NCBI RefSeq assembly: GCF_025628885.1
Contig: NZ_JAOTIF010000001.1
Span: 1-64,000, forward strand
Origin: Paraflavisolibacter caeni
Lineage (GTDB): Bacteria > Bacteroidota > Bacteroidia > Chitinophagales > Chitinophagaceae
DNA length: 64,000 nt
Direction: 5' to 3'
Position 1 is the stretch's first letter, and each line of letters begins with the position of its first letter. Shown piece after piece: positions 1-64,000 of the stretch. The position numbers and the translations under genes are program-made. The notes under the pieces are model-generated. The model saw only the letters and a list, made by a program, of their open reading frames with translations. It was not told where the DNA came from and did no database searches.

Positions 1-76
1 CCGAACAGAGAAGTTAAGCCCCCCATGGCCGATGGTACTGCACCCAAATGCGGGAGAGTAGGTAGCCGCCATTCTT
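1..76 (+). rRNA. rrf: 5S ribosomal RNA, 3' part
   Basis: The first bases (CCGAACAGAGAAGTTAAGCC, then GATGGTACTGC and GGGAGAGTAGGT) are the conserved helix III, loop and 3' arm of bacterial 5S rRNA. The 5' part lies outside the window, so this is the end of an rRNA operon read on the plus strand. The exact 3' end is estimated from the start of the terminator. Confidence 0.93.
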
Positions 77-80
77 ACTT

Positions 81-116
81 AACAGCCTTTCACACCCAAG
101 TGAAAGGCTGTTTGCT
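81..116 (+). terminator. rRNA operon terminator
   Basis: A perfect 13-bp inverted repeat, AACAGCCTTTCAC (81-93) and GTGAAAGGCTGTT (100-112), with a 6-nt loop and a short T-rich tail, lies directly after the 5S gene. It fits a Rho-independent terminator. Confidence 0.88.
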
Positions 117-278
117 TTTAACCCCCTCCCGAAATGCTCCCCAGCCCTGCCGGAGAATGATCCACTTTAATAATCTCTCAACAAAGTTGTATGACTTCTT
201 TTCTGAAAATCTTCTAATAGAATAAGTTTCAAGTCTAGTATTGATAGGAACAAAGAAGTAATTCGCTTATTATCTAAA

Positions 279-911
279 TCAGAAATCAAACTCTTTAACA
301 CTAGGATCATTCAATAACTTTTCAACAAATATTTGATGGTTTATTTTTTTCCCATTTACTATCCATGTGCCTATTATATCATCTTCTCTTTTTGATTTTT
401 TGAGTATTTTATAATGCAGCTTGTTTTCTTTAATTAATTGTTCATATTTATTAATTTCATTCTTCTTGTAAGAGCTTACAATTCTGTAAGTTCTTGACTG
501 ATTTTTGTAATCAATCCATTTCTCTAACTTAGTTAATAATAGTAAAGCTGCTAATACTACAGCCGTTGAAAATAAAACAAGTATATATTGACCAGCGGCG
601 ATGCCCATGCCTAATGCTGCAACCGACCATATAGTTGCAGCTGTAGTTAATCCATTGATGCGGTTTTCACTTTGAAAGATTACACCAGCACCTAAAAAGC
701 CAATACCTGTTACAATATTCGATGCAATTCTATCAGGACTATTATCTGTGATATAATAAGAGAATGTAGTAAATAGAAAAGAGCCTAGACAAATCAATAT
801 CATCGTCCGAAAACCTGCTGATTTATTTCTGTATTCCCTTTCAGCTCCAATCAGTCCACTAACTATAATGACTAACATTAATCTAAATAACAGAACTTCA
901 ATTGAAGGCAT
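279..911 (-). CDS. MgtC/SapB family membrane protein
   Basis: A 210-residue protein that begins with a hydrophobic segment carrying the MgtC family signature (SGLIGAEREYRNKSAGFRT), followed by further membrane segments (about 35-55, 63-80, 90-125) with GIGFLGAGVIF and GLTTAATIW, the conserved core of MgtC/SapB. A charged cytoplasmic tail of about 80 residues follows. MgtC proteins are linked to survival at low magnesium and to control of ATP synthase in pathogens; in environmental Bacteroidota the role is unknown. It lies 98 bp downstream of the ABC-F gene on the same strand and may be read with it. The ATG at 911 starts directly at the first membrane helix. Confidence 0.9.
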   Translation of the reverse strand: MPSIEVLLFRLMLVIIVSGLIGAEREYRNKSAGFRTMILICLGSFLFTTFSYYITDNSPDRIASNIVTGIGFLGAGVIFQSENRINGLTTAATIWSVAALGMGIAAGQYILVLFSTAVVLAALLLLTKLEKWIDYKNQSRTYRIVSSYKKNEINKYEQLIKENKLHYKILKKSKREDDIIGTWIVNGKKINHQIFVEKLLNDPSVKEFDF

Positions 912-1009
912 ATGAATAAAGTTGATTTTTACTGTTTTCTATGCTTCATATGTGGACAAGATAAATAGGATTTCAATCTTCAATAATGATGGAAAGCCAT
1001 ACTTTGTTT

Positions 1010-2890
1010 TTATGATGACATTTCACTGAGTTCGAGCCACCTCATTTCTTTTTCATCTATTGTATTGTTAATGACTCCTAATCGTTCCGAAAGGTTTTGC
1101 AACTCATCGTAAGGTAAGCTGGAATCATTAAGTTTGATATAAATTTCCTGACGTTCTTTTTCAAGTAAAGCGATTTCCTTTTCTAACATGTCAAATTCTC
1201 TTTGTTCTTTATAGGAAAGCTTCTTTTTTGATTTGGTGGCAGTATTACCGTTATCGATGATTGGCTCTGGTTTCTTTTCTTCTTTAATTTCATCTTCCTG
1301 TGCTTTTTGCCAATCCCGATATTGGGAATAATTGCCGGGGAAGTCACGAATTTGTCCTTCGCCTTCAAATACAAATAAATGATCTACAAGCCTGTCCATA
1401 AAATAGCGGTCGTGGCTAACAATTAGAAGGCAACCTCCGAACTCTGATAAAAAGTTTTCTAATACAGCTAATGTCGGTAGGTCTAAGTCGTTAGTTGGTT
1501 CATCTAATATTAGAAAGTTAGGATTTCGGAATAGAATAGTCAGTAGATGTAAACGACGCTTCTCTCCTCCACTCAATTTGCTGATATAGGTGTACTGCTG
1601 TTCTGGTGGAAAAAGAAACAAGTTGAGGAATTGTGACGCACTTAGCGAGCCTCCATTAGCCAGAGGAAAATTCTCTGCTATGTTTTTGACATACTCAATT
1701 ACGCGCATGTCTTCTTTAATTTCTAAGCCTTGTTGCGAATAGTTACCAAAAACTACCGTATCTCCAATGTTAATTTTACCACTGTCTGGTTGCTCAATAC
1801 CTTGAATAATATTGATGAAAGTAGACTTACCCGCACCATTTTTACCGACTATTCCTACCCGTTCACCTTTTTTAAATGTATAATCAAATCCTTGCAGTAT
1901 AACTTTTTCTCCAAAGCTTTTATAAACCTTTTTAAGTTCAGCAACTTTACCACCAAGACGGTTCATTTTGGCTTGCAATTGTAATTGCTCTTCCTGTATT
2001 TGCTGCTTTGCCTTTTTTTCTACTTCATAAAAGGCATCAATACGGCTTTTGCTTTTCGTGGTCCTGGCTTTTGGTTGTTTGCGCATCCATTCCAACTCTT
2101 TACGATACAGGTTACGAGCCTTATCAATAGACGCTGCTTCGCTATCTTCACGGGCTGCTTTTTTCTCCAGGAAGTTAGCATAGTCGCCTTTATAGACAAA
2201 CATTTCACTTCTGTCCAGTTCCCATATCTCATCACAGGCCGCATCCAGGAAATAGCGATCGTGAGTAACCAACAGGAGCGTTACATTTTCTTTATTCAGG
2301 TAGTGTTCCAGCCATTCAACCATTTGCACATCCAAGTGGTTGGTCGGTTCATCCATGATAAGCAGAACGTGCTTGTGTTCAAAGCCGATATCGATCAGGG
2401 TTTTGGCTAATGCTACCCGTTTGCGCTGTCCGCCACTTAGCGTGGTAACGTTTTGTTGCAAATGATGGATATTCAACTTGCCGAATATCTGTTTTACCTT
2501 GGCCTCAAAGTCCCAGGCATTCATTTCATCCATTTGAACAAGACAAGCTGCTATTTGCTGTTCATTCCCAGTATCAACTGCTGCTTCATATTGTTTGATG
2601 GCATTGATAACCGGATGGGAGTGGTGGAAGATATTGTCAAGGACAGATTTGTTTTCTTCCAACTTCGGTTCTTGCTCAAAAAAAGCAACATCTACATTTT
2701 TGTTTGTCCAAACCTTGCCTTCATCTACAAATTCCTTTCCTGCAATGATCTTGAGCAGGGTAGATTTACCTGCACCATTCCTTGCTACTAAAGCAATCTT
2801 ATCACCTTCTGAAATATGAAAAGAAATATTATCAAAAAGAGGTTTTATACCAAATGATTTCGAGATATTTTCTGCTGACACATAATGCAT
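1010..2890 (-). CDS. ABC-F family ATPase (Uup/EttA-like)
   Basis: A soluble tandem ATPase without membrane segments. Domain 1 has Walker A GARNGAGKST near residue 35, signature LSGGQRKRVALAK and Walker B LLIMDEPTNHLD. A charged linker (about 230-310) follows. Domain 2 has GIVGKNGAGKST, LSGGEKRRLHLL and LILDEPTNDLD. The last 80 residues are charged and predicted coiled coil, as in the Uup subgroup. ABC-F proteins act on ribosomes or, for Uup, also on branched DNA. I chose the ATG at 2890 (MHYVSAENISKSFG), which matches the family N-terminus and gives 626 residues; the longer frame to 2953 adds an unrelated hydrophobic stretch. Confidence 0.92.
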   Translation of the reverse strand: MHYVSAENISKSFGIKPLFDNISFHISEGDKIALVARNGAGKSTLLKIIAGKEFVDEGKVWTNKNVDVAFFEQEPKLEENKSVLDNIFHHSHPVINAIKQYEAAVDTGNEQQIAACLVQMDEMNAWDFEAKVKQIFGKLNIHHLQQNVTTLSGGQRKRVALAKTLIDIGFEHKHVLLIMDEPTNHLDVQMVEWLEHYLNKENVTLLLVTHDRYFLDAACDEIWELDRSEMFVYKGDYANFLEKKAAREDSEAASIDKARNLYRKELEWMRKQPKARTTKSKSRIDAFYEVEKKAKQQIQEEQLQLQAKMNRLGGKVAELKKVYKSFGEKVILQGFDYTFKKGERVGIVGKNGAGKSTFINIIQGIEQPDSGKINIGDTVVFGNYSQQGLEIKEDMRVIEYVKNIAENFPLANGGSLSASQFLNLFLFPPEQQYTYISKLSGGEKRRLHLLTILFRNPNFLILDEPTNDLDLPTLAVLENFLSEFGGCLLIVSHDRYFMDRLVDHLFVFEGEGQIRDFPGNYSQYRDWQKAQEDEIKEEKKPEPIIDNGNTATKSKKKLSYKEQREFDMLEKEIALLEKERQEIYIKLNDSSLPYDELQNLSERLGVINNTIDEKEMRWLELSEMSS

Positions 2891-3216
2891 AGAGCAAAAA
2901 TAAGCATTAAGAATTGAGCAGGAGAGGATGGTGGCCCAGGCAATGGGATGCAATATTCAAGCCTTTTGTATACTTCAAGAATGCGTCAGTATTTTGCTGC
3001 CAAACAACCTCTTTCTTTAAGTTCACTTATCCCTAGTCAATATGGATTGGCCGGAGGGGGACAAATTTGAATCGGCAGGCCTGCTCAAGATCAATCGGCG
3101 GAGAGAGGGCTTATTGATTTGATTTTTCAGTTAATTGAACAAGCTAATTAAAGGTCAAGAGATAGGTTTTGCACACAGATTACTTTATTTACTGAAAGGC
3201 ACTGAGTAGAATAAGA
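2891..3216. other. gene-free spacer upstream of the ABC-F gene
   Basis: This stretch has no convincing reading frame, tRNA or strong hairpin. It should hold the promoter of the leftward ABC-F gene, but I could not pick out an unambiguous TAnnTTTG box. Confidence 0.5.
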
Positions 3217-3240
3217 AAGCTCCCTTCCGGGAGCTTCTCT
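3217..3240 (-). terminator. terminator of the csbD-like gene
   Basis: Read on the minus strand, AAGCTCCC and GGGAGCTT form an 8-bp stem with a GGAA loop (3217-3236 on plus), followed by TCTTATTC. It lies a few bases after the stop of the CsbD-like gene. Confidence 0.75.
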
Positions 3241-3243
3241 AAT

Positions 3244-3450
3244 TTAAGGACGGCCACTTGGGCGGTCAAGGCCGCGTAGCCAGTCTATTACCTGTTCACG
3301 TGTTTTACCTAACTTGTTCTGTAAACGGCCATATAATTCTTCATCCTTTCCTTCTTCATATCTCAAATCGTCATCGGTAAGATCACCATGAGCTTGTTTA
3401 ATTTTACCTTTTAATTCATTCCATTTGCCTTTTAACTCTAATCTATCCAT
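3244..3450 (-). CDS. CsbD-family stress protein
   Basis: A 68-residue, highly charged protein with the CsbD family pattern: [23 protein letters not shown] near the start, then [22 protein letters not shown]. In Bacillus and E. coli (YjbJ) members are abundant general stress proteins of unknown mechanism. The C-terminus [12 protein letters not shown] is an extension beyond the usual ending. It stands alone, with its own terminator. Confidence 0.92.
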
Positions 3451-3708
3451 AATTAAAAGTTTAGTAATACTTCGGGTAAAAACTTCGTGCCAATTTTTGA
3501 GTTTACTGGTTTGTTAATTTAATGGGCATTTGAGATAAATAGGATAAAATAACTGTATTGGAGTTTGTGGCTGTTTTCAGAGGAAGTAAAAAATTAGGTA
3601 GTAACAGATCTCTATCATTAGAGGTTGATTTCATTTTTAAATGTTCATGATAGCCAGTTAAACTGCTTTCAGCGTATAGGCATAGGGAAATTGTATTATA
3701 CTCTAGTT

Positions 3709-4602
3709 CTATACTATACTGTTTCTGGGGAGCATGAGGTTGATGCAATGAGGATAGATTTCAGCTCTTATTTCTCTAAGCCGGCCTCTGTATTCACCGT
3801 CGACCTGGAAATAACTCTTTCTTAGAGAAGTAAGTGTAACTTTTTTGGTGTGGATGATCTCAATTTTTTCAGTGTCAAAAGTTTTATGTTTTAACAACAT
3901 TTTCAAGATTGTCCATAAGTGTAGTTTTCTTACCACAACTATTTCAAAAAGGCCATCGTCCAGTTTGCCAGAAGGATTGATTGAGGCGCCTGTACCGTAT
4001 TGACTGGCGTTGGCCAGGACAATCATATAAGCTTTCCGTTTTATTGTGACATTATCTGTAATTATAGTTGCATAGATTTTTTGTTTCTCCCATAAAACCC
4101 GGAAGATAGAGCGTGCATATCCCCACATTCCCCTTTTATTATAGCCGTGGAAATATTTAACCATCATGGCATTCAAGCCCATATCGCTGAGGTGGAGGCA
4201 AATTTCTTTTTTATTGATCAGTATGGCGTCGATTAATTGTGGCTGACCATGAACAATAATGTCTAGTGCCTCTTTCATGTTTATAGGAATGTTGAGTTCT
4301 TTTGCCATTCCATTGGCTGAGCCGGCCGGGATTATTCCCAGGATGTGGTCAGTTCCCTTCAGCATATCGGCCAGCAATTTCACGGTGCCATCGCCCCCTA
4401 CTGCTATTATTTTGTCGGGATTAGCTGACTTAACATGGTGTTGAATAGAGACTTTATCAGACTTGCCGTTGAGCAGGTAAAACTCAACGGTATGGGGAAG
4501 GTTTTTGAAGTAGTTCCTGATCTCTGCTTCTCTATTGTGCTTTTCTTTTCCGCCAGATACGGGATTAATGACAAATAATAATTTTTGCCTTTCGTCTTGC
4601 AT
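3709..4602 (-). CDS. diacylglycerol/sphingosine kinase-like lipid kinase (YegS/LCB5 family)
   Basis: A 297-residue cytoplasmic protein with the DAGK catalytic fold: FVINPVSGG at residues 9-17 (phosphate-binding start), VGGDGTVKLLADML around 67-80 (GGDG nucleotide-binding motif) and GIIPAGSANGMAKEL around 89-103. A C-terminal beta domain with SINPSGKLDDGLFEI and VDGEYRG follows. Members phosphorylate diacylglycerol, ceramide or related lipids; the substrate here is not known. It is divergent from an App1-type phosphatase gene 88 bp away, which suggests paired lipid phosphorylation and dephosphorylation (inference). Confidence 0.9.
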   Translation of the reverse strand: MQDERQKLLFVINPVSGGKEKHNREAEIRNYFKNLPHTVEFYLLNGKSDKVSIQHHVKSANPDKIIAVGGDGTVKLLADMLKGTDHILGIIPAGSANGMAKELNIPINMKEALDIIVHGQPQLIDAILINKKEICLHLSDMGLNAMMVKYFHGYNKRGMWGYARSIFRVLWEKQKIYATIITDNVTIKRKAYMIVLANASQYGTGASINPSGKLDDGLFEIVVVRKLHLWTILKMLLKHKTFDTEKIEIIHTKKVTLTSLRKSYFQVDGEYRGRLREIRAEIYPHCINLMLPRNSIV

Positions 4603-4690
4603 GTTTATTGCATTTGATTTAATGTAAATGGCGAACCTGTGAAAGGCATTTTACATTAAAGCATTAGGGTATACAATTTACGATTTGTAA

Positions 4691-5803
4691 ATGACCATTC
4701 ACTATTCACTATCGGTTATTAACCAATTACGTGTTATGCAAATCAGTAACCAGAAATATAGCAATAAAAAAAGTTGGTCTACACTAGTGCTTAATTGGTT
4801 TGGGCTGACGAACGAACCTGTTATCAAAGTGTATCATGGTTATGGGCATCCGGAGCAGATGGTGATTTATGGCCACGTACTCCGCCTAGGACCTTTACCC
4901 AGGAAAAAATATAAGAGAGGAATGCTTCATAACACTGTTGCATTGCTAAGAATGTTTTTTGTAAAGCCTTTAGGAGGAGCTACCGTTCATATGGAGTGGG
5001 AAGGGATAGAGCATACTGTTCATACAGATACTGACGGATTCTTCAGGTTTTGTTGGGTAGACCAGCCTCCACTATTACACGGGTGGCATGAAATGCATGT
5101 CAAATTGAGGGACAAGCATGGAAATGAAAAAGCCAAGGGTTCCGGGGCTATTTACATACCTTATGAGACGCAGTATGGTTTTATTTCTGATATAGATGAT
5201 ACATTCCTGATCTCACATTCGGCGAACCTGCGCAAGCGGTTGTATGTGCTATTTACCCATAATGCAAGGAGCCGCAAGCCGTTTGAGGGTGTTGTCAAGC
5301 ATTATCAATTACTTGCAAAAGGCAATACGGAAGGTAATGCTCCCAATCCTTTCTTTTATGTTTCTAGCAGCGAGTGGAATCTCTATGATTATATTCTGGA
5401 ATTTACGACCATTAATGGGATACCGCGAGGCGTATTTCTGCTTAATGTGCTGAAGCCATTCCGCCAATTGTTTAAGACGGGACAAAATAATCACCATACC
5501 AAGTTCATGCGGATCGTGCGTATTCTGGAAGCTTACCCCAGTCAGCAGTTTATTTTACTGGGGGACAGCTCGCAAATGGATCCATTTATCTATGCGTCAA
5601 TTGTAGAACATTTTCCAAACAGGATCCATGCAGTGTATATCAGGGATGTTCATCCTAAGAACAGGGAAAAAGTGGTTCAGGTGCTTGATAAAATAGAAGC
5701 GTCGGGGGTACCCTGTTGCTTTTTTGAACATAGTGAGGAAGCAATTGAGCATTCGAAGGCAATAGGACTGATTGGAGAAGCGGAAATGGCAGTAGGGAGT
5801 TAG
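4691..5803 (+). CDS. App1-type phosphatase domain protein (DUF2183)
   Basis: A 370-residue protein. Its C-terminal two thirds match the App1 phosphatidate phosphatase catalytic domain, a HAD-like fold: GFISDIDDTFLISHS near residue 162 (catalytic DxDxT), FYVSSSEWNLYDYI near 222, HHTKFMRIVRIL near 270 and FILLGDSSQMDPFIY near 292. The N-terminal part is beta-rich (VYHGYGHPEQMVIYGHVL, then a DTDGFFRF segment). In yeast App1 hydrolyses phosphatidate and diacylglycerol pyrophosphate. No signal peptide is seen. An internal ATG at 4736 is an alternative start. It is divergent from the lipid kinase gene. Confidence 0.87.
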   Translation: MTIHYSLSVINQLRVMQISNQKYSNKKSWSTLVLNWFGLTNEPVIKVYHGYGHPEQMVIYGHVLRLGPLPRKKYKRGMLHNTVALLRMFFVKPLGGATVHMEWEGIEHTVHTDTDGFFRFCWVDQPPLLHGWHEMHVKLRDKHGNEKAKGSGAIYIPYETQYGFISDIDDTFLISHSANLRKRLYVLFTHNARSRKPFEGVVKHYQLLAKGNTEGNAPNPFFYVSSSEWNLYDYILEFTTINGIPRGVFLLNVLKPFRQLFKTGQNNHHTKFMRIVRILEAYPSQQFILLGDSSQMDPFIYASIVEHFPNRIHAVYIRDVHPKNREKVVQVLDKIEASGVPCCFFEHSEEAIEHSKAIGLIGEAEMAVGS

Positions 5804-5912
5804 GGGTGGTGATGAGCATTTACTAAGTGAAGCGTAGGCCGGTATAAGGGAGTATATACTGGCATAATGTTTTAAGATTTATCGGCTATTCTATCATTAA
5901 TTTTTAGTTCAT

Positions 5913-6410
5913 ATGGAGAAGAACCTTCAGGAACAGGAAGCTTTGAATAAATTCAAGAAGCTTGTTAAGGACATCAATGTGTGTATGTTCATTACTCATA
6001 ACAAGAATGGCGATCATACACGTCCGATGGCGACAATAGAAGTTGAGGACAGTGGCACACTATGGTTTTTTAGTGATATACGTTCTATCAAGGTAGAGGA
6101 GGTAAGTACAGATCATTCTGTGCATCTTGTTTATGCGCATCCAGGGAAGGACAGTTACCTGGATGTCTGGGGTAAGGCACAGGTTGTTACAGACCGACAG
6201 GTTATGAAAGACAAATGGTCGCCTGTGGTAAAAGCCTGGTTTCCACAAGGGGCTGATGATCCTAACTTATGTCTTCTGAGTGTGCAGCCACAGAATTGCT
6301 ATTATTGGGATGCCGAAACGGGGAAGATGGTGCAGTTCTTTAAAATAGCCGCGTCGGTGGTAACAGGACAAAGGCTGGCAGACGGAGCTGAGGGCACATT
6401 GAAGATATGA
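5913..6410 (+). CDS. pyridoxamine 5'-phosphate oxidase family protein (general stress protein 26-like)
   Basis: A 165-residue single-domain split barrel. NVCMFITHNKNGDHTRPMATIEV and GTLWFFSDIRSIKVEEV are typical of the FMN- or F420-binding stress protein subgroup, distinct from true PdxH (which is present at 61133-61777). The conserved ending includes NCYYWDAETGKMV. Such proteins bind flavin; their reactions are mostly unknown. It converges on the histidine kinase gene with only 15 bp between stops. Confidence 0.87.
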   Translation: MEKNLQEQEALNKFKKLVKDINVCMFITHNKNGDHTRPMATIEVEDSGTLWFFSDIRSIKVEEVSTDHSVHLVYAHPGKDSYLDVWGKAQVVTDRQVMKDKWSPVVKAWFPQGADDPNLCLLSVQPQNCYYWDAETGKMVQFFKIAASVVTGQRLADGAEGTLKI

Positions 6411-6425
6411 TGAGGGCATACAACC

Positions 6426-7499
6426 TTAAAAGTTTTTCGGCTGGATGGACTGGTCTTTCCTGGCGTCGAGGGTGAAGCCTACGGTGGTACCTACGTTTTC
6501 TTTGCTGCGGATATGAATGCTATGTCCGTGGGCTTCTATGATATGCTTGCAAATAGCCAGTCCTAAACCACTACCGGTAATATTGCGGCTGCGCCCTTCC
6601 TGGGTACGGTAAAAACGTTCAAACACGCGTAAGAGGTGCTGTTCAGGAATGCCCATACCGTCGTCGCTTATTTCTATCAAAACATTTTTCTCATCTGTAT
6701 TGTAAACGCTGGCAACGATAGAACCGTTTACTTTGCCATACTTGATTGAGTTTTCAATAAGGTTTACAACTACCTGTTGAATTTTGTCCTTATCAGCAAA
6801 TACTACACGGGGCTGTTCACAACCTTTTTTGAAGGAAAAGGAGATTTGCTGCTGTTCAGCTTTTATGAAAAGGCCTTCATAAGCTTCGCGAATGACATCC
6901 TGTATTACGAAATTGCGCTTGTTCAATTTCAACTCGCCACGTTCTAGCCTGGAAATTTCGTCAAGGTCCTGTATCAGGTTTGCCAGTCTCTCCACATTGC
7001 GACTAGCTTTTTCCAAAAAGCGTCGATTGATATCCGGGTTTTCCATAGCACCCTGTAGGAGTGTATCAATATATCCCTGTATAGCAAACACCGGGGTTTT
7101 GAATTCGTGCGAAAGGTTTTGTAAAAACTCTTTTCTGAATATTTCGTTTTTCCTCAGGCTCTCAATTTCCTGTTTTTGCTGAACGGCCCAGGCTTCAGCA
7201 TCTTCCCGAACTTCATCAATACTTTTCTGTGGCAGGATGTATTTATAATACATTTCTTCCTTCTTGCTGGCCTTAGTGCGGTAAATAATTTTATAAATCA
7301 ATTTGATCTTCCGGTAAATGAATTGTTGAAAGATGAAGTCTACCAACAAGTACACACCAGTAAATACAATTACAAAAGAAATGATAGTTGCTTCCCAACT
7401 TTTTTGTAACATTCCAATACCCATAGCAACAGGAATTGAAATAATAAGAGCAGTAAGGGCTGAGAGCTGACGGGGAGAAAAGTTTTTTGCACTAAGCAT
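6426..7499 (-). CDS. sensor histidine kinase, PhoR-like
   Basis: A 357-residue membrane kinase. Two N-terminal membrane helices (about 11-31 and 36-58) are separated by a very short loop, so there is no real periplasmic sensor. A coiled linker leads to the H-box (FLQNLSHEFKTPVFAIQGY, near residue 130), then the N-box (NLIENSIKYG), G1 (SDDGMGIP), F (FERFYR) and G2 (GSGLGLAICKHI). The ATG at 7499 is preferred over the longer frame to 7514. The response regulator lies upstream on the same strand, 242 bp away, so the pair is probably co-regulated. Confidence 0.93.
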   Translation of the reverse strand: MLSAKNFSPRQLSALTALIISIPVAMGIGMLQKSWEATIISFVIVFTGVYLLVDFIFQQFIYRKIKLIYKIIYRTKASKKEEMYYKYILPQKSIDEVREDAEAWAVQQKQEIESLRKNEIFRKEFLQNLSHEFKTPVFAIQGYIDTLLQGAMENPDINRRFLEKASRNVERLANLIQDLDEISRLERGELKLNKRNFVIQDVIREAYEGLFIKAEQQQISFSFKKGCEQPRVVFADKDKIQQVVVNLIENSIKYGKVNGSIVASVYNTDEKNVLIEISDDGMGIPEQHLLRVFERFYRTQEGRSRNITGSGLGLAICKHIIEAHGHSIHIRSKENVGTTVGFTLDARKDQSIQPKNF

Positions 7500-7741
7500 A
7501 ATCAAAAAGTACAATGTGATGGTTGGGTACGAAGTAAATTATTAATAATAAGGGTATAAGTTACGATGTTAAGGCCAAAATTGTATAAGGATTGATGATG
7601 ATGAATCACAAACCGCAGGATCAAAGAAATAGTGAAACGTGAAAGGAAAAAGGAACAAGTTGCAAGGAATAATATTGAAAATAATCAATGTCTCCTAATT
7701 AATGCATGATGTTCAATAGCCCTAATTGGTTATTCCTGATT

Positions 7742-8419
7742 TTATATTTCAAATTTATATCCCACTCCTTTTACTGTTGTTATACAATCAATGCCGAGCT
7801 TTTGGCGGATTTTCCGGATGTGCACGTCGATGGTGCGGTCGCCAACGATTACTTCATTACCCCATACCTGACTTAGAATTTCGTTGCGCAGGAAAACGCG
7901 GCCGGGTTTGGTGGCGAGCAGATATAGCAATTCAAATTCTTTTTTAGCCAGGATGATCTCTTGTCCGTTGTACTCAACAATGAATTTTTCAGGGTCGATG
8001 ATGAGACCATCTACCTTAATAATAGCATTTTCTGGTTCTTTGATCCTACGGAAAAGTGATTGAACCTTGCTCAGGAAGACTTTGGGACTGATGGGTTTGC
8101 TGAGGTAGTCATCGGCACCAGTAGTGAGCCCTTTGATTTGAGTAGCTTCATCATTCAAGGCTGTCAAAAATAGGATCAAGGTTTCTTTAAAGGCAGGCTG
8201 CGCCCGTAATATTTCGCAAACTTCAACACCATTTTTGCGTGGCATCATGATGTCCAGGATCACCATTTCGGGTTGGGTTTGTTTTGCTTTTTCAAGTGCC
8301 TCATCACCGTCCTTGGCCGTTGTTACGTCATAGCCTTCCTTTACCAAGTTGTACTTTAATATCTCTAATATATCCGGTTCGTCATCGGCAATTAACACTT
8401 TTCTTGCCTTAGTATTCAT
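7742..8419 (-). CDS. response regulator, OmpR/PhoB family
   Basis: A 225-residue two-domain regulator. The receiver domain has acidic pocket DDEP, phosphoacceptor DIMMPRKNG near residue 54, a switch Thr (LFLTALND) and the conserved Lys (YLSKPISPK). The winged-helix DNA-binding domain (about 130-225) ends in GDRTIDVHIRKIRQKLG and TVKGVGYKFEI. It is the partner of the adjacent kinase. Start chosen at 8419 (MNTKARKVLIADDEP); an upstream in-frame start would add eight residues. Confidence 0.94.
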   Translation of the reverse strand: MNTKARKVLIADDEPDILEILKYNLVKEGYDVTTAKDGDEALEKAKQTQPEMVILDIMMPRKNGVEVCEILRAQPAFKETLILFLTALNDEATQIKGLTTGADDYLSKPISPKVFLSKVQSLFRRIKEPENAIIKVDGLIIDPEKFIVEYNGQEIILAKKEFELLYLLATKPGRVFLRNEILSQVWGNEVIVGDRTIDVHIRKIRQKLGIDCITTVKGVGYKFEI

Positions 8420-8753
8420 TATCAACAGGTTTTCTTTGTTCACAAACGTACGAGAATTTGACTTCTATGGCTAGAAGTGATTTTCTGTTCACATAGAGTT
8501 AATATAAAATTAATAGAGAAGAGGGGAATGAGGAATGGTGAATGGTCATAGGTGAATGATGGATGGGGAGAGGGTAGATGATAGATTTGAGGTTTGGAGT
8601 TTGAAGTTTGGAGTTGGGAGTTGGGGGGCAAAACTTGGAGGGTGGGGGTTGGTTTTGTACCTTTAGGCTCAGCTCCATTGCCTCCGTTCAGGGCTTTCAG
8701 GGCGTTCTGCCTGCAGGTTGTTTTCCCCTATTTATGAACATTTGCTCAATTCT

Positions 8754-8792
8754 GATCGAAGGATAGTCGAAAGATAGTCGAAGGATGGTCGA
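8754..8792. repeat. 11-bp degenerate tandem repeat, block 1
   Basis: The element TCGA ends at 8759, 8770, 8781 and 8792, always 11 bp apart, within units like GGATAGTCGAA. Confidence 0.85.
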
Positions 8793-8809
8793 GGTAGCCT
8801 AGACTTAAG

Positions 8810-8864
8810 TACGGCTGATATACGGCTTAAGTACGGGTATAGTACGGCTCAAGTATGGAGTAGG
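8810..8864. repeat. 11-bp degenerate tandem repeat, block 2
   Basis: Units beginning TACGG (last one TATGG) start at 8810, 8821, 8832, 8843 and 8854, exactly 11 bp apart. A typical unit is TACGGCTTAAG. Confidence 0.87.
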
Positions 8865-8935
8865 CATCCAGTCAGCATGTGGTAAGTATGGTTCAGGGAT
8901 GAGTTAAGGGATTAGGGGGCAAAATCTGTTTCGTG

Positions 8936-9034
8936 CTTCAGGTATGCTTGAACTATACACCAGGGATACTGCTGGAATACTGTAGCCCTACTTTAGGTAT
9001 ACTTAAGGTATGCTTCAGGTATACTTAAGGTACG
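8936..9034. repeat. 11-bp degenerate tandem repeat, block 3 (nine units)
   Basis: Nine consecutive 11-mers fill 99 bp without a gap. The first and the last four follow CTTMAGGTAYR closely, for example CTTAAGGTATG at 9002-9012 and CTTCAGGTATA at 9013-9023. The middle four units (8947-8990) are more worn but keep the phase. AGGTA starts at 8995, 9006, 9017 and 9028. Confidence 0.88.
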
Positions 9035-9251
9035 AAGGATGGATACTGTTGAAGCGGACAAAAGCGGTCATTTCCTGCCAAATGCGGTCAAATTGAGATC
9101 TAAATGGACTGGGTGATTGGAGTAGTGGAGATATGTTAGGGTGAGAGGTGCCGGGAATGAGTATAGAATAAGGGAGGTTTATGAGTAAATAAAATGTATT
9201 TTGGTAGAAAGTAGACTGATTGTTTTAACGAGTTGGTTTACAGGTAGGTAC

Positions 9252-9259
9252 TAAATTTG
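9252..9259 (+). promoter_or_regulatory. -7 promoter box of the 9275 gene
   Basis: TAAATTTG matches the Bacteroidota -7 consensus TAnnTTTG and ends 15 bp before the ATG. No -33 TTG lies at the ideal distance, so this is a partial match. Confidence 0.5.
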
Positions 9260-9274
9260 CAATCATTCTTAATT

Positions 9275-11479
9275 ATGCTTTCCTTTTCCAAAATACTACT
9301 GGCTGGTGGGTTGTTGACTGGAACATTGCAGTTAATGGCGCAATCGAGTGCAGATATGAAGTTTGTGCCGGATATTAAAAGACAACTTTTTCATGGCTAT
9401 ATTGACCGCGAGCAAAAGAACGTTTTATCGGCAGATGGAAGGGCCGATGGAGAATTCCTGGCAACCAAAGATGAAAACATTAACTACCTGGTTACCAGAG
9501 CCGTTACTCAAAGGGTAGATTCGCTTCAGTATAAAATTGAGAAGGATACGGTTTCGGCCCATAACTATAAGGTTGCTTATTTGCGTGGTATTGAAAACCT
9601 GCTTAAGAAGTTTACAGCAGGTTTCAAAAAACAAGAAATTCCTGCCAGCTACCTGCCTTTGGCATTAGATACTTACGAGAAGGCTATAGAGGCTGATAAA
9701 AGAAAAAAGTCCATTGAACCCCTGATTATCAATGCTCCCTACCAGGTGGGAATGCTTGTGGTGGAAAGCGGTGCTTTTGATGGCAATGCCGGTGTGAAGG
9801 TTTCAAGATATGCATTGATGCGCCAGTATGCTCACTTGCATCCGGAGCGGACATTCCTGATGTTGAAGGACAATCCCGATGTTCCTTTCCGTGACAGCCT
9901 TATCCAGGTGGCGGCTTACAAGTATCCACGTCTTTTATATGATTTTGCGGCAGCTAATAACCGTTTAGGATGGGCTATTCGACAGATTGATGATCCCCTG
10001 GTGCGGACGGTTTCAAAAATGGCACAGAGCCGCGGGGGGCAATTTTATTTTGCTTTTCTAGATAATATCCTGAAAGGACGTCAAACTATGGGGTCGATAG
10101 ATTCGGTAAAGGATGATAACGTAAAATTTTACCGGCTGCTGGTGAAAACAAGACTGGATTACGTGAAACGTATTCAAAATAAAGAACAAGTATGGGAATT
10201 GGGAGCATTAACTGATATGTTGGAAAAAAAGGCTAACGATGTTTTTATTAAAACCATCAATGCCTTGCATGAAGAGTCGGATGCTGTGCGTTTCCGTATC
10301 TTATATCAATTAACTCCCCAGGAATTATATTACCTGGCAGTGTTTGGTGAGAATGAAATATATACATCCAGTTATACAAAGGGTGTTTATCCTATCATGA
10401 TGCAAAAGATCGGTAATAGGGGTGATTCACTGATGATGAGCGTTTCGTTTGACCGGTTTAAAAAGTTCATCAAGATGGCTGCAGGTTACAATACGTTGAA
10501 TTCGTTTTTGAAGACCTTCCCTAACCAGGAACAGTCCAAATCGTTGATGACTGCATTTGTGAACGGTCTGGAAAAGTCGGAAGGTTTGGAAGATGGCGTG
10601 GACGTTGCGGACTCTTATATTAGTATATATGAAGGGAATAAGGATCTGGCCAAGTACATGTTGGACCTGACCAAATGGAATTACGACAAAAACATGGGTC
10701 AGAATAAGCGTGGCACTATCATGTACAACCTGCTGTACAAATTATTCCTCTCTGCTGATACTACTAATAAGGTGGACCTCACCCAGGAATTTGGAATTCC
10801 ACCTGTTTATAATGTGAATTATAAAGATTTGGCTGATACCGGCCAACGGGTGGTGATGCAGGTTTTCTTTTATGGTGATGAAGACGGCCAGAATGCCTAT
10901 AATGGCTTTTTACGTCAATTTTCGAACTCTAACTGGAGAATTTCGTATGCTGATAAATGGGTGGTGATCTCATCTTTAAAAGGAAAGGCAGTCTGGATAT
11001 TTGCCAATAAACCATTTCCAGACGTGGATGACGGTGATGAAAAAGCACAGGAAGCTTTAGATGAGTACCTGGCGGGAAAAGGCTTAGAGCCTTCTGTTGT
11101 GATCCATCGTGGACATAGCTATTATGCTCCTTATACTATAAAGCAGATACAACCTTCGGCAAAAATCGTATTCCTGGGCTCCTGTGGCGGGTATCACCTG
11201 ATTCATGATGTACTGGAACATGCACCTGACGCCCATATTATTGCTTCCAAGCAAATTGGAAAGACTATTATCAATCAGCCTTTCTTTAATCTCTTGATGG
11301 AAAAGATGCGCAATGGAAGCAATATTGAGTGGATACCTTTCTGGCAAGAGTTTGGGCGGATGGTTAATGACAAGGAAGGATTCCAGGATTATATACCTCC
11401 GCATAAAAACCTGGGTGCGATTTTTATTAAAGCGTATAAGATTCAGATGGGAAATGAGAATGAAGGGAATGACGAATGA
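9275..11479 (+). CDS. exported protein of unknown function with a caspase-like (clan CD) C-terminal segment
   Basis: A 734-residue protein starting at ATG 9275 (MLSFSKILLAGGLLTGTLQL, signal peptide, likely cleavage after LMAQ). Most of the body is alpha-rich and matches no family I recognise. Near the C-terminus, a hydrophobic strand ending in VVIHRGHSYY (His at about 611 and 614) is followed by a short helix and the strand AKIVFLGSCGGYH (Cys at about 637). This strand-His-Gly, strand-Cys-Gly order is like the dyad of clan CD peptidases (caspase, gingipain, CHAT), though the spacing is shorter than usual. Peptidase activity is inference. The ABC exporter follows 34 bp later on the same strand. 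Codon use is like its neighbours. Confidence 0.6.
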   Translation: MLSFSKILLAGGLLTGTLQLMAQSSADMKFVPDIKRQLFHGYIDREQKNVLSADGRADGEFLATKDENINYLVTRAVTQRVDSLQYKIEKDTVSAHNYKVAYLRGIENLLKKFTAGFKKQEIPASYLPLALDTYEKAIEADKRKKSIEPLIINAPYQVGMLVVESGAFDGNAGVKVSRYALMRQYAHLHPERTFLMLKDNPDVPFRDSLIQVAAYKYPRLLYDFAAANNRLGWAIRQIDDPLVRTVSKMAQSRGGQFYFAFLDNILKGRQTMGSIDSVKDDNVKFYRLLVKTRLDYVKRIQNKEQVWELGALTDMLEKKANDVFIKTINALHEESDAVRFRILYQLTPQELYYLAVFGENEIYTSSYTKGVYPIMMQKIGNRGDSLMMSVSFDRFKKFIKMAAGYNTLNSFLKTFPNQEQSKSLMTAFVNGLEKSEGLEDGVDVADSYISIYEGNKDLAKYMLDLTKWNYDKNMGQNKRGTIMYNLLYKLFLSADTTNKVDLTQEFGIPPVYNVNYKDLADTGQRVVMQVFFYGDEDGQNAYNGFLRQFSNSNWRISYADKWVVISSLKGKAVWIFANKPFPDVDDGDEKAQEALDEYLAGKGLEPSVVIHRGHSYYAPYTIKQIQPSAKIVFLGSCGGYHLIHDVLEHAPDAHIIASKQIGKTIINQPFFNLLMEKMRNGSNIEWIPFWQEFGRMVNDKEGFQDYIPPHKNLGAIFIKAYKIQMGNENEGNDE

Positions 11480-11513
11480 TTCGAATTAGATTTGTAGATT
11501 AAAATAGGAACGA

Positions 11514-13292
11514 GTGAGTAGTACCCCCACACCTAAGAAAAATTTTGATTTAGCGATTTTAAAGAGAGTCTTAAGTTTTGCACGTCCTTATAGAAGCCGG
11601 TTTTATATTTCAATAGCATTCGCTATTGTGCTGGCTGCATTTACCCCAGTGCGTCCTTACCTGATACAACTGACTGTAAACAAATACATCAGCAACCATT
11701 GGGCGAATGCGCTGATCAATATCACTATTATTCAAATCTTATTCTTGTTACTGGAAACGTGGCTGCGGTTTTATTTTTCCTACATCACTTCCTGGCTGGG
11801 GCAAGCTGTGGTGAAGGATATGCGGGTTACGGTCTATGAAAAGGTGTTGCATCTGAACCTACGGCAGTTTGACCGGACACCTATTGGTACACTAACCACC
11901 CGTACTGTTGATGATATTGAGCGGATTAACGACATTTTTGCTGAAGGGCTCATTCCCATCCTGGCGGACCTTCTGTCAATTATCTGTGTGCTGGGTTATA
12001 TGATCTGGGTGGATTGGCGACTGACCTTGATCTGCCTCATCCCTTTTCCTCTTTTGATCCTGGGAACCTATTATTTTAAAGAAAGTGTCAACAAATCTTT
12101 TCACAGAGTGCGGAATGCTGTTTCAAGCCTTAATGCCTTTGTGCAGGAGCATTTGACCGGAATGCAGATTGTTCAGGCATTTGCCAGGGAGAAGAAAGAG
12201 TTTGAAAAGTTCGATGAGATCAATAAAGAGCACCGGAATGCTAATATTAAAGCCATTTTTGCTTATTCGGTGTTTTTCCCGCTGGTAGAAATAATCCTGG
12301 CTACATCCATTGGTTTGATCGTATGGTTTGGAAGTAAGGAGGCTGTTGAAGCGGGTACTATTACGGCGTTTATTCTTTGCCTCAACCTGCTTTTCAGGCC
12401 GTTGCGCATTATTGCAGATAAGTTTAATGTGCTTCAGATGGGTATTATTTCGAGCGAGCGGGTGTTTAAGGTGTTGGACAACGAAGATTTCCTGCCTCCT
12501 AGTCCGGAAACAGCCTATAAACCCAAAAAAGTCAAAGGGAAGATCGAATTTGATAGGGTGTGGTTTGGCTATGTAAAAGATCAGCCTGTATTGAAAGATG
12601 TTTCTTTTATAGCTCAGCCAGGAGAGACAGTGGCAATAGTTGGGCATACAGGCAGTGGTAAGACTACGATCATTAGTTTGCTGAACCGTCTTTACCAAAT
12701 CAATAGTGGTCAGATCCTGATCGATGATGTGTCTGTGGACCAATGGGATACGGAGACTTTGCGGAAAAATATAGGAGTGGTGCTGCAGGACGTCTTTCTT
12801 TTTGCTGGTACTGTAATGGATAACGTTACGCTACGCAACACGGACATTAGCAGAGAAAAAGTTGAAGAGGCCGCCAAACTGATTGATATGCATGAGTTTA
12901 TAATGCGATTGCCTGGCGGTTATGATTATAATGTTATGGAACGTGGCGCCACTTTGTCGCTGGGGCAGCGGCAATTGCTTTCATTTATCAGGGCATTATT
13001 GTATAATCCTTCTATTTTGATTCTGGATGAGGCTACTTCTTCGGTGGATACCGAAAGTGAGCAGAAGATCCAGAAGGCAATTGACACCCTGATCTCTAAC
13101 AGAACCTCTATTATTATTGCCCATCGCCTTTCTACGATTCAGCGGGCGGATAAGATCATTGTGCTGGATAAGGGAGAGATCAAAGAGATTGGGTCTCATA
13201 CAGAACTGCTGCAAAAGGGTGGATTTTATGCTAAACTGCACCAGATGCAGTTTGAAAAGAAAGCGCATACGATACATGTCAACGCACAATAA
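11514..13292 (+). CDS. ABC transporter, fused permease and ATPase (MsbA/multidrug type)
   Basis: A 592-residue half-transporter. Six membrane helices span about residues 20-310. A nucleotide-binding domain follows with Walker A GHTGSGKTTI near 383, Q-loop VLQDVFLF, signature LSLGQRQLL, Walker B SILILDEATSSVD and H-loop IIAHRLSTIQ. It would act as a homodimer exporting lipids or hydrophobic compounds. The start is a GTG at 11514, preceded by AGGAACGA; no ATG fits before the first helix. It probably forms an operon with the exported protein before it. Confidence 0.92.
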   Translation: MSSTPTPKKNFDLAILKRVLSFARPYRSRFYISIAFAIVLAAFTPVRPYLIQLTVNKYISNHWANALINITIIQILFLLLETWLRFYFSYITSWLGQAVVKDMRVTVYEKVLHLNLRQFDRTPIGTLTTRTVDDIERINDIFAEGLIPILADLLSIICVLGYMIWVDWRLTLICLIPFPLLILGTYYFKESVNKSFHRVRNAVSSLNAFVQEHLTGMQIVQAFAREKKEFEKFDEINKEHRNANIKAIFAYSVFFPLVEIILATSIGLIVWFGSKEAVEAGTITAFILCLNLLFRPLRIIADKFNVLQMGIISSERVFKVLDNEDFLPPSPETAYKPKKVKGKIEFDRVWFGYVKDQPVLKDVSFIAQPGETVAIVGHTGSGKTTIISLLNRLYQINSGQILIDDVSVDQWDTETLRKNIGVVLQDVFLFAGTVMDNVTLRNTDISREKVEEAAKLIDMHEFIMRLPGGYDYNVMERGATLSLGQRQLLSFIRALLYNPSILILDEATSSVDTESEQKIQKAIDTLISNRTSIIIAHRLSTIQRADKIIVLDKGEIKEIGSHTELLQKGGFYAKLHQMQFEKKAHTIHVNAQ

Positions 13293-13439
13293 AGTATGAT
13301 AAAGGACAAAAAAGGCTCTTGTTCAATAAGGTTCCTCTTTGATTTCCAATTGAAAAGTTAAAAGTTCATAATTCGGCGTTTGGGCAATTTTATTCGATTT
13401 TAAAGACCAAAATCAAAGTTCAATTTCGGCTTCACTCCT

Positions 13440-13447
13440 TATCTTTG
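13440..13447 (+). promoter_or_regulatory. -7 promoter box of the ATP synthase operon
   Basis: TATCTTTG matches TAnnTTTG and lies 20 bp before the atpB ATG, so the leader would be short. The -33 region is not a clear match. Confidence 0.6.
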
Positions 13448-13467
13448 CGCCAAATTTCAGGAACCGT

Positions 13468-14613
13468 ATGATGGTCAATCGTGTCAAATGCTTGTTGGTA
13501 GCGGCTTTCACAATGTTGAGCCTTACTTTTTCTAATATATTAATTGCCCAGGAACATGAAGGTGAAACCAGCCATGAGGAAATGGTTCACGAGGAAGGCG
13601 TTAAAGAAGAAGGGGAGAACAAATTCGATGCCAAGGAAGTTATTTTCGGTCACGTAATGGATGCGCACGAATTCCATTTCTATTCATACAAGGGTAGCGA
13701 TGGAGAAGAGCATCATGCTACTATTCCTTTGCCTGTTATTTTATATTCTCCGCAAAAAGGTTTGTCTACTTTCATGTCTTCCAAGTTTCACCATGGACAT
13801 GAAGAAGTAGACGGTTATCGTTTGGTAGAAAATAAGATTGTTCCGGTTGATCCTTCTGTGCAAGTGTATGACCTGTCTCTGACCCGCAATGTTGTGCAAA
13901 TGTTCATTGCACTTGCCATATTGGTATGGTTGATGACTGGTGTAGCCAAGCGTTATCGTGAAGGTCAGGGTGTAACCACTGCGCCTAAAGGTTTCCAGAA
14001 CGCTGTTGAGCCGGTAATTGCTTTTATACGTGACGAGGTGGCCAAGCCAAATATTGGTCACAAGTACAAGAAGTTCATGCCTTACCTGCTCACTGTATTT
14101 TTCTTTATCTTAATCAATAACATATTTGGTCTAATTCCAGGTTCGGCTAACGTAACTGGCAATATTGCTTTTACAGCTGTTTTGGGTGTACTCTCATTTT
14201 TGGTGATTAACTTAAATGGTAACAAGCATTACTGGGGTCACATTATGAATCCGCCAGTACCTTTTGGTATCAAGTTCATTATGGTGCCAGTGGAGATCCT
14301 GAGTATTTTCACAAAAGCGTTTGCGTTGATCATACGTCTTTTCGCCAACATGTTGGCGGGTCACATTATCATCATCTGTCTGATCTCATTGATTTTCATT
14401 TTTAGCGCAATAAGTAAAGGTGTAGGGGTAGGTTTTGCTCCTGTTTCTGTAGCTTTTGCATCATTTATATATATAATTGAGGTGCTGATCGCCTTTATCC
14501 AGGCATACATTTTCACCAATCTTACAGCTGTGTTCATTGGCCAGGCTGTTGAGGAAACACATCATGGTGAAGATGATCATCACCAGGCACCAACAGAGCC
14601 TGTTATTATTTAA
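13468..14613 (+). CDS. atpB: F0F1 ATP synthase subunit a
   Basis: A 381-residue membrane subunit that forms the proton half-channels beside the c-ring. It has a cleavable-looking signal sequence (to about residue 27), then a His/Glu-rich extracytoplasmic segment of about 100 residues, seen in Bacteroidota AtpB but absent in E. coli. Membrane helices start near residue 140. The essential arginine is in FALIIRLFANMLAGHI (near 290). The C-terminus is again His-rich (EETHHGEDDHH). It is the first gene of atpB-E-F-H-A. Confidence 0.96.
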   Translation: MMVNRVKCLLVAAFTMLSLTFSNILIAQEHEGETSHEEMVHEEGVKEEGENKFDAKEVIFGHVMDAHEFHFYSYKGSDGEEHHATIPLPVILYSPQKGLSTFMSSKFHHGHEEVDGYRLVENKIVPVDPSVQVYDLSLTRNVVQMFIALAILVWLMTGVAKRYREGQGVTTAPKGFQNAVEPVIAFIRDEVAKPNIGHKYKKFMPYLLTVFFFILINNIFGLIPGSANVTGNIAFTAVLGVLSFLVINLNGNKHYWGHIMNPPVPFGIKFIMVPVEILSIFTKAFALIIRLFANMLAGHIIIICLISLIFIFSAISKGVGVGFAPVSVAFASFIYIIEVLIAFIQAYIFTNLTAVFIGQAVEETHHGEDDHHQAPTEPVII

Positions 14614-14637
14614 TAAGTAGCGTCTTTTTCATTTTAA

Positions 14638-14901
<264 letters not shown>

Positions 14902-14945
14902 GAACTTTATTGCTCCTTTCTTTATTGAAGTGGGCAATGAAATCA

Positions 14946-15006
14946 TTAACTGCACCTTAAGCACAGGGCGGCGGGTGCAGTTAACCCCCAATCCGCCAAA
15001 GGCGGA
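14946..15006 (+). repeat. two stem-loops between atpE and atpF
   Basis: A perfect 11-bp stem, TTAACTGCACC (14946-14956) with GGTGCAGTTAA (14974-14984), is followed by TCCGCC AAA GGCGGA (14992-15006). Neither is followed by a T-run. Stem-loops after atpE could stabilise or process the atpE message, of which many copies are needed per complex (inference). Confidence 0.7.
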
Positions 15007-15115
15007 GCGTAAGGGGAAGAGATCTTAGAAATGTATGTGGTTTTAGTGGCCGAAATCTTGTTTGAGAAGTTGGGTCACTTATTAAATAAAGTGTTTTACA
15101 TTTTACATTAATAAT

Positions 15116-15610
15116 ATGGAATTATTAACTCCTTCATTGGGATTGTTGTTTTGGACGCTGCTGGCGTTTTTAATTGTATTTTTTATTCTTAGAAAGTTTG
15201 CCTGGAAGCCAATTTTAGGTTCTTTGGGTGAAAGAGAAAAAGCAATTGCTGATTCTTTGGAAAGTGCCAAGAGGGTAAGAGCTGAAATGGCTCAATTGAA
15301 AAGTGAGAACGAAGAATTGATGGCGAAAGCTCGTGAAGAAAGAAGTGCTATGCTGAAAGAGGCTCGTGAGACAAAGGACAGGATCATTAACGAAGCAAAA
15401 GAGCAAGCAAAGATCGAGGCATCTAAAGTAGTTGCCGAGGCTCAGCAAGCAATTCATGCTCAGAAGATGGCTGCTATCACTGAAGTGAAAAACCAATTAG
15501 GTAAACTGGTAGTTGAAGTTTCTGAGAAAGTGTTGCGTAAAGAATTAGCTACTCAAGAAGCCCAGGAAGCCCATATCAAGGGTATGGTAGGTGAAGTGAA
15601 ACTTAACTAA
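15116..15610 (+). CDS. atpF: F0F1 ATP synthase subunit b
   Basis: A 164-residue stator subunit with one N-terminal membrane helix (about 8-27, LLFWTLLAFLIVFFILRKFAW) and a long charged helix rich in Glu, Lys and Ala (about 40-150), the peripheral stalk coiled coil. The motif LGEREKAIADSLESAK after the membrane helix is typical. It lies 214 bp after atpE, with the stem-loops between them. Confidence 0.95.
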   Translation: MELLTPSLGLLFWTLLAFLIVFFILRKFAWKPILGSLGEREKAIADSLESAKRVRAEMAQLKSENEELMAKAREERSAMLKEARETKDRIINEAKEQAKIEASKVVAEAQQAIHAQKMAAITEVKNQLGKLVVEVSEKVLRKELATQEAQEAHIKGMVGEVKLN

Positions 15611-15627
15611 TTTTCAAAAGGAACAAA

Positions 15628-16191
15628 ATGCCTAGTCCTCGTTTAGCCTCCCGATACGCAAAATCTTTGATTGACCTGGCACAGGAAACCGGTCAGCTGG
15701 AAAAGATCTACAGTGATATGATGCTGTTGCAAGGTTTGACCAAAAGCAGCAAGGATTTTTTGAATTTGTTGCGCAGTCCAATAGTCAAAGCAGATAAAAA
15801 GATCAAGATTGTCGATGCCGTTACAGATGGAAGGGTTTCGACTTTAACAGCATCTTTTAATAAGTTGCTGATAACTAAAGGCCGTGAAGCTGCATTACCG
15901 GAGATCATCACTTCTTTTATTAACCAATACAAGGAGTTGAAAAATATACATTCGGTAAAACTAACGACTGCAGTACCTGTTAGTGATGAAATAAAGAGAG
16001 CAATTGTTACACAGCTCAAGAATACCAGTGACATGCAAAACATAGAGCTGGAATCATTGGTGAACAAAGACCTCATTGGTGGGTTTACCCTGCAAGCTGG
16101 TGATAAATTGGTAGATGCCAGTGTCGCTGCTCAATTAAAAGAGGTTGCTCGTCAGTTTGAGAATAATGACTTTGTATATCAAATTCAATAG
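15628..16191 (+). CDS. atpH: F0F1 ATP synthase subunit delta
   Basis: A 187-residue soluble stalk subunit joining F1 alpha to the b dimer. It starts with RLASRYAKSLIDLAQETGQL, the usual delta N-terminus, and ends with the conserved KDLIGGFTLQAGDKLVDASV. It has a clear AAAAGGA site at 15617-15622, 17 bp after atpF. Confidence 0.95.
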   Translation: MPSPRLASRYAKSLIDLAQETGQLEKIYSDMMLLQGLTKSSKDFLNLLRSPIVKADKKIKIVDAVTDGRVSTLTASFNKLLITKGREAALPEIITSFINQYKELKNIHSVKLTTAVPVSDEIKRAIVTQLKNTSDMQNIELESLVNKDLIGGFTLQAGDKLVDASVAAQLKEVARQFENNDFVYQIQ

Positions 16192-16275
16192 ATTAAGAGA
16201 AAAAAGAAGACTTTGCGTCTTGATTCATTTAGTCTCTTAGTAAAATAAACTAAAATATATAAACTATACAGTTTT

Positions 16276-17853
16276 ATGGTAGAAATAAAACCAGATGAAA
16301 TAAGTGCCATATTGCGTCAGCAATTGAGCAACTTTAATGCAACTGCTGACCTAGAAGAAGTAGGTACAGTGTTGCAGGTTGGCGATGGTATTGCCCGCGT
16401 TTATGGATTGGGCAATGTTCGTTACGGCGAACTGGTTGAGTTTGAAAATGGTGTGCGTGCCATTGCATTGAACCTGGAAGAGGACAATGTAGGTGTAGTA
16501 TTGATGGGTGAAATGGGTGCCATCCAGGAAGGCGCGAAAGTACGCCGTACTGGACAGATCGCTTCCATTAAAGTAGGTGAAGGCATGGTTGGCCGTGTTG
16601 TCAACACATTGGGTGAACCAATAGACGGTAAAGGCCCGATTGGTGGTGATCGTTATGAAATGCCACTTGAGCGTAAAGCCCCTGGTGTAATTTTCCGTGA
16701 GCCTGTAAAAGAACCATTGCAAACTGGTATCAAAGCAATTGACGCTATGATTCCCATTGGTCGTGGACAACGTGAGTTGATCATTGGTGACCGCCAAACT
16801 GGTAAAACTGCCATTGCAATTGATACCATTATCAACCAAAAGGAATTTTATCAAGCAGGTAAACCTGTTTATTGTATATATGTAGCCATAGGACAAAAGG
16901 CGTCTACGATTGCTGGTGTAATGAAGACTTTACAAGATGCTGGTGCAATGGAATACACAACCATTGTAGCGGCTTCTGCAGCAGACCCGGCTCCATTGCA
17001 GTTCTATGCTCCATTTGCTGGTGCTGCTATTGGTGAGTTCTTCCGTGATACCGGACGTCCTGCTTTGATCATTTATGATGATCTTTCTAAGCAAGCCGTG
17101 GCTTACCGCGAAGTATCGCTGTTGTTGCGTCGCCCTCCTGGCCGTGAGGCTTATCCTGGTGACGTATTTTACCTGCACAGCCGCTTACTGGAAAGAGCTG
17201 CCAAAGTAATTGGTAATGACGAAGTGGCTAAAAACATGAACGACTTGCCTGAGAGCATCCGTCACATGGTGAAAGGTGGTGGTTCTCTGACCGCTCTTCC
17301 AATCATTGAAACACAAGCTGGTGACGTATCTGCTTACATTCCTACTAACGTGATCTCTATTACTGATGGACAGATCTTCCTGGAAGGTAACCTGTTCAAC
17401 GCCGGTATCCGTCCAGCGATCAACGTAGGTATTTCGGTTAGCCGTGTAGGTGGTAACGCTCAGATCAAATCGATGAAGAAAGTGGCAGGAACATTGAAAC
17501 TTGACCAGGCACTTTATCGTGAGATGGAAGCCTTCTCTAAATTTGGTGGTGACCTTGACCCTGCTACTAAGGTGGTATTGGATAAAGGTGCCCGTAACGT
17601 GGAGATCCTGAAGCAGCTTCAGTATAACCCAATGGCGGTAGAAAAGCAGGTAGCAATTATCTACCTGGGTACTCAAGGTTTGTTGCGTGATGTGCCTGTT
17701 CGTCGCGTGAAGGAGTTTGAAGAACAATTCCTGATGGAAATGGAATCCAAATTTCCGGATGTGTTGGCTGAATTTAAGAAAGGTGCTTTACCTGATGATG
17801 GCATCAAGAAGATGGTGGATTTGGCAAATAGCCTGATTCCTCAGTTTAAATAA
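16276..17853 (+). CDS. atpA: F0F1 ATP synthase subunit alpha
   Basis: A 525-residue subunit, normal length. Walker A is [13 protein letters not shown] near residue 171; [34 protein letters not shown] near 260-290 includes the catalytic-interface region, and [15 protein letters not shown] carries the conserved arginine near 390. Alpha alternates with beta in the F1 hexamer. It is the last gene of this operon: a strong terminator follows and no atpG, atpD or atpC is found anywhere in the window. Confidence 0.97.
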
Positions 17854-17884
17854 GATGATTTAGATTAGATTCTTATAATTTTTG

Positions 17885-17916
17885 AAGCCCCTGGTGTTGA
17901 ACCAGGGGCTTTTTTG
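17885..17916 (+). terminator. ATP synthase operon terminator
   Basis: An 11-bp perfect stem, AAGCCCCTGGT (17885-17895) and ACCAGGGGCTT (17901-17911), with loop GTTGA and a T-run. It lies 31 bp after atpA. Confidence 0.93.
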
Positions 17917-18074
17917 TTAGGTTAAAATTTTGATTAAGAATTTAGGGTAAATACTTAGACATGCAAAAGTTCTATTTGGACGGATAAAAATATAGGTTTC
18001 AACTATTAAGGTTGAATAAATGTAAATACTTAGTTTCTTTGCGGCAGTAAAGATAGATAATATACCCTAATGCT

Positions 18075-21000
18075 ATGAAAACTGCTGCGAAATTCAGATG
18101 TCTGAGAAACTTAATTTGTTCTTTGTTTCTTTTAGTTAGTATTATCACCCAAGCACAAACGCCTGGGCTGATTGTGAGGCCTGCTGGTGGCCCTTATAAT
18201 TCAGTTCTTGATAAGAACCAGGATGGTTTTACTTCTCCAACAAATAGTGGATTTGTAACCAATGATGTAGGAACTGGTTACAGTGAAATTCCCTATAAGG
18301 TTGTACCTCCTTTTAAATTAGAGCCTACTTCAGACCTGATGCGTGGGCCTAATACACTTTTCTCTGATTTAGTACGTATTTCTAATGATGAGAGTGGTAT
18401 GTATATATTCAATGATGGAACCAATATGCTCTTCCGCCTGCGGTTGGGCAGCATTATTTCTGGTTCCAAAGGTTACAGCATATTGATTGATGCTGATGGT
18501 TTATTTGGGCCTTCAGGACCATATGCTGATCCTAATTATAAGCCTGCAACAACTGGTATCAATGGAAATCCGGGTTTTGAGTTGGAAGTAGTATTAGAAA
18601 CCAATTTCCGAGTAGCTATCTATGATGTTGATGGAAAGGATGATGCAGGAACAACTGCTTACAAAACATTTCCGATTAATTCAAATTCCCAGATATCAAT
18701 TGCATATTCTGCTGTTTCTGGTGATCCAGATTATCTGTATGACTTTTATGTTCCATTGGCTGATTTGCAATATGCGGGGGGGACTAAGTCTGTCACCGCA
18801 ACCACTCCTATCAGGGTATCAGCAACCACTGTGATGTCTCCACAGGCATCAATAGGTGGGCCGAAGTCTGATATTTATGGGTATGACGGAAATGATTATA
18901 TGAAGGCCTGGGAGTCAATAATTAATGGTCAGCCAGCATTTACTCCTAATGATGTTTTAAGCACTGGTTCAGGAATTACAAGCACTGTATGTACTGCTGC
19001 GCCTACACTGAACAGTTCGATTGGGACGGGAACCGTAACTGTAACAGGAACCTGGACTCAAGCTGATGCAACTAGACCTTCTTCTGCAATAATTACCTTA
19101 TATAAGAATGGTACGTCTGTAGGAACCACAACTGTTTCGACAGGAGGTACATGGAGCATTAGTGGAGTTACAAGTGCGAGTGGTGATGTTTTTTATGCGA
19201 AGGCGCAGGCAAGTGGGGAATCATCCTGTCTACAGTCAAATTCAGTAACGGCTTTAGGGTGTTTGCCTTCGAATATGTCGTCTGTTTCTAGCATAACACT
19301 TACTTGTGCAAGTAACCGTGGTTTTGACGGTACAGCTCCTGCAAATGCAGTTGTTCGCGTATATACAGTTACATCATCTGGATATACTCTTTTTGCAGAT
19401 CAAACAACTACTACTTATAAAATTGATCGGCCTGGCGCTTCAACTCGATGGACTTATGATAATGTTAATACAAATAGTTCAAACCCTTGTTCGGGTGGTC
19501 AAGCAGATGTGACAGTCGGGGAATACGCAGTTACAATCCAGGAACCTGGTAAGTGTGAATCTGATTACTATTATTTTTATAATGATAATAATGGTTGTCC
19601 ATCTACTACTGCAACACCAATCATTACGCAGGCCACATTATATACTGGTAATACAACAATTTCTGGTACTGCAACAAGTGGCGCAACAGTACGTCTCTTT
19701 ATCAATGGCCAACTGAAATCTACTACTACGGCAACAGGAGGGAATTATTCATTCACAACAAGTTCTTTAGCTTCAGGGGATATAGTGGATGTCTATGCCC
19801 ATTCTTCAGGATCATGTGTAAGTGCCAAAGCAACTCGAACAGTTGTATGCTTTACTGCACCACCCATCATTACAACCAACAGTACAGGGAATCTTGTAAA
19901 TGGTACCCTGATCAGTGGTACATCTACAGAAGCAACTGGAACAACAATCCGTTTGTACAATAGTGCAAATACATTGCTTGCTACGGTTACAGTTCAAAGT
20001 GGGGGCACCTGGACTACAAGTGTTTCGGCCGCAACAGGAACTTCATATTATGCCACAGCTCAAAACGGCACATGTGGTGTTAGTACTGCATCTGCTACAG
20101 TGTCAGCTTTAGCTGCGACAACAATATGCCCAACAATAACTGGTTCATATAATGATGCATCAACTTCAGTTTCAGGTTCGTTAAGTGCTTCCTTTACCGG
20201 AACAGTGCGATTGTACCAAGATGGTACCTTAGCCGGATCGGCAAGTGTTACCAATGCAACTTCCTGGACCATTACGCCTACTGCTAATACATTATATCCA
20301 GGAGGAGTACTTACAACTACCACACAAAGTTCAACTGGTGCTGAAAAAACTGATTGTTCGGGAAGTGTGAACATTTCTTGTTCAGCTCCAAATGCGCCAT
20401 CTGTTTCACCTACTACAGTTACAGTTGGTAATGCTAATGGTAAAACAACTTTCAATATTTCGGGGTCTCAATCAGGGGTATTGTATACACTTGAAGATAT
20501 GAGTGGAGTAGATAAAAGCACATCTGTGTTTGGCAACTCTGGGACCATTTCTGTAACCAGCTATGCATTTCTAACACCTGGTACTTACAATTTGCGGATA
20601 TCTGCATTGAAATTATCCGGAAGCAATTGCGGTACTTCTACTACAGCCATTACACTCACAGTTTCAGACAACGATGGTGATGGCATTGCAGATGTTGTAG
20701 ATATTGACGATGATAACGACGGTATTCTCGACTCGAATGAAACGGCTACTTATGATGCTACAGGTGATGCTGATGGGGATGGAGTTTTGAATTATAAGGA
20801 TACTTCACCCGGCAGTGGTCTCCCTTCGACTGATGCTAATAGTGATGGTGTTGTAGATGCTTATGATACTGATAAAGATGGCATCATCAACCAATTTGAT
20901 CTTGATTCTGATAATGACGGTATTCCTGATTTGGTGGAAGCTGGCGGATTTGATACAAATGGTGATGGAAAGGTAGATTACACAGGAACATTTGCTTCAA

Positions 21001-22553
21001 ATGATGCTGATAATGATGGACTGATTAATATTTATGATGCCACAGCAATATCCAACCTAGATACAGATGGTGATGGTATCAAGAATTTCCTGGACCTGGA
21101 TAGTGATAATGACGGTATACCTGATGTAGTTGAAGCTGGTGGCACAGATGCAAACAATGATGGTAAGCTGGATGCTACGGCTATTGCAGGTTGGGATTCG
21201 AATGGTGATGGTTTGGCAAATGCGGTGACTGGTTCAAGCAATGCTTTGATTATTACAGGTGCTGATGGTAACAATGATGGTAAGCCAGATAGCTATCCCA
21301 AAGCCAACCTTGATGGCAAAGGTTTACCAAATCCTTACGACCTTGATTCCGATGATGATGGTATCGTGGATGCAAGGGAAGCTAATGTTACAGACTCTGA
21401 TAGTAATGGTATAGTTGATGGAGTTGCTTATGGTGGTACTGATGCTAATGGCTGGAGTAATCTTGTTGATGGTACTTCGGGGGGGACGGCTTTGAACATT
21501 CCTAATACTGATGGGGTAGGAGGTGCCAACTATCTGGATATTGATTCGGATAATGATGGAATTTCGGATAATGTGGAAGGGCAGGCTACAGCAAGCTATC
21601 AATTACCCACAGGATCAGATAGTGATGGCGATGGCATAGATAACCAGTATGATAACTTTGTTGGTTATGGGGGCTTAGGTATTGTGCCTGTAAACACTGA
21701 TGGTACTGATAATCCTGATTATACAGATTTGAACTCAGACAATGATGTTGACCTAGATATTGTTGAAGGCAATGACTTTAACGGTAATGGAAAGGCTGAT
21801 GACAATGTCACCCTTTCAGGTATTGATACAGATGGTGATGGGTTGGACGATATTTTTGAAAGCGCAGTCAATAATGGTCCAATTGTAACTATAGCAGGCT
21901 TTGGGGGTGCTGGGGGCAAATCTCCAGCGCAAAAAACGCTTTCTACTAGTACTGAACGTGACTGGCGTAATTCACTATTCGCATTATCGACCTATTCAGT
22001 TTTACCAGTTCACTTTGTATCCATTTCAGCAACCAAAAACAGCCATGGAGTACAAGTGGTATGGACGGTTTCGGATGAGCAAAATGTGAAAGTCTACGAA
22101 GTTGAAAAGAGCATAAACGGAAGCCGCTATACTAAAATCGGAGAAGTTGCATTTAAAACAACTAATGATGCGATTAAAAAGTACCAATTCCTTGATGCTT
22201 CACCAGTGGGAAATACAGCCTACTATCGCATACGCCAGGTGGATCATGATAGCAAGTTCATGTTTAGTAGCGTTGTTTCCATAAGTGCTACTGAGACTGG
22301 CAGCAAGCTTAGTGTTCATCCCAATCCTGTTTACAGTGAAGCTTCTATTGTAATTGGAGTGAAAGAGGATCAGAAGACCATGTATGTGTTAAGTGATATG
22401 CAGGGTAAAATCCTGATCAGGAACAAGATAGAGTTGCTAAAGGGGCAGAATGTGATCCCAGCGGATTCCTTCAGGCGACTCCTTGCAGGAACTTATGTCC
22501 TTATGGTTCAAGCTGACGGGGGGGTACTGCAGACTAAGTTTATAAAACAATAA
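18075..22553 (+). CDS. large secreted adhesin-like protein with Ca-binding repeats and T9SS sorting domain
   Basis: A 1492-residue protein. Signal peptide to about residue 28 (LVSIITQAQ). An N-terminal globular region follows (about 30-310). From about 315 to 860 are Ig-like repeats, several with a PIIT...GTTIRLY...GGTW-type pattern. From about 863 to 1265 is a long run of thrombospondin type 3-like acidic repeats (DxDGDGI, DLDSDNDGIPD, DIDSDNDGISD), expected to bind calcium. The last 80-90 residues, with VHPNPVYSEASIVI and GTYVLMVQADG, form a type A T9SS C-terminal domain, so export to the cell surface by the Por system is expected. An adhesin or surface-layer role is inference. It has its own terminator. 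Confidence 0.85.
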   Translation: MKTAAKFRCLRNLICSLFLLVSIITQAQTPGLIVRPAGGPYNSVLDKNQDGFTSPTNSGFVTNDVGTGYSEIPYKVVPPFKLEPTSDLMRGPNTLFSDLVRISNDESGMYIFNDGTNMLFRLRLGSIISGSKGYSILIDADGLFGPSGPYADPNYKPATTGINGNPGFELEVVLETNFRVAIYDVDGKDDAGTTAYKTFPINSNSQISIAYSAVSGDPDYLYDFYVPLADLQYAGGTKSVTATTPIRVSATTVMSPQASIGGPKSDIYGYDGNDYMKAWESIINGQPAFTPNDVLSTGSGITSTVCTAAPTLNSSIGTGTVTVTGTWTQADATRPSSAIITLYKNGTSVGTTTVSTGGTWSISGVTSASGDVFYAKAQASGESSCLQSNSVTALGCLPSNMSSVSSITLTCASNRGFDGTAPANAVVRVYTVTSSGYTLFADQTTTTYKIDRPGASTRWTYDNVNTNSSNPCSGGQADVTVGEYAVTIQEPGKCESDYYYFYNDNNGCPSTTATPIITQATLYTGNTTISGTATSGATVRLFINGQLKSTTTATGGNYSFTTSSLASGDIVDVYAHSSGSCVSAKATRTVVCFTAPPIITTNSTGNLVNGTLISGTSTEATGTTIRLYNSANTLLATVTVQSGGTWTTSVSAATGTSYYATAQNGTCGVSTASATVSALAATTICPTITGSYNDASTSVSGSLSASFTGTVRLYQDGTLAGSASVTNATSWTITPTANTLYPGGVLTTTTQSSTGAEKTDCSGSVNISCSAPNAPSVSPTTVTVGNANGKTTFNISGSQSGVLYTLEDMSGVDKSTSVFGNSGTISVTSYAFLTPGTYNLRISALKLSGSNCGTSTTAITLTVSDNDGDGIADVVDIDDDNDGILDSNETATYDATGDADGDGVLNYKDTSPGSGLPSTDANSDGVVDAYDTDKDGIINQFDLDSDNDGIPDLVEAGGFDTNGDGKVDYTGTFASNDADNDGLINIYDATAISNLDTDGDGIKNFLDLDSDNDGIPDVVEAGGTDANNDGKLDATAIAGWDSNGDGLANAVTGSSNALIITGADGNNDGKPDSYPKANLDGKGLPNPYDLDSDDDGIVDAREANVTDSDSNGIVDGVAYGGTDANGWSNLVDGTSGGTALNIPNTDGVGGANYLDIDSDNDGISDNVEGQATASYQLPTGSDSDGDGIDNQYDNFVGYGGLGIVPVNTDGTDNPDYTDLNSDNDVDLDIVEGNDFNGNGKADDNVTLSGIDTDGDGLDDIFESAVNNGPIVTIAGFGGAGGKSPAQKTLSTSTERDWRNSLFALSTYSVLPVHFVSISATKNSHGVQVVWTVSDEQNVKVYEVEKSINGSRYTKIGEVAFKTTNDAIKKYQFLDASPVGNTAYYRIRQVDHDSKFMFSSVVSISATETGSKLSVHPNPVYSEASIVIGVKEDQKTMYVLSDMQGKILIRNKIELLKGQNVIPADSFRRLLAGTYVLMVQADGGVLQTKFIKQ

Positions 22554-22571
22554 GACTAGCTATTAATATAA

Positions 22572-22622
22572 GTGCAATTCGAAACAAGTGCTATTTTCCT
22601 TGTTCTGAATTGCACCTTTTTT
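22572..22622 (+). terminator. terminator of the large adhesin gene
   Basis: GTGCAATTC (22572-22580) pairs with GAATTGCAC (22607-22615), and AACAAG inside pairs with CTTGTT. A T-run follows. Confidence 0.87.
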
Positions 22623-22716
22623 ATTGAGCGTTTTTGAAACAAAGTTCATACTACTTACTCTTCGGGACTTTTTGTATAATCAATTAGCTTTGTAGAGCTG
22701 CTATAATGCACCAAGT

Positions 22717-23610
22717 ATGGCAACCTATATACAACCTTTCTGTGAAGGAATAAACTGGATTGATGTTACCAACCCTACTACACAGGAGATGGAGCAGTTA
22801 AGTAAGGAGTATAACCTGAATCCACATATGGTAAGAGATTGCTTACAGCCAGAGCATTTGCCTAAATACGAATTTGTAGATGGCGTTCATTTTCTGATTC
22901 TTCGTTATTACGCTCATTCCTTTGATCAACCGCTGGCTACAATTCAAGACCTCACCAATAAAATTGCTATCTTTTTTACAGACCAGTTTTTAATCAGCAT
23001 CCATTTATCAGAAATTCCTTTCCTGGCGGTCCTGCGTGAGAAGTTCATTAGTAAGTGCACTTCTGAGACTGATTTGCTAACACGCATTGCATGGAATGTA
23101 CTGGAAACTTATGAAAACCCGGCTAACCGGCTTTCGGAAAAAGTAGACTTTTATGAGTCTCAGACCATGATGAAAACATCGGAAGCCAACGTGATGGACT
23201 CGCTATACACTATTAAGCGGGAAGCTTCAATTGCGCATAAAACTTTGATGCTGATGTTGGAACCACTCAATCACATACTTGTGAAACCTGGAGAGGAGGC
23301 CGCTTTACAGGATATGCGGGATCAGCACCTTAAAATGCGAACGCTATATATCCAGGTGCTTGACGATGTCAATAACCTGATGAACCTGAATATGTCTTAT
23401 TCTTCGCAGCGGACTAATGATGTCATGAAGATTCTGACCATTTTCTCTGTATTTTTTATGCCACTGACTTTTATCGCAGGTATTTATGGTATGAATTTTC
23501 ACTTCATGCCGGAACTGACCAAAAGATGGGGTTATCCCTCAGCACTCCTTTTTATGCTGATCGTGGCATTGGTATTGTACCTGTGGTTCAAACGAAAGAA
23601 GTGGTTGTAA
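22717..23610 (+). CDS. corA: CorA-family magnesium/divalent cation transporter
   Basis: A 297-residue protein with a long cytoplasmic domain and two C-terminal membrane helices. The signature YGMNF is at residues 257-261, at the end of the first helix, and the second helix runs to a basic tail (LWFKRKKWL). CorA forms pentameric Mg2+ channels. A TAGCTTTG box at 22685-22692 may be its -7 promoter element. Confidence 0.93.
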   Translation: MATYIQPFCEGINWIDVTNPTTQEMEQLSKEYNLNPHMVRDCLQPEHLPKYEFVDGVHFLILRYYAHSFDQPLATIQDLTNKIAIFFTDQFLISIHLSEIPFLAVLREKFISKCTSETDLLTRIAWNVLETYENPANRLSEKVDFYESQTMMKTSEANVMDSLYTIKREASIAHKTLMLMLEPLNHILVKPGEEAALQDMRDQHLKMRTLYIQVLDDVNNLMNLNMSYSSQRTNDVMKILTIFSVFFMPLTFIAGIYGMNFHFMPELTKRWGYPSALLFMLIVALVLYLWFKRKKWL

Positions 23611-23642
23611 TGTTTGCTGTAGACTTTTGGTTATAATAATAG

Positions 23643-23669
23643 AAGGGCATGCCTGGAAAGGCAGCCCTT
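23643..23669 (-). terminator. cassette A terminator (conserved hairpin)
   Basis: Outer stem AAGGGC/GCCCTT and inner stem TGCCT/AGGCA around a GGAA loop (plus strand view). The same layout with compensating changes follows all four cassettes. It may also stop corA transcripts coming from the other side. Confidence 0.8.
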
Positions 23670-23685
23670 GTGTTGAGTAACCAAC

Positions 23686-23697
23686 CTTAAACTATCA
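23686..23697. repeat. cassette A 3' inverted-repeat site
   Basis: CTTAAACTATCA on the plus strand; it contains the TGA stop codon of the gene (23695-23697). Exact reverse complement of the site at 25325-25336. Confidence 0.85.
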
Positions 23698-25320
23698 CTT
23701 CTTTATAACCACCTTTTCAACAATCGTTTCTGAAGAGCGGCGGTCAGTAATTTTTATGGTGTAAAATCCGCTTTGTAATCCTTCAATAGTCAGATTATTG
23801 TCCCATACTTCTTTGAATAGTTTCACTATACGTCCATTAACATCATTAACAATTATATCTTTCGGGCTGTTTGTTTCTTTGAACAGCAGGTTCACCTTTC
23901 CATCCACAGCAGGGTTAGGATAGACTTGAACGGCTGTTTTCTGATCCACACCTACAACGCTTTTTACTTCACTATAGCTGGTCTTGCCATCAAAATCTAC
24001 TTGCTGGATCTGGTATTGCGATGTGCCAACAGCTGTGTTGATTTCTTTGTATTCATAGGCGAGGCCAGTGTTGCTGTTACCGTTGTCCGCTTGAGAGAAT
24101 ACAAAGGCTATATTTTTCCATTGACCGTTTAATTTGCGTTGTACATTGAAACCCCGGTTGTTTTGCTCACTGGCTGTTTCCCACTTCAGCAGCACTTGTT
24201 CTTTTCTTTGGGGATTGCGGTAAGCGGTAAAGGATTGGAAGTGGACGGGGAGGACTACGTTCGCAGCAAGGTCAATTGTAACTTTTGATGTATTGGATTC
24301 TAAATTCGTACTTGTATTGCGAGTTTTATAAGTGAACGATACTCTTGTTACGCAATCACTTCCTCTGGTATAAGTAAAGGTTCCGTCTGAGCTAAATGCT
24401 AATGTTCCCGGGTTAGGAGTGCCTATACAAGTACCTGTGTTTGCTTCAACAGTTAAAGGGTTTGCGGGGTTTATGAGCGTAAAAGTCATTTGGCTCAATG
24501 CAGGATTTGTAAAATCATAATCAGTACCGCTGTTGGTAGCAGGCAGTTCACTTAATGAATTCATTTCAAAACCGGGGGATACATTTGATGCCCATGGTGC
24601 ATAGCCACCATAAACATTTCCTTTCATTGGATTTCCGAATGACTGCTTTGTGGAATTAAAATAATCACTGTTCGTAACAGGTGTACAAGTTCCTGAACAA
24701 GATGACTTAACAATATTGAAGTCATCAAAAACGTATTTTATTCCGTTTGATGTGCAATCACCGTTTGACGACTTAAAGTTTAGAAGTATCCTATACTGGG
24801 TAACACCATTAGGCATACTAATATTGTTGAAGGCAACAGTGTTATTAGCATTTGGATAAACTATTTGGTAACCAGGAAGGCTTGCATAAGCTTGATTGCC
24901 AGTGGGGAGGGTTGTTTCTTTATTCCATGAAGTGGGAACTATATATGCCTCAACAACTGTAGTACATTGAAAAGGTTGTACAGTACAATTACTACCAACA
25001 TCGTTGGATCTGTATACATATAGTTCGAAGTTTACCAGGAGATAAGGTTTCGATGCATCATAAGTCATAGCAGGTAAAAGAATACCCATAGGCGCATTCT
25101 TACCAACTCCTGGTGTTCCCAAGCCTTTATCTTTTATGGAGCATGCACTTGGGTTATAATACTCCTGAACCTGTGTGTTATTGGAGATAATCCATCCTGC
25201 ATTTGTAAGACTTGAATTAGTAGCTGAAGAAAAATCTTGTAAATAAACGGATTGAGCATTTAAAATGGTAGTCAAAAACAATGCTTGTACAAGGAGAATT
25301 GTAAGTAAAATTTTTTTCAT
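23695..25320 (-). CDS. T9SS-secreted surface protein, cassette A
   Basis: A 541-residue protein. Signal peptide MKKILLTILLVQALFLTTIL, cleavage likely after NAQS. The N-terminal region (about 25-220), starting VYLQDFSSATNSS, does not look like the lamin-tail domains of its three neighbours; a middle part has SDYFNSTKQSFGNP and a T-rich Ig-like stretch. From about residue 355 (VLPVHFQSFTAYRN) to the end it carries the block shared by all four cassettes, with NNRGFNVQRK, YQIQQVDFDGKTSYSEVKSV and a type A T9SS sorting domain (VYPNPAVDGKVNLLF, GFYTIKITD). The function of the cargo part is unknown. It ends with consecutive stops TGA TAG. Confidence 0.85.
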   Translation of the reverse strand: MKKILLTILLVQALFLTTILNAQSVYLQDFSSATNSSLTNAGWIISNNTQVQEYYNPSACSIKDKGLGTPGVGKNAPMGILLPAMTYDASKPYLLVNFELYVYRSNDVGSNCTVQPFQCTTVVEAYIVPTSWNKETTLPTGNQAYASLPGYQIVYPNANNTVAFNNISMPNGVTQYRILLNFKSSNGDCTSNGIKYVFDDFNIVKSSCSGTCTPVTNSDYFNSTKQSFGNPMKGNVYGGYAPWASNVSPGFEMNSLSELPATNSGTDYDFTNPALSQMTFTLINPANPLTVEANTGTCIGTPNPGTLAFSSDGTFTYTRGSDCVTRVSFTYKTRNTSTNLESNTSKVTIDLAANVVLPVHFQSFTAYRNPQRKEQVLLKWETASEQNNRGFNVQRKLNGQWKNIAFVFSQADNGNSNTGLAYEYKEINTAVGTSQYQIQQVDFDGKTSYSEVKSVVGVDQKTAVQVYPNPAVDGKVNLLFKETNSPKDIIVNDVNGRIVKLFKEVWDNNLTIEGLQSGFYTIKITDRRSSETIVEKVVIKK

Positions 25321-25324
25321 TGCA

Positions 25325-25336
25325 TGATAGTTTAAG
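25325..25336. repeat. cassette A 5' inverted-repeat site
   Basis: TGATAGTTTAAG, exactly 4 bp upstream of the ATG (in the messenger, CTTAAACTATCA occupies the ribosome-binding position). Perfect inverted partner of 23686-23697. Confidence 0.85.
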
Positions 25337-25610
25337 TTATACGATGTTAGTTTGGTCTTCAGGGGTAGGAGGACTGTTGCTTTGCTTAATGGCTTTTTGC
25401 AGGAGTGGATGGAGCGTTTTTTGGATCGTGGATATTTAAAACATAAAGCATCTTTTCCATACCAGTATGTACCAGCATAGCTTTAAAACATTCAAGTTGC
25501 CTTGAATCAAAGATGGGCCTATTGGAAAATGGATTTTGAATGGCTAAGGGTGATGTATAAGTTAGTTTGTTTATGTAGGATACGGTAGGAGTAAATACTT
25601 ATTTACGGTG

Positions 25611-25641
25611 CAAACATAGTATGTTTTTAAACTTAATGCAA
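25611..25641 (-). promoter_or_regulatory. cassette A promoter
   Basis: On the minus strand TTG, 20 bp, then TATGTTTG (25611-25618). This is close to the Bacteroidota consensus and predicts a start near 25606. Confidence 0.75.
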
Positions 25642-25795
25642 GAGCTTGTTAGAAAAAAAGATAAAAAAGTATTGAAAGGAATAAGTATTGAGTAGGCAAA
25701 AATTGGATAGTGACATTATATCATTTTGGGGATCAAGCTTTTATGTCGCTTTGATCAGAAGGGGAAATTGCCGGGAAATTTTTTTGTTGAAAAAG

Positions 25796-25822
25796 TAGGG
25801 CAAGCCTGGAAAGGCTGCCCTA
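25796..25822 (-). terminator. cassette B terminator (conserved hairpin)
   Basis: Outer stem TAGGGC/GCCCTA, inner stem AGCCT/AGGCT, loop GGAA. Compared with cassette A, both sides of the outer and inner stems have changed together. Confidence 0.8.
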
Positions 25823-25838
25823 GTTATGAGTAACCAAC

Positions 25839-25850
25839 CTTAAACTATCA
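25839..25850. repeat. cassette B 3' inverted-repeat site
   Basis: CTTAAACTATCA, including the TGA stop (25848-25850). Exact inverse of 27490-27501. Confidence 0.85.
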
Positions 25851-27485
25851 TTTCTTTATAATAACCTTTTCAATAATTGATTTAGAAGTTTGGCGATCAA
25901 TAATTCTTATGGAGTAAAATCCACTTTGCAGTCCTTCTATGAGCAGGTTATTCCCTCTTATTTCACGGAATTGCTTTACTACTTTGCCATTCAAATCGCT
26001 TACGAATACATCTTTTGCTCCTTCCTGATCACTAAACAAAAGGTTCACTTTGCCATTCAGCGCTGGGTTGGGATAGATTAATACTTCAGCCTGCTGTTCC
26101 AAACCTGCCACAGATTTGATTTCACTATAACTGGCCTTTCCATCCATGTCCACTTGTTGTATCCGGTATTGAGATGCGTCGCTAGCCGTATTCATTTCTT
26201 TATATTCATAAGTGAGTGTCTTGTTGCTATTGCCATTTTCAGATTGAGAGTATATAAAAGCTATATTTTTCCATTGGCCTGACACTTTGCGTTGTACATA
26301 GAAGCCCCGGCAGTTTTGCTCCATTGCAGTTTCCCATTTGAGTAATACTTGCTCTTTTCTTTGCTGGTTGCGAACAGCAGTAAAAGACTTGAAGCGAACC
26401 GGCAGGACTGAACAGGATAGTGAAACAACTCTGTCTAAGCAACCTAAAGCTGTTTCATATACCATCAGGTATGACTTCTGTGGGTTAGGTACGCTATATG
26501 AATAGGTGGTAGAATTGCTTCCCTGTTTTATTGTTTGGCTAGGATCAATGTGCGTATCATTTGCACCCAGAACACCAGTTACTGCATTATCCATGTATAG
26601 ATGAACAGTAACAGGAAATGCGGCAGGTTCTGAGGTGTTCAATATGCTGAATTGAACGGATGGTCCGCATGAATAAGTTTCTGTTGTTTTAATCAGTATT
26701 CCATCAGAGATCGATAAGTTAGTTGTACTCGTTCCTGGTGTGTGATCATCACCACTTGCAGTTTTTATCCAGGTACCGCAAATACCATCCTTGATCCTTG
26801 CATAGCCGTTGTCGCTACCACCTGCCTGGACTACACTTTCCGCTGATATTACATATTGCCAATTGATTGTAAAGGAGCCACATGCCGAATTTGACGTTAC
26901 GTTGAATGAAGGCAAAGTTGTGATTTCACTTGGAACAGCAAGGCCTTTATAGCCAGCTAATAAGCCATTCACATAAGTATCTTTATTGAATAGGAATACT
27001 CCGTAAACCACTCCGCTGGCAGCTTTAGTTGATAATTCAGGAAAAAGGTCATTGAAGCCTGCAGTAGGGGTGAATGGAAGCTCATATCCATTATTGGCAT
27101 TATTTAAAACATAGCCTTTTAAGGAGCCGGTACCTGCTGAAGTCGCTGGATTTATATCATTGAAGTCGTTCCATGTAAAATCTGCAGTTTTGCCTGTTTT
27201 TTGTTGCACATTAAATGTTTTGGCAGATGCACCAACAAAGAATGATTTTGCTTTAATGGTGAGCTTGGGTAAGTCTAAAACATAAATACCAAGTTTTTTA
27301 TCCTGTTCAAATAATGTTATTAAAGTATAGCAATCCAGGTCTACATCATTGGGGCTTGCATTAAACAGTTCAAAGAATTCATGCCTGTTACTTCCTGGGT
27401 TGGTATAAACTTCATTTAGAATAACCTGGCTTTTTACGAAGAGGCATGGCAGAGCCAGCAGAATAGTAAATAATACTTTTCTCAT
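25848..27485 (-). CDS. T9SS-secreted lamin-tail-domain protein, cassette B
   Basis: A 545-residue protein. Signal peptide to about residue 19 (LLALPCLFVKSQ). A lamin-tail-like domain follows: VILNEVYTNPGSNRHEFFELFN and DLDCYTLIT, the usual LTD opening, to about residue 180. A Cys-containing middle part comes next, with NGYARIKDGICGTWIKT and HTPGTS. The shared C-terminal block begins at VLPVRFKSFTAVRN (about 360) and ends with the type A sorting domain (IYPNPALNGKVNLLF, GFYSIRIID). LTDs are found in surface and DNA-associated bacterial proteins; the ligand is unknown. Confidence 0.85.
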   Translation of the reverse strand: MRKVLFTILLALPCLFVKSQVILNEVYTNPGSNRHEFFELFNASPNDVDLDCYTLITLFEQDKKLGIYVLDLPKLTIKAKSFFVGASAKTFNVQQKTGKTADFTWNDFNDINPATSAGTGSLKGYVLNNANNGYELPFTPTAGFNDLFPELSTKAASGVVYGVFLFNKDTYVNGLLAGYKGLAVPSEITTLPSFNVTSNSACGSFTINWQYVISAESVVQAGGSDNGYARIKDGICGTWIKTASGDDHTPGTSTTNLSISDGILIKTTETYSCGPSVQFSILNTSEPAAFPVTVHLYMDNAVTGVLGANDTHIDPSQTIKQGSNSTTYSYSVPNPQKSYLMVYETALGCLDRVVSLSCSVLPVRFKSFTAVRNQQRKEQVLLKWETAMEQNCRGFYVQRKVSGQWKNIAFIYSQSENGNSNKTLTYEYKEMNTASDASQYRIQQVDMDGKASYSEIKSVAGLEQQAEVLIYPNPALNGKVNLLFSDQEGAKDVFVSDLNGKVVKQFREIRGNNLLIEGLQSGFYSIRIIDRQTSKSIIEKVIIKK

Positions 27486-27489
27486 TGTG

Positions 27490-27501
27490 TGATAGTTTAA
27501 G
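27490..27501. repeat. cassette B 5' inverted-repeat site
   Basis: TGATAGTTTAAG, 4 bp upstream of the ATG. Exact inverse of 25839-25850. Confidence 0.85.
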
Positions 27502-27702
27502 TAGGGTTATAGCTTGGCCTTTCTGAATTTGGAGGTAGTTACTATATCATCGGCTTTTGTAAGATTGGATGGCAGGCTTTTAGGATGCTGGAAGAAAATG
27601 GTGTAAGAATAGGTTTAGGGTTTAGATTAATCAAGGAGTGGAATGTAACGGAGTTGGTTATTCGAAGTAGGATAATGAAGAGGATGGTGTTACTTAGTAG
27701 TT

Positions 27703-27733
27703 TAAAAGTAATAAGCTTATTTTCTTTTTGCAA
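27703..27733 (-). promoter_or_regulatory. cassette B promoter
   Basis: On the minus strand TTG, 20 bp, TACTTTTA (27703-27710). The last base differs from the TAnnTTTG consensus. The same TACTTTTA form is used before the EPS mini-gene at 35754. Confidence 0.6.
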
Positions 27734-27784
27734 GTGTTCTAAAAAAATATTTAAAAAATAATGAAGTTTTTTTACTTAAAAAGA

Positions 27785-27815
27785 AAAGGGGACAGCCTGG
27801 AAAGACATCCCCTTT
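27785..27815 (-). terminator. cassette C terminator (conserved hairpin)
   Basis: Outer stem AAAGGGGA/TCCCCTTT around an imperfect inner stem with the GGAA loop. On the minus strand a T-rich tail follows. Confidence 0.8.
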
Positions 27816-27829
27816 GCTAAGTAACCAAC

Positions 27830-27841
27830 CTTAAACTATCA
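27830..27841. repeat. cassette C 3' inverted-repeat site
   Basis: CTTAAACTATCA, directly abutting the TAG stop (27842-27844). Pairs with 29490-29501 with two mismatches. Confidence 0.8.
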
Positions 27842-29485
27842 CTATTTTATAATCACTTTTTCTACGGTTGTTTTTGCTGTAGTGCGATCAATTATTTTGA
27901 TGGTGTAAAATCCGCTCTTCAGTCCCTCTATTGTCAGATTCATATCTGCCAACTGGTGGAACTGTTTCACTGGTCTGCCGTTCACATCGCTCACAATCAC
28001 ATCTTTCAAACCGCCTTGTTCGATGAACAAAAGTTTAATCTTGCCGTCTACGGCAGGATTGGGATAAATAAGTACACTGCTCTTTTGTTCCTGACCTATA
28101 ACAGATTTAATATCACTGTAGCTGGTCTTTCCATCAAAGTCAACCTGTTGTATTTGATACTGTGTAACGGTATTGGAAACATTTGGATCCTTGTATTCAT
28201 AAGTAAGCGTGGAATTGCTGTTGCCATTTTCTGCTTGTGAGAATACAAAGGCTATGTTTTTCCATTGTCCATCTATTTTCCTTTGCACATTGAAGCCACG
28301 GTTGTTTTGTTCACTGGCTGTTTGCCATTTCAACAGCACCTGTTCTTTTTTCTGTGGGTTGCGGGCTGCGGTGAAGGATGAGAAGTGGACTGGAAGGACA
28401 GAACATTCGGATGTTAGGGATACTATTTTATCAAAACATCCTGAAGAAGATTGATAGATCAGAAATACAGGCTGTTTGCTAGGTACATTGAAAGTACTAG
28501 AAGTTGAGGCTGCTGAATTTACAGGATACGAAGCATTTAATACATCATTTTCTGCAAATACATTCGTTGTGGGATTATCATTAAACAATTGGACATTTAT
28601 CGGATAGGTAGTGGAACTTCCTGGTGTTATAGAAAAGCTTACTGTATTGCATATGTAACTTTGCGTTGTTGTAAGACTAGAAGTTGCTCCTCCAAGAGTG
28701 TTTGATTCTCCAGGTGTAAATTCACCTTTGCTTTGGGTTTTTTTCCAATTACCACACAAGCCATTACTTAATTTTGCGTAGCCTTGGCTATTCCCAGCTG
28801 CACTCTGGACTTGGAATACATCCACGTTGTTTGTTGTTATGCCAGTAAAATTTAAATTGACTGTAGTATAGGTATTAGCACAAATACTTCCTGGAGGAAT
28901 AGGTAAAGGTGTAGTAAGACTTGTAATTTTTGTTGGAACTGATAGGGAGGAATTTGCAAAAAAACCATTTACAATTGAAGTGGTACCATTGCTATTTATT
29001 TTGTATAATAATAGTGATGCATCATTTCCATTTTGAATGTTCATGAAATCTCTGAAGTTACCATTTATATTTGTAGGTCCACTCCATTGATTATTGGAAT
29101 AAGTGTACTTTGAAATATAACCACCAGAGCCAATGTCATTCCAATTAGAAAAGCTGTTTAAATCTGTTGGTGTAAAACTCTGATTAGTATTCGATTTATA
29201 TCTTACCGGATTATTTGAGCTGATCAAATAGTAAGATAGCCCCTTTATTGCAGCATTGGTTGGAAAATTATAGACATAAACGCCTTTGTCAGTCCCATTA
29301 TCAAAATAAGAAACTACAACGTAACAGTCTAAGAAAATTGTTAGTGGCGATGTATTGAAGAACTCAACATATTCGTCTTCGTTGCTGCCAGGATCAGGAA
29401 CCAATTCATTGAACCAAAGGAAACGTTGACTATTCCCAAAAAGTACTGCCAATGATAATACAATGGTGGATAAAATTTTTTTCAT
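27842..29485 (-). CDS. T9SS-secreted lamin-tail-domain protein, cassette C
   Basis: A 547-residue protein from the ATG at 29485 (MKKILSTIVLSLAVLFG, signal peptide). The frame extends upstream to 29527, but that part is the inverted-repeat leader and is rejected. The LTD-like domain has RFLWFNELVPDPGSNEDEYV and DCYVVVSYFD. The middle region with GYAKLSNGLCGNWKKT and GEFTPGES parallels cassettes B and D. The shared block starts at VLPVHFSSFTAARN and ends with IYPNPAVDGKIKLLF and GFYTIKIID, a type A sorting domain. It is closest to cassette D along its whole length. Confidence 0.85.
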   Translation of the reverse strand: MKKILSTIVLSLAVLFGNSQRFLWFNELVPDPGSNEDEYVEFFNTSPLTIFLDCYVVVSYFDNGTDKGVYVYNFPTNAAIKGLSYYLISSNNPVRYKSNTNQSFTPTDLNSFSNWNDIGSGGYISKYTYSNNQWSGPTNINGNFRDFMNIQNGNDASLLLYKINSNGTTSIVNGFFANSSLSVPTKITSLTTPLPIPPGSICANTYTTVNLNFTGITTNNVDVFQVQSAAGNSQGYAKLSNGLCGNWKKTQSKGEFTPGESNTLGGATSSLTTTQSYICNTVSFSITPGSSTTYPINVQLFNDNPTTNVFAENDVLNASYPVNSAASTSSTFNVPSKQPVFLIYQSSSGCFDKIVSLTSECSVLPVHFSSFTAARNPQKKEQVLLKWQTASEQNNRGFNVQRKIDGQWKNIAFVFSQAENGNSNSTLTYEYKDPNVSNTVTQYQIQQVDFDGKTSYSDIKSVIGQEQKSSVLIYPNPAVDGKIKLLFIEQGGLKDVIVSDVNGRPVKQFHQLADMNLTIEGLKSGFYTIKIIDRTTAKTTVEKVIIK

Positions 29486-29489
29486 CTCG

Positions 29490-29501
29490 TGATGGTTTAA
29501 A
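29490..29501. repeat. cassette C 5' inverted-repeat site
   Basis: TGATGGTTTAAA, 4 bp upstream of the ATG; differs from the A/B form at two positions. Confidence 0.75.
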
Positions 29502-29806
29502 TTGAAGAAATGTTGGTGGCGTTTCAATGGCCTTGGGGCATAGTAGTGCCTTGTGATTTAGTTTTCTCACGGAAGAAGGATGGCGTTTATGCAGTGTAGT
29601 GAGGACAGCTTAAAGAATCAAGTTGTCAATGATGTGGCTTATAACAGGTGTGGATTGGAGTGATCCTTGGTGTTTATTCCAGGTTCAGGTTGTCCAGAAT
29701 AGAGATTGGTTGTACGAGCTGAATTGATGCAGGTAAAAAGCCTGTTTTCTATGCAAGCAAGGCTGTTTTCAAAAGGGTGGAGGAAGTTTTGTTGTATTCG
29801 TTACTA

Positions 29807-29837
29807 CAAACTTAATAGGGGTTTTTTATTAATGCAA
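29807..29837 (-). promoter_or_regulatory. cassette C promoter
   Basis: On the minus strand TTG, 20 bp, TAAGTTTG (29807-29814), a full match to TAnnTTTG. The CTTGCATTAA at the -33 side is shared with cassette A. Confidence 0.75.
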
Positions 29838-29955
29838 GTTTTTACAAAGAAATCTATAATAATTCTTTTCCCTTTAATATTGGCCATTTATACCTGATAA
29901 TAAACAACGGCAGCAAAGAAACAAATTGAAAATAATCAACATGTATAATAAGAAA

Positions 29956-29985
29956 AAGGGGATTTGCCTGGAAAGGCATCCCCTT
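29956..29985 (-). terminator. cassette D terminator (conserved hairpin)
   Basis: Outer stem AAGGGGA/TCCCCTT, inner stem TGCCT/AGGCA, loop GGAA, with a T-run after it on the minus strand. Confidence 0.85.
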
Positions 29986-30001
29986 GTAAGGAGTAACCAA
30001 C

Positions 30002-30013
30002 CTTAAATTATCG
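30002..30013. repeat. cassette D 3' inverted-repeat site
   Basis: CTTAAATTATCG, abutting the TAG stop (30014-30016). The final G is matched by a C at the first base of the 5' site, a compensated change relative to cassettes A-C. Confidence 0.78.
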
Positions 30014-31663
30014 CTAGTTTATAATTACCTTTTCAACAGAAGTGACCATTGTCGAGCGGTCAATAACTTTTATGGTATAGAAGCCTCTTGGCAAACCCTC
30101 TATAGAGAGGTTATTGTCCTTTACTTGGGGGAACTGCTTTACCAGCCTGCCACTTGCATCACTTACGATTACTTGTTTTACTGCATTTTGCTCCTTGAAT
30201 AGTACGTTAACCTTTCCGTTGATGCCGGGATTGGGATAAACGACCAAACCGCCGTTTTGTTCGGTGCTCAGCACGGTTCTTACATCACTGAAGTCTGACT
30301 TGCCATCCATATCTACCTGCTGCAGCCTGTATTGTGTTGCCGTGCTAAAATTGTTGATATCAGTATACTCGTAAGATAAAGTTGTATTGCTGTTGCCATT
30401 GCCTGCCTGGGAGGTTACGAAAGCTATATTCTTCCATTCTCCCGATACTTTGCGCTGTACATTGAAGCCCCGGTTGTTTTGCTCACTGGCTGTTTCCCAT
30501 TTCAATACTACCTGTTCTTTTTTCTGCTTGCTGCGGGCTGCAGTAAAAGACCGTAAGCGGACCGGAAGCACAGAACATGTCGTTGTTAATGCCGCTACAT
30601 TACCCAAACATCCAAGAGAAGTCTGGTATACTAATAATACAGCCCGGCTGCTAATGGGGACAGTGAACGTATTGGATGCTGAGGCAGAAGATTCAACCGA
30701 CTTGGAAGTAATATATTCATCTGTTGCTTCAAAAAATCCCGTTTGGGGTTTATCATAAAACAACTGAACTGTGATTGGGTAGGTCGTTGAACCGTTAGTT
30801 GTTATTGAGAAGCTTACCGTATTGCAGGAATAGTCCTGAATTGTTGTAAGATTTGAAGTTACTGTTCCAAAGTTGTTTGATGTACCGGGAGTATGTTCAC
30901 CTTGTGAAGTCTTCTCCCAGTTTCCGCATAGTCCGTCTCTTTTTTTGGCATATCCATTTCCAGTTCCGGGAGCTTCTATTAATGAGATAATATCAATATT
31001 GTTATAAGTTATCAATTTAAAGTCGAGATTAACTGTTGATGTAAAACAATTGCCCACAGGTGTAATTGGTAAAAGAGCAAATGTTTTCAAATGATTTATC
31101 AAGGCTTCAACATCCGAACTTCGGGGATTGGCAACAAAGCCATTGACAAACGATATGGTACCATCACTGTTGATCTTAAAGAGAAACAGAGTAGCATCCA
31201 TTCCACCTGCATCAGCAATGAAGTTATTGAAGTCTGTATTCAAAGATTCACCTGCCCCCCAGTTACCATTGCTATATGTATATTTTAAAAGTGATCCTCC
31301 TGCGCCGCTACTATTCCAATTGCTGAAACTGGTTGGATCCGACGGCGTATAAGTACCACCTCTAAAATTTACGGGGCTGCCTGAACTAATCAGGTAACGT
31401 GATAAACCTTTAATTACGGCATTACTTGGAAAGTCATATATATAGACAGCCTCTTCTCTCCCGGGTAATTTGTCAAAGTATGACACAACAACATAGCAAT
31501 CTAACGCTATCGGATCCCTGGATGAATTATAGAACTCAATGTATTCATTATTGCCAGTGCCTGCATCAGGGATGAGTTCATTGAACCATAAAGAGCGGGA
31601 AGTTTGTGCTTTGCCAAAGAGCATGGCAAGGGTCAGCAAAAGAGTGGGTACAACTTTTTTCAT
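30014..31663 (-). CDS. T9SS-secreted lamin-tail-domain protein, cassette D
   Basis: A 549-residue protein. Signal peptide MKKVVPTLLLTLAMLFGKAQ. The LTD-like domain has SLWFNELIPDAGTGNNEYI and LDCYVVVSYFDK. The middle contains NGYAKKRDGLCGNWEKT and GEHTPGTSN. The shared block starts at VLPVRLRSFTAARS (about 364), with NNRGFNVQRK, and ends in VYPNPGINGKVNVLF and GFYTIKVID. It is first in the leftward array and has the best promoter match of the four. Confidence 0.85.
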   Translation of the reverse strand: MKKVVPTLLLTLAMLFGKAQTSRSLWFNELIPDAGTGNNEYIEFYNSSRDPIALDCYVVVSYFDKLPGREEAVYIYDFPSNAVIKGLSRYLISSGSPVNFRGGTYTPSDPTSFSNWNSSGAGGSLLKYTYSNGNWGAGESLNTDFNNFIADAGGMDATLFLFKINSDGTISFVNGFVANPRSSDVEALINHLKTFALLPITPVGNCFTSTVNLDFKLITYNNIDIISLIEAPGTGNGYAKKRDGLCGNWEKTSQGEHTPGTSNNFGTVTSNLTTIQDYSCNTVSFSITTNGSTTYPITVQLFYDKPQTGFFEATDEYITSKSVESSASASNTFTVPISSRAVLLVYQTSLGCLGNVAALTTTCSVLPVRLRSFTAARSKQKKEQVVLKWETASEQNNRGFNVQRKVSGEWKNIAFVTSQAGNGNSNTTLSYEYTDINNFSTATQYRLQQVDMDGKSDFSDVRTVLSTEQNGGLVVYPNPGINGKVNVLFKEQNAVKQVIVSDASGRLVKQFPQVKDNNLSIEGLPRGFYTIKVIDRSTMVTSVEKVIIN

Positions 31664-31667
31664 TCAG

Positions 31668-31679
31668 CGATAGTTTAAA
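31668..31679. repeat. cassette D 5' inverted-repeat site
   Basis: CGATAGTTTAAA, 4 bp upstream of the ATG. Extended pairing AGCGAT/ATCGCT with the 3' site is possible. Confidence 0.78.
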
Positions 31680-31967
31680 GGGTTACGGTTGGTTTCAACG
31701 GCATAGCAATGCCATTGTGAAAAAAGTTTTCGCAGAAAATGGATTGTGGAAATTCGTAGAATGAGGACTAATGGATGTGGGCTGCTTTGTTAGCCTGACC
31801 ACTTGGTTTCTTTAGGATCTTGTTGTTAAGGTTACTCAGGTTAAGTTGGTCTATATACTACAAACATAATAGGGGTTAATAACTATTCAAAGCATTTTGT
31901 AGAAAATATTTTGAATGCTTGTAAGGTATAGCAAGAAGAACGGTGAGCAATAATAAAATTGACCAAC
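31680..31967. other. cassette D leader and promoter region
   Basis: No gene. It contains a leader of about 190 nt for cassette D and its promoter at 31861-31891; nothing else stands out. Confidence 0.65.
31861..31891 (-). promoter_or_regulatory. cassette D promoter
   Basis: On the minus strand TTTG, 19 bp, TATGTTTG (31861-31868), a full match to the Bacteroidota consensus. Confidence 0.82.
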
Positions 31968-32162
31968 TTATTGATTGAGGGCTAATTTCATTTTTATGGC
32001 TTTTATTCTGGACCAAAGCATGGTTAGCGTATGAGCATCTACATTGTCACCCAGGCATTCTGCATACGCATCTTCTAATTCCCTGAGTTTAGCTTCCAGA
32101 TAAATGGTAGCATATTCGGGAATCAGTGTATTGGGAAATTGATTAATGATGGCCGTATTCAT
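31968..32162 (-). CDS. small protein of unknown function
   Basis: A 64-residue frame starting MNTAIINQFPNTLIPEYA and rich in helix-forming residues (YLEAKLRELEDAYAECLG, then TLTMLWSRIKAIKMKLAL). No family is recognised and there is no signal peptide. Coding is plausible from its composition and its fit between the cassette D promoter and the pdxA stop, 144 bp away. Confidence 0.55.
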   Translation of the reverse strand: MNTAIINQFPNTLIPEYATIYLEAKLRELEDAYAECLGDNVDAHTLTMLWSRIKAIKMKLALNQ

Positions 32163-32306
32163 AGAAAAGTGATTAATGCAAACTAAAAGGAAATCACTTT
32201 ATCTCTAGATCAATTACTCTTAAAATTGGATATATTAAGGGTTTTGCTGGATGAATAAATAAGAAATGGCCCTTCCCGCCACTGCGGCAAGGGCTAGGAG
32301 GTAAGG

Positions 32307-33401
32307 TTATTTCGCGTCAATAGAATCATCGATCTTTTCGTCCTCAACATTCTTCAGGACTTCCGCAGTAATCTTTCGCAAAGGATTCCTGTTGCGTTCT
32401 TCATACGCTTCCCTGTGTTGCAGGATGTCTATACAACCAAACAAAGCGGTCAAAAAGGATGTCGGATCTGCAACATTTTTTCCTGCAATGTCAAAGCCGG
32501 TCCCGTGGTCGGGCGATGTGCGGACAAACGGCAGGCCTGCGCTAAAGTTGACGCCCTCACCAACCGCAATGGTCTTAAAGGGGATCAGCCCCTGATCGTG
32601 ATACATAGCCAGAACTGCATCAAACTGGAGGTAACTTCTACGTGCAAAGAATGCATCTGCGCTGAAGGGCCCGAACACCAGCATATTTTGTTTAGCTTCT
32701 TTGATGGCAGGTTTAATGATTTCTTCCTCCTCATTTCCGATCAGCCCTTCGTCACCGGCATGCGGGTTCAATCCCAGCACGGCAATCTTAGGTTTGTCGA
32801 TGCCAAAGTCTTGACGCAGACTCTGATGCAGCATGTTTAGCTTAGAGCGGATTGCTTTTTTGGTTATTTGGCTGGCAACATCTTTTATTGATACATGCTC
32901 TGTCACCAGGGCAACCTTCAGATCATCGGTGTACAGCAGCATCAGCACGTCTTCACTTTCTGCAATATCTTTTAGAAATGGGGTATGCCCTGTATAATTA
33001 AATTGTTCACCCTGCACATTCTTTTTATGAATAGGCGCTGTCACTAATCCCTGGATGTGTCCTTGTTTCAAGGCTTCAGCAGCCGCTAGTAAAGAGTTTA
33101 CTGCATACTTACCGCCTGTTTCATTTAATTGGCCGGGGGTAATGGTCACTTCTTCTTCCCAGCAGTTGAATACATGAATCTGCTTGGGGCTAATGCGGGA
33201 GAAGTCTTTGATCATCTGGTAATTAAAATGAACATCCGGGACTGACTTACGGTAAAAGTTTATCAATTTATGAGAGCCGAAAATGACCGGTGTACACTGA
33301 TCAAGGAGTCGTTGGTCGGCCAGCGATTTAATGATTACTTCAACGCCAATACCGTTGATGTCGCCGCAGCTTATGCCTATGATGGGTTTGTTTGGTGTCA
33401 T
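32307..33401 (-). CDS. pdxA: 4-hydroxythreonine-4-phosphate dehydrogenase
   Basis: A 364-residue enzyme of the deoxyxylulose-dependent pyridoxal phosphate pathway, oxidising 4-phosphohydroxy-threonine. It opens with PIIGISCGDINGIGVEVIIK. Further signatures are GLVTAPIHKKNV, YTGHTPFLKD (metal His), GLNPHAGDEGLIG, YHDQGLIPFKT (metal His) and FVRTSPDHGTGFDIAGK. Length is slightly longer than in E. coli, with an extended charged C-terminus. Divergent from ksgA, a common pairing in bacteria. PdxH of the same pathway is at 61133. Confidence 0.96.
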   Translation of the reverse strand: MTPNKPIIGISCGDINGIGVEVIIKSLADQRLLDQCTPVIFGSHKLINFYRKSVPDVHFNYQMIKDFSRISPKQIHVFNCWEEEVTITPGQLNETGGKYAVNSLLAAAEALKQGHIQGLVTAPIHKKNVQGEQFNYTGHTPFLKDIAESEDVLMLLYTDDLKVALVTEHVSIKDVASQITKKAIRSKLNMLHQSLRQDFGIDKPKIAVLGLNPHAGDEGLIGNEEEEIIKPAIKEAKQNMLVFGPFSADAFFARRSYLQFDAVLAMYHDQGLIPFKTIAVGEGVNFSAGLPFVRTSPDHGTGFDIAGKNVADPTSFLTALFGCIDILQHREAYEERNRNPLRKITAEVLKNVEDEKIDDSIDAK

Positions 33402-33741
33402 AATTAGGCGTAAAGGTACAATGAGAAGGCTTTAGTTAGTGGGTTGTAGCTGAGGGAAATTTAAATTATGATAAGGTGAATCATTTATGAACATATATAG
33501 TAAATTATGCAAAAGCAAATACTTGATGTTCAATTATTTTTAATTGTTTTATGCAACTTTTATTTTTGGTTGGGATGTACGCGATTTGTCTTCTTGGGTA
33601 TTTTATTTCAAATCGCTAATAGAGGACAAGAACTTCCTCCGGAAGGTATATATTCTAAAATAGCGTTTCAGATGAGTGAAGGTTTGTATCTGTCTAGGTA
33701 TGCAGAAATGAATTTAAACTTTTGCATTTACATTTGCAGCA
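33402..33741. other. pdxA-ksgA divergent intergenic region
   Basis: A 94-codon frame from 33507 runs into ksgA in another frame and looks like chance. A TACATTTG box at 33729-33736 is 5 bp from the ksgA ATG, so ksgA could have a leaderless or near-leaderless message. Confidence 0.55.
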
Positions 33742-34497
33742 ATGAATTACACCCTCAAAAAATCGCTGGGGCAGCATTTCTTAAAAGATGAAAATGTGTG
33801 CAGGAATATTGTGGCAGAGCTCACCAAATGTCCTTTCAAAAACCTGGTTGAAGTAGGGCCAGGGGGCGGTGCCCTGACGAAATACCTGCTGCAATTGCCT
33901 GATGTGCATTTTAAGGCGGTGGAACTCGATGAAGAAAAAGTAACCTATTTAAAACATACATATCCACAATTGCAGGACAAAATCATTCACCAAAGTATCC
34001 TGGATGTAGGCAAACCTTTTCAAGACAGGTTTACCGTTGTGGGCAATTTCCCATACAATATTTCTACACAGATCGTTTTTAAAATACTGGAGTGGAAGGA
34101 TGATGTGGAATGCATGGTGGGCATGTTTCAAAAAGAAGTGGCTCAGCGTATTGCTGCAAAAGAAGGCAGCAAAGTTTATGGTGTGACCAGTGTGCTGGTA
34201 CAGGCATATTTTGATGTGGTCTATCTTTTTGAAGTGAGTGAACAAAGTTTTACACCCCCACCCAAAGTAAAAAGTGCTGTGATCAAACTGCTGCCCCGAA
34301 AAGAGAGCATAGCCGTAAAATCGGATAAGGCATTTTTTAGTCTTGTGAAAACGGCTTTCCAGCAAAGACGCAAGACAATGCGCAATGCATGTAAAAGCCT
34401 TTTCAGTCCTGAAGTACTGCAACAGGATATCTTTGCCAAGCGTGCCGAACAATTATCTGTGACTGATTTTGCACAACTAAGTTTTCAAATGCAATAA
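33742..34497 (+). CDS. ksgA: 16S rRNA dimethyladenosine transferase
   Basis: A 251-residue SAM-dependent methyltransferase that dimethylates two adjacent adenosines of 16S helix 45. It begins with KKSLGQHFLKDENV, the family start; the SAM site is VEVGPGGGALTKYL, the catalytic motif is VGNFPYNIST, and FTPPPKVKSAVIKL is the conserved later motif. The C-terminal helical domain is present, so the gene is complete. It lies 28 bp upstream of the dehydrogenase gene on the same strand. Confidence 0.96.
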   Translation: MNYTLKKSLGQHFLKDENVCRNIVAELTKCPFKNLVEVGPGGGALTKYLLQLPDVHFKAVELDEEKVTYLKHTYPQLQDKIIHQSILDVGKPFQDRFTVVGNFPYNISTQIVFKILEWKDDVECMVGMFQKEVAQRIAAKEGSKVYGVTSVLVQAYFDVVYLFEVSEQSFTPPPKVKSAVIKLLPRKESIAVKSDKAFFSLVKTAFQQRRKTMRNACKSLFSPEVLQQDIFAKRAEQLSVTDFAQLSFQMQ

Positions 34498-34525
34498 TTT
34501 GTTTGTAGTAAAAGTTTAATTCAGA

Positions 34526-35452
34526 ATGTCTAGAATTCTTATATCCGCCCCTGTTCATGAAACGCTAATACAACGTTTTAAAAAGCTTGACTACCAGGTT
34601 GACTACCAGCCTGCAATTAACTACGAACAGTTGCTGGAAACTATTCCTGGTGTTGAAGGATTGGTGGTAACTACCAGGTTGAAAATTGATAAGAGCATAT
34701 TAGATGCGGCTACTCATTTAAAATGGATAGGGCGTTTAGGCAGTGGAATGGAGCTGATTGATGAAGATTATGCAGTGCAAAAAGGCATTCAATGTGTAAG
34801 TACTCCGGAAGGCAACCGCAATGCAGTAGGGGAACATGCCCTGGGACTCTTGCTCAACCTGATGAACAATATTTCTAAGTCGTATGATGAAGTGAAAAAA
34901 GGTATCTGGCTGCGCAATGAAAATCGTGGCGTAGAGTTGGGTGGTAAAACTGTAGGCATTATTGGTTATGGCAACAACGGATCTGCCTTTGGACGGCTAT
35001 TGCAGTCATTCGGTGTTACAGTGCTGGCCTATGATAAATATAAGTTTGGATTTGCTGAGGGTTATGTAAAAGAGGCTAATATGGAACAAATCTGTCGATA
35101 TGCAGATGTTGTCAGTTTTCATGTGCCACTGACATCTGAAACTTTTCATATGGCCAATGTGGATTTCTTTGCTTCACTCAAAAGAAAGCCTTATTTCCTT
35201 TCTACCTGCCGCGGACCTGTTACAGATACTGTTGCTTTGATCGATGCGTTAAAGAGTGGGCAGATAGCAGGTGCAGGTCTGGATGTATTGGAAAATGAAA
35301 AGTTGAAAACGTATACTGAAACAGAAAGGGAACAATTGGATTTCCTGGCTGCGCAGCCCAATGTCATTATTACGCCACATATTGCCGGTTACAGTTATGA
35401 AGCTTATCTTCGGATGGCAGAAGTATTACTGGATAAATTGGGCATTAAATAA
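34526..35452 (+). CDS. D-isomer-specific 2-hydroxyacid dehydrogenase
   Basis: A 308-residue NAD-dependent enzyme. The Rossmann motif is [18 protein letters not shown] near residue 141. Catalytic residues of the family can be seen: Arg in STCRGPV, Glu in [10 protein letters not shown] and His in [20 protein letters not shown] and [15 protein letters not shown] match the phosphoglycerate dehydrogenase-like branch, but the usual C-terminal ACT domain of SerA is lacking. The substrate is not certain. Confidence 0.9.
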
Positions 35453-35482
35453 AATTATCAGTGATTCCATCAAGGTGGGCGT

Positions 35483-35555
35483 AAGTATTATTGATTATTG
35501 ATTGTTGCGACACATCTTTCAACACAAATTCTTAATTTAATAATCAATAATACTT
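35483..35555. repeat. 17-bp inverted repeat after the dehydrogenase gene
   Basis: AAGTATTATTGATTATT (35483-35499) and AATAATCAATAATACTT (35539-35555) are perfect inverse copies, 39 nt apart. There is no GC-rich base or T-run, so it is not a normal terminator. It occupies the gene-free stretch 35453-35706 before the EPS promoter. Confidence 0.75.
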
Positions 35556-35706
35556 AATCCTTGTTTGGTAAAACATGATTGAATGAAACTCCTCGTGATT
35601 TCAATCCCTTGTTTCGTAGATTTCCTACGAAGATTTACAATTATTAATAGTTTTCATTTATAATTTTTTAAGATATTAGTAAGTAATAAACTAGTATTTG
35701 ACGTTA

Positions 35707-35737
35707 TTGGTTTTGGTAAATAAGGTAGTTACTTTTA
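35707..35737 (+). promoter_or_regulatory. EPS locus promoter
   Basis: TTG (35707-35709), 20 bp, TACTTTTA (35730-35737), 16 bp before the mini-gene ATG. The surrounding sequence, from TAATAAACTAGT to the ATG, is repeated near 54.2 kb. Confidence 0.65.
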
Positions 35738-35753
35738 TCTAAAATCAATACCC

Positions 35754-35894
35754 ATGAAAACTTTTATTTCTTACACATTGCTTGGCTTATTTTATATAGG
35801 TCTTGCATCATCTTCTTCTATTATTAAAGAAGAATTCTCCAAAGCTGTTGTTAGTAAAAATACGGTTGCCAATCACGGCAAAGTAAATCGATAA
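35754..35894 (+). CDS. EPS-locus leader mini-gene, small secreted peptide
   Basis: A 46-codon frame, MKTFISYTLLGLFYIGLASS followed by a polar Lys/Asn-rich end (KEEFSKAVVSKNT). The N-terminus is a good signal peptide. It stops 20 bp before the Wza-like gene, so it is the first gene of the EPS transcript. A paralogue lies at 54271-54363. Function unknown; a leader peptide or a small envelope peptide are possible. Confidence 0.5.
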   Translation: MKTFISYTLLGLFYIGLASSSSIIKEEFSKAVVSKNTVANHGKVNR

Positions 35895-35914
35895 TAAATT
35901 AAGAAAGGCCGGTA

Positions 35915-36691
35915 ATGAGAGTGTGTTGTTTTTGTTTGGGTCTTTTACTCCTTTTTTGTACTTCTTGTGTGAGTACAAAGAATGTACTTTATTTCAATAA
36001 TATACATGATACTTCTTTAGTTGCTGCACAATCGAATACAGAGTACGTCCTTCAAAGAAATGACTGGCTAAGTATATCTGTTAGTAGCCTAAGCTCCCAA
36101 GCTGCAGAAGTATTTAATGCACCGAATTTTGCCACAAACATCAGTAGCTTTTCGGCTAACAATCATTCGTCGGTTGAGGGATATCTGGTAAGTAATGATG
36201 GATCTATCCGGTTTCCTATGCTGGGAAATATAAAAGCTGCAGGGCTCACTAAAAAAATATTAGAAGAAGAAATTGCACATCAACTTATTGATCGTAAGTT
36301 ATTATTTGATCCTATTGTGAACATCCGGCACCTCAATTTTAGGGTGACAGTATTGGGCGAGGTAGGCCGTCCCGGTGTTATTAATGTGCCTAGTGAGCAA
36401 ATTTCCATTTTGGAAGCTATAGGGCAGGCTGGTGATATAACCATTTATGGGAAACGTGAAAATGTAGTATTGATAAGACAGGAAGGTGATCGAAAGACAG
36501 TAGTTCGCTTGAATTTAAATTCTTCAGATATTTTACAATCGCCATATTTCTTCCTTCGAACCAATGATGTATTGTATGTAGAACCTGGTAAGGCGAAAGC
36601 CGCAGCGGGTAGCCGCGGGCAGCAATTATTGCCAGCTATTTTAAGTGCTGTATCAATTGCCGTTGTTGTCATCACCAAATTGATCAAATAA
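35915..36691 (+). CDS. polysaccharide export lipoprotein (Wza-like)
   Basis: A 258-residue outer-membrane export protein. Signal sequence with lipobox LFCTSC, Cys at about 18. The Poly_export domain has LQRNDWLSISVSSLS and the segment GYLVSNDGSIRFPMLGNIKAAGLT. An SLBB domain follows (FRVTVLGEVGRPGVINVPSEQISILEAIGQAGDITIYG). A short C-terminal membrane helix (LLPAILSAVSIAVVVITKLI) ends it. It partners the Wzc-like kinase 10 bp downstream. Confidence 0.93.
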   Translation: MRVCCFCLGLLLLFCTSCVSTKNVLYFNNIHDTSLVAAQSNTEYVLQRNDWLSISVSSLSSQAAEVFNAPNFATNISSFSANNHSSVEGYLVSNDGSIRFPMLGNIKAAGLTKKILEEEIAHQLIDRKLLFDPIVNIRHLNFRVTVLGEVGRPGVINVPSEQISILEAIGQAGDITIYGKRENVVLIRQEGDRKTVVRLNLNSSDILQSPYFFLRTNDVLYVEPGKAKAAAGSRGQQLLPAILSAVSIAVVVITKLIK

Positions 36692-36701
36692 TTTACTATG
36701 T

Positions 36702-39053
36702 ATGCAGGAATCTACTAAACGATATGAACATGATCAATCTGATGATAACTTCTTTCGTGAAACAGTAGTGAAGTTTTTGACGTATTGGCCAGTTTTCCTG
36801 ATCCTGATTATCATGAGCTTAGGGGGGGCCTGGTTATATTTAAGGAATAAGGTTTCTGTTTATGCGATCACTGCCAGTATATTAATAAAAGATGAAAAGA
36901 AAGGGTTAGGCGATTCAAAAGCATTAGAAGCACTGGACATGTTTGGGTCGAAGAAAATAGTAGAAAATGAAATAAAAGTTTTACAGTCGAAGACATTGGC
37001 CCAGGAAGTTGTCAAAAATTTGCACCTCTATTCCCCAGTTACATCTGAGGGCAAATTTTCTGATCGGTCTGCCTATATCACTTCACCCATTCAAGTGGTG
37101 GTTCAAAATCCAGACTCTCTGAAACCTTTTCAGAAAGTCTATTTTGCGTTTTACCCGCAATCTCAAGAGGTGAAAATTAATGGCAAAGCTTATGCTATTG
37201 GCAAATGGCAAGAAACGCCTTTTGGCATTATTAAATTCATATTAAATAAGAATTATCATCCTTCTGCGCAAAAGTTACGATTATATTTTACATTGATCCA
37301 AGTTAGAAAGGCTGCAAGGGAAATTACAGGCCGTATTAAAGTAACTCCTTCCAGCAAACAATCGACATTCGTTGAGTTAGGTATTGAAGATGAAGTGTCG
37401 CAAAGAGGAGAGGATATACTTAATGAATTGATTGCTGTGTATAACCGGGCGGCAATTATGGATAAGAGCTCGTTAGAGGCAAACACACTGCAATTTGTTG
37501 AGGACCGTTTGAAGTATGTTGTGAATGAGTTGGATTCTGTTGAAGGCCAGTTACAAAGTTATAAGGCACAAAACAACATCACTAATATCAGTGAACAGGG
37601 CGAAGTGTTTTTACAAACAGTAAGTGCCAATGATCAAAAAATTAACGACATCAGCATGAAATTGGCGGTGCTGGACCAGGTAGAAAATTATGTAAGAGGT
37701 AAAGAGGAAAAAGGGAACATTGTTCCCTCAACATTGGGCATTTCTGATCCTGTTTTGACGCAATTATTGGAAAAGTTGTATAGTCTTGAGGTAGAGTATG
37801 AACAGACGAAGAAAGTTGTGCCGGAAAACAATCCTACAGTAGTGGCAATGGTGGATGGCATCAAAAAGATAAAGCCGGGCATTTTAGAAAACATTACCAA
37901 TCAACGAATCAGCTTGAAAGCTGCGCGGGCTGAATTGATAACTCATAATAATCACTATTTTTCCTTATTACAGGCTATTCCTAAAAAGGAACGAGAGTTA
38001 CTAAGTATTAGCAGGCAACAAAGTATTAAGAACAATATTTACACATACCTCCTGCAAAAGCGCGAAGAAGCTGCACTTTCCTATGCCTCCACTGTGGCTG
38101 ATAGCCGGGTTATCGATAGAGCAGAGTCATCTGAGCTACCCGTAAGCCCGAAAAAGACTACTGTTTATTTGATCAGTGTAATAATGGCTTTCGGCATTGG
38201 TGTAGGATTCATCACTTTTAAAGAATTGCTAAACCATACTGTAGTATCGCATACTGAAATTGAAAGATATACTTCAATCCCAATTTTAGGGGAAATTGTG
38301 TTTGCACAAGCGAAAAGTCCTATTGTCATTGCTGAGGGTAAGAGGACGCTCGTTGCTGAACATTTTCGTTACTTGCGGACTTCGCTCGGCTTCCTGGGCA
38401 TTAATTCCAGGAAGAAGAAGATTTTAGTGACATCCAATATTTCCGGGGAAGGGAAAAGTTTTATAACTGCAAACCTGGGCATCAGTCTGTCACTAATTGG
38501 TAAAAAAGTGTGCTTGATTGAGCTTGATCTGCACAAACCTGCACTTAGTAACAAATTCGGAGTTTCAAATGATGTAGGAATAACAAATTATCTGCTTGGG
38601 CAAAATAATGCAGAGAAAATTATCCAAAGAACTGAAACTAATAACCTTTACCTGATTCCTTCTGGACCGTTACCAGCCAATCCATCAGAACTGATCCTGA
38701 ATGGTAGGCTACAGGAACTGTTTGCATATCTCGAGGCTGCATTTGATTATATCCTTATAGATACCGTGCCAATAAATCCGGTTACTGATGCTCATATTTT
38801 ATCGCCGCTTTGTGATGCCACTCTCTTTATTGTCCGTTATGGTTATACTCCTAAAGTATTTATACAAAGACTTGAAGAGCAGAACAGGATTAAAAGCTTA
38901 AAGAACATAGCAATCGTCTTTAACGGCATTAGGCAAAAAGGTTTCGGTAAATATGGCTATAGTCATAGTTATAGTTTTGGTTATGAGTATGTAGAAGAGG
39001 GAAAAAGTAGTGGTCAATTCAGAAGAAGGATAAGAAGCTATTTAAATGTTTAG
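36702..39053 (+). CDS. Wzc-like polysaccharide co-polymerase with tyrosine kinase domain
   Basis: A 783-residue inner-membrane protein. First membrane helix at about 29-48, large periplasmic coiled-coil region with a GNVR-type end (TVADSRVIDRAESSELPVSPKK), second helix at about 490-510. The cytoplasmic BY-kinase has Walker A SGEGKSFITANLG near 580, Walker A' LIELDLHKPALSN near 605 and Walker B YILIDTVPI near 683. The C-terminal tyrosine cluster (YGYSHSYSFGYEYVEE) is the usual autophosphorylation tail. It controls chain length and export with Wza. No partner Wzb phosphatase gene is seen in the window. Confidence 0.94.
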   Translation: MQESTKRYEHDQSDDNFFRETVVKFLTYWPVFLILIIMSLGGAWLYLRNKVSVYAITASILIKDEKKGLGDSKALEALDMFGSKKIVENEIKVLQSKTLAQEVVKNLHLYSPVTSEGKFSDRSAYITSPIQVVVQNPDSLKPFQKVYFAFYPQSQEVKINGKAYAIGKWQETPFGIIKFILNKNYHPSAQKLRLYFTLIQVRKAAREITGRIKVTPSSKQSTFVELGIEDEVSQRGEDILNELIAVYNRAAIMDKSSLEANTLQFVEDRLKYVVNELDSVEGQLQSYKAQNNITNISEQGEVFLQTVSANDQKINDISMKLAVLDQVENYVRGKEEKGNIVPSTLGISDPVLTQLLEKLYSLEVEYEQTKKVVPENNPTVVAMVDGIKKIKPGILENITNQRISLKAARAELITHNNHYFSLLQAIPKKERELLSISRQQSIKNNIYTYLLQKREEAALSYASTVADSRVIDRAESSELPVSPKKTTVYLISVIMAFGIGVGFITFKELLNHTVVSHTEIERYTSIPILGEIVFAQAKSPIVIAEGKRTLVAEHFRYLRTSLGFLGINSRKKKILVTSNISGEGKSFITANLGISLSLIGKKVCLIELDLHKPALSNKFGVSNDVGITNYLLGQNNAEKIIQRTETNNLYLIPSGPLPANPSELILNGRLQELFAYLEAAFDYILIDTVPINPVTDAHILSPLCDATLFIVRYGYTPKVFIQRLEEQNRIKSLKNIAIVFNGIRQKGFGKYGYSHSYSFGYEYVEEGKSSGQFRRRIRSYLNV

Positions 39054-39259
39054 TGTCTAAAAAGCAAATGTATGGTGGAATATAAACATGCATTTTCATT
39101 GAAACAGAATATTTGAGGTTGTAAGGTTTTTACAGCGCAATTAAGAATCTATTTGAAACTGTTTGTTAGGCTGGTAAAAACTTGCTCTGTCCAGGAAAGC
39201 TCTGTAACTGAGGTGGGCGAAGCCTGTTTAATCAATTCATTATTTTAAATCCGTATCCG

Positions 39260-39802
39260 ATGAACAAGGAACCTCTTTGGTATGTTTTATACACAAAACC
39301 ACGATGGCAAGAGAAAGTAGCTGGCCAGTTGGCCAGGAAAGGAGTAGAGCATTATTGTCCAATGAATCGACTGGTACGTCCCTGGCGTGAGAGAAAGGAA
39401 TTAATACATGAACCTCTATTCAAGTCATATGTATTTGTTCGTATCAAAGAGGAAGAGCTTTTTATTATTAAGAAGACCCAAGGCGTTCTGAACTTTGTCT
39501 ATTGGCTAGGTAAACCTGCCATTATCAGCAATGAGGAAATTGAAGTAATCACAAAGTTTTTAGGTGAACATAATAATGTGCAATTAGAAAAGACCGGAGT
39601 TAGCGTTCAGGATAAAATAACTGAAATGAATGGCCAATTCATGTACCAGGATGGTCAGGATATTCAGTTAACCGATAAGCTGGTGAAAGTTCAACTTCCT
39701 TCCTTAGGATACGCGCTTGTAGCACAAGTTTCCAAAGAGATTGCTAAAGTGGTTCAAATGAAGCCTGTGATGCCAAAGCAGACGCAACTGATTGCAAAAT
39801 AA
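39260..39802 (+). CDS. NusG/UpxY-like transcription antiterminator
   Basis: A 180-residue protein with the NGN domain opening WYVLYTKPRWQEKVAGQLARKG, then FKSYVFVRIKEEE and GVLNFVYWLGKPAIISNEEIE. The C-terminal part (DGQDIQLTDKLVKVQLPSLGYALVAQ) is KOW-like but weak. UpxY proteins in Bacteroides hold RNA polymerase on long polysaccharide operons. Unusually it is not the first gene: the export and kinase genes come before it, with a 206-bp gap, so it may act on the glycosyltransferase part. It ends 20 bp before the flippase ATG. Confidence 0.85.
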   Translation: MNKEPLWYVLYTKPRWQEKVAGQLARKGVEHYCPMNRLVRPWRERKELIHEPLFKSYVFVRIKEEELFIIKKTQGVLNFVYWLGKPAIISNEEIEVITKFLGEHNNVQLEKTGVSVQDKITEMNGQFMYQDGQDIQLTDKLVKVQLPSLGYALVAQVSKEIAKVVQMKPVMPKQTQLIAK

Positions 39803-39821
39803 CAAACTTCTGTTTATTGGT

Positions 39822-41360
39822 ATGTCCACTGCATTAAGAGTTATATCAGGAAGTTCTGCCGCCTGGGCCCGCATTGGTGTTACCATGCTTTCTCAATTGG
39901 CCTTGGTACCCTTATACCTTTCACATTGGACAGTAGAGACTTATGGCATCTGGTTGGCTGTGCAGGCATTGGCTAATGTTATTTATACATTGGATTTTGG
40001 ACATCAGACCTTCCTTGAATTTGAGTTTTTGCGAATAGGAAAGGACAACAGGAAGCAGTTAAGCAACTACCTTTCTTCTGGTGTTTTCATCGGTGTATGT
40101 CTCAGCATTTTTCAAGTACTGCTTATAATAATATTCTTAATAAGCGGAATGTTGCCTTCTTTGCTTGGAGAACTTGAATTGGTGGATCGATCAATACTAT
40201 ACGATGCTGGTATAGCATTATTGCTACAGGGAATTGTCTGGCTCATATGTACTAGTATGATAGGGTTATTTACCCGTGCTTTGGCACCTTTTGGCTATTA
40301 TGCACGGATGTCATGGTGGGGGGTTCTTAATGCTGCACTTTCCATATTTGCGCCTGTAGTTGCTGTTGTCCTTGGTGCTGATCTGCTTATAACTAGTTTG
40401 GTAGCCGCTGGCGCCTCGATAGCATGTAGTGGTTTTCAATATTTAGACATATTTCATTTATTCCGCAGGGAACAAATAATTATTGGTAAACCTTCTTTGA
40501 AGCTTGGCTGGAAAAATTTGCTCTATTCTATAATAATAAGCGGTCGAAACTTACTTGAAAATACTCGTCAGCAGGGCGTACGTCTGATTTTAACTCCTCT
40601 TTCTGGTGCTGCTGGTTTGGCAGCATTTTCTACTATGCGTACCGGTGCGAATGTCGCTTTACAGGGAATGGCTTCTGTTTCAAACCCTCTTATGCCAGAG
40701 TTGATGCGGTTTTTGCATCAACGTGATCAGAAGCGCATTGAATTGGCTTTTGGTACAGTGTGGGTTGTAGTCGTGGTTATATTAGCACCGGCTGTAGTGG
40801 TGTTGCAAGCGGTCATCAAACCTCTCTATTCTATTTGGACTAGAGGGCAAATTCCTTTCAATCCATGGCTATTTGCCATGCTTTCCCAAACTGTTCTCGT
40901 ATATGCGTTAGCACAACCTGCAATAGCTGTAGTAAAAGGTAACAATTTACTGAAGCCACAACTTTCAATTTCGGCATTTGCCGCCATAGTGGTGGTGGGT
41001 GGTATGTGGGTATTGGTGCCTGCTGCCGGGATCCTTGGAGCAGGAGCGTCTTTATTATTAGCAGAAGCGATCGCTGCAGCCGGTTACAAAATTGTTGCCA
41101 GTCGCTGGATGATCCAAGCAGGTTTGTCATGGCCAAGGCGTTCCTTCCATATAGTATCCAACTCTGTTTGGATTGCGGCAGGGGCCATGGGTACAATGAT
41201 ATGCTTTCCTCAGGTAAAATGTTTTATTCTCATTGGCTCTTTACTTCTTTTATATTGGAATGTGTGGCGGTATTGGCAGGTATTACCAGAACTTGCCACT
41301 GAACGTGCCAGGAAAATTATTGTCACTGTTCCAATAGTAAAAAAAATGTTTACTGTTTGA
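39822..41360 (+). CDS. polysaccharide flippase-like membrane protein (Wzx/MATE-like)
   Basis: A 512-residue protein with about 12-14 membrane segments. It begins with MSTALRVISGSSAAWARIG and LALVPLYLSHWTVETYGIWLAVQ, the polysaccharide biosynthesis protein pattern, and a later ENTRQQGVRLILTPLSGAAGLAAFSTMRTG. It would flip lipid-linked repeat units. The ATG at 39822 is preferred to an earlier TTG. Confidence 0.85.
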   Translation: MSTALRVISGSSAAWARIGVTMLSQLALVPLYLSHWTVETYGIWLAVQALANVIYTLDFGHQTFLEFEFLRIGKDNRKQLSNYLSSGVFIGVCLSIFQVLLIIIFLISGMLPSLLGELELVDRSILYDAGIALLLQGIVWLICTSMIGLFTRALAPFGYYARMSWWGVLNAALSIFAPVVAVVLGADLLITSLVAAGASIACSGFQYLDIFHLFRREQIIIGKPSLKLGWKNLLYSIIISGRNLLENTRQQGVRLILTPLSGAAGLAAFSTMRTGANVALQGMASVSNPLMPELMRFLHQRDQKRIELAFGTVWVVVVVILAPAVVVLQAVIKPLYSIWTRGQIPFNPWLFAMLSQTVLVYALAQPAIAVVKGNNLLKPQLSISAFAAIVVVGGMWVLVPAAGILGAGASLLLAEAIAAAGYKIVASRWMIQAGLSWPRRSFHIVSNSVWIAAGAMGTMICFPQVKCFILIGSLLLLYWNVWRYWQVLPELATERARKIIVTVPIVKKMFTV

Positions 41361-41363
41361 TGA

Positions 41364-43022
41364 ATGTTACTCATGTATCCAGATAAAAATGCAATAGCAT
41401 TGAATTTTAATAGACCTGAAGCGGATTCCATTCATTTTGGACGCAAAGGCGATACAGGATTTCTCTCTAGGATTGTTCGATGGTCGTGGATCTTGCTTGT
41501 CATTTCATCGGTCTATCAATGTGTCTTTTGGTGGAGTTTTACTAATATAATCGCAGTTGGTTGTGTATCATTAGCCTGGAAAATGGTAATAAATATTTTT
41601 CTTCGTCCAGTAACGTTAAAAAAGTATACCTTATCTACTTTCTGCATCCTTGGCTATACTTGCACACAATTTTTTTTTCCGTTGGTCTTTACATCATTAG
41701 AGGGTAAAGAACTTGTATATAATTTGGAATTGCCTAATGATGTTTTTCTTCACTCAACTTTAGCACTTTTTATTCTAATAATCTCTCATGCATATTACAG
41801 AAGGCTCATTAAGCGGAACAAGTTAAGTACGAATGGTTTGCCAAAGTTACTGGAAAGATTAGGTTTGTTCGAAGTGCCATCCGATGTTCAAATTTGGTTG
41901 ATGGGAATTATCGGGTTAGGTGCAATGTTTTATGTTTATTTTTATTCACCATCAATTGGTCATGAAGTTTCAGGACCGGTCGATAAATTTATCCAAGGAC
42001 TTATCCCTTTCACTTATGCTCCCTTCTTTATTGCTGTCGGCCGATTGTATGGCCGGAAACAATCGCAGATAAAAGGATTACTGCCCGGGTTGGCAATATT
42101 TACTGTTTTACTTTTTGTCGTAAGCATAGGCCGAAATAGTCGTGCCGCGTTCATGTTAGGTTTTACCTCTGTTGCATTGGCATTTGGGCTAGGGCTTTTG
42201 CTTGGAGTATTCCGTACACGTCTATTCACTTTACGCAACCTGTTGATTGTTTTGATTGCATTTTGGCTTTTTGACGGTCCCGCAGCTGATCTCGGCACAG
42301 CAATGGTCTTGGTTCGGAATCAGCGTGGTGAAGTATCCAGGTCAAACCTGGTTGACCTTACCTTGGAGGCTTTTAAAGATAAAGAAGCGATTCAAGCATA
42401 CAGACAGGCTGCTAGTAGTGAAGAGCTTGATTGGGATGAGCATTATTTGAATAACATTTTTCTAGCCAGGTTCTGTAACTTGAAATTCAATGATGCCAGT
42501 CTTGTAAATGCAACAAAAATCGGTGATCATGATAGTGATATGCTGAATTTTTCCTTTGATCGATTCATTGTTACCCTTCCAAATCCTATCCTTGATGCTC
42601 TGCACATTGATATAAATAAAATTGAGACCAATTCTTCTTCATTTGGAGATTATTTGTATTATAAAGCAATAGCGGATGATTCCGTTTTAGGAAGCCTTCG
42701 TTTAGGACAATTTGCAGGTACCGGGATGGCTGCTTTTGGATGGTGGTATTTGTTTTTTCTTGGACTACTCATGATCCCGCTATATTACCTGTTTGATCTA
42801 TTTTCTATTAAAAGGAGCTCTATTAACTCTACGAATGGAACTACCGCGGAATTTGAATTCAGCCTGTGCGGTCTGATGGCACTTACAACGATTTTTCTTT
42901 TTTTTAATAATGAAAGTCTGATCAGTTTCAGTGTATTCTTGTTACGTGACTGGATACAACTTGTTTTTTTGTATTTTTTGGTTTCTTCTTTTACCAGGTT
43001 CTTAAATAGAATAATTAGGTAA
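41364..43022 (+). CDS. membrane protein, candidate EPS polymerase (Wzy-like)
   Basis: A 552-residue protein with about 10-12 membrane helices and one large loop (about 315-440) rich in charged residues (RNQRGEVSRSNLVDLTLEAFKD). It starts 3 bp after the flippase stop. No clear family motif is seen; the topology with one large extracytoplasmic loop and the position between the flippase and the glycosyltransferases suggest a Wzy polymerase, the only role otherwise missing from the locus (inference). Confidence 0.6.
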   Translation: MLLMYPDKNAIALNFNRPEADSIHFGRKGDTGFLSRIVRWSWILLVISSVYQCVFWWSFTNIIAVGCVSLAWKMVINIFLRPVTLKKYTLSTFCILGYTCTQFFFPLVFTSLEGKELVYNLELPNDVFLHSTLALFILIISHAYYRRLIKRNKLSTNGLPKLLERLGLFEVPSDVQIWLMGIIGLGAMFYVYFYSPSIGHEVSGPVDKFIQGLIPFTYAPFFIAVGRLYGRKQSQIKGLLPGLAIFTVLLFVVSIGRNSRAAFMLGFTSVALAFGLGLLLGVFRTRLFTLRNLLIVLIAFWLFDGPAADLGTAMVLVRNQRGEVSRSNLVDLTLEAFKDKEAIQAYRQAASSEELDWDEHYLNNIFLARFCNLKFNDASLVNATKIGDHDSDMLNFSFDRFIVTLPNPILDALHIDINKIETNSSSFGDYLYYKAIADDSVLGSLRLGQFAGTGMAAFGWWYLFFLGLLMIPLYYLFDLFSIKRSSINSTNGTTAEFEFSLCGLMALTTIFLFFNNESLISFSVFLLRDWIQLVFLYFLVSSFTRFLNRIIR

Positions 43023-43102
43023 CTAATATTTAACCTTTCTACCAACTAAATAATAGGATTGAAAATAGCTTGTTCTGATTCTTATTTGAAAAGTTTCCAT
43101 TT

Positions 43103-44296
43103 ATGAATCTTGTAATTTTTACACATCCTCCTTTTCTTAGTTCTCAAAGTATGCCAAAGTATGTACAGATGTTGGCAAAAGGAATGAGGATGCGAGGTCA
43201 TAAAGTTGAACTGTGGAGACCTAAGTCACGGTTTTTTTTGCTTCCATTGCCAAAGTCTATGAGAAAGTGGATGGGCTACCTTGATCAGTACATTTTATTT
43301 CCTATTGAGATAAGTCGCAGGATAAAGACTTGTTCTCGAGATACTTTATTTGTGTTTGCGGATCAGTCGCTTGGACTATGGGTGCCTCAGGTCGCAACAT
43401 TACCTCATATTATTCATTGCCATGATTTTCTTGCTCAAAAATCAGCATTGGGTGAAATTCCAGAGCATGCAACAGGTTGGACAGGAAAGCAATATCAAAG
43501 ATTGATTCGCCGGGGGTTTTCGAGAGGAAAGCATTTTATTTCTGTATCAGAAAATACAAGGGAGGATCTTCATCGGTTTCTTCCTTCTCCCTCCTTATCA
43601 GAAGTCATATATAATGGTTTGAACCAACCTTTTGGTCTGCAGGATGTTGAATATGCAAGAAATATATTAGCGCAAAAAACATGTTTGGATTTATCAAAAG
43701 GCTATGTACTTCATGTTGGGGGCAATCAATGGTATAAAAATCGAATCGGTGTTATTGAAATATATAATGCCTGGCGTTTTAATAGTTCTGCAAAGCTGCC
43801 CTTAATTATGATTGGTGCCTCGCCTAGCCGAGATTTGTTGCGAACCTATTCTCAATCTTCATTTAAGGATGATATTCATTTGCTCAGCGGCATTGATGAT
43901 GAATTAGTCCGTATGGCTTATTCCGGAGCTTCAGTTTTACTTTTTCCTTCACTTTCTGAGGGGTTTGGTTGGCCTATCGCTGAAGCGATGGCATCAGGCT
44001 GTCCAGTTATCACTACTAACGAAGCACCAATGACAGAAGTTGCTGGTGGTGCAGGATTTCTCATTTCTCGTCGTCCCAATTGTGAAGCAGCAGTGACTTC
44101 CTGGGCAAGAGGGGCTGCCGATGTATTAAACAAGGTTGTTGAACTTTCATCAGAAGATCGTAGGGAGGTTGTGAATGCCGGGCTGAGAAATGTAAAACGA
44201 TTTCAGTCGGAAGTGGCTATTTCGAACATAGAAATGATTTACAAAAAAGTACTACAAAAGTATTATTCGGATGAAAATTCTCCGTGTTATTGCTAG
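43103..44296 (+). CDS. glycosyltransferase family 4
   Basis: A 397-residue GT-B enzyme. The C-terminal domain has YVLHVGGNQWYKNRIG and the retaining EX7E motif in FPSLSEGFGWPIAEAMASGCPVITT. It contributes a sugar to the EPS repeat unit; donor and acceptor are unknown. It overlaps the next glycosyltransferase gene by 26 bp, a sign of translational coupling. Confidence 0.9.
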   Translation: MNLVIFTHPPFLSSQSMPKYVQMLAKGMRMRGHKVELWRPKSRFFLLPLPKSMRKWMGYLDQYILFPIEISRRIKTCSRDTLFVFADQSLGLWVPQVATLPHIIHCHDFLAQKSALGEIPEHATGWTGKQYQRLIRRGFSRGKHFISVSENTREDLHRFLPSPSLSEVIYNGLNQPFGLQDVEYARNILAQKTCLDLSKGYVLHVGGNQWYKNRIGVIEIYNAWRFNSSAKLPLIMIGASPSRDLLRTYSQSSFKDDIHLLSGIDDELVRMAYSGASVLLFPSLSEGFGWPIAEAMASGCPVITTNEAPMTEVAGGAGFLISRRPNCEAAVTSWARGAADVLNKVVELSSEDRREVVNAGLRNVKRFQSEVAISNIEMIYKKVLQKYYSDENSPCYC

Positions 44297-45485
44297 TATG
44301 AATCCTGAAACAGGCGGGCCGTGTGAAGGCATTCGTAATTCTATATCAGAGTTGAAAAAGTTGGGCATTCATAATGAAGTAGTTTGCCTTGATGAACCTT
44401 CTTCTTCATTTTTGGGCAATGATGCATTTCCTATTCATCCTCTTGGTCCAAAGAGAGGGCCCTGGCAATATGGCTCTAAACTTCAGCCTTGGCTGCTGAA
44501 AAACCTAAGTCGATTTGATGTAGTGATTGTACATGGACTTTGGCTTTATCACGGGTTTGCAGTTTGGGATGCTGTTCAAAAGCTTCGAAAAAGCACAGGA
44601 AAATATAATTTAAAACAAAGTCGGGGACCTCGGTTTTTTATCATGCCTCATGGCATGCTTGATCCGTACTTTCAAAAGGCTTCAAACAGGAAGCTCAAGG
44701 CAATAAGAAATTGGATCTACTGGAAAGTTATTGAAGGACGCGTTGTCAATAATGCAGAGGGTGTACTCTTTACATGTGCAGAAGAGCTGCATTTAGCACG
44801 AAAGTCATTTCGATCTTATTACCCAAAAAGGGAAATTAATATAGGGTATGGGTTGGAGAACCCACCTTGCTTCCATATGTCAATGAGTGAAGCATTCTAT
44901 GAAAAGTGCCCGTTTGTAGCAGGCCGCCCTTATCTACTTTTTCTAAGCAGGATCCATCCAAAAAAAGGAGTGGATTTGTTGATCAAAGCATATGCTTCCC
45001 ATATAAAGGACAACTTAAAATACAATCAACGATTTCCGCTCTTAATTATCGCTGGCCCGGGGTGCAAAACACCTTACGGACTAAAGATGCAGGAGTTGGT
45101 TGCAGAGAATCCTCAACTGCGTTTCAATGTGTTCTTCCCTGGTATGCTTACAGGTATGGTTAAGTGGGGAGCTATTTATGGGTGCGAAGCTTTTGTATTA
45201 CCTAGTCACCAGGAAAACTTCGGTATTGCAGTAGTAGAGGCGTTGGCTTGTGGTAAGCCTGTACTGATTTCCAAGCAGGTGAACATTTGGCGGGAGATCG
45301 AAGGTGCTGGCGGAGGCTTTGTGGCGGAAGATACAGTTGAAGGAGTCATGGCCTTACTGGAGCGTTGGGAACGATTATCGCCAGCAGAAAGGCAAGTAAT
45401 GGGACAGAGTGCCAAGGATTGTTTTGCAACCAATTTTACTATTGCACCTGTTGCAAGAAAGCTATTAAAGGCAGTTAGTATCTGA
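44271..45485 (+). CDS. glycosyltransferase family 4
   Basis: A 404-residue GT-B enzyme. N-terminal SMNPETGGPCEGIRNSISELKKLG fits the nucleotide-sugar GT4 pattern; YLLFLSRIHPKKGVDLLIKA and FVLPSHQENFGIAVVEALACGKPVL are the C-terminal donor-binding motifs. Two near-canonical GT4 genes in succession suggest consecutive sugar additions. Confidence 0.92.
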   Translation: MKILRVIASMNPETGGPCEGIRNSISELKKLGIHNEVVCLDEPSSSFLGNDAFPIHPLGPKRGPWQYGSKLQPWLLKNLSRFDVVIVHGLWLYHGFAVWDAVQKLRKSTGKYNLKQSRGPRFFIMPHGMLDPYFQKASNRKLKAIRNWIYWKVIEGRVVNNAEGVLFTCAEELHLARKSFRSYYPKREINIGYGLENPPCFHMSMSEAFYEKCPFVAGRPYLLFLSRIHPKKGVDLLIKAYASHIKDNLKYNQRFPLLIIAGPGCKTPYGLKMQELVAENPQLRFNVFFPGMLTGMVKWGAIYGCEAFVLPSHQENFGIAVVEALACGKPVLISKQVNIWREIEGAGGGFVAEDTVEGVMALLERWERLSPAERQVMGQSAKDCFATNFTIAPVARKLLKAVSI

Positions 45486-45503
45486 ATTAAATGACTCAAC
45501 AAT

Positions 45504-46076
45504 ATGCATAACCAGGATACGTATACAGGGCCATCATTTTCGCTTAAAAACAGATTGGGCAGATTGCTTTGGGGAATGGTCAGTTTTTTATTTTTTCGTT
45601 TTTCTCCTAAGTCAATGTATGCATGGCGAAGTTTTCTTCTTCGAATGTTTGGAGCAAAGGTAGGAAAAGGTGTTCACGTATATCCTAGCGTTAGCATATG
45701 GGCGCCATGGAATCTTGAACTAGGTGATGAATGTGGCATTGCTGGTGGTGTCAAATTGTATTCCCAAGGTAAAATTTCTATTGGCCGCCGTACCGTTATT
45801 TCACAGGGGACGCATTTATGTGCAGGAACACATGATTATACCCAACCTGGTTTCCCATTGATCACTAGGCCTATTCAAGTTGGAGATCATGCCTGGATTG
45901 CAGCCGAGGCATTTATTCATCCTGGGATAACGGTAGGTGCTGGTTGTGTGATCGGAGCGCGATCAGTTGTGACGAAAGATATGCCTGAATGGATGGTGTG
46001 TGCCGGTCATCCCTGCAAACCTATGATAGATAGAAAGTTATCAATTAAAGCTGATTTGTATTGCAACCAACAATGA
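45504..46076 (+). CDS. WcaF-like acetyltransferase, left-handed beta-helix family
   Basis: A 190-residue hexapeptide-repeat protein. The repeat part runs from GKGVHVYPSVSIWAPWNLELGD to ITVGAGCVIGARSVVTKDMPEW, and the motif GTHDYTQPGFPLITRPIQVGDHAWI is typical of WcaF-type colanic acid acetyltransferases. It would O-acetylate the polysaccharide. Its TGA overlaps the next start as ATGA. Confidence 0.9.
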   Translation: MHNQDTYTGPSFSLKNRLGRLLWGMVSFLFFRFSPKSMYAWRSFLLRMFGAKVGKGVHVYPSVSIWAPWNLELGDECGIAGGVKLYSQGKISIGRRTVISQGTHLCAGTHDYTQPGFPLITRPIQVGDHAWIAAEAFIHPGITVGAGCVIGARSVVTKDMPEWMVCAGHPCKPMIDRKLSIKADLYCNQQ

Positions 46077-46879
46077 TCAGTGTTATTATTCTAACAAAAA
46101 ACGAGGCAATCAATCTACCTGCTTGCTTACAATCCGTTGCCTGGTCTGATGATGTGCATGTTCTGGATTCAGGCAGCACAGATGAGACTATTGAGATTGC
46201 ATACAATCATGGGGTCTCCGTTTCATCCAATCCTTTTGAAAGTTTTGCAAAGCAGAGAAATTATGCTCTGGATCATCTGCCGGTTCGTTATGAATGGATT
46301 CTTTTTCTGGATGCAGATGAGATTGTGAACGAACAATTTCGGATTGCTCTTTTTGAAGCAGTGAGCAATGCCAGAGAAAACGTAGCGGGATTTTATTGTT
46401 GCTGGAAGATGATGTTGGAAGGAAAGTGGTTGAAACATTGCGATAATTTCCCCAAGTGGCAATTCAGGTTATTACGAAAAGGTAGAGCAAAATTTACCGA
46501 TTTTGGTCATGGGCAAAAGGAGGAATCTGTCATTGGCGTCATTAACTATATTAAAGTGCCTTATTTACATTATTGCTTTTCTAAAGGTTGGTCAAACTGG
46601 ATGGAACGTCATAATATATATTCGTCTCATGAAGCAATGGCCCGGCTTTATAATTGTCCATCTTTCAAAAATATTTTTTCACGCCATGGCAGTGTCCGTA
46701 ATGCTGCATTGAGGTGCTGGGCAAGTAGATTGCCTGGTTGGCCTATTCTGCGTTTTATACAAGCTTATTTTCTTAATCTTGGTTTTCTGGAAGGTGTGCC
46801 GGGATTTATCTACTGTGCCAATGTAAGTTATTATGAGTTCCTGATTCAAATAAAAATGAGAGAACAGCGCAATCGATAA
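46073..46879 (+). CDS. glycosyltransferase family 2
   Basis: A 268-residue GT-A enzyme. It opens MISVIILTKNEAINLPACL, with WSDDVHVLDSGSTDETIEIA and the metal-binding LFLDADEIV. The subtype resembles WaaE/KdtX beta-glucosyltransferases (NYALDHL, WKMMLEGKWLKH). The ATG at 46073 overlaps the WcaF-like stop. Confidence 0.9.
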   Translation: MISVIILTKNEAINLPACLQSVAWSDDVHVLDSGSTDETIEIAYNHGVSVSSNPFESFAKQRNYALDHLPVRYEWILFLDADEIVNEQFRIALFEAVSNARENVAGFYCCWKMMLEGKWLKHCDNFPKWQFRLLRKGRAKFTDFGHGQKEESVIGVINYIKVPYLHYCFSKGWSNWMERHNIYSSHEAMARLYNCPSFKNIFSRHGSVRNAALRCWASRLPGWPILRFIQAYFLNLGFLEGVPGFIYCANVSYYEFLIQIKMREQRNR

Positions 46880-46919
46880 AGCCAACAAATTATCTTTTGA
46901 AGATTCAATAGTATCCTAT

Positions 46920-48149
46920 ATGAAAAAACGATTATTGTTAATTGGTGGAAATTTCACTCCAGAGCAAACCGGTATTGGCAAATACAATGGAGAAATGATC
47001 AATTGGTTTTCTAACCGGGGGTATGATTGTACTGTCATTACAACTTCTCCTTATTATCCTCAATGGAAAGTTCAGCAACCTTATTCAAATAAGTGGTATA
47101 AAAAAGAAGTGATTAAGGGAAATAGCTCTGATATAACTGTTTATCGTTGTCCTCAATATGTACCTGGCCAGCCAAGTGGGCTAAAAAGATTGATCCAGGA
47201 AGTCTCATTTAACCTGTCATCATTGTTAAGTGTACTTAGGATACTTGCCAAAAAGAAGTTTGACTATGTAGTTACAGTGGTACCTCCGTTTTATTTAGGT
47301 CTTCATGCCGTATTGTATCGAAAGTTGAGAGGCGCCAAGTTTCTGTATCATGTGCAGGATCTGCAAATTGATGCAGCTAAAGAGTTAAACATGATTCAAT
47401 CTGAAGGTTTAATCAATACCTTATTCAATGTTGAAAAGTATATACTCAAGAATGCTGATGTGGTCAGCGCTGTTTCAACAGGTATGATCAGGAAAATGAA
47501 GGAAAAAACTATGAAGGACGTAGTTTTTTCACCAAATTGGGTCGATCTGAAAAACTTTTATCCTCTGACTGGAAAAGGAAAATTGAAGCACCAGTTTGGT
47601 TTTGCTGAAGATGATAAAATCATTCTTTATTCAGGAGCCATTGGTGAGAAGCAAGGCCTGGAAATGATTCTTACTTCTGCGTCTAAGTTAAAAGCACATA
47701 AAAATTTAAAGTTTGTTATATGCGGCACAGGACCTTATAAAGATATTTTAGAAGCAACTGCTATACAAGAAAGATTGGATAATATTTGTTTTTTTCCATT
47801 GCAGCATTTAGATGGATTTAATGCTTTCCTCAACATGGCGGATGTGCATTTGGTTATTCAAAAGAAAGGTGCAAGTGATTTAGTTATGCCTTCAAAGCTC
47901 AATAACATTTTAGCCGTTGGTGGATTGGTGTTGGTTACTGCGAACCCAGGTTCTAGCCTTTATCAGGTGGTTGATGAAAATAACATTGGCATATTGGTTG
48001 AACCGGAAAATGAAGTTGAATTTACTAAAGCTCTAATAAGGATCTGTTCTATGGAGCATTCTGAAATTAAACAAAATGCTCGTAAATACGTTGAAGACCA
48101 TCTTTCGATGGATGAAGTTTTGTCGAGGTTTATCAAACATTTTAATTAA
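46920..48149 (+). CDS. WcaI-like glycosyltransferase family 4
   Basis: A 409-residue GT-B enzyme. LLLIGGNFTPEQTGIGKYNGEMI and VITTSPYYPQWKV match the WcaI branch of colanic-acid-type enzymes, and FLYHVQDLQIDAAKEL follows. The EX7E region is less standard (VIQKKGASDLVMPSKLNNILAVGGLVL), as usual for WcaI. In E. coli this enzyme adds fucose; the sugar here is not known. Confidence 0.88.
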   Translation: MKKRLLLIGGNFTPEQTGIGKYNGEMINWFSNRGYDCTVITTSPYYPQWKVQQPYSNKWYKKEVIKGNSSDITVYRCPQYVPGQPSGLKRLIQEVSFNLSSLLSVLRILAKKKFDYVVTVVPPFYLGLHAVLYRKLRGAKFLYHVQDLQIDAAKELNMIQSEGLINTLFNVEKYILKNADVVSAVSTGMIRKMKEKTMKDVVFSPNWVDLKNFYPLTGKGKLKHQFGFAEDDKIILYSGAIGEKQGLEMILTSASKLKAHKNLKFVICGTGPYKDILEATAIQERLDNICFFPLQHLDGFNAFLNMADVHLVIQKKGASDLVMPSKLNNILAVGGLVLVTANPGSSLYQVVDENNIGILVEPENEVEFTKALIRICSMEHSEIKQNARKYVEDHLSMDEVLSRFIKHFN

Positions 48150-48203
48150 TTATTTTAAAGTTCCTGATCATTTCCTTAGCAGGTGAGTCCATTAATTTGA
48201 AAC

Positions 48204-49337
48204 GTGGTAAATAAAAGTAAAAGGTTGGTAAAACTGGAAGCAGTTCGTGGCTTTGCCGCGGTTTATGTTGTACTGCACCATATTTTTTCCAAGGAATTAT
48301 CTATTGGCGGAAATGATATTTCTTTTCTGTTCAGTTTTGGGCAGGAAGCCGTTATTCTTTTTTTTATGCTTTCCGGCTTTGTTATTCAATACGCATACAG
48401 TTACTCAAAAGATAAGTCATTTAGAACTTTTTTCTTAAAACGCTTGCTGCGTATTTACTTTCCCTTGATTATAGTTTTTATTGCACATTATGTATTGTCT
48501 TCTATCTCTCTAAACGGATTTCGACCGATAAACTGGTGGACGTTTTGGGGCAATATATTTATGTTGCAGGACATATCGTTTCTGAAACCTAATGTAATCT
48601 GTGAACCTTTTCTGGGTAATTCTCCTTTGTGGTCTTTATCCTATGAATGGTGGTTTTACATGTTATTCTTTTTCCTAGTCAATAAACTAAAGGAAAGATC
48701 ATCTGCAGTTGTCTATATTATAGGTGCAATTGCTGCTTTAACCTATCTGGTACACCCAAATTTCCTTAATAGAGTGCTCATGTACCTGGTGATATGGTGG
48801 GCAGGGGTTGACATGGCGAAATTGTATCTGAATAAAGTTGAGATTACGGTTAAAAATTTAAAAACACCTTTGGTGATTATGGTATTACATGTTTTTATTC
48901 TAATACTAAATGTAGTACTTCATAAAAATAGCAGTTTCAGTATTGGCGTTAGTCCCTTTTTAGAATTAAGACACTTTTCATTTGCTATAATATCTATTCT
49001 TTTAGCAATTCTTTGGAAGAAAATGAAATGGGTTGGATTTAAACAAACGTTAGGAATATTTGAACCGGTCGCACCCATTTCATTTGGTATTTATATTTCA
49101 CACTGGTTCTTGATCATTCAGGCTGATTACTTGGATACAATAATCAGTAATGAACTTTGCAGATTGTGTGTCTATAGTTTTGTCTGCATCTTGTTTTCTT
49201 ATTTTATCGAGTGCCTTATTTTTAAACGCTTTAGTAATTGTATATTGAATAAAATTAACATCATTAATGTTGAATCAAGTTGTGCTTCGTTTCAGACAAC
49301 AAACTTGCCATTTAATAGTTTGCGGCAAGTTGGATAA
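48204..49337 (+). CDS. acyltransferase family 3 (OafA/YrhL-like)
   Basis: A 377-residue integral membrane acyltransferase with about ten helices. It opens LVKLEAVRGFAAVYVVLHHIF, the conserved N-terminal helix with the catalytic His, and has FFMLSGFVI near residue 53 and RIYFPLI. It would acylate the polysaccharide on the periplasmic side. Start is GTG at 48204. Confidence 0.9.
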   Translation: MVNKSKRLVKLEAVRGFAAVYVVLHHIFSKELSIGGNDISFLFSFGQEAVILFFMLSGFVIQYAYSYSKDKSFRTFFLKRLLRIYFPLIIVFIAHYVLSSISLNGFRPINWWTFWGNIFMLQDISFLKPNVICEPFLGNSPLWSLSYEWWFYMLFFFLVNKLKERSSAVVYIIGAIAALTYLVHPNFLNRVLMYLVIWWAGVDMAKLYLNKVEITVKNLKTPLVIMVLHVFILILNVVLHKNSSFSIGVSPFLELRHFSFAIISILLAILWKKMKWVGFKQTLGIFEPVAPISFGIYISHWFLIIQADYLDTIISNELCRLCVYSFVCILFSYFIECLIFKRFSNCILNKINIINVESSCASFQTTNLPFNSLRQVG

Positions 49338-49439
49338 TAAAAAGCTGTTTAGACAAGATCGTCCTTAAATTATTTTCTGCGATATTATTTCAAAATTATT
49401 GTTGGAGTAAGCGTAATATTTCCATTTTATTGATTGCTT

Positions 49440-50831
49440 ATGAATAAACGATTTCTGCGCCTGAAGCAGTTTTGTGTTTTTGGGTTGGACCTGATTTCAT
49501 TGAACGTACTCATCATGCTGCAGCAATTTGGGATGCTGTGGTTTGAAACGTTTTCTAATAGCCAAGAGTATACCCGTTTGAATCTGTGGCTAAATACTTC
49601 CTGGTTGGTTGTACTGATCGCGGGCAACCTATATAGTGAAAAGTATATTTCTTCATTTGAATTATTTTTCAGGCGCACCATACATACGTATTTCTTTTGG
49701 CTTGTGCTTGTACTTGTTTATTTGTTCTTTGCTCATCAATTTAAACTATCTCTGTCCTTTGTAGCATTTTTGTTGTGCAGTCAGGGAGCTATGCTTCTGG
49801 TCAACCGCTGCATTTACCTAGTTGTACGTTCCTATCTCTGCCACTATCAATATTTTACTCGTAGGGTGTTGATCCTGGGCTATAATGATACCGCTAAAAA
49901 GTTAGTTTCTTATCTGGAAGAAGAAAATGAACGTATTCAAATTCTTGGCTTTTGCGAAGAAGCAGAGCATATACAGGAGTTAACACATTATCCCATTTTG
50001 GGTCCGCTTGAAAAAGCCATGGAGTTATCAGAACAGATGAAGGTAGATGAAATCTTCTCAACCATTGCTCCGGAACATGATTTGGGAATTTACCAACTCA
50101 TGCAACAGGCTAATCAGTGCTGTATTCGATTCAAAGTAATACCCGACCTGAGTCTGTTTATGAATCATTCTTTCCATATCGATTACCTGAATGATATGCC
50201 AGTACTCTGCTTACGCAGAGAACCTTTAGATGAGGCAGGAAACCGGATCTTAAAAAGATTATTTGATATAGTTGTAAGTCTGTTTGTAGTCATATTTATT
50301 CTGCCATGGCTGGTTCCAGTTGTTGGCCTTCTCATCTGGATTGAGTCCCCTGGACCTATATTCTTTAAACAAAAGCGTACAGGCAGAAATAATAAACAAT
50401 TTCAGTGTTTGAAGTTCCGGAGTATGAAGATAAATAATGATGCTGATATGAAACAGGCAACACAAAATGATGAACGACTAACAAAAGTTGGAAGCTTTCT
50501 AAGGAGAACAAGTCTGGATGAATTTCCTCAGTTTCTCAACGTATTAATTGGAAATATGAGCGTAGTCGGTCCCAGACCTCACATGTTGAAACATACTAAT
50601 GATTATTCGAAACTCATCCAAGAATATATGGTCCGACAGTTTGTGAAACCTGGCATGACTGGCTGGGCTCAAGTAAATGGTTACCGGGGAGAAATCAAAA
50701 CATTACAGCATATGAAAAGACGTGTAAATTATGATCTCTGGTATGCTGAAAACTGGAGTATGTGGCTTGATATAAAGATTGTTTTTTTTACCATGGTCGT
50801 TATGATAAAGAGTGATCAAAATGCATGCTGA
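49440..50831 (+). CDS. undecaprenyl-phosphate sugar phosphotransferase (WcaJ-like)
   Basis: A 463-residue initiating enzyme. Four to five N-terminal membrane helices, a CoA-binding-like domain (VLILGYNDTAKKLVSYLEEENERIQILGF), then the bacterial sugar transferase domain: KRLFDIVVSLFVVIF, GPIFFKQKRTGRNNKQFQCLKFRSM, RLTKVGSFLRRTSLDEFPQFLNV and SVVGPRPHM. It transfers the first sugar phosphate to undecaprenyl phosphate. It lies at the end of the EPS set. Confidence 0.93.
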   Translation: MNKRFLRLKQFCVFGLDLISLNVLIMLQQFGMLWFETFSNSQEYTRLNLWLNTSWLVVLIAGNLYSEKYISSFELFFRRTIHTYFFWLVLVLVYLFFAHQFKLSLSFVAFLLCSQGAMLLVNRCIYLVVRSYLCHYQYFTRRVLILGYNDTAKKLVSYLEEENERIQILGFCEEAEHIQELTHYPILGPLEKAMELSEQMKVDEIFSTIAPEHDLGIYQLMQQANQCCIRFKVIPDLSLFMNHSFHIDYLNDMPVLCLRREPLDEAGNRILKRLFDIVVSLFVVIFILPWLVPVVGLLIWIESPGPIFFKQKRTGRNNKQFQCLKFRSMKINNDADMKQATQNDERLTKVGSFLRRTSLDEFPQFLNVLIGNMSVVGPRPHMLKHTNDYSKLIQEYMVRQFVKPGMTGWAQVNGYRGEIKTLQHMKRRVNYDLWYAENWSMWLDIKIVFFTMVVMIKSDQNAC

Positions 50832-50867
50832 GTAGGTACTAATTGTTTATAAAGTATAATCGTTACA

Positions 50868-51842
50868 ATGAAAATGTTGGCTGTTTTAACAGCACTGTTG
50901 TGCACTTTGTGTATTGTCTCACAAGCCCAGGATGCTAAGTATTCGCAATACGAAGGCGCTCCGCTGATGGTGAATCCCGCACTAACTGGAAAGTTTTCAG
51001 GCAAAGCGCGGATAGGTGTACTCGGTAGTTATCAGAGTGTTAAGCCCGCCGTGTTGTTTCATGCAACTGGTTTTGCTGATGTTAAGTTAGAAAACAAAAC
51101 AGGTTTTTGGGGAATAGGCGTAAGCTATTATCAAAACTTTCATCCTGATTTTGCATTAACAGGAAAATTTCTGGCATTCTCACTTGCACAACATTTAGGC
51201 TCTGATCATGATAAGTTTACCTGGGAGCTTAGTAAGCACCAATTCAGTCTGGGTGCTCAGGTTACTTTGGCTCAAGGTGTAGTAGACCGTAGCAGGCCCT
51301 ATTATGAAGAAGGTTTGTCGGGTGGAGGGTTTTACATTAAATATGATAGCGTTTTTAAGGGTAAGACAGACTATGCAGATGTAAACACCGGAGTTTGTTA
51401 CACTTATAATGGAGATGATGTAACCTTAGAAGCAGGTATTGGCATCTATCACATTTTTGGTCCAGGCAATAGTTTTGATCATAAGGGTACTGGGTATTTG
51501 GGTCGCAGAGTAGATTTTACAGGTAATGCTATCATTTACCTTAGTGCCTATACCAAGTTGCATCTTACAAGTATGACGTGGCGAGAAACTTTACATTGGA
51601 GAACATCATCACCAAGGCAGCAGGAAATCAGCGCGTTGTTGGGTGCAATGATAGAATCTTCGGACAAAATCAATACAACATTTTTCTATGGAGTGAGCAC
51701 AAGATCAGTAAATACTATTTTGATCAAAGCAGGTATTGGCTTTAAGAATAAACTGCGCATGATGACTTCATATGAGTGTCCATTAAATCCTTCTTATTAT
51801 AATGTAAGACGGTCTGAATTGTCATTGACCAAAACTTTTTAA
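50868..51842 (+). CDS. PorP/SprF family T9SS outer-membrane protein
   Basis: A 324-residue beta-barrel-like protein. Signal peptide to about residue 20 (CIVSQAQ), then DAKYSQYEGAPLMVNPALTGK, the PorP/SprF opening, and repeated amphipathic strands to the end (SELSLTKTF, aromatic C-terminus). PorP/SprF proteins anchor or help export T9SS cargo. It is followed 86 bp later by a T9SS cargo gene, a usual pairing. It lies just after the EPS genes but with its own 36-bp gap. Confidence 0.87.
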   Translation: MKMLAVLTALLCTLCIVSQAQDAKYSQYEGAPLMVNPALTGKFSGKARIGVLGSYQSVKPAVLFHATGFADVKLENKTGFWGIGVSYYQNFHPDFALTGKFLAFSLAQHLGSDHDKFTWELSKHQFSLGAQVTLAQGVVDRSRPYYEEGLSGGGFYIKYDSVFKGKTDYADVNTGVCYTYNGDDVTLEAGIGIYHIFGPGNSFDHKGTGYLGRRVDFTGNAIIYLSAYTKLHLTSMTWRETLHWRTSSPRQQEISALLGAMIESSDKINTTFFYGVSTRSVNTILIKAGIGFKNKLRMMTSYECPLNPSYYNVRRSELSLTKTF

Positions 51843-51928
51843 ATATAGATGTCATTTTTAGTGTAGTTCTATTCTGCTTTTGGGCCTATTTTATAATAGG
51901 TGTTACTTCATTTATAAAATCCAATTTA

Positions 51929-53911
51929 ATGAAACCAACTTTTCTTATTCCTTCCTTATTTCTGTGTGCGAGTCTACATGCCCAATATCTTAAGCCCGTT
52001 GTCAATGCTAATTTTGGCGCGGATGCAGAATTAATAGCTAATTCATGTAAAAAAGATAGTGTGGTTGCTAGTGATGACTGGTTTTCTGATGGTACCAATA
52101 GTACCATTACTGGAGCAGGCACTTTAATCATCGATACCACTGGCGCTGCTGCGATGGCTGCACGTTATGCAATCGATCCTGATTTTCGTAAGTTGTCTTT
52201 TTACCGTTCCATGCGTTTTCCGGCTTATTCCCTATTGCTTAACCGCCAGCTGATTGATGGAGTATTCCTCCGTGATCATCATGGCTCTGATTCTACAGCC
52301 TTTACAATAGGTGCCAATAAAAATGGTATGAGTCCTGCCGACTGGAGTACGCCAAATGCACAGACGATGTCTGATATAAGTGATATTGAAGATGTGTTCG
52401 TGCACGTCAGAAGATCGGGAAATACTTCCAATCATCACTTGTGGCTGTTTGGTGGTGTCAACATTATAGGTACAACTGGTAACCGTTATTTTGACCTAGA
52501 AATGTACCAAACTGATATTTCTTATGATCATGCTAGCGGAAAATTTATCAATTATGGTCCTGATGAAGGGCATACTTCCTGGACTTTTGATACACAGGGG
52601 AAGGTCAGCAGTTCGGGAGATGTCATTTTTACTTTGGAATATAGCACTGCAGCCCTTACATCTTTGGAAGCCCGGATCTGGGTGAACAAAAATGATCTGA
52701 GTATCACTCCAGCAGCTTTCGATTGGGTAAAGGATAGCCAAGGGAAGATTGTTTATGACAGTGCCTCGACAAGTTCACAATACGTTTATGCTGCTATCAA
52801 ACCTAATACGACAGGCAATTTTTACTCTGGCGTGCAATCAAATGCTGGTACCTGGTCAGGCCCCTTCAAGTTTATTGACGCCAGTAACAATGTACTGGAC
52901 AATTTTACTGGCGTTGAATTTATGGAGTTTTCGGTCAACCTGACCAAGTTAGGATTAGATTCTACTACTTTATGGGGGAACTCTGCATGTAATTTTCCAT
53001 TTAAAAGAGTGTTGGTAAAATCCAGGACTTCCACTTCCTTTAGTTCTGAGTTAAATGATTTTGTAGGACCTTACCCGTTCTTTACGGTTCCAAGGGTTGA
53101 TGCGCAGGCTGAAACATCCATGCTTTGTAACACAAATGGCATCAGTAAGATCAATGTGCTCAATCCTTATGCAACATCCATCTATACGTGGTCCACGCCA
53201 GATGGTAATATTATCAATGAAACACAACCAACTTCTATTTATGTGAATAAGCCAGGCATGTACATCGTAACCCAGCAATTGATGAATGGGTGTGGAGCTT
53301 ATGCGAGGGATACAATCACTGTGTTAAATGATCCAAGCTGTGTTGTCCTCGACGTTAAGGATATCCAACTGAAGGTAAGGCTTATGGAAGGGAAGCCTTT
53401 GCTGGAGTGGACGTCAGCAATAAATGATAAAACCAGGTATTACGAAGTGCAAAGAAGTATTGATGGCAAATCGTACCAAACCATTTATGTTCAGAAAAAT
53501 AGTGAGCCAGGTGCTGTTCAGAAGTCTTATTCCTATTTGGATCATAAGGTGCCAATGGAAACCCTTAAAGTGTCTTATCGCATAAAGGCAATAATGTCCA
53601 ATGAAGAATTTATTAGTTCATCGATTCTGGTTCCACTTGCTTATTCTGTAAAGTTGACTGTATACCCCAACCCTGCATACCAGAATGTGAATGTTTCTAT
53701 TTTTTCAGAGAAACAGCAAAAAGCAGTGGCAACAATCGTGAGTGCTGCAGGCATTACGGTTTACCAGCAAGACCTTTCTTTAAAGCAGGGAGCCAATGTT
53801 TTCACTTTGACTAAAAACAATTCCTGGACGCCCGGGCTTTATATTGTGCGGATCACATCTGCAGAAGGTATCCAGTGGCAAAAACTTGTCATACAAAACG
53901 ACAAGCCATGA
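51929..53911 (+). CDS. T9SS-secreted protein, 660-residue paralogue 1
   Basis: A 660-residue protein with signal peptide (LFLCASLHAQ) and an N-terminal globular part beginning YLKPVVNANFGADAELIANS. The middle has FEMYQTDISY-type beta segments, and an Ig/PKD-like part follows (NPYATSIYTWSTPDGNI, MYIVTQQLMNGCG). It ends in a type A sorting domain (VYPNPAYQNVNVSIF, GLYIVRITS). No known function; it is highly similar over its full length to the protein at 54575-56557. Confidence 0.85.
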   Translation: MKPTFLIPSLFLCASLHAQYLKPVVNANFGADAELIANSCKKDSVVASDDWFSDGTNSTITGAGTLIIDTTGAAAMAARYAIDPDFRKLSFYRSMRFPAYSLLLNRQLIDGVFLRDHHGSDSTAFTIGANKNGMSPADWSTPNAQTMSDISDIEDVFVHVRRSGNTSNHHLWLFGGVNIIGTTGNRYFDLEMYQTDISYDHASGKFINYGPDEGHTSWTFDTQGKVSSSGDVIFTLEYSTAALTSLEARIWVNKNDLSITPAAFDWVKDSQGKIVYDSASTSSQYVYAAIKPNTTGNFYSGVQSNAGTWSGPFKFIDASNNVLDNFTGVEFMEFSVNLTKLGLDSTTLWGNSACNFPFKRVLVKSRTSTSFSSELNDFVGPYPFFTVPRVDAQAETSMLCNTNGISKINVLNPYATSIYTWSTPDGNIINETQPTSIYVNKPGMYIVTQQLMNGCGAYARDTITVLNDPSCVVLDVKDIQLKVRLMEGKPLLEWTSAINDKTRYYEVQRSIDGKSYQTIYVQKNSEPGAVQKSYSYLDHKVPMETLKVSYRIKAIMSNEEFISSSILVPLAYSVKLTVYPNPAYQNVNVSIFSEKQQKAVATIVSAAGITVYQQDLSLKQGANVFTLTKNNSWTPGLYIVRITSAEGIQWQKLVIQNDKP

Positions 53912-54222
53912 AATAATGCATTTGAGCAGTAAACCATTGGTGATTGAATAGAAGGGTGCTAACCAAATTGTCGCAGTAGATGAAAAATGACGAATAGGGG
54001 GTAGAGACGCATTCTATGCGTCTCTACAGCACCTAGTGATATTTTGTGAAATTTAAGCAGGCTTTCTTTTAGTTGTCGTTAATGTTAAAGTAATCCGGCC
54101 ACCATTCTCCATTCCTGCCCCTCGTACATCGTACTTTACCCATCGCAATTTCACTTTCTCTAATAGTTTACCCGTAGCTGTTTTAAGGTAACAAGTGCGT
54201 AATAAACTAGTGTTTCATGTTA
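53912..54222. other. spacer with a palindromic repeat
   Basis: No gene. It contains the palindrome at 54001-54027 and the start of the duplicated leader segment (from about 54200). Confidence 0.65.
54001..54027. repeat. GTAGAGACGC-type palindrome
   Basis: GTAGAGACGCA (54001-54011) and TGCGTCTCTAC (54017-54027) are perfect inverse copies with a 5-nt centre. Palindromes of this GTAGAGACGC...GCGTCTCTAC type recur in many bacterial genomes as dispersed REP-like repeats. Here it is a single copy 90 bp after a stop codon; no T-run follows. Confidence 0.75.
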
Positions 54223-54253
54223 TTGATTTTGGCAAGAAACATAGATAATTTTA
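54223..54253 (+). promoter_or_regulatory. duplicated EPS-type promoter
   Basis: TTG (54223-54225), 20 bp, TAATTTTA (54246-54253), 17 bp before the mini-gene ATG. It matches the promoter segment at 35707-35737 (TAATAAACTAGT and GTTATTG are shared upstream). Confidence 0.6.
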
Positions 54254-54270
54254 TTTAAAATTTAAACCTT

Positions 54271-54363
54271 ATGAAAACATTTAATTTTTACTCAATTGTT
54301 GCATTATTCTTCTCTTGCTTTGTTTTAACTTTTAAACAACTGCAGCATTCGAAAGCTCTGTAA
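54271..54363 (+). CDS. short paralogue of the EPS leader mini-gene
   Basis: A 30-codon frame, MKTFNFYSIVALFFSCFVLT followed by KQLQHSKAL. It aligns with the 46-codon peptide at 35754 (MKTF start, hydrophobic core, FSKAV against HSKAL) and then stops early. Probably a decayed or shortened copy. It precedes the second cargo paralogue by 211 bp. Confidence 0.35.
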   Translation: MKTFNFYSIVALFFSCFVLTFKQLQHSKAL

Positions 54364-54574
54364 CATGCAAAAAAGCTTTGATTATTGACAAATGCATTGT
54401 TAGGTTAGCAGAGACAGTATTGCAATAATCTGGTCAGCTTCTATACTATAACATATAAATTCAAATAAATGATTGTTCTTCCAAGCCTCTATAGCAATGT
54501 GGCATTATGGATTAATGATTACTCATAGCTCGTTTATGTGTTTCACGAACTTATTATCCTTATAAACCAATTAT

Positions 54575-56557
54575 ATGAGAAAGCCCTTATTCTTTCTTTT
54601 ATTCTTATTTCTGTGTACGAGTCTGCATGCGCAGTATATATATCCAGTTGTCAATGCTAATTTTGGTGCGGATGCAGAATTAATAGCTAATTCATGTAAA
54701 AAAGATAGTGTGGTTGCTAGTGATGACTGGTTTTCTGATGGTACCAACAAAAACATTACTGGCGCAGGCACTTTTATCATCGATACCACTGGCGCTGCTG
54801 CAATGGCTGCACGCTATGCCATTGATCCTGCATATCGTAAGTTGCCCTTTTACCGCCCAATGCGTTTCCCATCTTATTCGCTATTGCTTAACCGCATGTT
54901 GATTGATGGAGTACTCATCCGGGATTATCATGGCCCCGATTCTACTACTTTTACCACTGGTAGTAAAAATGGAATGAGCCCAGCCGACTGGACCGCTCCT
55001 GTTGAACAGTCGGTGCCTGATAAAAATGATATCGAAGATATGTTCGTGCACGTCAGAAGATCGGGACCGACGACCAGTTATGACCTGTGGCTGTTTGGCG
55101 GTATCTCCATAATAGGTATTACCGGTAACCGCTATTTTGACTTTGAAATGTACCAGACCGATATTTTTTATAGTCGTGCCAGTAGGAAATTTATCAACTA
55201 TGGTCCCGATGAAGGGCATACCTCTTGGACCTTTGACGCCCAGGGAAATATTTTAAAGCCAGGCGACATCATTTTTACCGCAGAATACAGTACTGCTTCT
55301 CTTACCTTTATTGAAGCCCGGATCTGGGTGAATAAAAATGACTTAAATATCACACCGGCTGCTTTTAATTGGGCAAAGGACGGCTCGGGAAACTTTATAT
55401 ATGATGGTGCCTCTGCAAGTTCACAATATGTTTATGCTTCTATCAGGCCCAAAACAACAGGCAGCTTTTACTCTGGAGTGCAATCAAGTGCTGGTACCTG
55501 GGCCGGTCCGTTCAAGTTTTTGGACGCCGGAAACAATATACTTGACAATTTTACCGGAGGGGAATTTTTGGAGTTTTCTGTAAACCTGACCAAGTTAGGA
55601 TTAGATCCTGTTACCCTGTTGGGTGGTAGCGCCTGCGGTCTACCCTTCAGAAGAATATTGGCAAAGACCAGGACTTCCACTTCTTTTAGTTCGTCGTTAA
55701 AGGATTTTGTTGGCCCATTTGATTTCTTTTTGTCGCCTGAAGTTGAAGCGGCGGCAGAGACATCCATACTTTGTACTACAAATGGTATCAGTAAGATTAA
55801 TGTGCTCAATCCTTATGCAACATCCGTCTACACCTGGTCAACACCTGATGGTAATATTTTGACCAGGAAAGACAGCACTTCTATCTATGTGAATAGTCCC
55901 GGTACGTATATTGTAAATCAGCAACTGATGAACGGTTGCGGAGTTTATGCCTCCGACACCATCAACATCATCTATGATCCCCATTGTACCGTACTGGATT
56001 CCAAGGACATCCGCCTGAATGGCAACTTCGTAGGTGGCAAGGCTGCACTGAACTGGGCCTCTATCATCAATGGGAAAGCAAAATATTATGAAGTGCAAAG
56101 AAGCTTTGATGGAAAGACTTACCAAACCATCGCTGTGGTAACAAATGCTGATCCCAATGCTACCCAGAAGGCTTATTCCTATGGAGATGGCTCGGTGCCA
56201 GCAGATGCCCAGAAGGTTTTTTATCGCATCAGGGCCGTGATGGATGGCAGTGAGTTTACAAGTACTCCTCTGCAGCTTCAGCTTCCTTATTCTCTGAAAC
56301 TGTCGGTATATCCTAATCCGGCTTTCCAAAAAGCACAGATTTCTATTTTTTCAGATAAACAGCAAAATGTGGACTTATCAATTGTAAGTGCTGCAGGTAA
56401 AACGGTTTACTGGAAAAGCGTTGCTGCAAGGAAAGGTGAAAATGTAATCAACCTGGATGATATCGGAGCCTGGACGCCTGGGATGTATATTGTACGCATT
56501 GCGTCCCTTACTGACGTCAAATGGCAAAAAATAATCATACAAAATCGCAAATTTTAG
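54575..56557 (+). CDS. T9SS-secreted protein, 660-residue paralogue 2
   Basis: A 660-residue protein, same length and layout as paralogue 1. The segment from VNANFGADAELIANS to DWFSDGT is almost unchanged at the DNA level. Signal peptide ends in CTSLHAQ. The C-terminus has VYPNPAFQKAQISIF and GMYIVRIAS, a type A sorting domain. The two copies differ more in the middle and in the linker before the sorting domain. Function unknown; with the PorP gene it forms a surface-secretion module. Confidence 0.85.
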   Translation: MRKPLFFLLFLFLCTSLHAQYIYPVVNANFGADAELIANSCKKDSVVASDDWFSDGTNKNITGAGTFIIDTTGAAAMAARYAIDPAYRKLPFYRPMRFPSYSLLLNRMLIDGVLIRDYHGPDSTTFTTGSKNGMSPADWTAPVEQSVPDKNDIEDMFVHVRRSGPTTSYDLWLFGGISIIGITGNRYFDFEMYQTDIFYSRASRKFINYGPDEGHTSWTFDAQGNILKPGDIIFTAEYSTASLTFIEARIWVNKNDLNITPAAFNWAKDGSGNFIYDGASASSQYVYASIRPKTTGSFYSGVQSSAGTWAGPFKFLDAGNNILDNFTGGEFLEFSVNLTKLGLDPVTLLGGSACGLPFRRILAKTRTSTSFSSSLKDFVGPFDFFLSPEVEAAAETSILCTTNGISKINVLNPYATSVYTWSTPDGNILTRKDSTSIYVNSPGTYIVNQQLMNGCGVYASDTINIIYDPHCTVLDSKDIRLNGNFVGGKAALNWASIINGKAKYYEVQRSFDGKTYQTIAVVTNADPNATQKAYSYGDGSVPADAQKVFYRIRAVMDGSEFTSTPLQLQLPYSLKLSVYPNPAFQKAQISIFSDKQQNVDLSIVSAAGKTVYWKSVAARKGENVINLDDIGAWTPGMYIVRIASLTDVKWQKIIIQNRKF

Positions 56558-56856
56558 ATGGTTTTTACCTAATGTCTTGAAAGTTCACCCCCAATCATTT
56601 TTTATAAAAAGGTAATATTATTATCTTTACATCACTACTATGCAACGCTTCAGTTTATGAACTGGAGCGTTGCTATTTTTTTCGTCTGTACCTGAACAAA
56701 TGTTTCCACTAAGCGATAGTGTGCAAATGGTTGTGAACTTTTATAAATCGCAACTTGTTCGGAATCAGACCGGAAAACTTAGGTAAAATCAATTTTTAAC
56801 AAAAAACTAATATCCCTGGTACTGAAACAGGCATTGGGGTAAATTTTTATTTATTT
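56558..56856. other. spacer before greA with a strong hairpin
   Basis: No gene. It contains the hairpin at 56642-56682, preceded at about 56622 by TATCTTTA, a promoter-like box 20 bp before the hairpin. The greA promoter is expected further right. Confidence 0.6.
56642..56682 (+). terminator. intrinsic terminator upstream of greA
   Basis: GCAACGCTTCAGTT (56642-56655) pairs with AACTGGAGCGTTGC (56660-56673), 14 pairs including one G-U, loop TATG, then a T-run. It ends transcripts of the cargo gene, or a very short transcript begun at the TATCTTTA box just before it. Confidence 0.85.
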
Positions 56857-56869
56857 AAAAGGAGTTTGT

Positions 56870-57340
56870 ATGAGTATTCAGTATGTTACTAAGGATACAC
56901 TAGAACAAATGAGATCAGAATTGCAACATTTAAAGGGGGTTGAACGGCCAGCTGCTTCAAGGGCAATTGCTGAGGCGAGAGAAAAAGGCGACTTGAAAGA
57001 AAATGCCGAATATGATGCAGCTAAAGAAGCTCAGGGACTACTCGAAGCAAAGATTGCAAGACTGGAAGGGCAGATTGCCACTGCCCGTATCGTTGATGAG
57101 AACAGGGTAGATACCAGCAAGGTTTCCATTTTAACCAAGGTTAGACTGATTAACCTGAACACTAAAAAAGAAGTTACCTATAAGATCGTTAGTGAGAAGG
57201 AAGCTGATCTGAAAGCTGGAAAAATTTCGGTTTCATCTCCAATAGGAAAGGGATTGCTGGGTAAACAAATTGGTGATATTGCAGAAGTTGTTGTACCAGC
57301 AGGTGTGTTGAAATTTAAAGTGGAGGAGATCAGTATATAA
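56870..57340 (+). CDS. greA: transcription elongation factor GreA
   Basis: A 156-residue factor that rescues backtracked RNA polymerase by stimulating transcript cleavage. The N-terminal coiled coil has the acidic tip region (EAREKGDLKENAEYDAAKEAQGLLEAKIARLE), and the C-terminal FKBP-like domain has ISVSSPIGKGLLGKQIGD. A strong AAAAGGAG site at 56857-56864 sits before the ATG, unusual in this window. The HIT gene follows 32 bp later. Confidence 0.96.
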   Translation: MSIQYVTKDTLEQMRSELQHLKGVERPAASRAIAEAREKGDLKENAEYDAAKEAQGLLEAKIARLEGQIATARIVDENRVDTSKVSILTKVRLINLNTKKEVTYKIVSEKEADLKAGKISVSSPIGKGLLGKQIGDIAEVVVPAGVLKFKVEEISI

Positions 57341-57372
57341 TTTGCTCATTTTCAAATTATTAAATTAAACTG

Positions 57373-57762
57373 ATGACCATTTTTTCCAAAATCATAGCAG
57401 GGCAAATTCCAAGTTTTAAGATCGCCGAAAACGAAAAGTTTTTTGCTTTCCTGGATATTTCTCCCCTTCGCGAAGGCCATACATTGGTTATTCCCAAAAC
57501 CGAAGTTGATAATTTATTTGACCTCAGCGATGACTATTTGTCCGAATTACTGGTATTTGCCCGCCCCATTGCAAAGGCAATTGAAAAAGCTTTTCATTGT
57601 AATCGCTGTGGTATTGAGGTGATTGGCCTGGACGTGCCCCATGCACACGTGCATTTGATCCCCATCAACAGTGCCAATGATCTTAACTTCACGCAGCATA
57701 AGCCAAAAGCTTCTGACGAGCAACTGAAGAAAGTGCAGGAGCTGATTTTACAACATCTTTAA
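57373..57762 (+). CDS. HIT family hydrolase
   Basis: A 129-residue histidine-triad protein. The triad HAHVHLIPI is near residue 95. It starts FSKIIAGQIPSFKIAENEKFFAFLDISPLREGHTLVIPK, the HIT domain opening. Members hydrolyse nucleoside phosphoramidates or dinucleotides. Co-transcribed with greA. Confidence 0.93.
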   Translation: MTIFSKIIAGQIPSFKIAENEKFFAFLDISPLREGHTLVIPKTEVDNLFDLSDDYLSELLVFARPIAKAIEKAFHCNRCGIEVIGLDVPHAHVHLIPINSANDLNFTQHKPKASDEQLKKVQELILQHL

Positions 57763-57773
57763 GAATTGAGTCA

Positions 57774-57827
57774 TTTAAAAATGAAAAAGGTCTAAAATTG
57801 AACTTTTAGACCTTTTTCATTTTTAAA
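57774..57827. terminator. bidirectional terminator between the HIT gene and ruvC
   Basis: A perfect 24-bp inverted repeat (57774-57797 and 57804-57827) with a 6-nt loop and A/T-rich arms, giving T-runs on both strands. The right arm includes the ruvC stop codon, so the gene and its terminator overlap. Confidence 0.9.
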
Positions 57828-58398
57828 CCACCCTCTCCGGGTTGGCCTCAATAAATTTACCCCAACCACTTTTCGAAGTTCTTTTCGCTACTGATGTTTT
57901 TGTCGCATAGGGCCTTTGGGATGTAAAATGATGACAAATGGCTACTGCCAAAGCATCGGTGGCATCAAAGTATTTAGGTTTGTCAGGAATTGAAGTAATG
58001 CGCTGCAGCATTTGCCATACTTGTTCTTTATCGGCATTACCATTACCCGTAATGGATTGCTTCACTTTTTTAGGAGAGTATTCTGTAACCGGAATATTTC
58101 CTGTCATAGCAGCGGCAATAGCTACGCCCTGTGCTCTTCCTAGTTTCATCATACTCTGAACGTTTTTGCCAAAGAATGGCGATTCAATGGCAAATTCATT
58201 GGGCCGGTAATGTGCCACCAATTCACATACTTTTTGATGAATTAGTTGCAGCCGCAGGTAGTTGTCCTTTTTGGAAGAAAGTTTCAGTACATCAATGTCG
58301 GTTACAGTAATGGTATTGTCACAAATCTCGATAACACTGTAACCCATTACAAGAGTTCCAGGGTCAATACCTAATATGATTTTATTCTTCTTTTGCAA
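57823..58398 (-). CDS. ruvC: Holliday junction resolvase RuvC
   Basis: A 191-residue endonuclease. Catalytic acids are visible: GIDPGTLVMGY (Asp near 11), FAIESPFFGKNV (Glu near 72) and YDATDALAVAICHH (two Asp near 146-149). LGRAQGVAIAAA and YSPKKVKQSITGNGNADKEQV are conserved. No ATG is available upstream of the first active-site strand, so the start is a TTG at 58398. The C-terminus is longer than in E. coli, with a basic tail (KTSVAKRTSKSGWGKF). Divergent from the next gene with a 24-bp gap. Confidence 0.93.
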   Translation of the reverse strand: MQKKNKIILGIDPGTLVMGYSVIEICDNTITVTDIDVLKLSSKKDNYLRLQLIHQKVCELVAHYRPNEFAIESPFFGKNVQSMMKLGRAQGVAIAAAMTGNIPVTEYSPKKVKQSITGNGNADKEQVWQMLQRITSIPDKPKYFDATDALAVAICHHFTSQRPYATKTSVAKRTSKSGWGKFIEANPERVV

Positions 58399-58422
58399 GG
58401 ACGTGATTATTTTTACTGCTTC

Positions 58423-59415
58423 ATGCAGCGGAACAAAAATATCAAAATCTTCATCAATTATTTTTTAGGTCCTATTTTGTTCCTCTGGCTGGCATTCTCC
58501 ATATACCGGCAAATTGAAGCCCAGCCTCAGCTTGAAGCTTCCTGGCTGCACATAAAACAAGCCATAAAGTCTTATCGATTGTGGTATTTATTAGCAGCTG
58601 TAGTGCTTATTTTTTTCAATTGGGCGATTGAAGCCTGGAAATGGAAACTGTCCATTGCTTCATTTTACGATGTCGGATTCTGGTCTGCATTTAAAGCGAT
58701 CTTGTGTGGTGTATCCTTTTCTGTAACCACACCCAACAGGGTTGGAGAATATTTTGGCCGCATGAGGTACCTGCCTGACGGCAGCCGGTTAAAAAGCATT
58801 TCAGTAACGCTGGTGGGTAGTTGGAGTCAATTGCTGGTTACTGTTTTTACCGGGATGATTGCGTTTATTTTTTTAAAGGCGGATCTTTTAAAAGCGCAGT
58901 ACGTTAGCGAAGTCTTCTATGAGTTTATCCTTTTTAGCATTTTTGCTGGTGGTTTAACGTTAACTCTACTTTACTTTCAAACTGCTTTTATAGGAAAATT
59001 GTTGGAAAAATGGTTGCAGCAAACACGCTTTCTGTACCTGGTGCAAACTTTAGGAACATTTGAAATACAACTGTTAATAAAATTATTATTGCTCTCTTTT
59101 TTGCGCTACCTTGTTTTTGTAAGCCAATATTATTTGCTTTTTGCTTTGTTTGGCGTGCTTGTGCCAGTGACAATTGTCTGGAATGTTTTGGCTCTTTTAT
59201 TCCTGACGCTGGCCGTCATTCCGTCTATATCTTTAGTAGAGGTTGGACTTAGAGGAGAAATCAGTTTGCAGCTGATGGGGTTATATAGTGCAAATAGCCT
59301 CGGGGTGGGACTTACATCGGTCACCATTTGGTTCCTAAACCTGGTGTTACCTGCCATTATAGGTAGTATCTTATTTTTGGGCATTAAACTTTTCAAAGGA
59401 GAAAATGAAGTTTAA
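58423..59415 (+). CDS. lysylphosphatidylglycerol synthase TM-region family membrane protein
   Basis: A 330-residue protein with about eight membrane helices. It shows the UPF0104/LPG-synthase flippase-like pattern, with KAILCGVSFSVTTPNRVGEYFGRMRYL and a C-terminal PSISLVEVGLRGEISLQLMGLY. The catalytic domain of MprF is lacking, so it probably moves a lipid rather than making one (inference). The ATG at 58423 is preferred over the TTG at 58393. It overlaps the DUF3108 gene by 11 bp. Confidence 0.85.
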   Translation: MQRNKNIKIFINYFLGPILFLWLAFSIYRQIEAQPQLEASWLHIKQAIKSYRLWYLLAAVVLIFFNWAIEAWKWKLSIASFYDVGFWSAFKAILCGVSFSVTTPNRVGEYFGRMRYLPDGSRLKSISVTLVGSWSQLLVTVFTGMIAFIFLKADLLKAQYVSEVFYEFILFSIFAGGLTLTLLYFQTAFIGKLLEKWLQQTRFLYLVQTLGTFEIQLLIKLLLLSFLRYLVFVSQYYLLFALFGVLVPVTIVWNVLALLFLTLAVIPSISLVEVGLRGEISLQLMGLYSANSLGVGLTSVTIWFLNLVLPAIIGSILFLGIKLFKGENEV

Positions 59416-60217
59416 TAAATACGTTTTTTTATTTTTTATTAGTGTTTTGTGCATGTCTATGCAAGCTGCTGCCCCGTTGAATGATAACTTTTGCGGTGTC
59501 CGTAACAAAGCATTTAAAGCTGGCGAGCAAATCTATTATACAGTTTATTATTCCGTAGCTGGCTTGTATGTTAATGCTGGAACTGCTGTATTTTCTGCTA
59601 CACTTGAACGCCTGAACGGAAACCCGGTATATCACTTAAAGGGTGAAGGAAGGACCAATCCTTCTTACGACTGGATATATAAGGTAAGGGATCTTTATGA
59701 AAGTTACATAGATACAGCTTCATTGCAACCCCTGAAATTTATCCGGGATGTAAATGAAGGTGGTTATAAGAAGTTTGAGACAATTACATTTAACCACAAT
59801 GCCAATACTGCAGTTACTAATAAAGGCGTTTTTAAAGTGCCCGACTGCGTACAGGATGTACTGAGTGCCATTTATTATGCCCGGAACATCAACTTCAATA
59901 AATATAAGGCAGGGGACAAGATCCCGTTCAGTATGTTCCTGGGTGATGACGTTTTTAATATGTACGTCCGTTATCTGGGCAAAGAGGAAGTAAAAACCAA
60001 ATACGGTAGGTTCAGAGCTATAAAGTTCAAACCTCTCTTGATTGAAGGCACTATTTTTTCAGGAGGTGAAAAAATGACGGTCTGGGTCACTGACGACGAA
60101 AATAAAATACCAGTGCGTATTGAAAGTCCTATCGTGGTTGGTGCAGTTAAAGTTGATATGATGAGCTATAAAAACAGTCGCTATCCCATAACAGCATTGA
60201 TAAAAATGAGAGATTAA
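59405..60217 (+). CDS. DUF3108 exported protein
   Basis: A 270-residue protein with signal peptide (VLCMSMQAAA) and the DUF3108 pattern: FKAGEQIYYTVYYSVAGLYVNAGTAVF, DWIYKVRDLYESYID, and DDENKIPVRIESPIVVGAVKVDM. It is a periplasmic beta-rich protein of unknown role. It has an AAAGGAG site and starts inside the previous gene, so the two are translationally coupled. Confidence 0.88.
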   Translation: MKFNKYVFLFFISVLCMSMQAAAPLNDNFCGVRNKAFKAGEQIYYTVYYSVAGLYVNAGTAVFSATLERLNGNPVYHLKGEGRTNPSYDWIYKVRDLYESYIDTASLQPLKFIRDVNEGGYKKFETITFNHNANTAVTNKGVFKVPDCVQDVLSAIYYARNINFNKYKAGDKIPFSMFLGDDVFNMYVRYLGKEEVKTKYGRFRAIKFKPLLIEGTIFSGGEKMTVWVTDDENKIPVRIESPIVVGAVKVDMMSYKNSRYPITALIKMRD

Positions 60218-60275
60218 ATCCTCGTTCTGACATTCCCCAAAAAATCCGTTCTTTGCAGCCGAAAAAACAATCCTC

Positions 60276-60989
60276 ATGCTACCTAAGTATAAAAGAATTC
60301 TGCTAAAACTTTCCGGTGAGTCATTAATGGGTGATAAGAGCTTCGGAATGGATGCCGGTGTCATCAGTCAATATGCACACGATATCAAGTCCATTGTTGA
60401 TTTAGGCGTTCAAGTGGCTATTGTTATTGGCGGGGGTAATATTTACCGTGGTATGAACGAAGCTGAGACCGGGATTGAAAGGGCTCATGGAGACTATATG
60501 GGAATGCTGGCTACAGTGATCAACGGTATGGCACTACAGGCTGGATTAGAGAAAATTGGCGTTTATACCCGCCTGCAAAGTGCTATTAAAATGGAACAAA
60601 TAGCCGAACCTTATATTCGTCGCAGGGCCATTCGTCACCTGGAAAAGGGTAGGGTCGTGATTTTTGGTGCAGGAACAGGTAACCCCTATTTTACCACTGA
60701 TACGGCTGGTTCTCTGAGGGCAATTGAAATAAAAGCTGATGTGATCATGAAAGGAACCAGGGTAGATGGAATTTACACGGCAGATCCGGAAAAGGATCCT
60801 ACTGCTACAAAATATGGCCATATCACTTTTGCTGAGTGTATCTCTAAAAACCTGAGAGTGATGGACATGACCGCCTTTACACTTTGTATGGAAAATACGC
60901 TGCCTATTGTGGTATTTGATATGAACACTCCTGGAAACCTGAAGAGAGTGGTAACAGGCGAGAAAGTTGGAACGCTGGTAAAAGGCTAA
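60276..60989 (+). CDS. pyrH: UMP kinase
   Basis: A 237-residue amino-acid-kinase-fold enzyme making UDP from [14 protein letters not shown] is the ATP-binding opening, [13 protein letters not shown] the UMP/phosphate loop, and [16 protein letters not shown] and [19 protein letters not shown] are family marks. Followed by its own terminator. Confidence 0.96.
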
Positions 60990-61011
60990 TAAGGTGATTG
61001 GACATTATTCG

Positions 61012-61046
61012 AGCCCCGTTGCATATGGATGTGCCGGGGCTTTTTT
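61012..61046 (+). terminator. pyrH terminator
   Basis: AGCCCCG (61012-61018) pairs with CGGGGCT (61035-61041), followed by TTTTT. Confidence 0.9.
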
Positions 61047-61132
61047 ACAAATAGCTGATCATAATCAATGCTTAATAAGGCAGAATAACAGGAAATTGCA
61101 CCTTCTTTAACCTCAACCTAAAAATTGCAATT

Positions 61133-61777
61133 ATGGACAGACGTATCGCAGACCTGCGACAAGAATATACAGCTCAAAGTTTACACGAATCTGATGTAGC
61201 TTCTAATCCTATAAGCCAGTTTGAAAAATGGTGGCAACAAGCAGTAGCAAGCGAAATAAAAGAGCCTAATGCTATGATTCTTGCCACAGCTTCGGCTGAT
61301 GGTGTGCCTTCTGCCAGGGTGATGCTTTTGAAAGGTTTTAGTAACGCGGGGTTCTTATTCTTCACCAATTACAAAAGCTTCAAAGCAATGCAATTAGATG
61401 AAAATCCGAAAGCTAGCCTTGTGTTTTTCTGGGGAGAACTGGAGCGGCAGGTACGTATTGTCGGTTTAGTATCAAAAGCGGATAATGCTACCAATGATGA
61501 TTACTTCCAATCAAGACCAATGGGAAGCCGCATTGGAGCCTGGGCATCACCTCAAAGTTCTGTAGTTGAAAGCCGCGAATGGCTGGATGCTCAGTTTGAT
61601 AAATTGACGGAAGAATACAAAAACAAAGAAGTCGTGCGTCCGCCACACTGGGGTGGTTATTATGTGCAGCCGGTTTTAGTGGAGTTCTGGCAGGGACGTC
61701 CTGGCCGTCTTCATGATAGGATTCAATACACTTTACAACAAGACGGGACCTGGAAGGTTGAACGACTGGCTCCGTAA
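61133..61777 (+). CDS. pdxH: pyridoxamine/pyridoxine 5'-phosphate oxidase
   Basis: A 214-residue FMN enzyme completing pyridoxal phosphate synthesis and salvage. RVMLLKGFSNAGFLFFTNYKSFK binds FMN; WGELERQVRIVG and SRIGAWASPQSS are conserved, as is the C-terminal substrate motif VEFWQGRPGRLHDRIQY. Full length. Together with pdxA it gives two of the PLP genes in this window, but they are 28 kb apart. Confidence 0.96.
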   Translation: MDRRIADLRQEYTAQSLHESDVASNPISQFEKWWQQAVASEIKEPNAMILATASADGVPSARVMLLKGFSNAGFLFFTNYKSFKAMQLDENPKASLVFFWGELERQVRIVGLVSKADNATNDDYFQSRPMGSRIGAWASPQSSVVESREWLDAQFDKLTEEYKNKEVVRPPHWGGYYVQPVLVEFWQGRPGRLHDRIQYTLQQDGTWKVERLAP

Positions 61778-61788
61778 TGAGATTGAGT

Positions 61789-61828
61789 TTTATAGTTTGT
61801 GGTTTTTTTACAAACCACAAACTATAAA
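61789..61828. terminator. bidirectional terminator between pdxH and the THX gene
   Basis: A perfect 17-bp inverted repeat, TTTATAGTTTGTGGTTT (61789-61805) and AAACCACAAACTATAAA (61812-61828), with A/T tails on both strands. Confidence 0.85.
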
Positions 61829-61832
61829 CTAT

Positions 61833-61955
61833 TTACGCTTCCTTCTTTTCCTGAGAAGGTGCTGTATTCTTCTTTGTAGCTTTTGCTGGTCTTGATTTTC
61901 CAAAAGAAGATTTAAAGATTTTTCCTTTTTTGGTTTTTTTGTCTCCTCTACCCAT
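61833..61955 (-). CDS. THX-family small ribosomal protein
   Basis: A 40-residue basic protein starting MGRGDKKTKKGKIFKSSFG, the signature of the 30S subunit protein THX (Thx/S31) known from Thermus, plant plastids and Bacteroidota. The C-terminus is Lys/Ala-rich (KSRPAKATKKNTAPSQEKKE). The frame extends upstream to 62042, but that part is not THX-like and covers the HU terminator. It helps stabilise the head of the small subunit. Confidence 0.9.
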   Translation of the reverse strand: MGRGDKKTKKGKIFKSSFGKSRPAKATKKNTAPSQEKKEA

Positions 61956-61993
61956 AATTAAAATTTTGTGCAAATATCTTAAATATAATGAAT

Positions 61994-62025
61994 AAAAAAG
62001 CCCCGTATTATTACAATACGGAGCT
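61994..62025 (-). terminator. HU gene terminator
   Basis: On the minus strand AGCTCCGTATT and AATACGGGGCT form a stem with one mismatch and a short loop, followed by a T-run. It separates HU from the THX gene, which must have its own promoter or rely on read-through. Confidence 0.87.
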
Positions 62026-62045
62026 ACAATGCATTTATGCAATCA

Positions 62046-62315
62046 TTACAACTTGGAAGAAAGTTCTTTACCAGCTTTGAAGCGGGCAACTTTTCTTGCT
62101 TTGATTTTGATTACTTCACCGGTTTGCGGATTACGGCCATTGCGTGCAGCGCGTTTAGAAACAGAAAAAGTTCCGAAACCAACTAGGGTTACTTTTCCGC
62201 CGCCTTTCAGGGTTTTGGTTACTGCTTCAACAAAAGAGTCTAAAGCTACGTTAGCTTGGGTTTTGGTTATACCAGAATCTTCGGCAATTTTGTTGATCAA
62301 TTCAGCTTTGTTCAT
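62046..62315 (-). CDS. hup: HU family DNA-binding protein
   Basis: An 89-residue nucleoid protein from the ATG at 62315 ([20 protein letters not shown]). The DNA-binding arm has [32 protein letters not shown] with the conserved proline-containing tip. Homodimer expected. The frame upstream of the ATG is the 5' leader. A nearly perfect promoter precedes it. Confidence 0.96.
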
Positions 62316-62345
62316 AGTAGTTTTTTTAAAAAAAGTTGATAGCAA

Positions 62346-62375
62346 CAAATTTAGACGGTTTTTAATTCAGACAAA
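62346..62375 (-). promoter_or_regulatory. HU promoter
   Basis: On the minus strand TTTG, 18 bp, TAAATTTG (62346-62353). This matches the Bacteroidota sigma factor consensus and predicts a leader of about 25 nt. Confidence 0.85.
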
Positions 62376-62571
62376 ATATTTTTCATAAAAATCAAAAATA
62401 TTTTCAATGAGCTAAAACCCTTATCTGGCAAGGGTTTTGAAGATATATAATAAAATATGCCACTTGGTCTATTGCGCATTGGTCGCCTGAAACCCTTGCT
62501 ATAGCTGCATTTTAGCCTTTCTGAGCCTGAAATAAACCCTACCGGTGTTTAACAGATAAGGCTGTATGTTA

Positions 62572-62907
62572 TTATTTTACTACTTCCATGATTGTTCGAA
62601 AGGCAATAAACCTGTCACCCCATTTTGCATATGATTTATCACGAAGGATATTCGCAAATCTGTCAATAAAGGTTTGATATTTTTCTTTGCTTGCTGCATG
62701 ATATTGGAAAGCATAGGTCGGACCTTCAGATTCATCCGCTTCTAAAATCTTTACAACACGGTAGTCAAGGAAGCAATTGGTCGACATTATTTCAGGTATA
62801 TGTTCTTCCAACATCCATTGCAACCAGCTTGCTGCAATAGAGGGTTCTACCTTCATGGTTACGTTATATATAAGGCCAGGACCCTCTTTTTTTTGTTCAT
62901 TCATCAT
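62572..62907 (-). CDS. DUF4286 family protein
   Basis: A 111-residue protein. It matches DUF4286: LIYNVTMKVEPSIAASWLQWMLEEHIPEIM, then YAFQYHAASKEKYQTFIDRFA and WGDRFIAFRTIMEVV. A small ferredoxin-like fold is expected; function unknown. It lies 8 bp after the exonuclease gene stop on the same strand, so the two share a transcript. Two adjacent ATGs (62907 and 62904) could start it. Confidence 0.88.
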   Translation of the reverse strand: MMNEQKKEGPGLIYNVTMKVEPSIAASWLQWMLEEHIPEIMSTNCFLDYRVVKILEADESEGPTYAFQYHAASKEKYQTFIDRFANILRDKSYAKWGDRFIAFRTIMEVVK

Positions 62908-62915
62908 GATGCAAT

Positions 62916-63683
62916 TTACATTTCTATCTCAACGTACACGGGGCAATGATCACTATGTTTTACATCCGGATATATTTCTGAATCTTTAATCAGTGGTTGT
63001 AAGGGTTCTGTTACTGAAATGTAATCTATACGCCACCCTTTATTAGCAAGTCTTACACTTGGAAAGCGTTGACTCCACCAGGAATAACGATCAGGTTCCT
63101 GATGAATTTCCCTGAAAGTATCTACCCATCCGTTGCTGTACAATTTGTCCATCCATACACGTTCTTCAGGAAGAAATCCGCTGGTGTTTTTATTACGTAC
63201 CGGATCATGAATATCAATTTCCCTATGTGCAATGTTGTAATCTCCGCATAGGATTATGTTGGGATATTTTTCCCTTAATTGCTGCACGTACTCATAAAAC
63301 TCTTCCAGCCATTGATATTTGTAAGTTTGGCGAACATCTCCGGATGTTCCTGATGGGAAATAAGCGTTGATCAGGCGCATATTGCCAAAGTCAAGTTGTA
63401 TTACCCTTCCTTCATCATCACTTACCTGGTGTCCGGTACCGCACGATACATGATCTGGCTGTATATTAGACAAAACAGTTACGCCGCTATATCCCTTCTT
63501 TTGTGCGCAGAACCAGTAATCGTAGTAGCCAAGCTCTTTAAAAACGGAACAGTCTACATCACTTTGCTGTGCTTTAGCTTCTTGAAGGCAAATAATATCG
63601 GCAGGGTTTGTTTTCAGCCACTCACAAAAACCTTTTTTCATGGCCGCTCTAAGGCCATTTACATTATAGCTAATAATTCTCAT
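62916..63683 (-). CDS. xth: exodeoxyribonuclease III family nuclease
   Basis: A 255-residue AP endonuclease/3'-5' exonuclease of the EEP fold. Catalytic motifs: SYNVNGLRAAMKKG (Asn), CLQEAKAQQ (Glu), CGDYNIAHREID (Asp/Asn), WRIDYISVTE (Asp) and SDHCPVYVEIEM (Asp-His). The ATG at 63683 (MRIISYNVNG) is the family start; the earlier frame to 63737 is rejected. It repairs abasic sites. Confidence 0.94.
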   Translation of the reverse strand: MRIISYNVNGLRAAMKKGFCEWLKTNPADIICLQEAKAQQSDVDCSVFKELGYYDYWFCAQKKGYSGVTVLSNIQPDHVSCGTGHQVSDDEGRVIQLDFGNMRLINAYFPSGTSGDVRQTYKYQWLEEFYEYVQQLREKYPNIILCGDYNIAHREIDIHDPVRNKNTSGFLPEERVWMDKLYSNGWVDTFREIHQEPDRYSWWSQRFPSVRLANKGWRIDYISVTEPLQPLIKDSEIYPDVKHSDHCPVYVEIEM

Positions 63684-63885
63684 ATTGTGAAACGTCAAAC
63701 GTGAAATATAAATGAATGATATCCGAAATTCATTCAATCCACATATTCTGGTAATTTATTTCAATTGGGCAAAATACGGCATTTAATATGATGAATTAAG
63801 AAAGAAATAGCGTGGTCATTATTTGGACTTTGCATTCTAAACGTAGAACTTTAATTCATTAAATCTTAAACTTTAAAAAGGATCA

Positions 63886-64000
63886 ATGCCAATGAAAAAA
63901 ACTGACCCTATAATACCGCCGAAAGAACAAGTTTATTTAGATGGTCCGAAAAGCCGAAGCTATGAAATAGGGTTTGCCTGGAGAGTTTTCAAACAATTCA
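63886..64000 (+). CDS. 5' end of a gene, possibly a LOG/TIGR00730-type protein (partial)
   Basis: The frame from ATG 63886 (or 63892) reads to the window edge for 38 codons: MPMKKTDPIIPPKEQ, then VYLDGPKSRSYEIGFAWRVF. An AAAAAGGA site precedes it. The DGPKSRSYE...RVFKQF start resembles the N-terminus of Bacteroidota LOG-family (lysine decarboxylase-like) proteins, but the diagnostic motif lies outside the window, so this is a guess. Confidence 0.4.
   Translation, partial: MPMKKTDPIIPPKEQVYLDGPKSRSYEIGFAWRVFKQF

What the first reader, a model, noticed from the sequence alone, without database searches (positions are those of the whole stretch)
23686..31679. Inverted repeats at the start and stop codons of four tandem T9SS genes
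In each of the four cassettes a 12-bp motif (TGATAGTTTAAG or a variant) sits exactly 4 bp upstream of the ATG, and its inverse (CTTAAACTATCA) lies on or directly beside the stop codon. In A and B the pairs are perfect. In D both copies carry the same compensated change at the outer position (C in one, G in the other). Gene duplication explains likeness between copies but not the mirror symmetry of the two ends. Either the messenger pairs its ribosome-binding region with its 3' end, or the motifs are DNA exchange or inversion sites that swap surface-protein reading frames behind fixed promoters. I know of no described system with this layout.
Basis: partly seen in the sequence, partly recalled or inferred. 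Interest (0 to 1): 0.75.

Follow-up and report, generated by a model that had tools for sequence, protein, structure and literature searches.

The report
Start-to-end RNA pairing in surface-protein genes
In a family of bacterial surface-protein genes, the stretch of messenger just before the start codon is the complement of a stretch at the stop codon, and the two ends have changed together in evolution, which points to an antisense RNA that controls these genes.

Summary
All four minus-strand T9SS cargo genes carry CTTAAACTATCR (or a near variant) 4 nt before the ATG and its inverse complement on or directly after the stop codon. They rank 1, 2, 4 and 5 of 364 own-genome ORFs for start/stop complementarity. 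Eight genes (this genus plus Paracnuella) share the motif. Twenty-five relatives in other Chitinophagaceae genera carry a different 3' element in the same place, and in 22 of them it pairs with the start region at -10 kcal/mol or below (AAAACCTTGAAGC|ATG ... stop|GCTTCAAGGTTTT). Inverted complementarity of score 9 or more occurs in 28 of 113 family genes against 3 of 282 neighbour genes; direct, mirror and plain-complement controls give 1, 0 and 1 of 113. Swapping ends between genes weakens pairing. Five loci carry the 3' element plus hairpin without a family gene. Best reading: an antisense RNA element at the mRNA 3' end that pairs with the translation start of its own and sibling mRNAs, probably repressing them. 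DNA inversion is not supported. No expression data were available; cis versus trans and the sign of regulation are inferred. New variant of a known kind (icaR; OppZ/CarZ).

The parts
23695..25320 (-). gene A, T9SS type A sorting-domain protein, 541 aa
   Evidence: ORF; PF18962 1e-9; TIGR04183 8.8e-10
25848..27485 (-). gene B, T9SS sorting-domain protein, 545 aa, lamin-tail-like N-terminal part
   Evidence: LTD under its cut-off
27842..29485 (-). gene C, T9SS sorting-domain protein, 547 aa (ATG at 29485; the ORF list starts at an upstream TTG)
30014..31663 (-). gene D, T9SS sorting-domain protein, 549 aa
25325..25336 (-). 5' arm of A (CTTAAACTATCA), 4 nt before ATG
23686..23697 (-). 3' arm of A (TGATAGTTTAAG), first three bases are the stop codon
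27490..27501 (-). 5' arm of B (CTTAAACTATCA)
25839..25850 (-). 3' arm of B (TGATAGTTTAAG), overlaps the stop codon
29490..29501 (-). 5' arm of C (TTTAAACCATCA; one C.A mismatch, one G.U)
27830..27841 (-). 3' arm of C (TGATAGTTTAAG), directly after the TAG stop
31668..31679 (-). 5' arm of D (TTTAAACTATCG)
30002..30013 (-). 3' arm of D (CGATAATTTAAG), directly after the TAG stop
23678..23696 (-). conserved 3' element GATAGTTTAAGGTTGGTTA of A (B 25831-25849, C 27822-27840, D 29994-30012 with one change)
   Evidence: found with 0 or 1 changes in G019, G024, G001, G004
23643..23669 (-). terminator-like hairpin after A (B 25796-25822, C 27784-27815, D 29953-29985)
   Evidence: sequence and folding
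25611..25641 (-). putative Bacteroidota promoter of A, TTG-N20-TATGTTTG (C 29807-29837, D 31861-31890; weaker match for B 27704-27733); implies leaders of about 200-320 nt
   Evidence: consensus match only; the consensus is recalled, not from a call

Best explanation
Each gene makes a monocistronic mRNA whose 3' end, at and just behind the stop codon and in front of a terminator-like hairpin, is an antisense element for the nucleotides just upstream of the start codon of the same gene and of its sibling genes. The element, most likely released as a short 3'-end RNA or carried by stand-alone copies without a family reading frame, pairs with that region and blocks initiation (Bacteroidota mRNAs lack Shine-Dalgarno sequences and their initiation is tuned by structure near the start), possibly also causing decay. 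This gives negative feedback and cross-talk within the paralogue array. Shown here: the complementarity, its co-evolution, its enrichment in this gene family, and the stand-alone elements. Inferred: that RNA is the pairing molecule, that the effect is repression, that the transcripts are monocistronic, and that pairing is mainly between molecules.
For: Two different motif pairs occupy the same place at both gene ends: class I AAACTATCR/YGATAGTTT in 8 genes (8 of 8 pair at -10 kcal/mol or below) and class II AAAACCTTGAAGC/GCTTCAAGGTTTT and variants in 25 genes defined by the 3' element alone (22 of 25 at -10 or below, 16 of 25 with score 9 or more). Mean duplex energy is -15.4 (I) and -14.1 (II) cognate, against -6.1 (class I 5' with class II 3') and -8.1 (the reverse, whose class II set of 27 still held two accidental members). 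Within a class, cognate ends pair better than swapped ends (p 0.006 and 0.008). Score 9 or more: 28 of 113 family genes, 4.3% of random within-family pairs, 3 of 282 neighbours; direct, mirror and plain-complement controls 1, 0 and 1 of 113. Coordinated changes inside a class: A-T against G-C outer pair in the window array, CTTGTA/TACAAG in L197, CCTGAG/CTCAGG in L199; on the protein tree, where B is outside A, C and D, the window pair needs at least two coordinated double changes unless ends were exchanged by gene conversion. Stand-alone 3' elements with hairpin: L078, L079, L029, L192, L197; the 28-nt core is identical between G001 and G019 and between G344 and G317, while 60 nt of left flank match at 19 and 23 positions ungapped. 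In 9 leader tests the G344 and G317 elements pair with three sibling leaders at -20.1, -20.0 and -19.2 against -15.4, -15.3 and -10.5 for the siblings' own 3' ends, better than all 360 background leaders; the G024 element pairs with its two siblings at -18.0 and -20.2 (own ends -19.2 and -20.2); the G019 element pairs with its neighbour at -16.6 where that gene's own 3' end gives -5.0.
Against: No transcript data. 85 of 113 family genes do not reach score 9; outside the two classes only 4 of 80 do, so the feature is far from universal. Three class II genes pair weakly (-7.5, -5.8, -4.9). G.U is not favoured over A.C among mismatches in segments of score 6 or more (11 against 13, 40 other), so RNA rather than DNA pairing is not proven by that test. 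The G317 element pairs worse than the own 3' end with one of three siblings (-9.4 against -12.1); the G001 element is only in the best 10% of background leaders, and for the second G019 gene pairing is at background. No Hfq gene was found, though nine RRM_1 matches. No wider set of targets for the class I arm was seen in 8 genomes.
Confidence: 0.62

Rival explanations
1. Strictly cis pairing: the 3' end of each mRNA folds back on its own start region and closes the messenger into a loop that blocks or times translation, as in the icaR or hok models.
For: With 45 nt of leader, the minimum-energy fold of the whole mRNA contains 9 or more pairs between the two ends in 5 of 8 class I and 14 of 23 class II genes tested, against 4 of 120 own-genome controls with 8 or more (two class II genes over 650 aa were not folded). 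Cognate ends pair better than swapped ends.
Against: With the full inferred leader (about 200-320 nt) the helix is absent from the minimum-energy fold in 4 of 4 window genes, and the expected number of pairs in A, B, C, D falls to 0.2, 0, 0 and 3.8; with 150 nt of leader it is 13.0, 0, 0.03 and 16.7. Stand-alone 3' elements are hard to explain in cis.
Confidence: 0.22
2. A DNA- or RNA-binding protein recognises the same site at both ends; the arms look complementary because one site is present in opposite orientations.
For: The arms are short, and by eye the 3' element is more constant than the 5' arm within class II.
Against: The motif differs between classes while complementarity is kept; bulges and G.U pairs occur; direct and mirror relations are absent.
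Confidence: 0.08
3. DNA inversion or cassette-exchange sites that flip or swap the reading frames.
For: Inverted repeats do bracket each reading frame exactly.
Against: No flipped-context gene among 113, tested with the two class patterns only; arms differ in length and sequence within a gene; no recombinase among the four neighbouring proteins scanned.
Confidence: 0.03
4. Chance complementarity spread by gene duplication.
For: The four window genes are one clade, and family members are related, so the counts are fewer events than genes.
Against: Same layout with a different sequence in other genera; 3 of 282 neighbour genes reach score 9; the three wrong-orientation controls are at 0-1 of 113.
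Confidence: 0.03

Closest known systems
icaR mRNA 5'-3' UTR pairing, Staphylococcus aureus (PMC3868564; abstract and first part of the discussion read)
   Same: A 3' UTR motif is complementary to the translation start region of the same gene; pairing blocks initiation; cis or trans left open by the authors
   Different: One gene, a long 3' UTR and a Shine-Dalgarno target; here a gene family in Bacteroidota, an element at the stop codon, several genera with co-evolving sequences, and stand-alone copies
OppZ and CarZ, 3' UTR-derived autoregulatory sRNAs, Vibrio cholerae (PMC7398697; abstract, first part of the discussion and search passages read)
   Same: The 3' end of the transcript pairs with the start region of its own transcript to inhibit translation; for CarZ the stop codon and a Rho-independent terminator bound the sRNA
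   Different: Those come from operons and are released by RNase E, and OppZ pairing is Hfq-dependent; no Hfq was found in the window's genome; here single genes in arrays with mutual complementarity; short RNA not shown
FopS multicopy sRNA family with RbpB, Bacteroides thetaiotaomicron (PMC11697453; search passages read)
   Same: Multicopy sRNAs in Bacteroidota, one of them 3' UTR-derived, tied to an RRM protein; RRM_1 matches are also present here
   Different: Whether FopS members pair with their host mRNAs was not checked, and no sequence comparison was made
Invertible DNA switches and shufflons (recalled, no call)
   Same: Inverted repeats around a segment
   Different: No flipped copies seen, no recombinase among the neighbours scanned, imperfect and changing arms

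Membership tests
icaR-type 5'-3' UTR self-pairing mRNA | 3' UTR motif complementary to the translation start region of the same mRNA | tested here: met
   (in A and B the arm overlaps the stop codon)
icaR-type 5'-3' UTR self-pairing mRNA | pairing forms within the native full-length transcript | tested here: inconclusive
   present in many predicted folds with a short leader, absent or weak with the inferred full leader; start sites not mapped
icaR-type 5'-3' UTR self-pairing mRNA | pairing lowers translation and makes an RNase III substrate | not testable with these tools
   needs reporters and RNase III assays
3' UTR-derived autoregulatory sRNA (OppZ/CarZ) | seed at the 3' end next to a terminator, complementary to the own start region | tested here: met
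3' UTR-derived autoregulatory sRNA (OppZ/CarZ) | short RNA released from the mRNA | not testable with these tools
3' UTR-derived autoregulatory sRNA (OppZ/CarZ) | Hfq-dependent pairing | tested here: not met
   no Hfq match (PF17209) in the own genome; 5 of 14 control genomes positive
Invertible DNA element | both orientations occur | tested here: not met
   0 of 113 genes with flipped class I or II context; assemblies only, no reads
Invertible DNA element | recombinase gene nearby | tested here: inconclusive
   four neighbouring proteins scanned, none a recombinase; other window genes not scanned
Rfam RNA family | match to a curated covariance model | tested here: not met
   22500-33000 searched: two matches with E 0.75 and 0.84, under the gathering score and not at the elements

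The most novel reading that the evidence does not exclude
A lineage-wide antisense network in bacteria without Hfq: T9SS surface-protein genes carry at their stop codon a co-evolving antisense element against their own start region; paralogue arrays form cross-regulating sets, and losing the reading frame while keeping the 3' element gives birth to stand-alone sRNAs that still silence the siblings, a visible route from mRNA tail to sRNA gene.
Probability: 0.4. Interest if true: 0.85.

Novelty: new variant of a known kind. Interest (0 to 1): 0.68.

Why it matters
My literature searches listed only single cases of 3' end to start-region control (icaR, OppZ, CarZ; hok as cited in the icaR paper). 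Here the relation appears as a co-evolving feature in several genera and at least two sequence classes, in a phylum without Shine-Dalgarno sequences and, in this genome, without a detected Hfq. It would give a natural series of compensatory changes for testing how bacteria regulate from the 3' end, a hint how sRNA genes arise from mRNA tails, and a control layer for surface-protein dosage or choice in type IX secretion.

Tried and rejected
Rejected: the motif as a general start-site signal; the class I arm as a wide regulon (29 sites against 18 for the reversed pattern in 8 genomes, 7 of the 29 being arms or the reverse of 3' elements already known). The family-wide search for the exact 3' element (15 of 394 genomes at up to 1 mismatch; 12 of these have a single one-mismatch site, with reversed-pattern controls of like number) added nothing convincing beyond the own genus; the gene-based search found the second class. 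G.U against A.C test: inconclusive. A second, outer pairing between the conserved GGTTGGTTA and the leader at -17 to -45: suggestive only (uncorrected Fisher p 0.01). Wide-register duplexes in Chitinophaga-type genes looked striking by eye, but in the tight register genes outside the two classes reach score 9 in only 4 of 80 cases, so they are not claimed. Wide-register totals: 42 of 99 family genes at -12 kcal/mol or below, 59 of 289 neighbours. Two genes (L229_4464, L248_3021) matched the class II text pattern by accident and were dropped; still contains them. Family genes with a 3' class II element but a 5' end cut by a contig or misplaced (L193_225, L215_299, L254_144, L192_4879) were left out of the class II count. 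L252 repeats L083 and L204 repeats part of L269 (checked); both were dropped from then on. From, whose list was itself cut, I fetched 60 regions, mostly the top matches; one search added 18 regions around one search hits, one larger G114 region and a throwaway; lower matches were not fetched. Start codons were chosen by a simple signal-peptide rule in my scripts and may be wrong for some genes. After the request to check the report, one search was run to recount the classes and to fold the stand-alone elements.
Full report
What is there. The window lies in a 7.0-Mb Chitinophagaceae genome; a genome of its genus group (G001) contains a contig identical to one of a Flavisolibacter MAG (L029 and L084, JAGIAB010000097.1). 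Between corA (22717-23610) and pdxA (32307-33401) stand four tandem minus-strand genes of 541-549 aa with a type IX secretion sorting domain (PF18962 and TIGR04183). B, C and D also show a lamin-tail-like N-terminal part under its cut-off; A does not. A shares its C-terminal part with the other three at 53-60% identity; in front the proteins differ more. Each gene is followed by a terminator-like hairpin, and A, C and D have a TTG-N19/20-TAnnTTTG promoter match (B a weaker one) 197-321 nt before the ATG (the consensus is recalled; 8 of 33 class I and II genes have such a match, mononucleotide-shuffled background 2.8%).

The observation. The arms are as described: 4 nt before each ATG, and on or directly after each stop. 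A and B are perfect 12-bp inverted repeats, D has the matched outer change, C and D have one C.A mismatch and one G.U each. Among 364 ORFs in 464 kb of the own genome, with up to three candidate ATGs allowed for each, A, B, D and C rank 1, 2, 4 and 5 for start/stop complementarity.

Relatives with the same motif. Two tandem genes in G024 (L078), one in Paracnuella aquatica (L082) and one in G005 (L032) have AAACTATCG before the ATG and CGATAGTTT over the stop codon. G004 has the 3' element but its contig ends inside the gene. G008 has a variant that pairs with bulges and is not counted in the class. With the window genes these are 8 class I genes. The four non-window members have the G-C outer pair; A, B and C have A-T, D has G-C. 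In the protein tree the window genes form one clade (97/90), with B outside A, C and D (95/88); the A-T/G-C pattern then needs at least two coordinated changes of both ends, unless ends were exchanged between paralogues. The A+C grouping inside is weak (96/29).

A second motif in the same layout. Searching 394 family genomes with the C-terminal domain and fetching the best regions brought 25 genes with a different 3' element directly after the stop (GCTTCAAGGTTTT, GCTCAAGGTTT, GCTCAGGGTTTT and variants) and, in most, AAAACCTTGAAGC or a variant directly before the ATG. The class is defined by a text pattern on the 3' element that I wrote after seeing the first pairs. Pairing reaches -10 kcal/mol in 22 of 25 and score 9 in 16 of 25; L191_6301, L191_4393 and L259_3307 pair weakly. 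Sequence and complement changed together: L197_2091 has CTTGTA/TACAAG where its neighbour has CTTGAAG/CTCAAG; L199 has CCTGAG/CTCAGG; L201 keeps pairing through a G.U. In several class II genes the pairing reaches the start codon itself.

Statistics. Ungapped Watson-Crick score (U = -18..+4 about the ATG, D = -9..+18 about the stop): 9 or more in 28 of 113 family genes, 4.3% of random within-family pairs and 3 of 282 neighbour genes; 10 or more in 17 of 113 and 0 of 282. Of the 28, 8 are class I, 16 class II and 4 neither. The same search for direct, mirror or plain-complement relation gives 1, 0 and 1 of 113 at 9 or more. Duplex energies in a tight register: -10 kcal/mol or below in 25 of 98 family genes, 8 of 282 neighbours and 2.6% of random control pairs. 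Permuting partners: class I p 0.006, class II p 0.008, both classes together none of 50,000 permutations. Family members are related, so these p values are not corrected for phylogeny. The feature is absent from most family members.

Stand-alone 3' elements. Five loci have the 3' element and a hairpin with no family reading frame in front (hairpins folded): G024 (L078, behind a promoter match), G019 (L079), G001 (L029), G344 (L192) and G317 (L197). G024, G019, G344 and G317 keep a few codons resembling the family C-terminus. Between G001 and G019, and between G344 and G317, 28 of 28 core bases are identical; left flanks match at 19 and 23 of 60 positions ungapped (gapped 37 of 68 and 35 of 74 columns), the 42 bases to the right at 18 and 35. 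The G344 and G317 elements are 13-nt antisense to sibling leaders and pair better than the siblings' own 3' ends in 3 of 4 cases. The G024 element pairs with its two siblings about as well as their own ends do (-18.0 and -20.2 against -19.2 and -20.2). In G019 the neighbour gene has no own 3' arm (-5.0) but pairs with the element at -16.6 (best 2.5% of background); in G001 the like case is weak (-13.4, best 10%) and the second G019 gene shows nothing.

Cis or trans. With 45 nt of leader, predicted whole-mRNA folds contain 9 or more pairs between the ends in 5 of 8 class I and 14 of 23 class II genes tested, against 4 of 120 own-genome control genes with 8 or more. With the inferred full leaders the helix vanishes in the minimum-energy fold of all four window genes, and the expected number of pairs in A, B, C and D is 0.2, 0, 0 and 3.8; with 100 or 150 nt of leader A and D keep it and B and C mostly do not. 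Start sites are not mapped, so this is open; the stand-alone elements favour trans. Within an array, swapped ends pair almost as well as cognate ends (-12.3 against -13.2 over 32 same-locus pairs), so siblings could regulate each other.

Mechanism proposed. In Flavobacterium johnsoniae, translation start depends on mRNA structure and single bases near the ATG, and the phylum lacks Shine-Dalgarno sequences (PMC6847099, abstract). A duplex over -16 to -4, or over the ATG, should therefore hinder initiation. That a 3' end can do this is known from icaR (PMC3868564) and OppZ/CarZ (PMC7398697). For OppZ the authors showed that the effect needs release of the RNA rather than long-distance pairing within the mRNA (passage), and for icaR they left cis or trans open. 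No Hfq was found in the window's genome but nine RRM_1 matches were, the domain of RbpB in Bacteroides (PMC11697453, passages).

DNA inversion. No gene among 113 carries the class I or II 3'-element context within 60 nt before its ATG, arms within a gene often differ by bulges, and no recombinase was among the four neighbouring proteins scanned. This reading is left at 3%.

In print? Searches for UTR-derived sRNA autoregulation, Bacteroidetes with long-range pairing or mRNA circularization, Bacteroides sRNA with Hfq and UTR-derived (four papers), icaR-type pairing, Chitinophaga with T9SS and sRNA (none), T9SS with small RNA and untranslated region (three papers), and Chitinophagaceae antisense autoregulation listed no title or abstract start that describes this arrangement in Bacteroidota; the papers themselves were mostly not read, and only open-licence papers are held. 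Rfam has no family at these sites.

Noticed in passing
window 49440-50831 (+): The only other ORF in 464 kb of own genome with start/stop complementarity score of 10 or more (score 11); start codon and reality not checked.
   Followed up: no
L078 (G024) about 11650-12080, minus strand: A promoter match, a leader that by eye resembles those of the two sibling genes, then the 3' element and hairpin without a family reading frame: looks like a gene body lost and an RNA kept.
   Followed up: partly
L267, L245, L233: Further family genes with start/stop complementarity in sequences unlike class I and II (for example CTCTAAAAA with TTTTTAGAG in L267); positions differ and they are not in the two classes.
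   Followed up: partly
own genome G000: No Hfq match, nine RRM_1 matches.
   Followed up: no
window 25611-25641, 29807-29837, 31861-31890: Matches to the (recalled) Bacteroidota promoter consensus imply leaders of about 200-320 nt for genes A, C and D.
   Followed up: partly
L191, L192, L196, L197, L211: Several class II genes, like the window genes, stand in tandem with paralogues.
   Followed up: no
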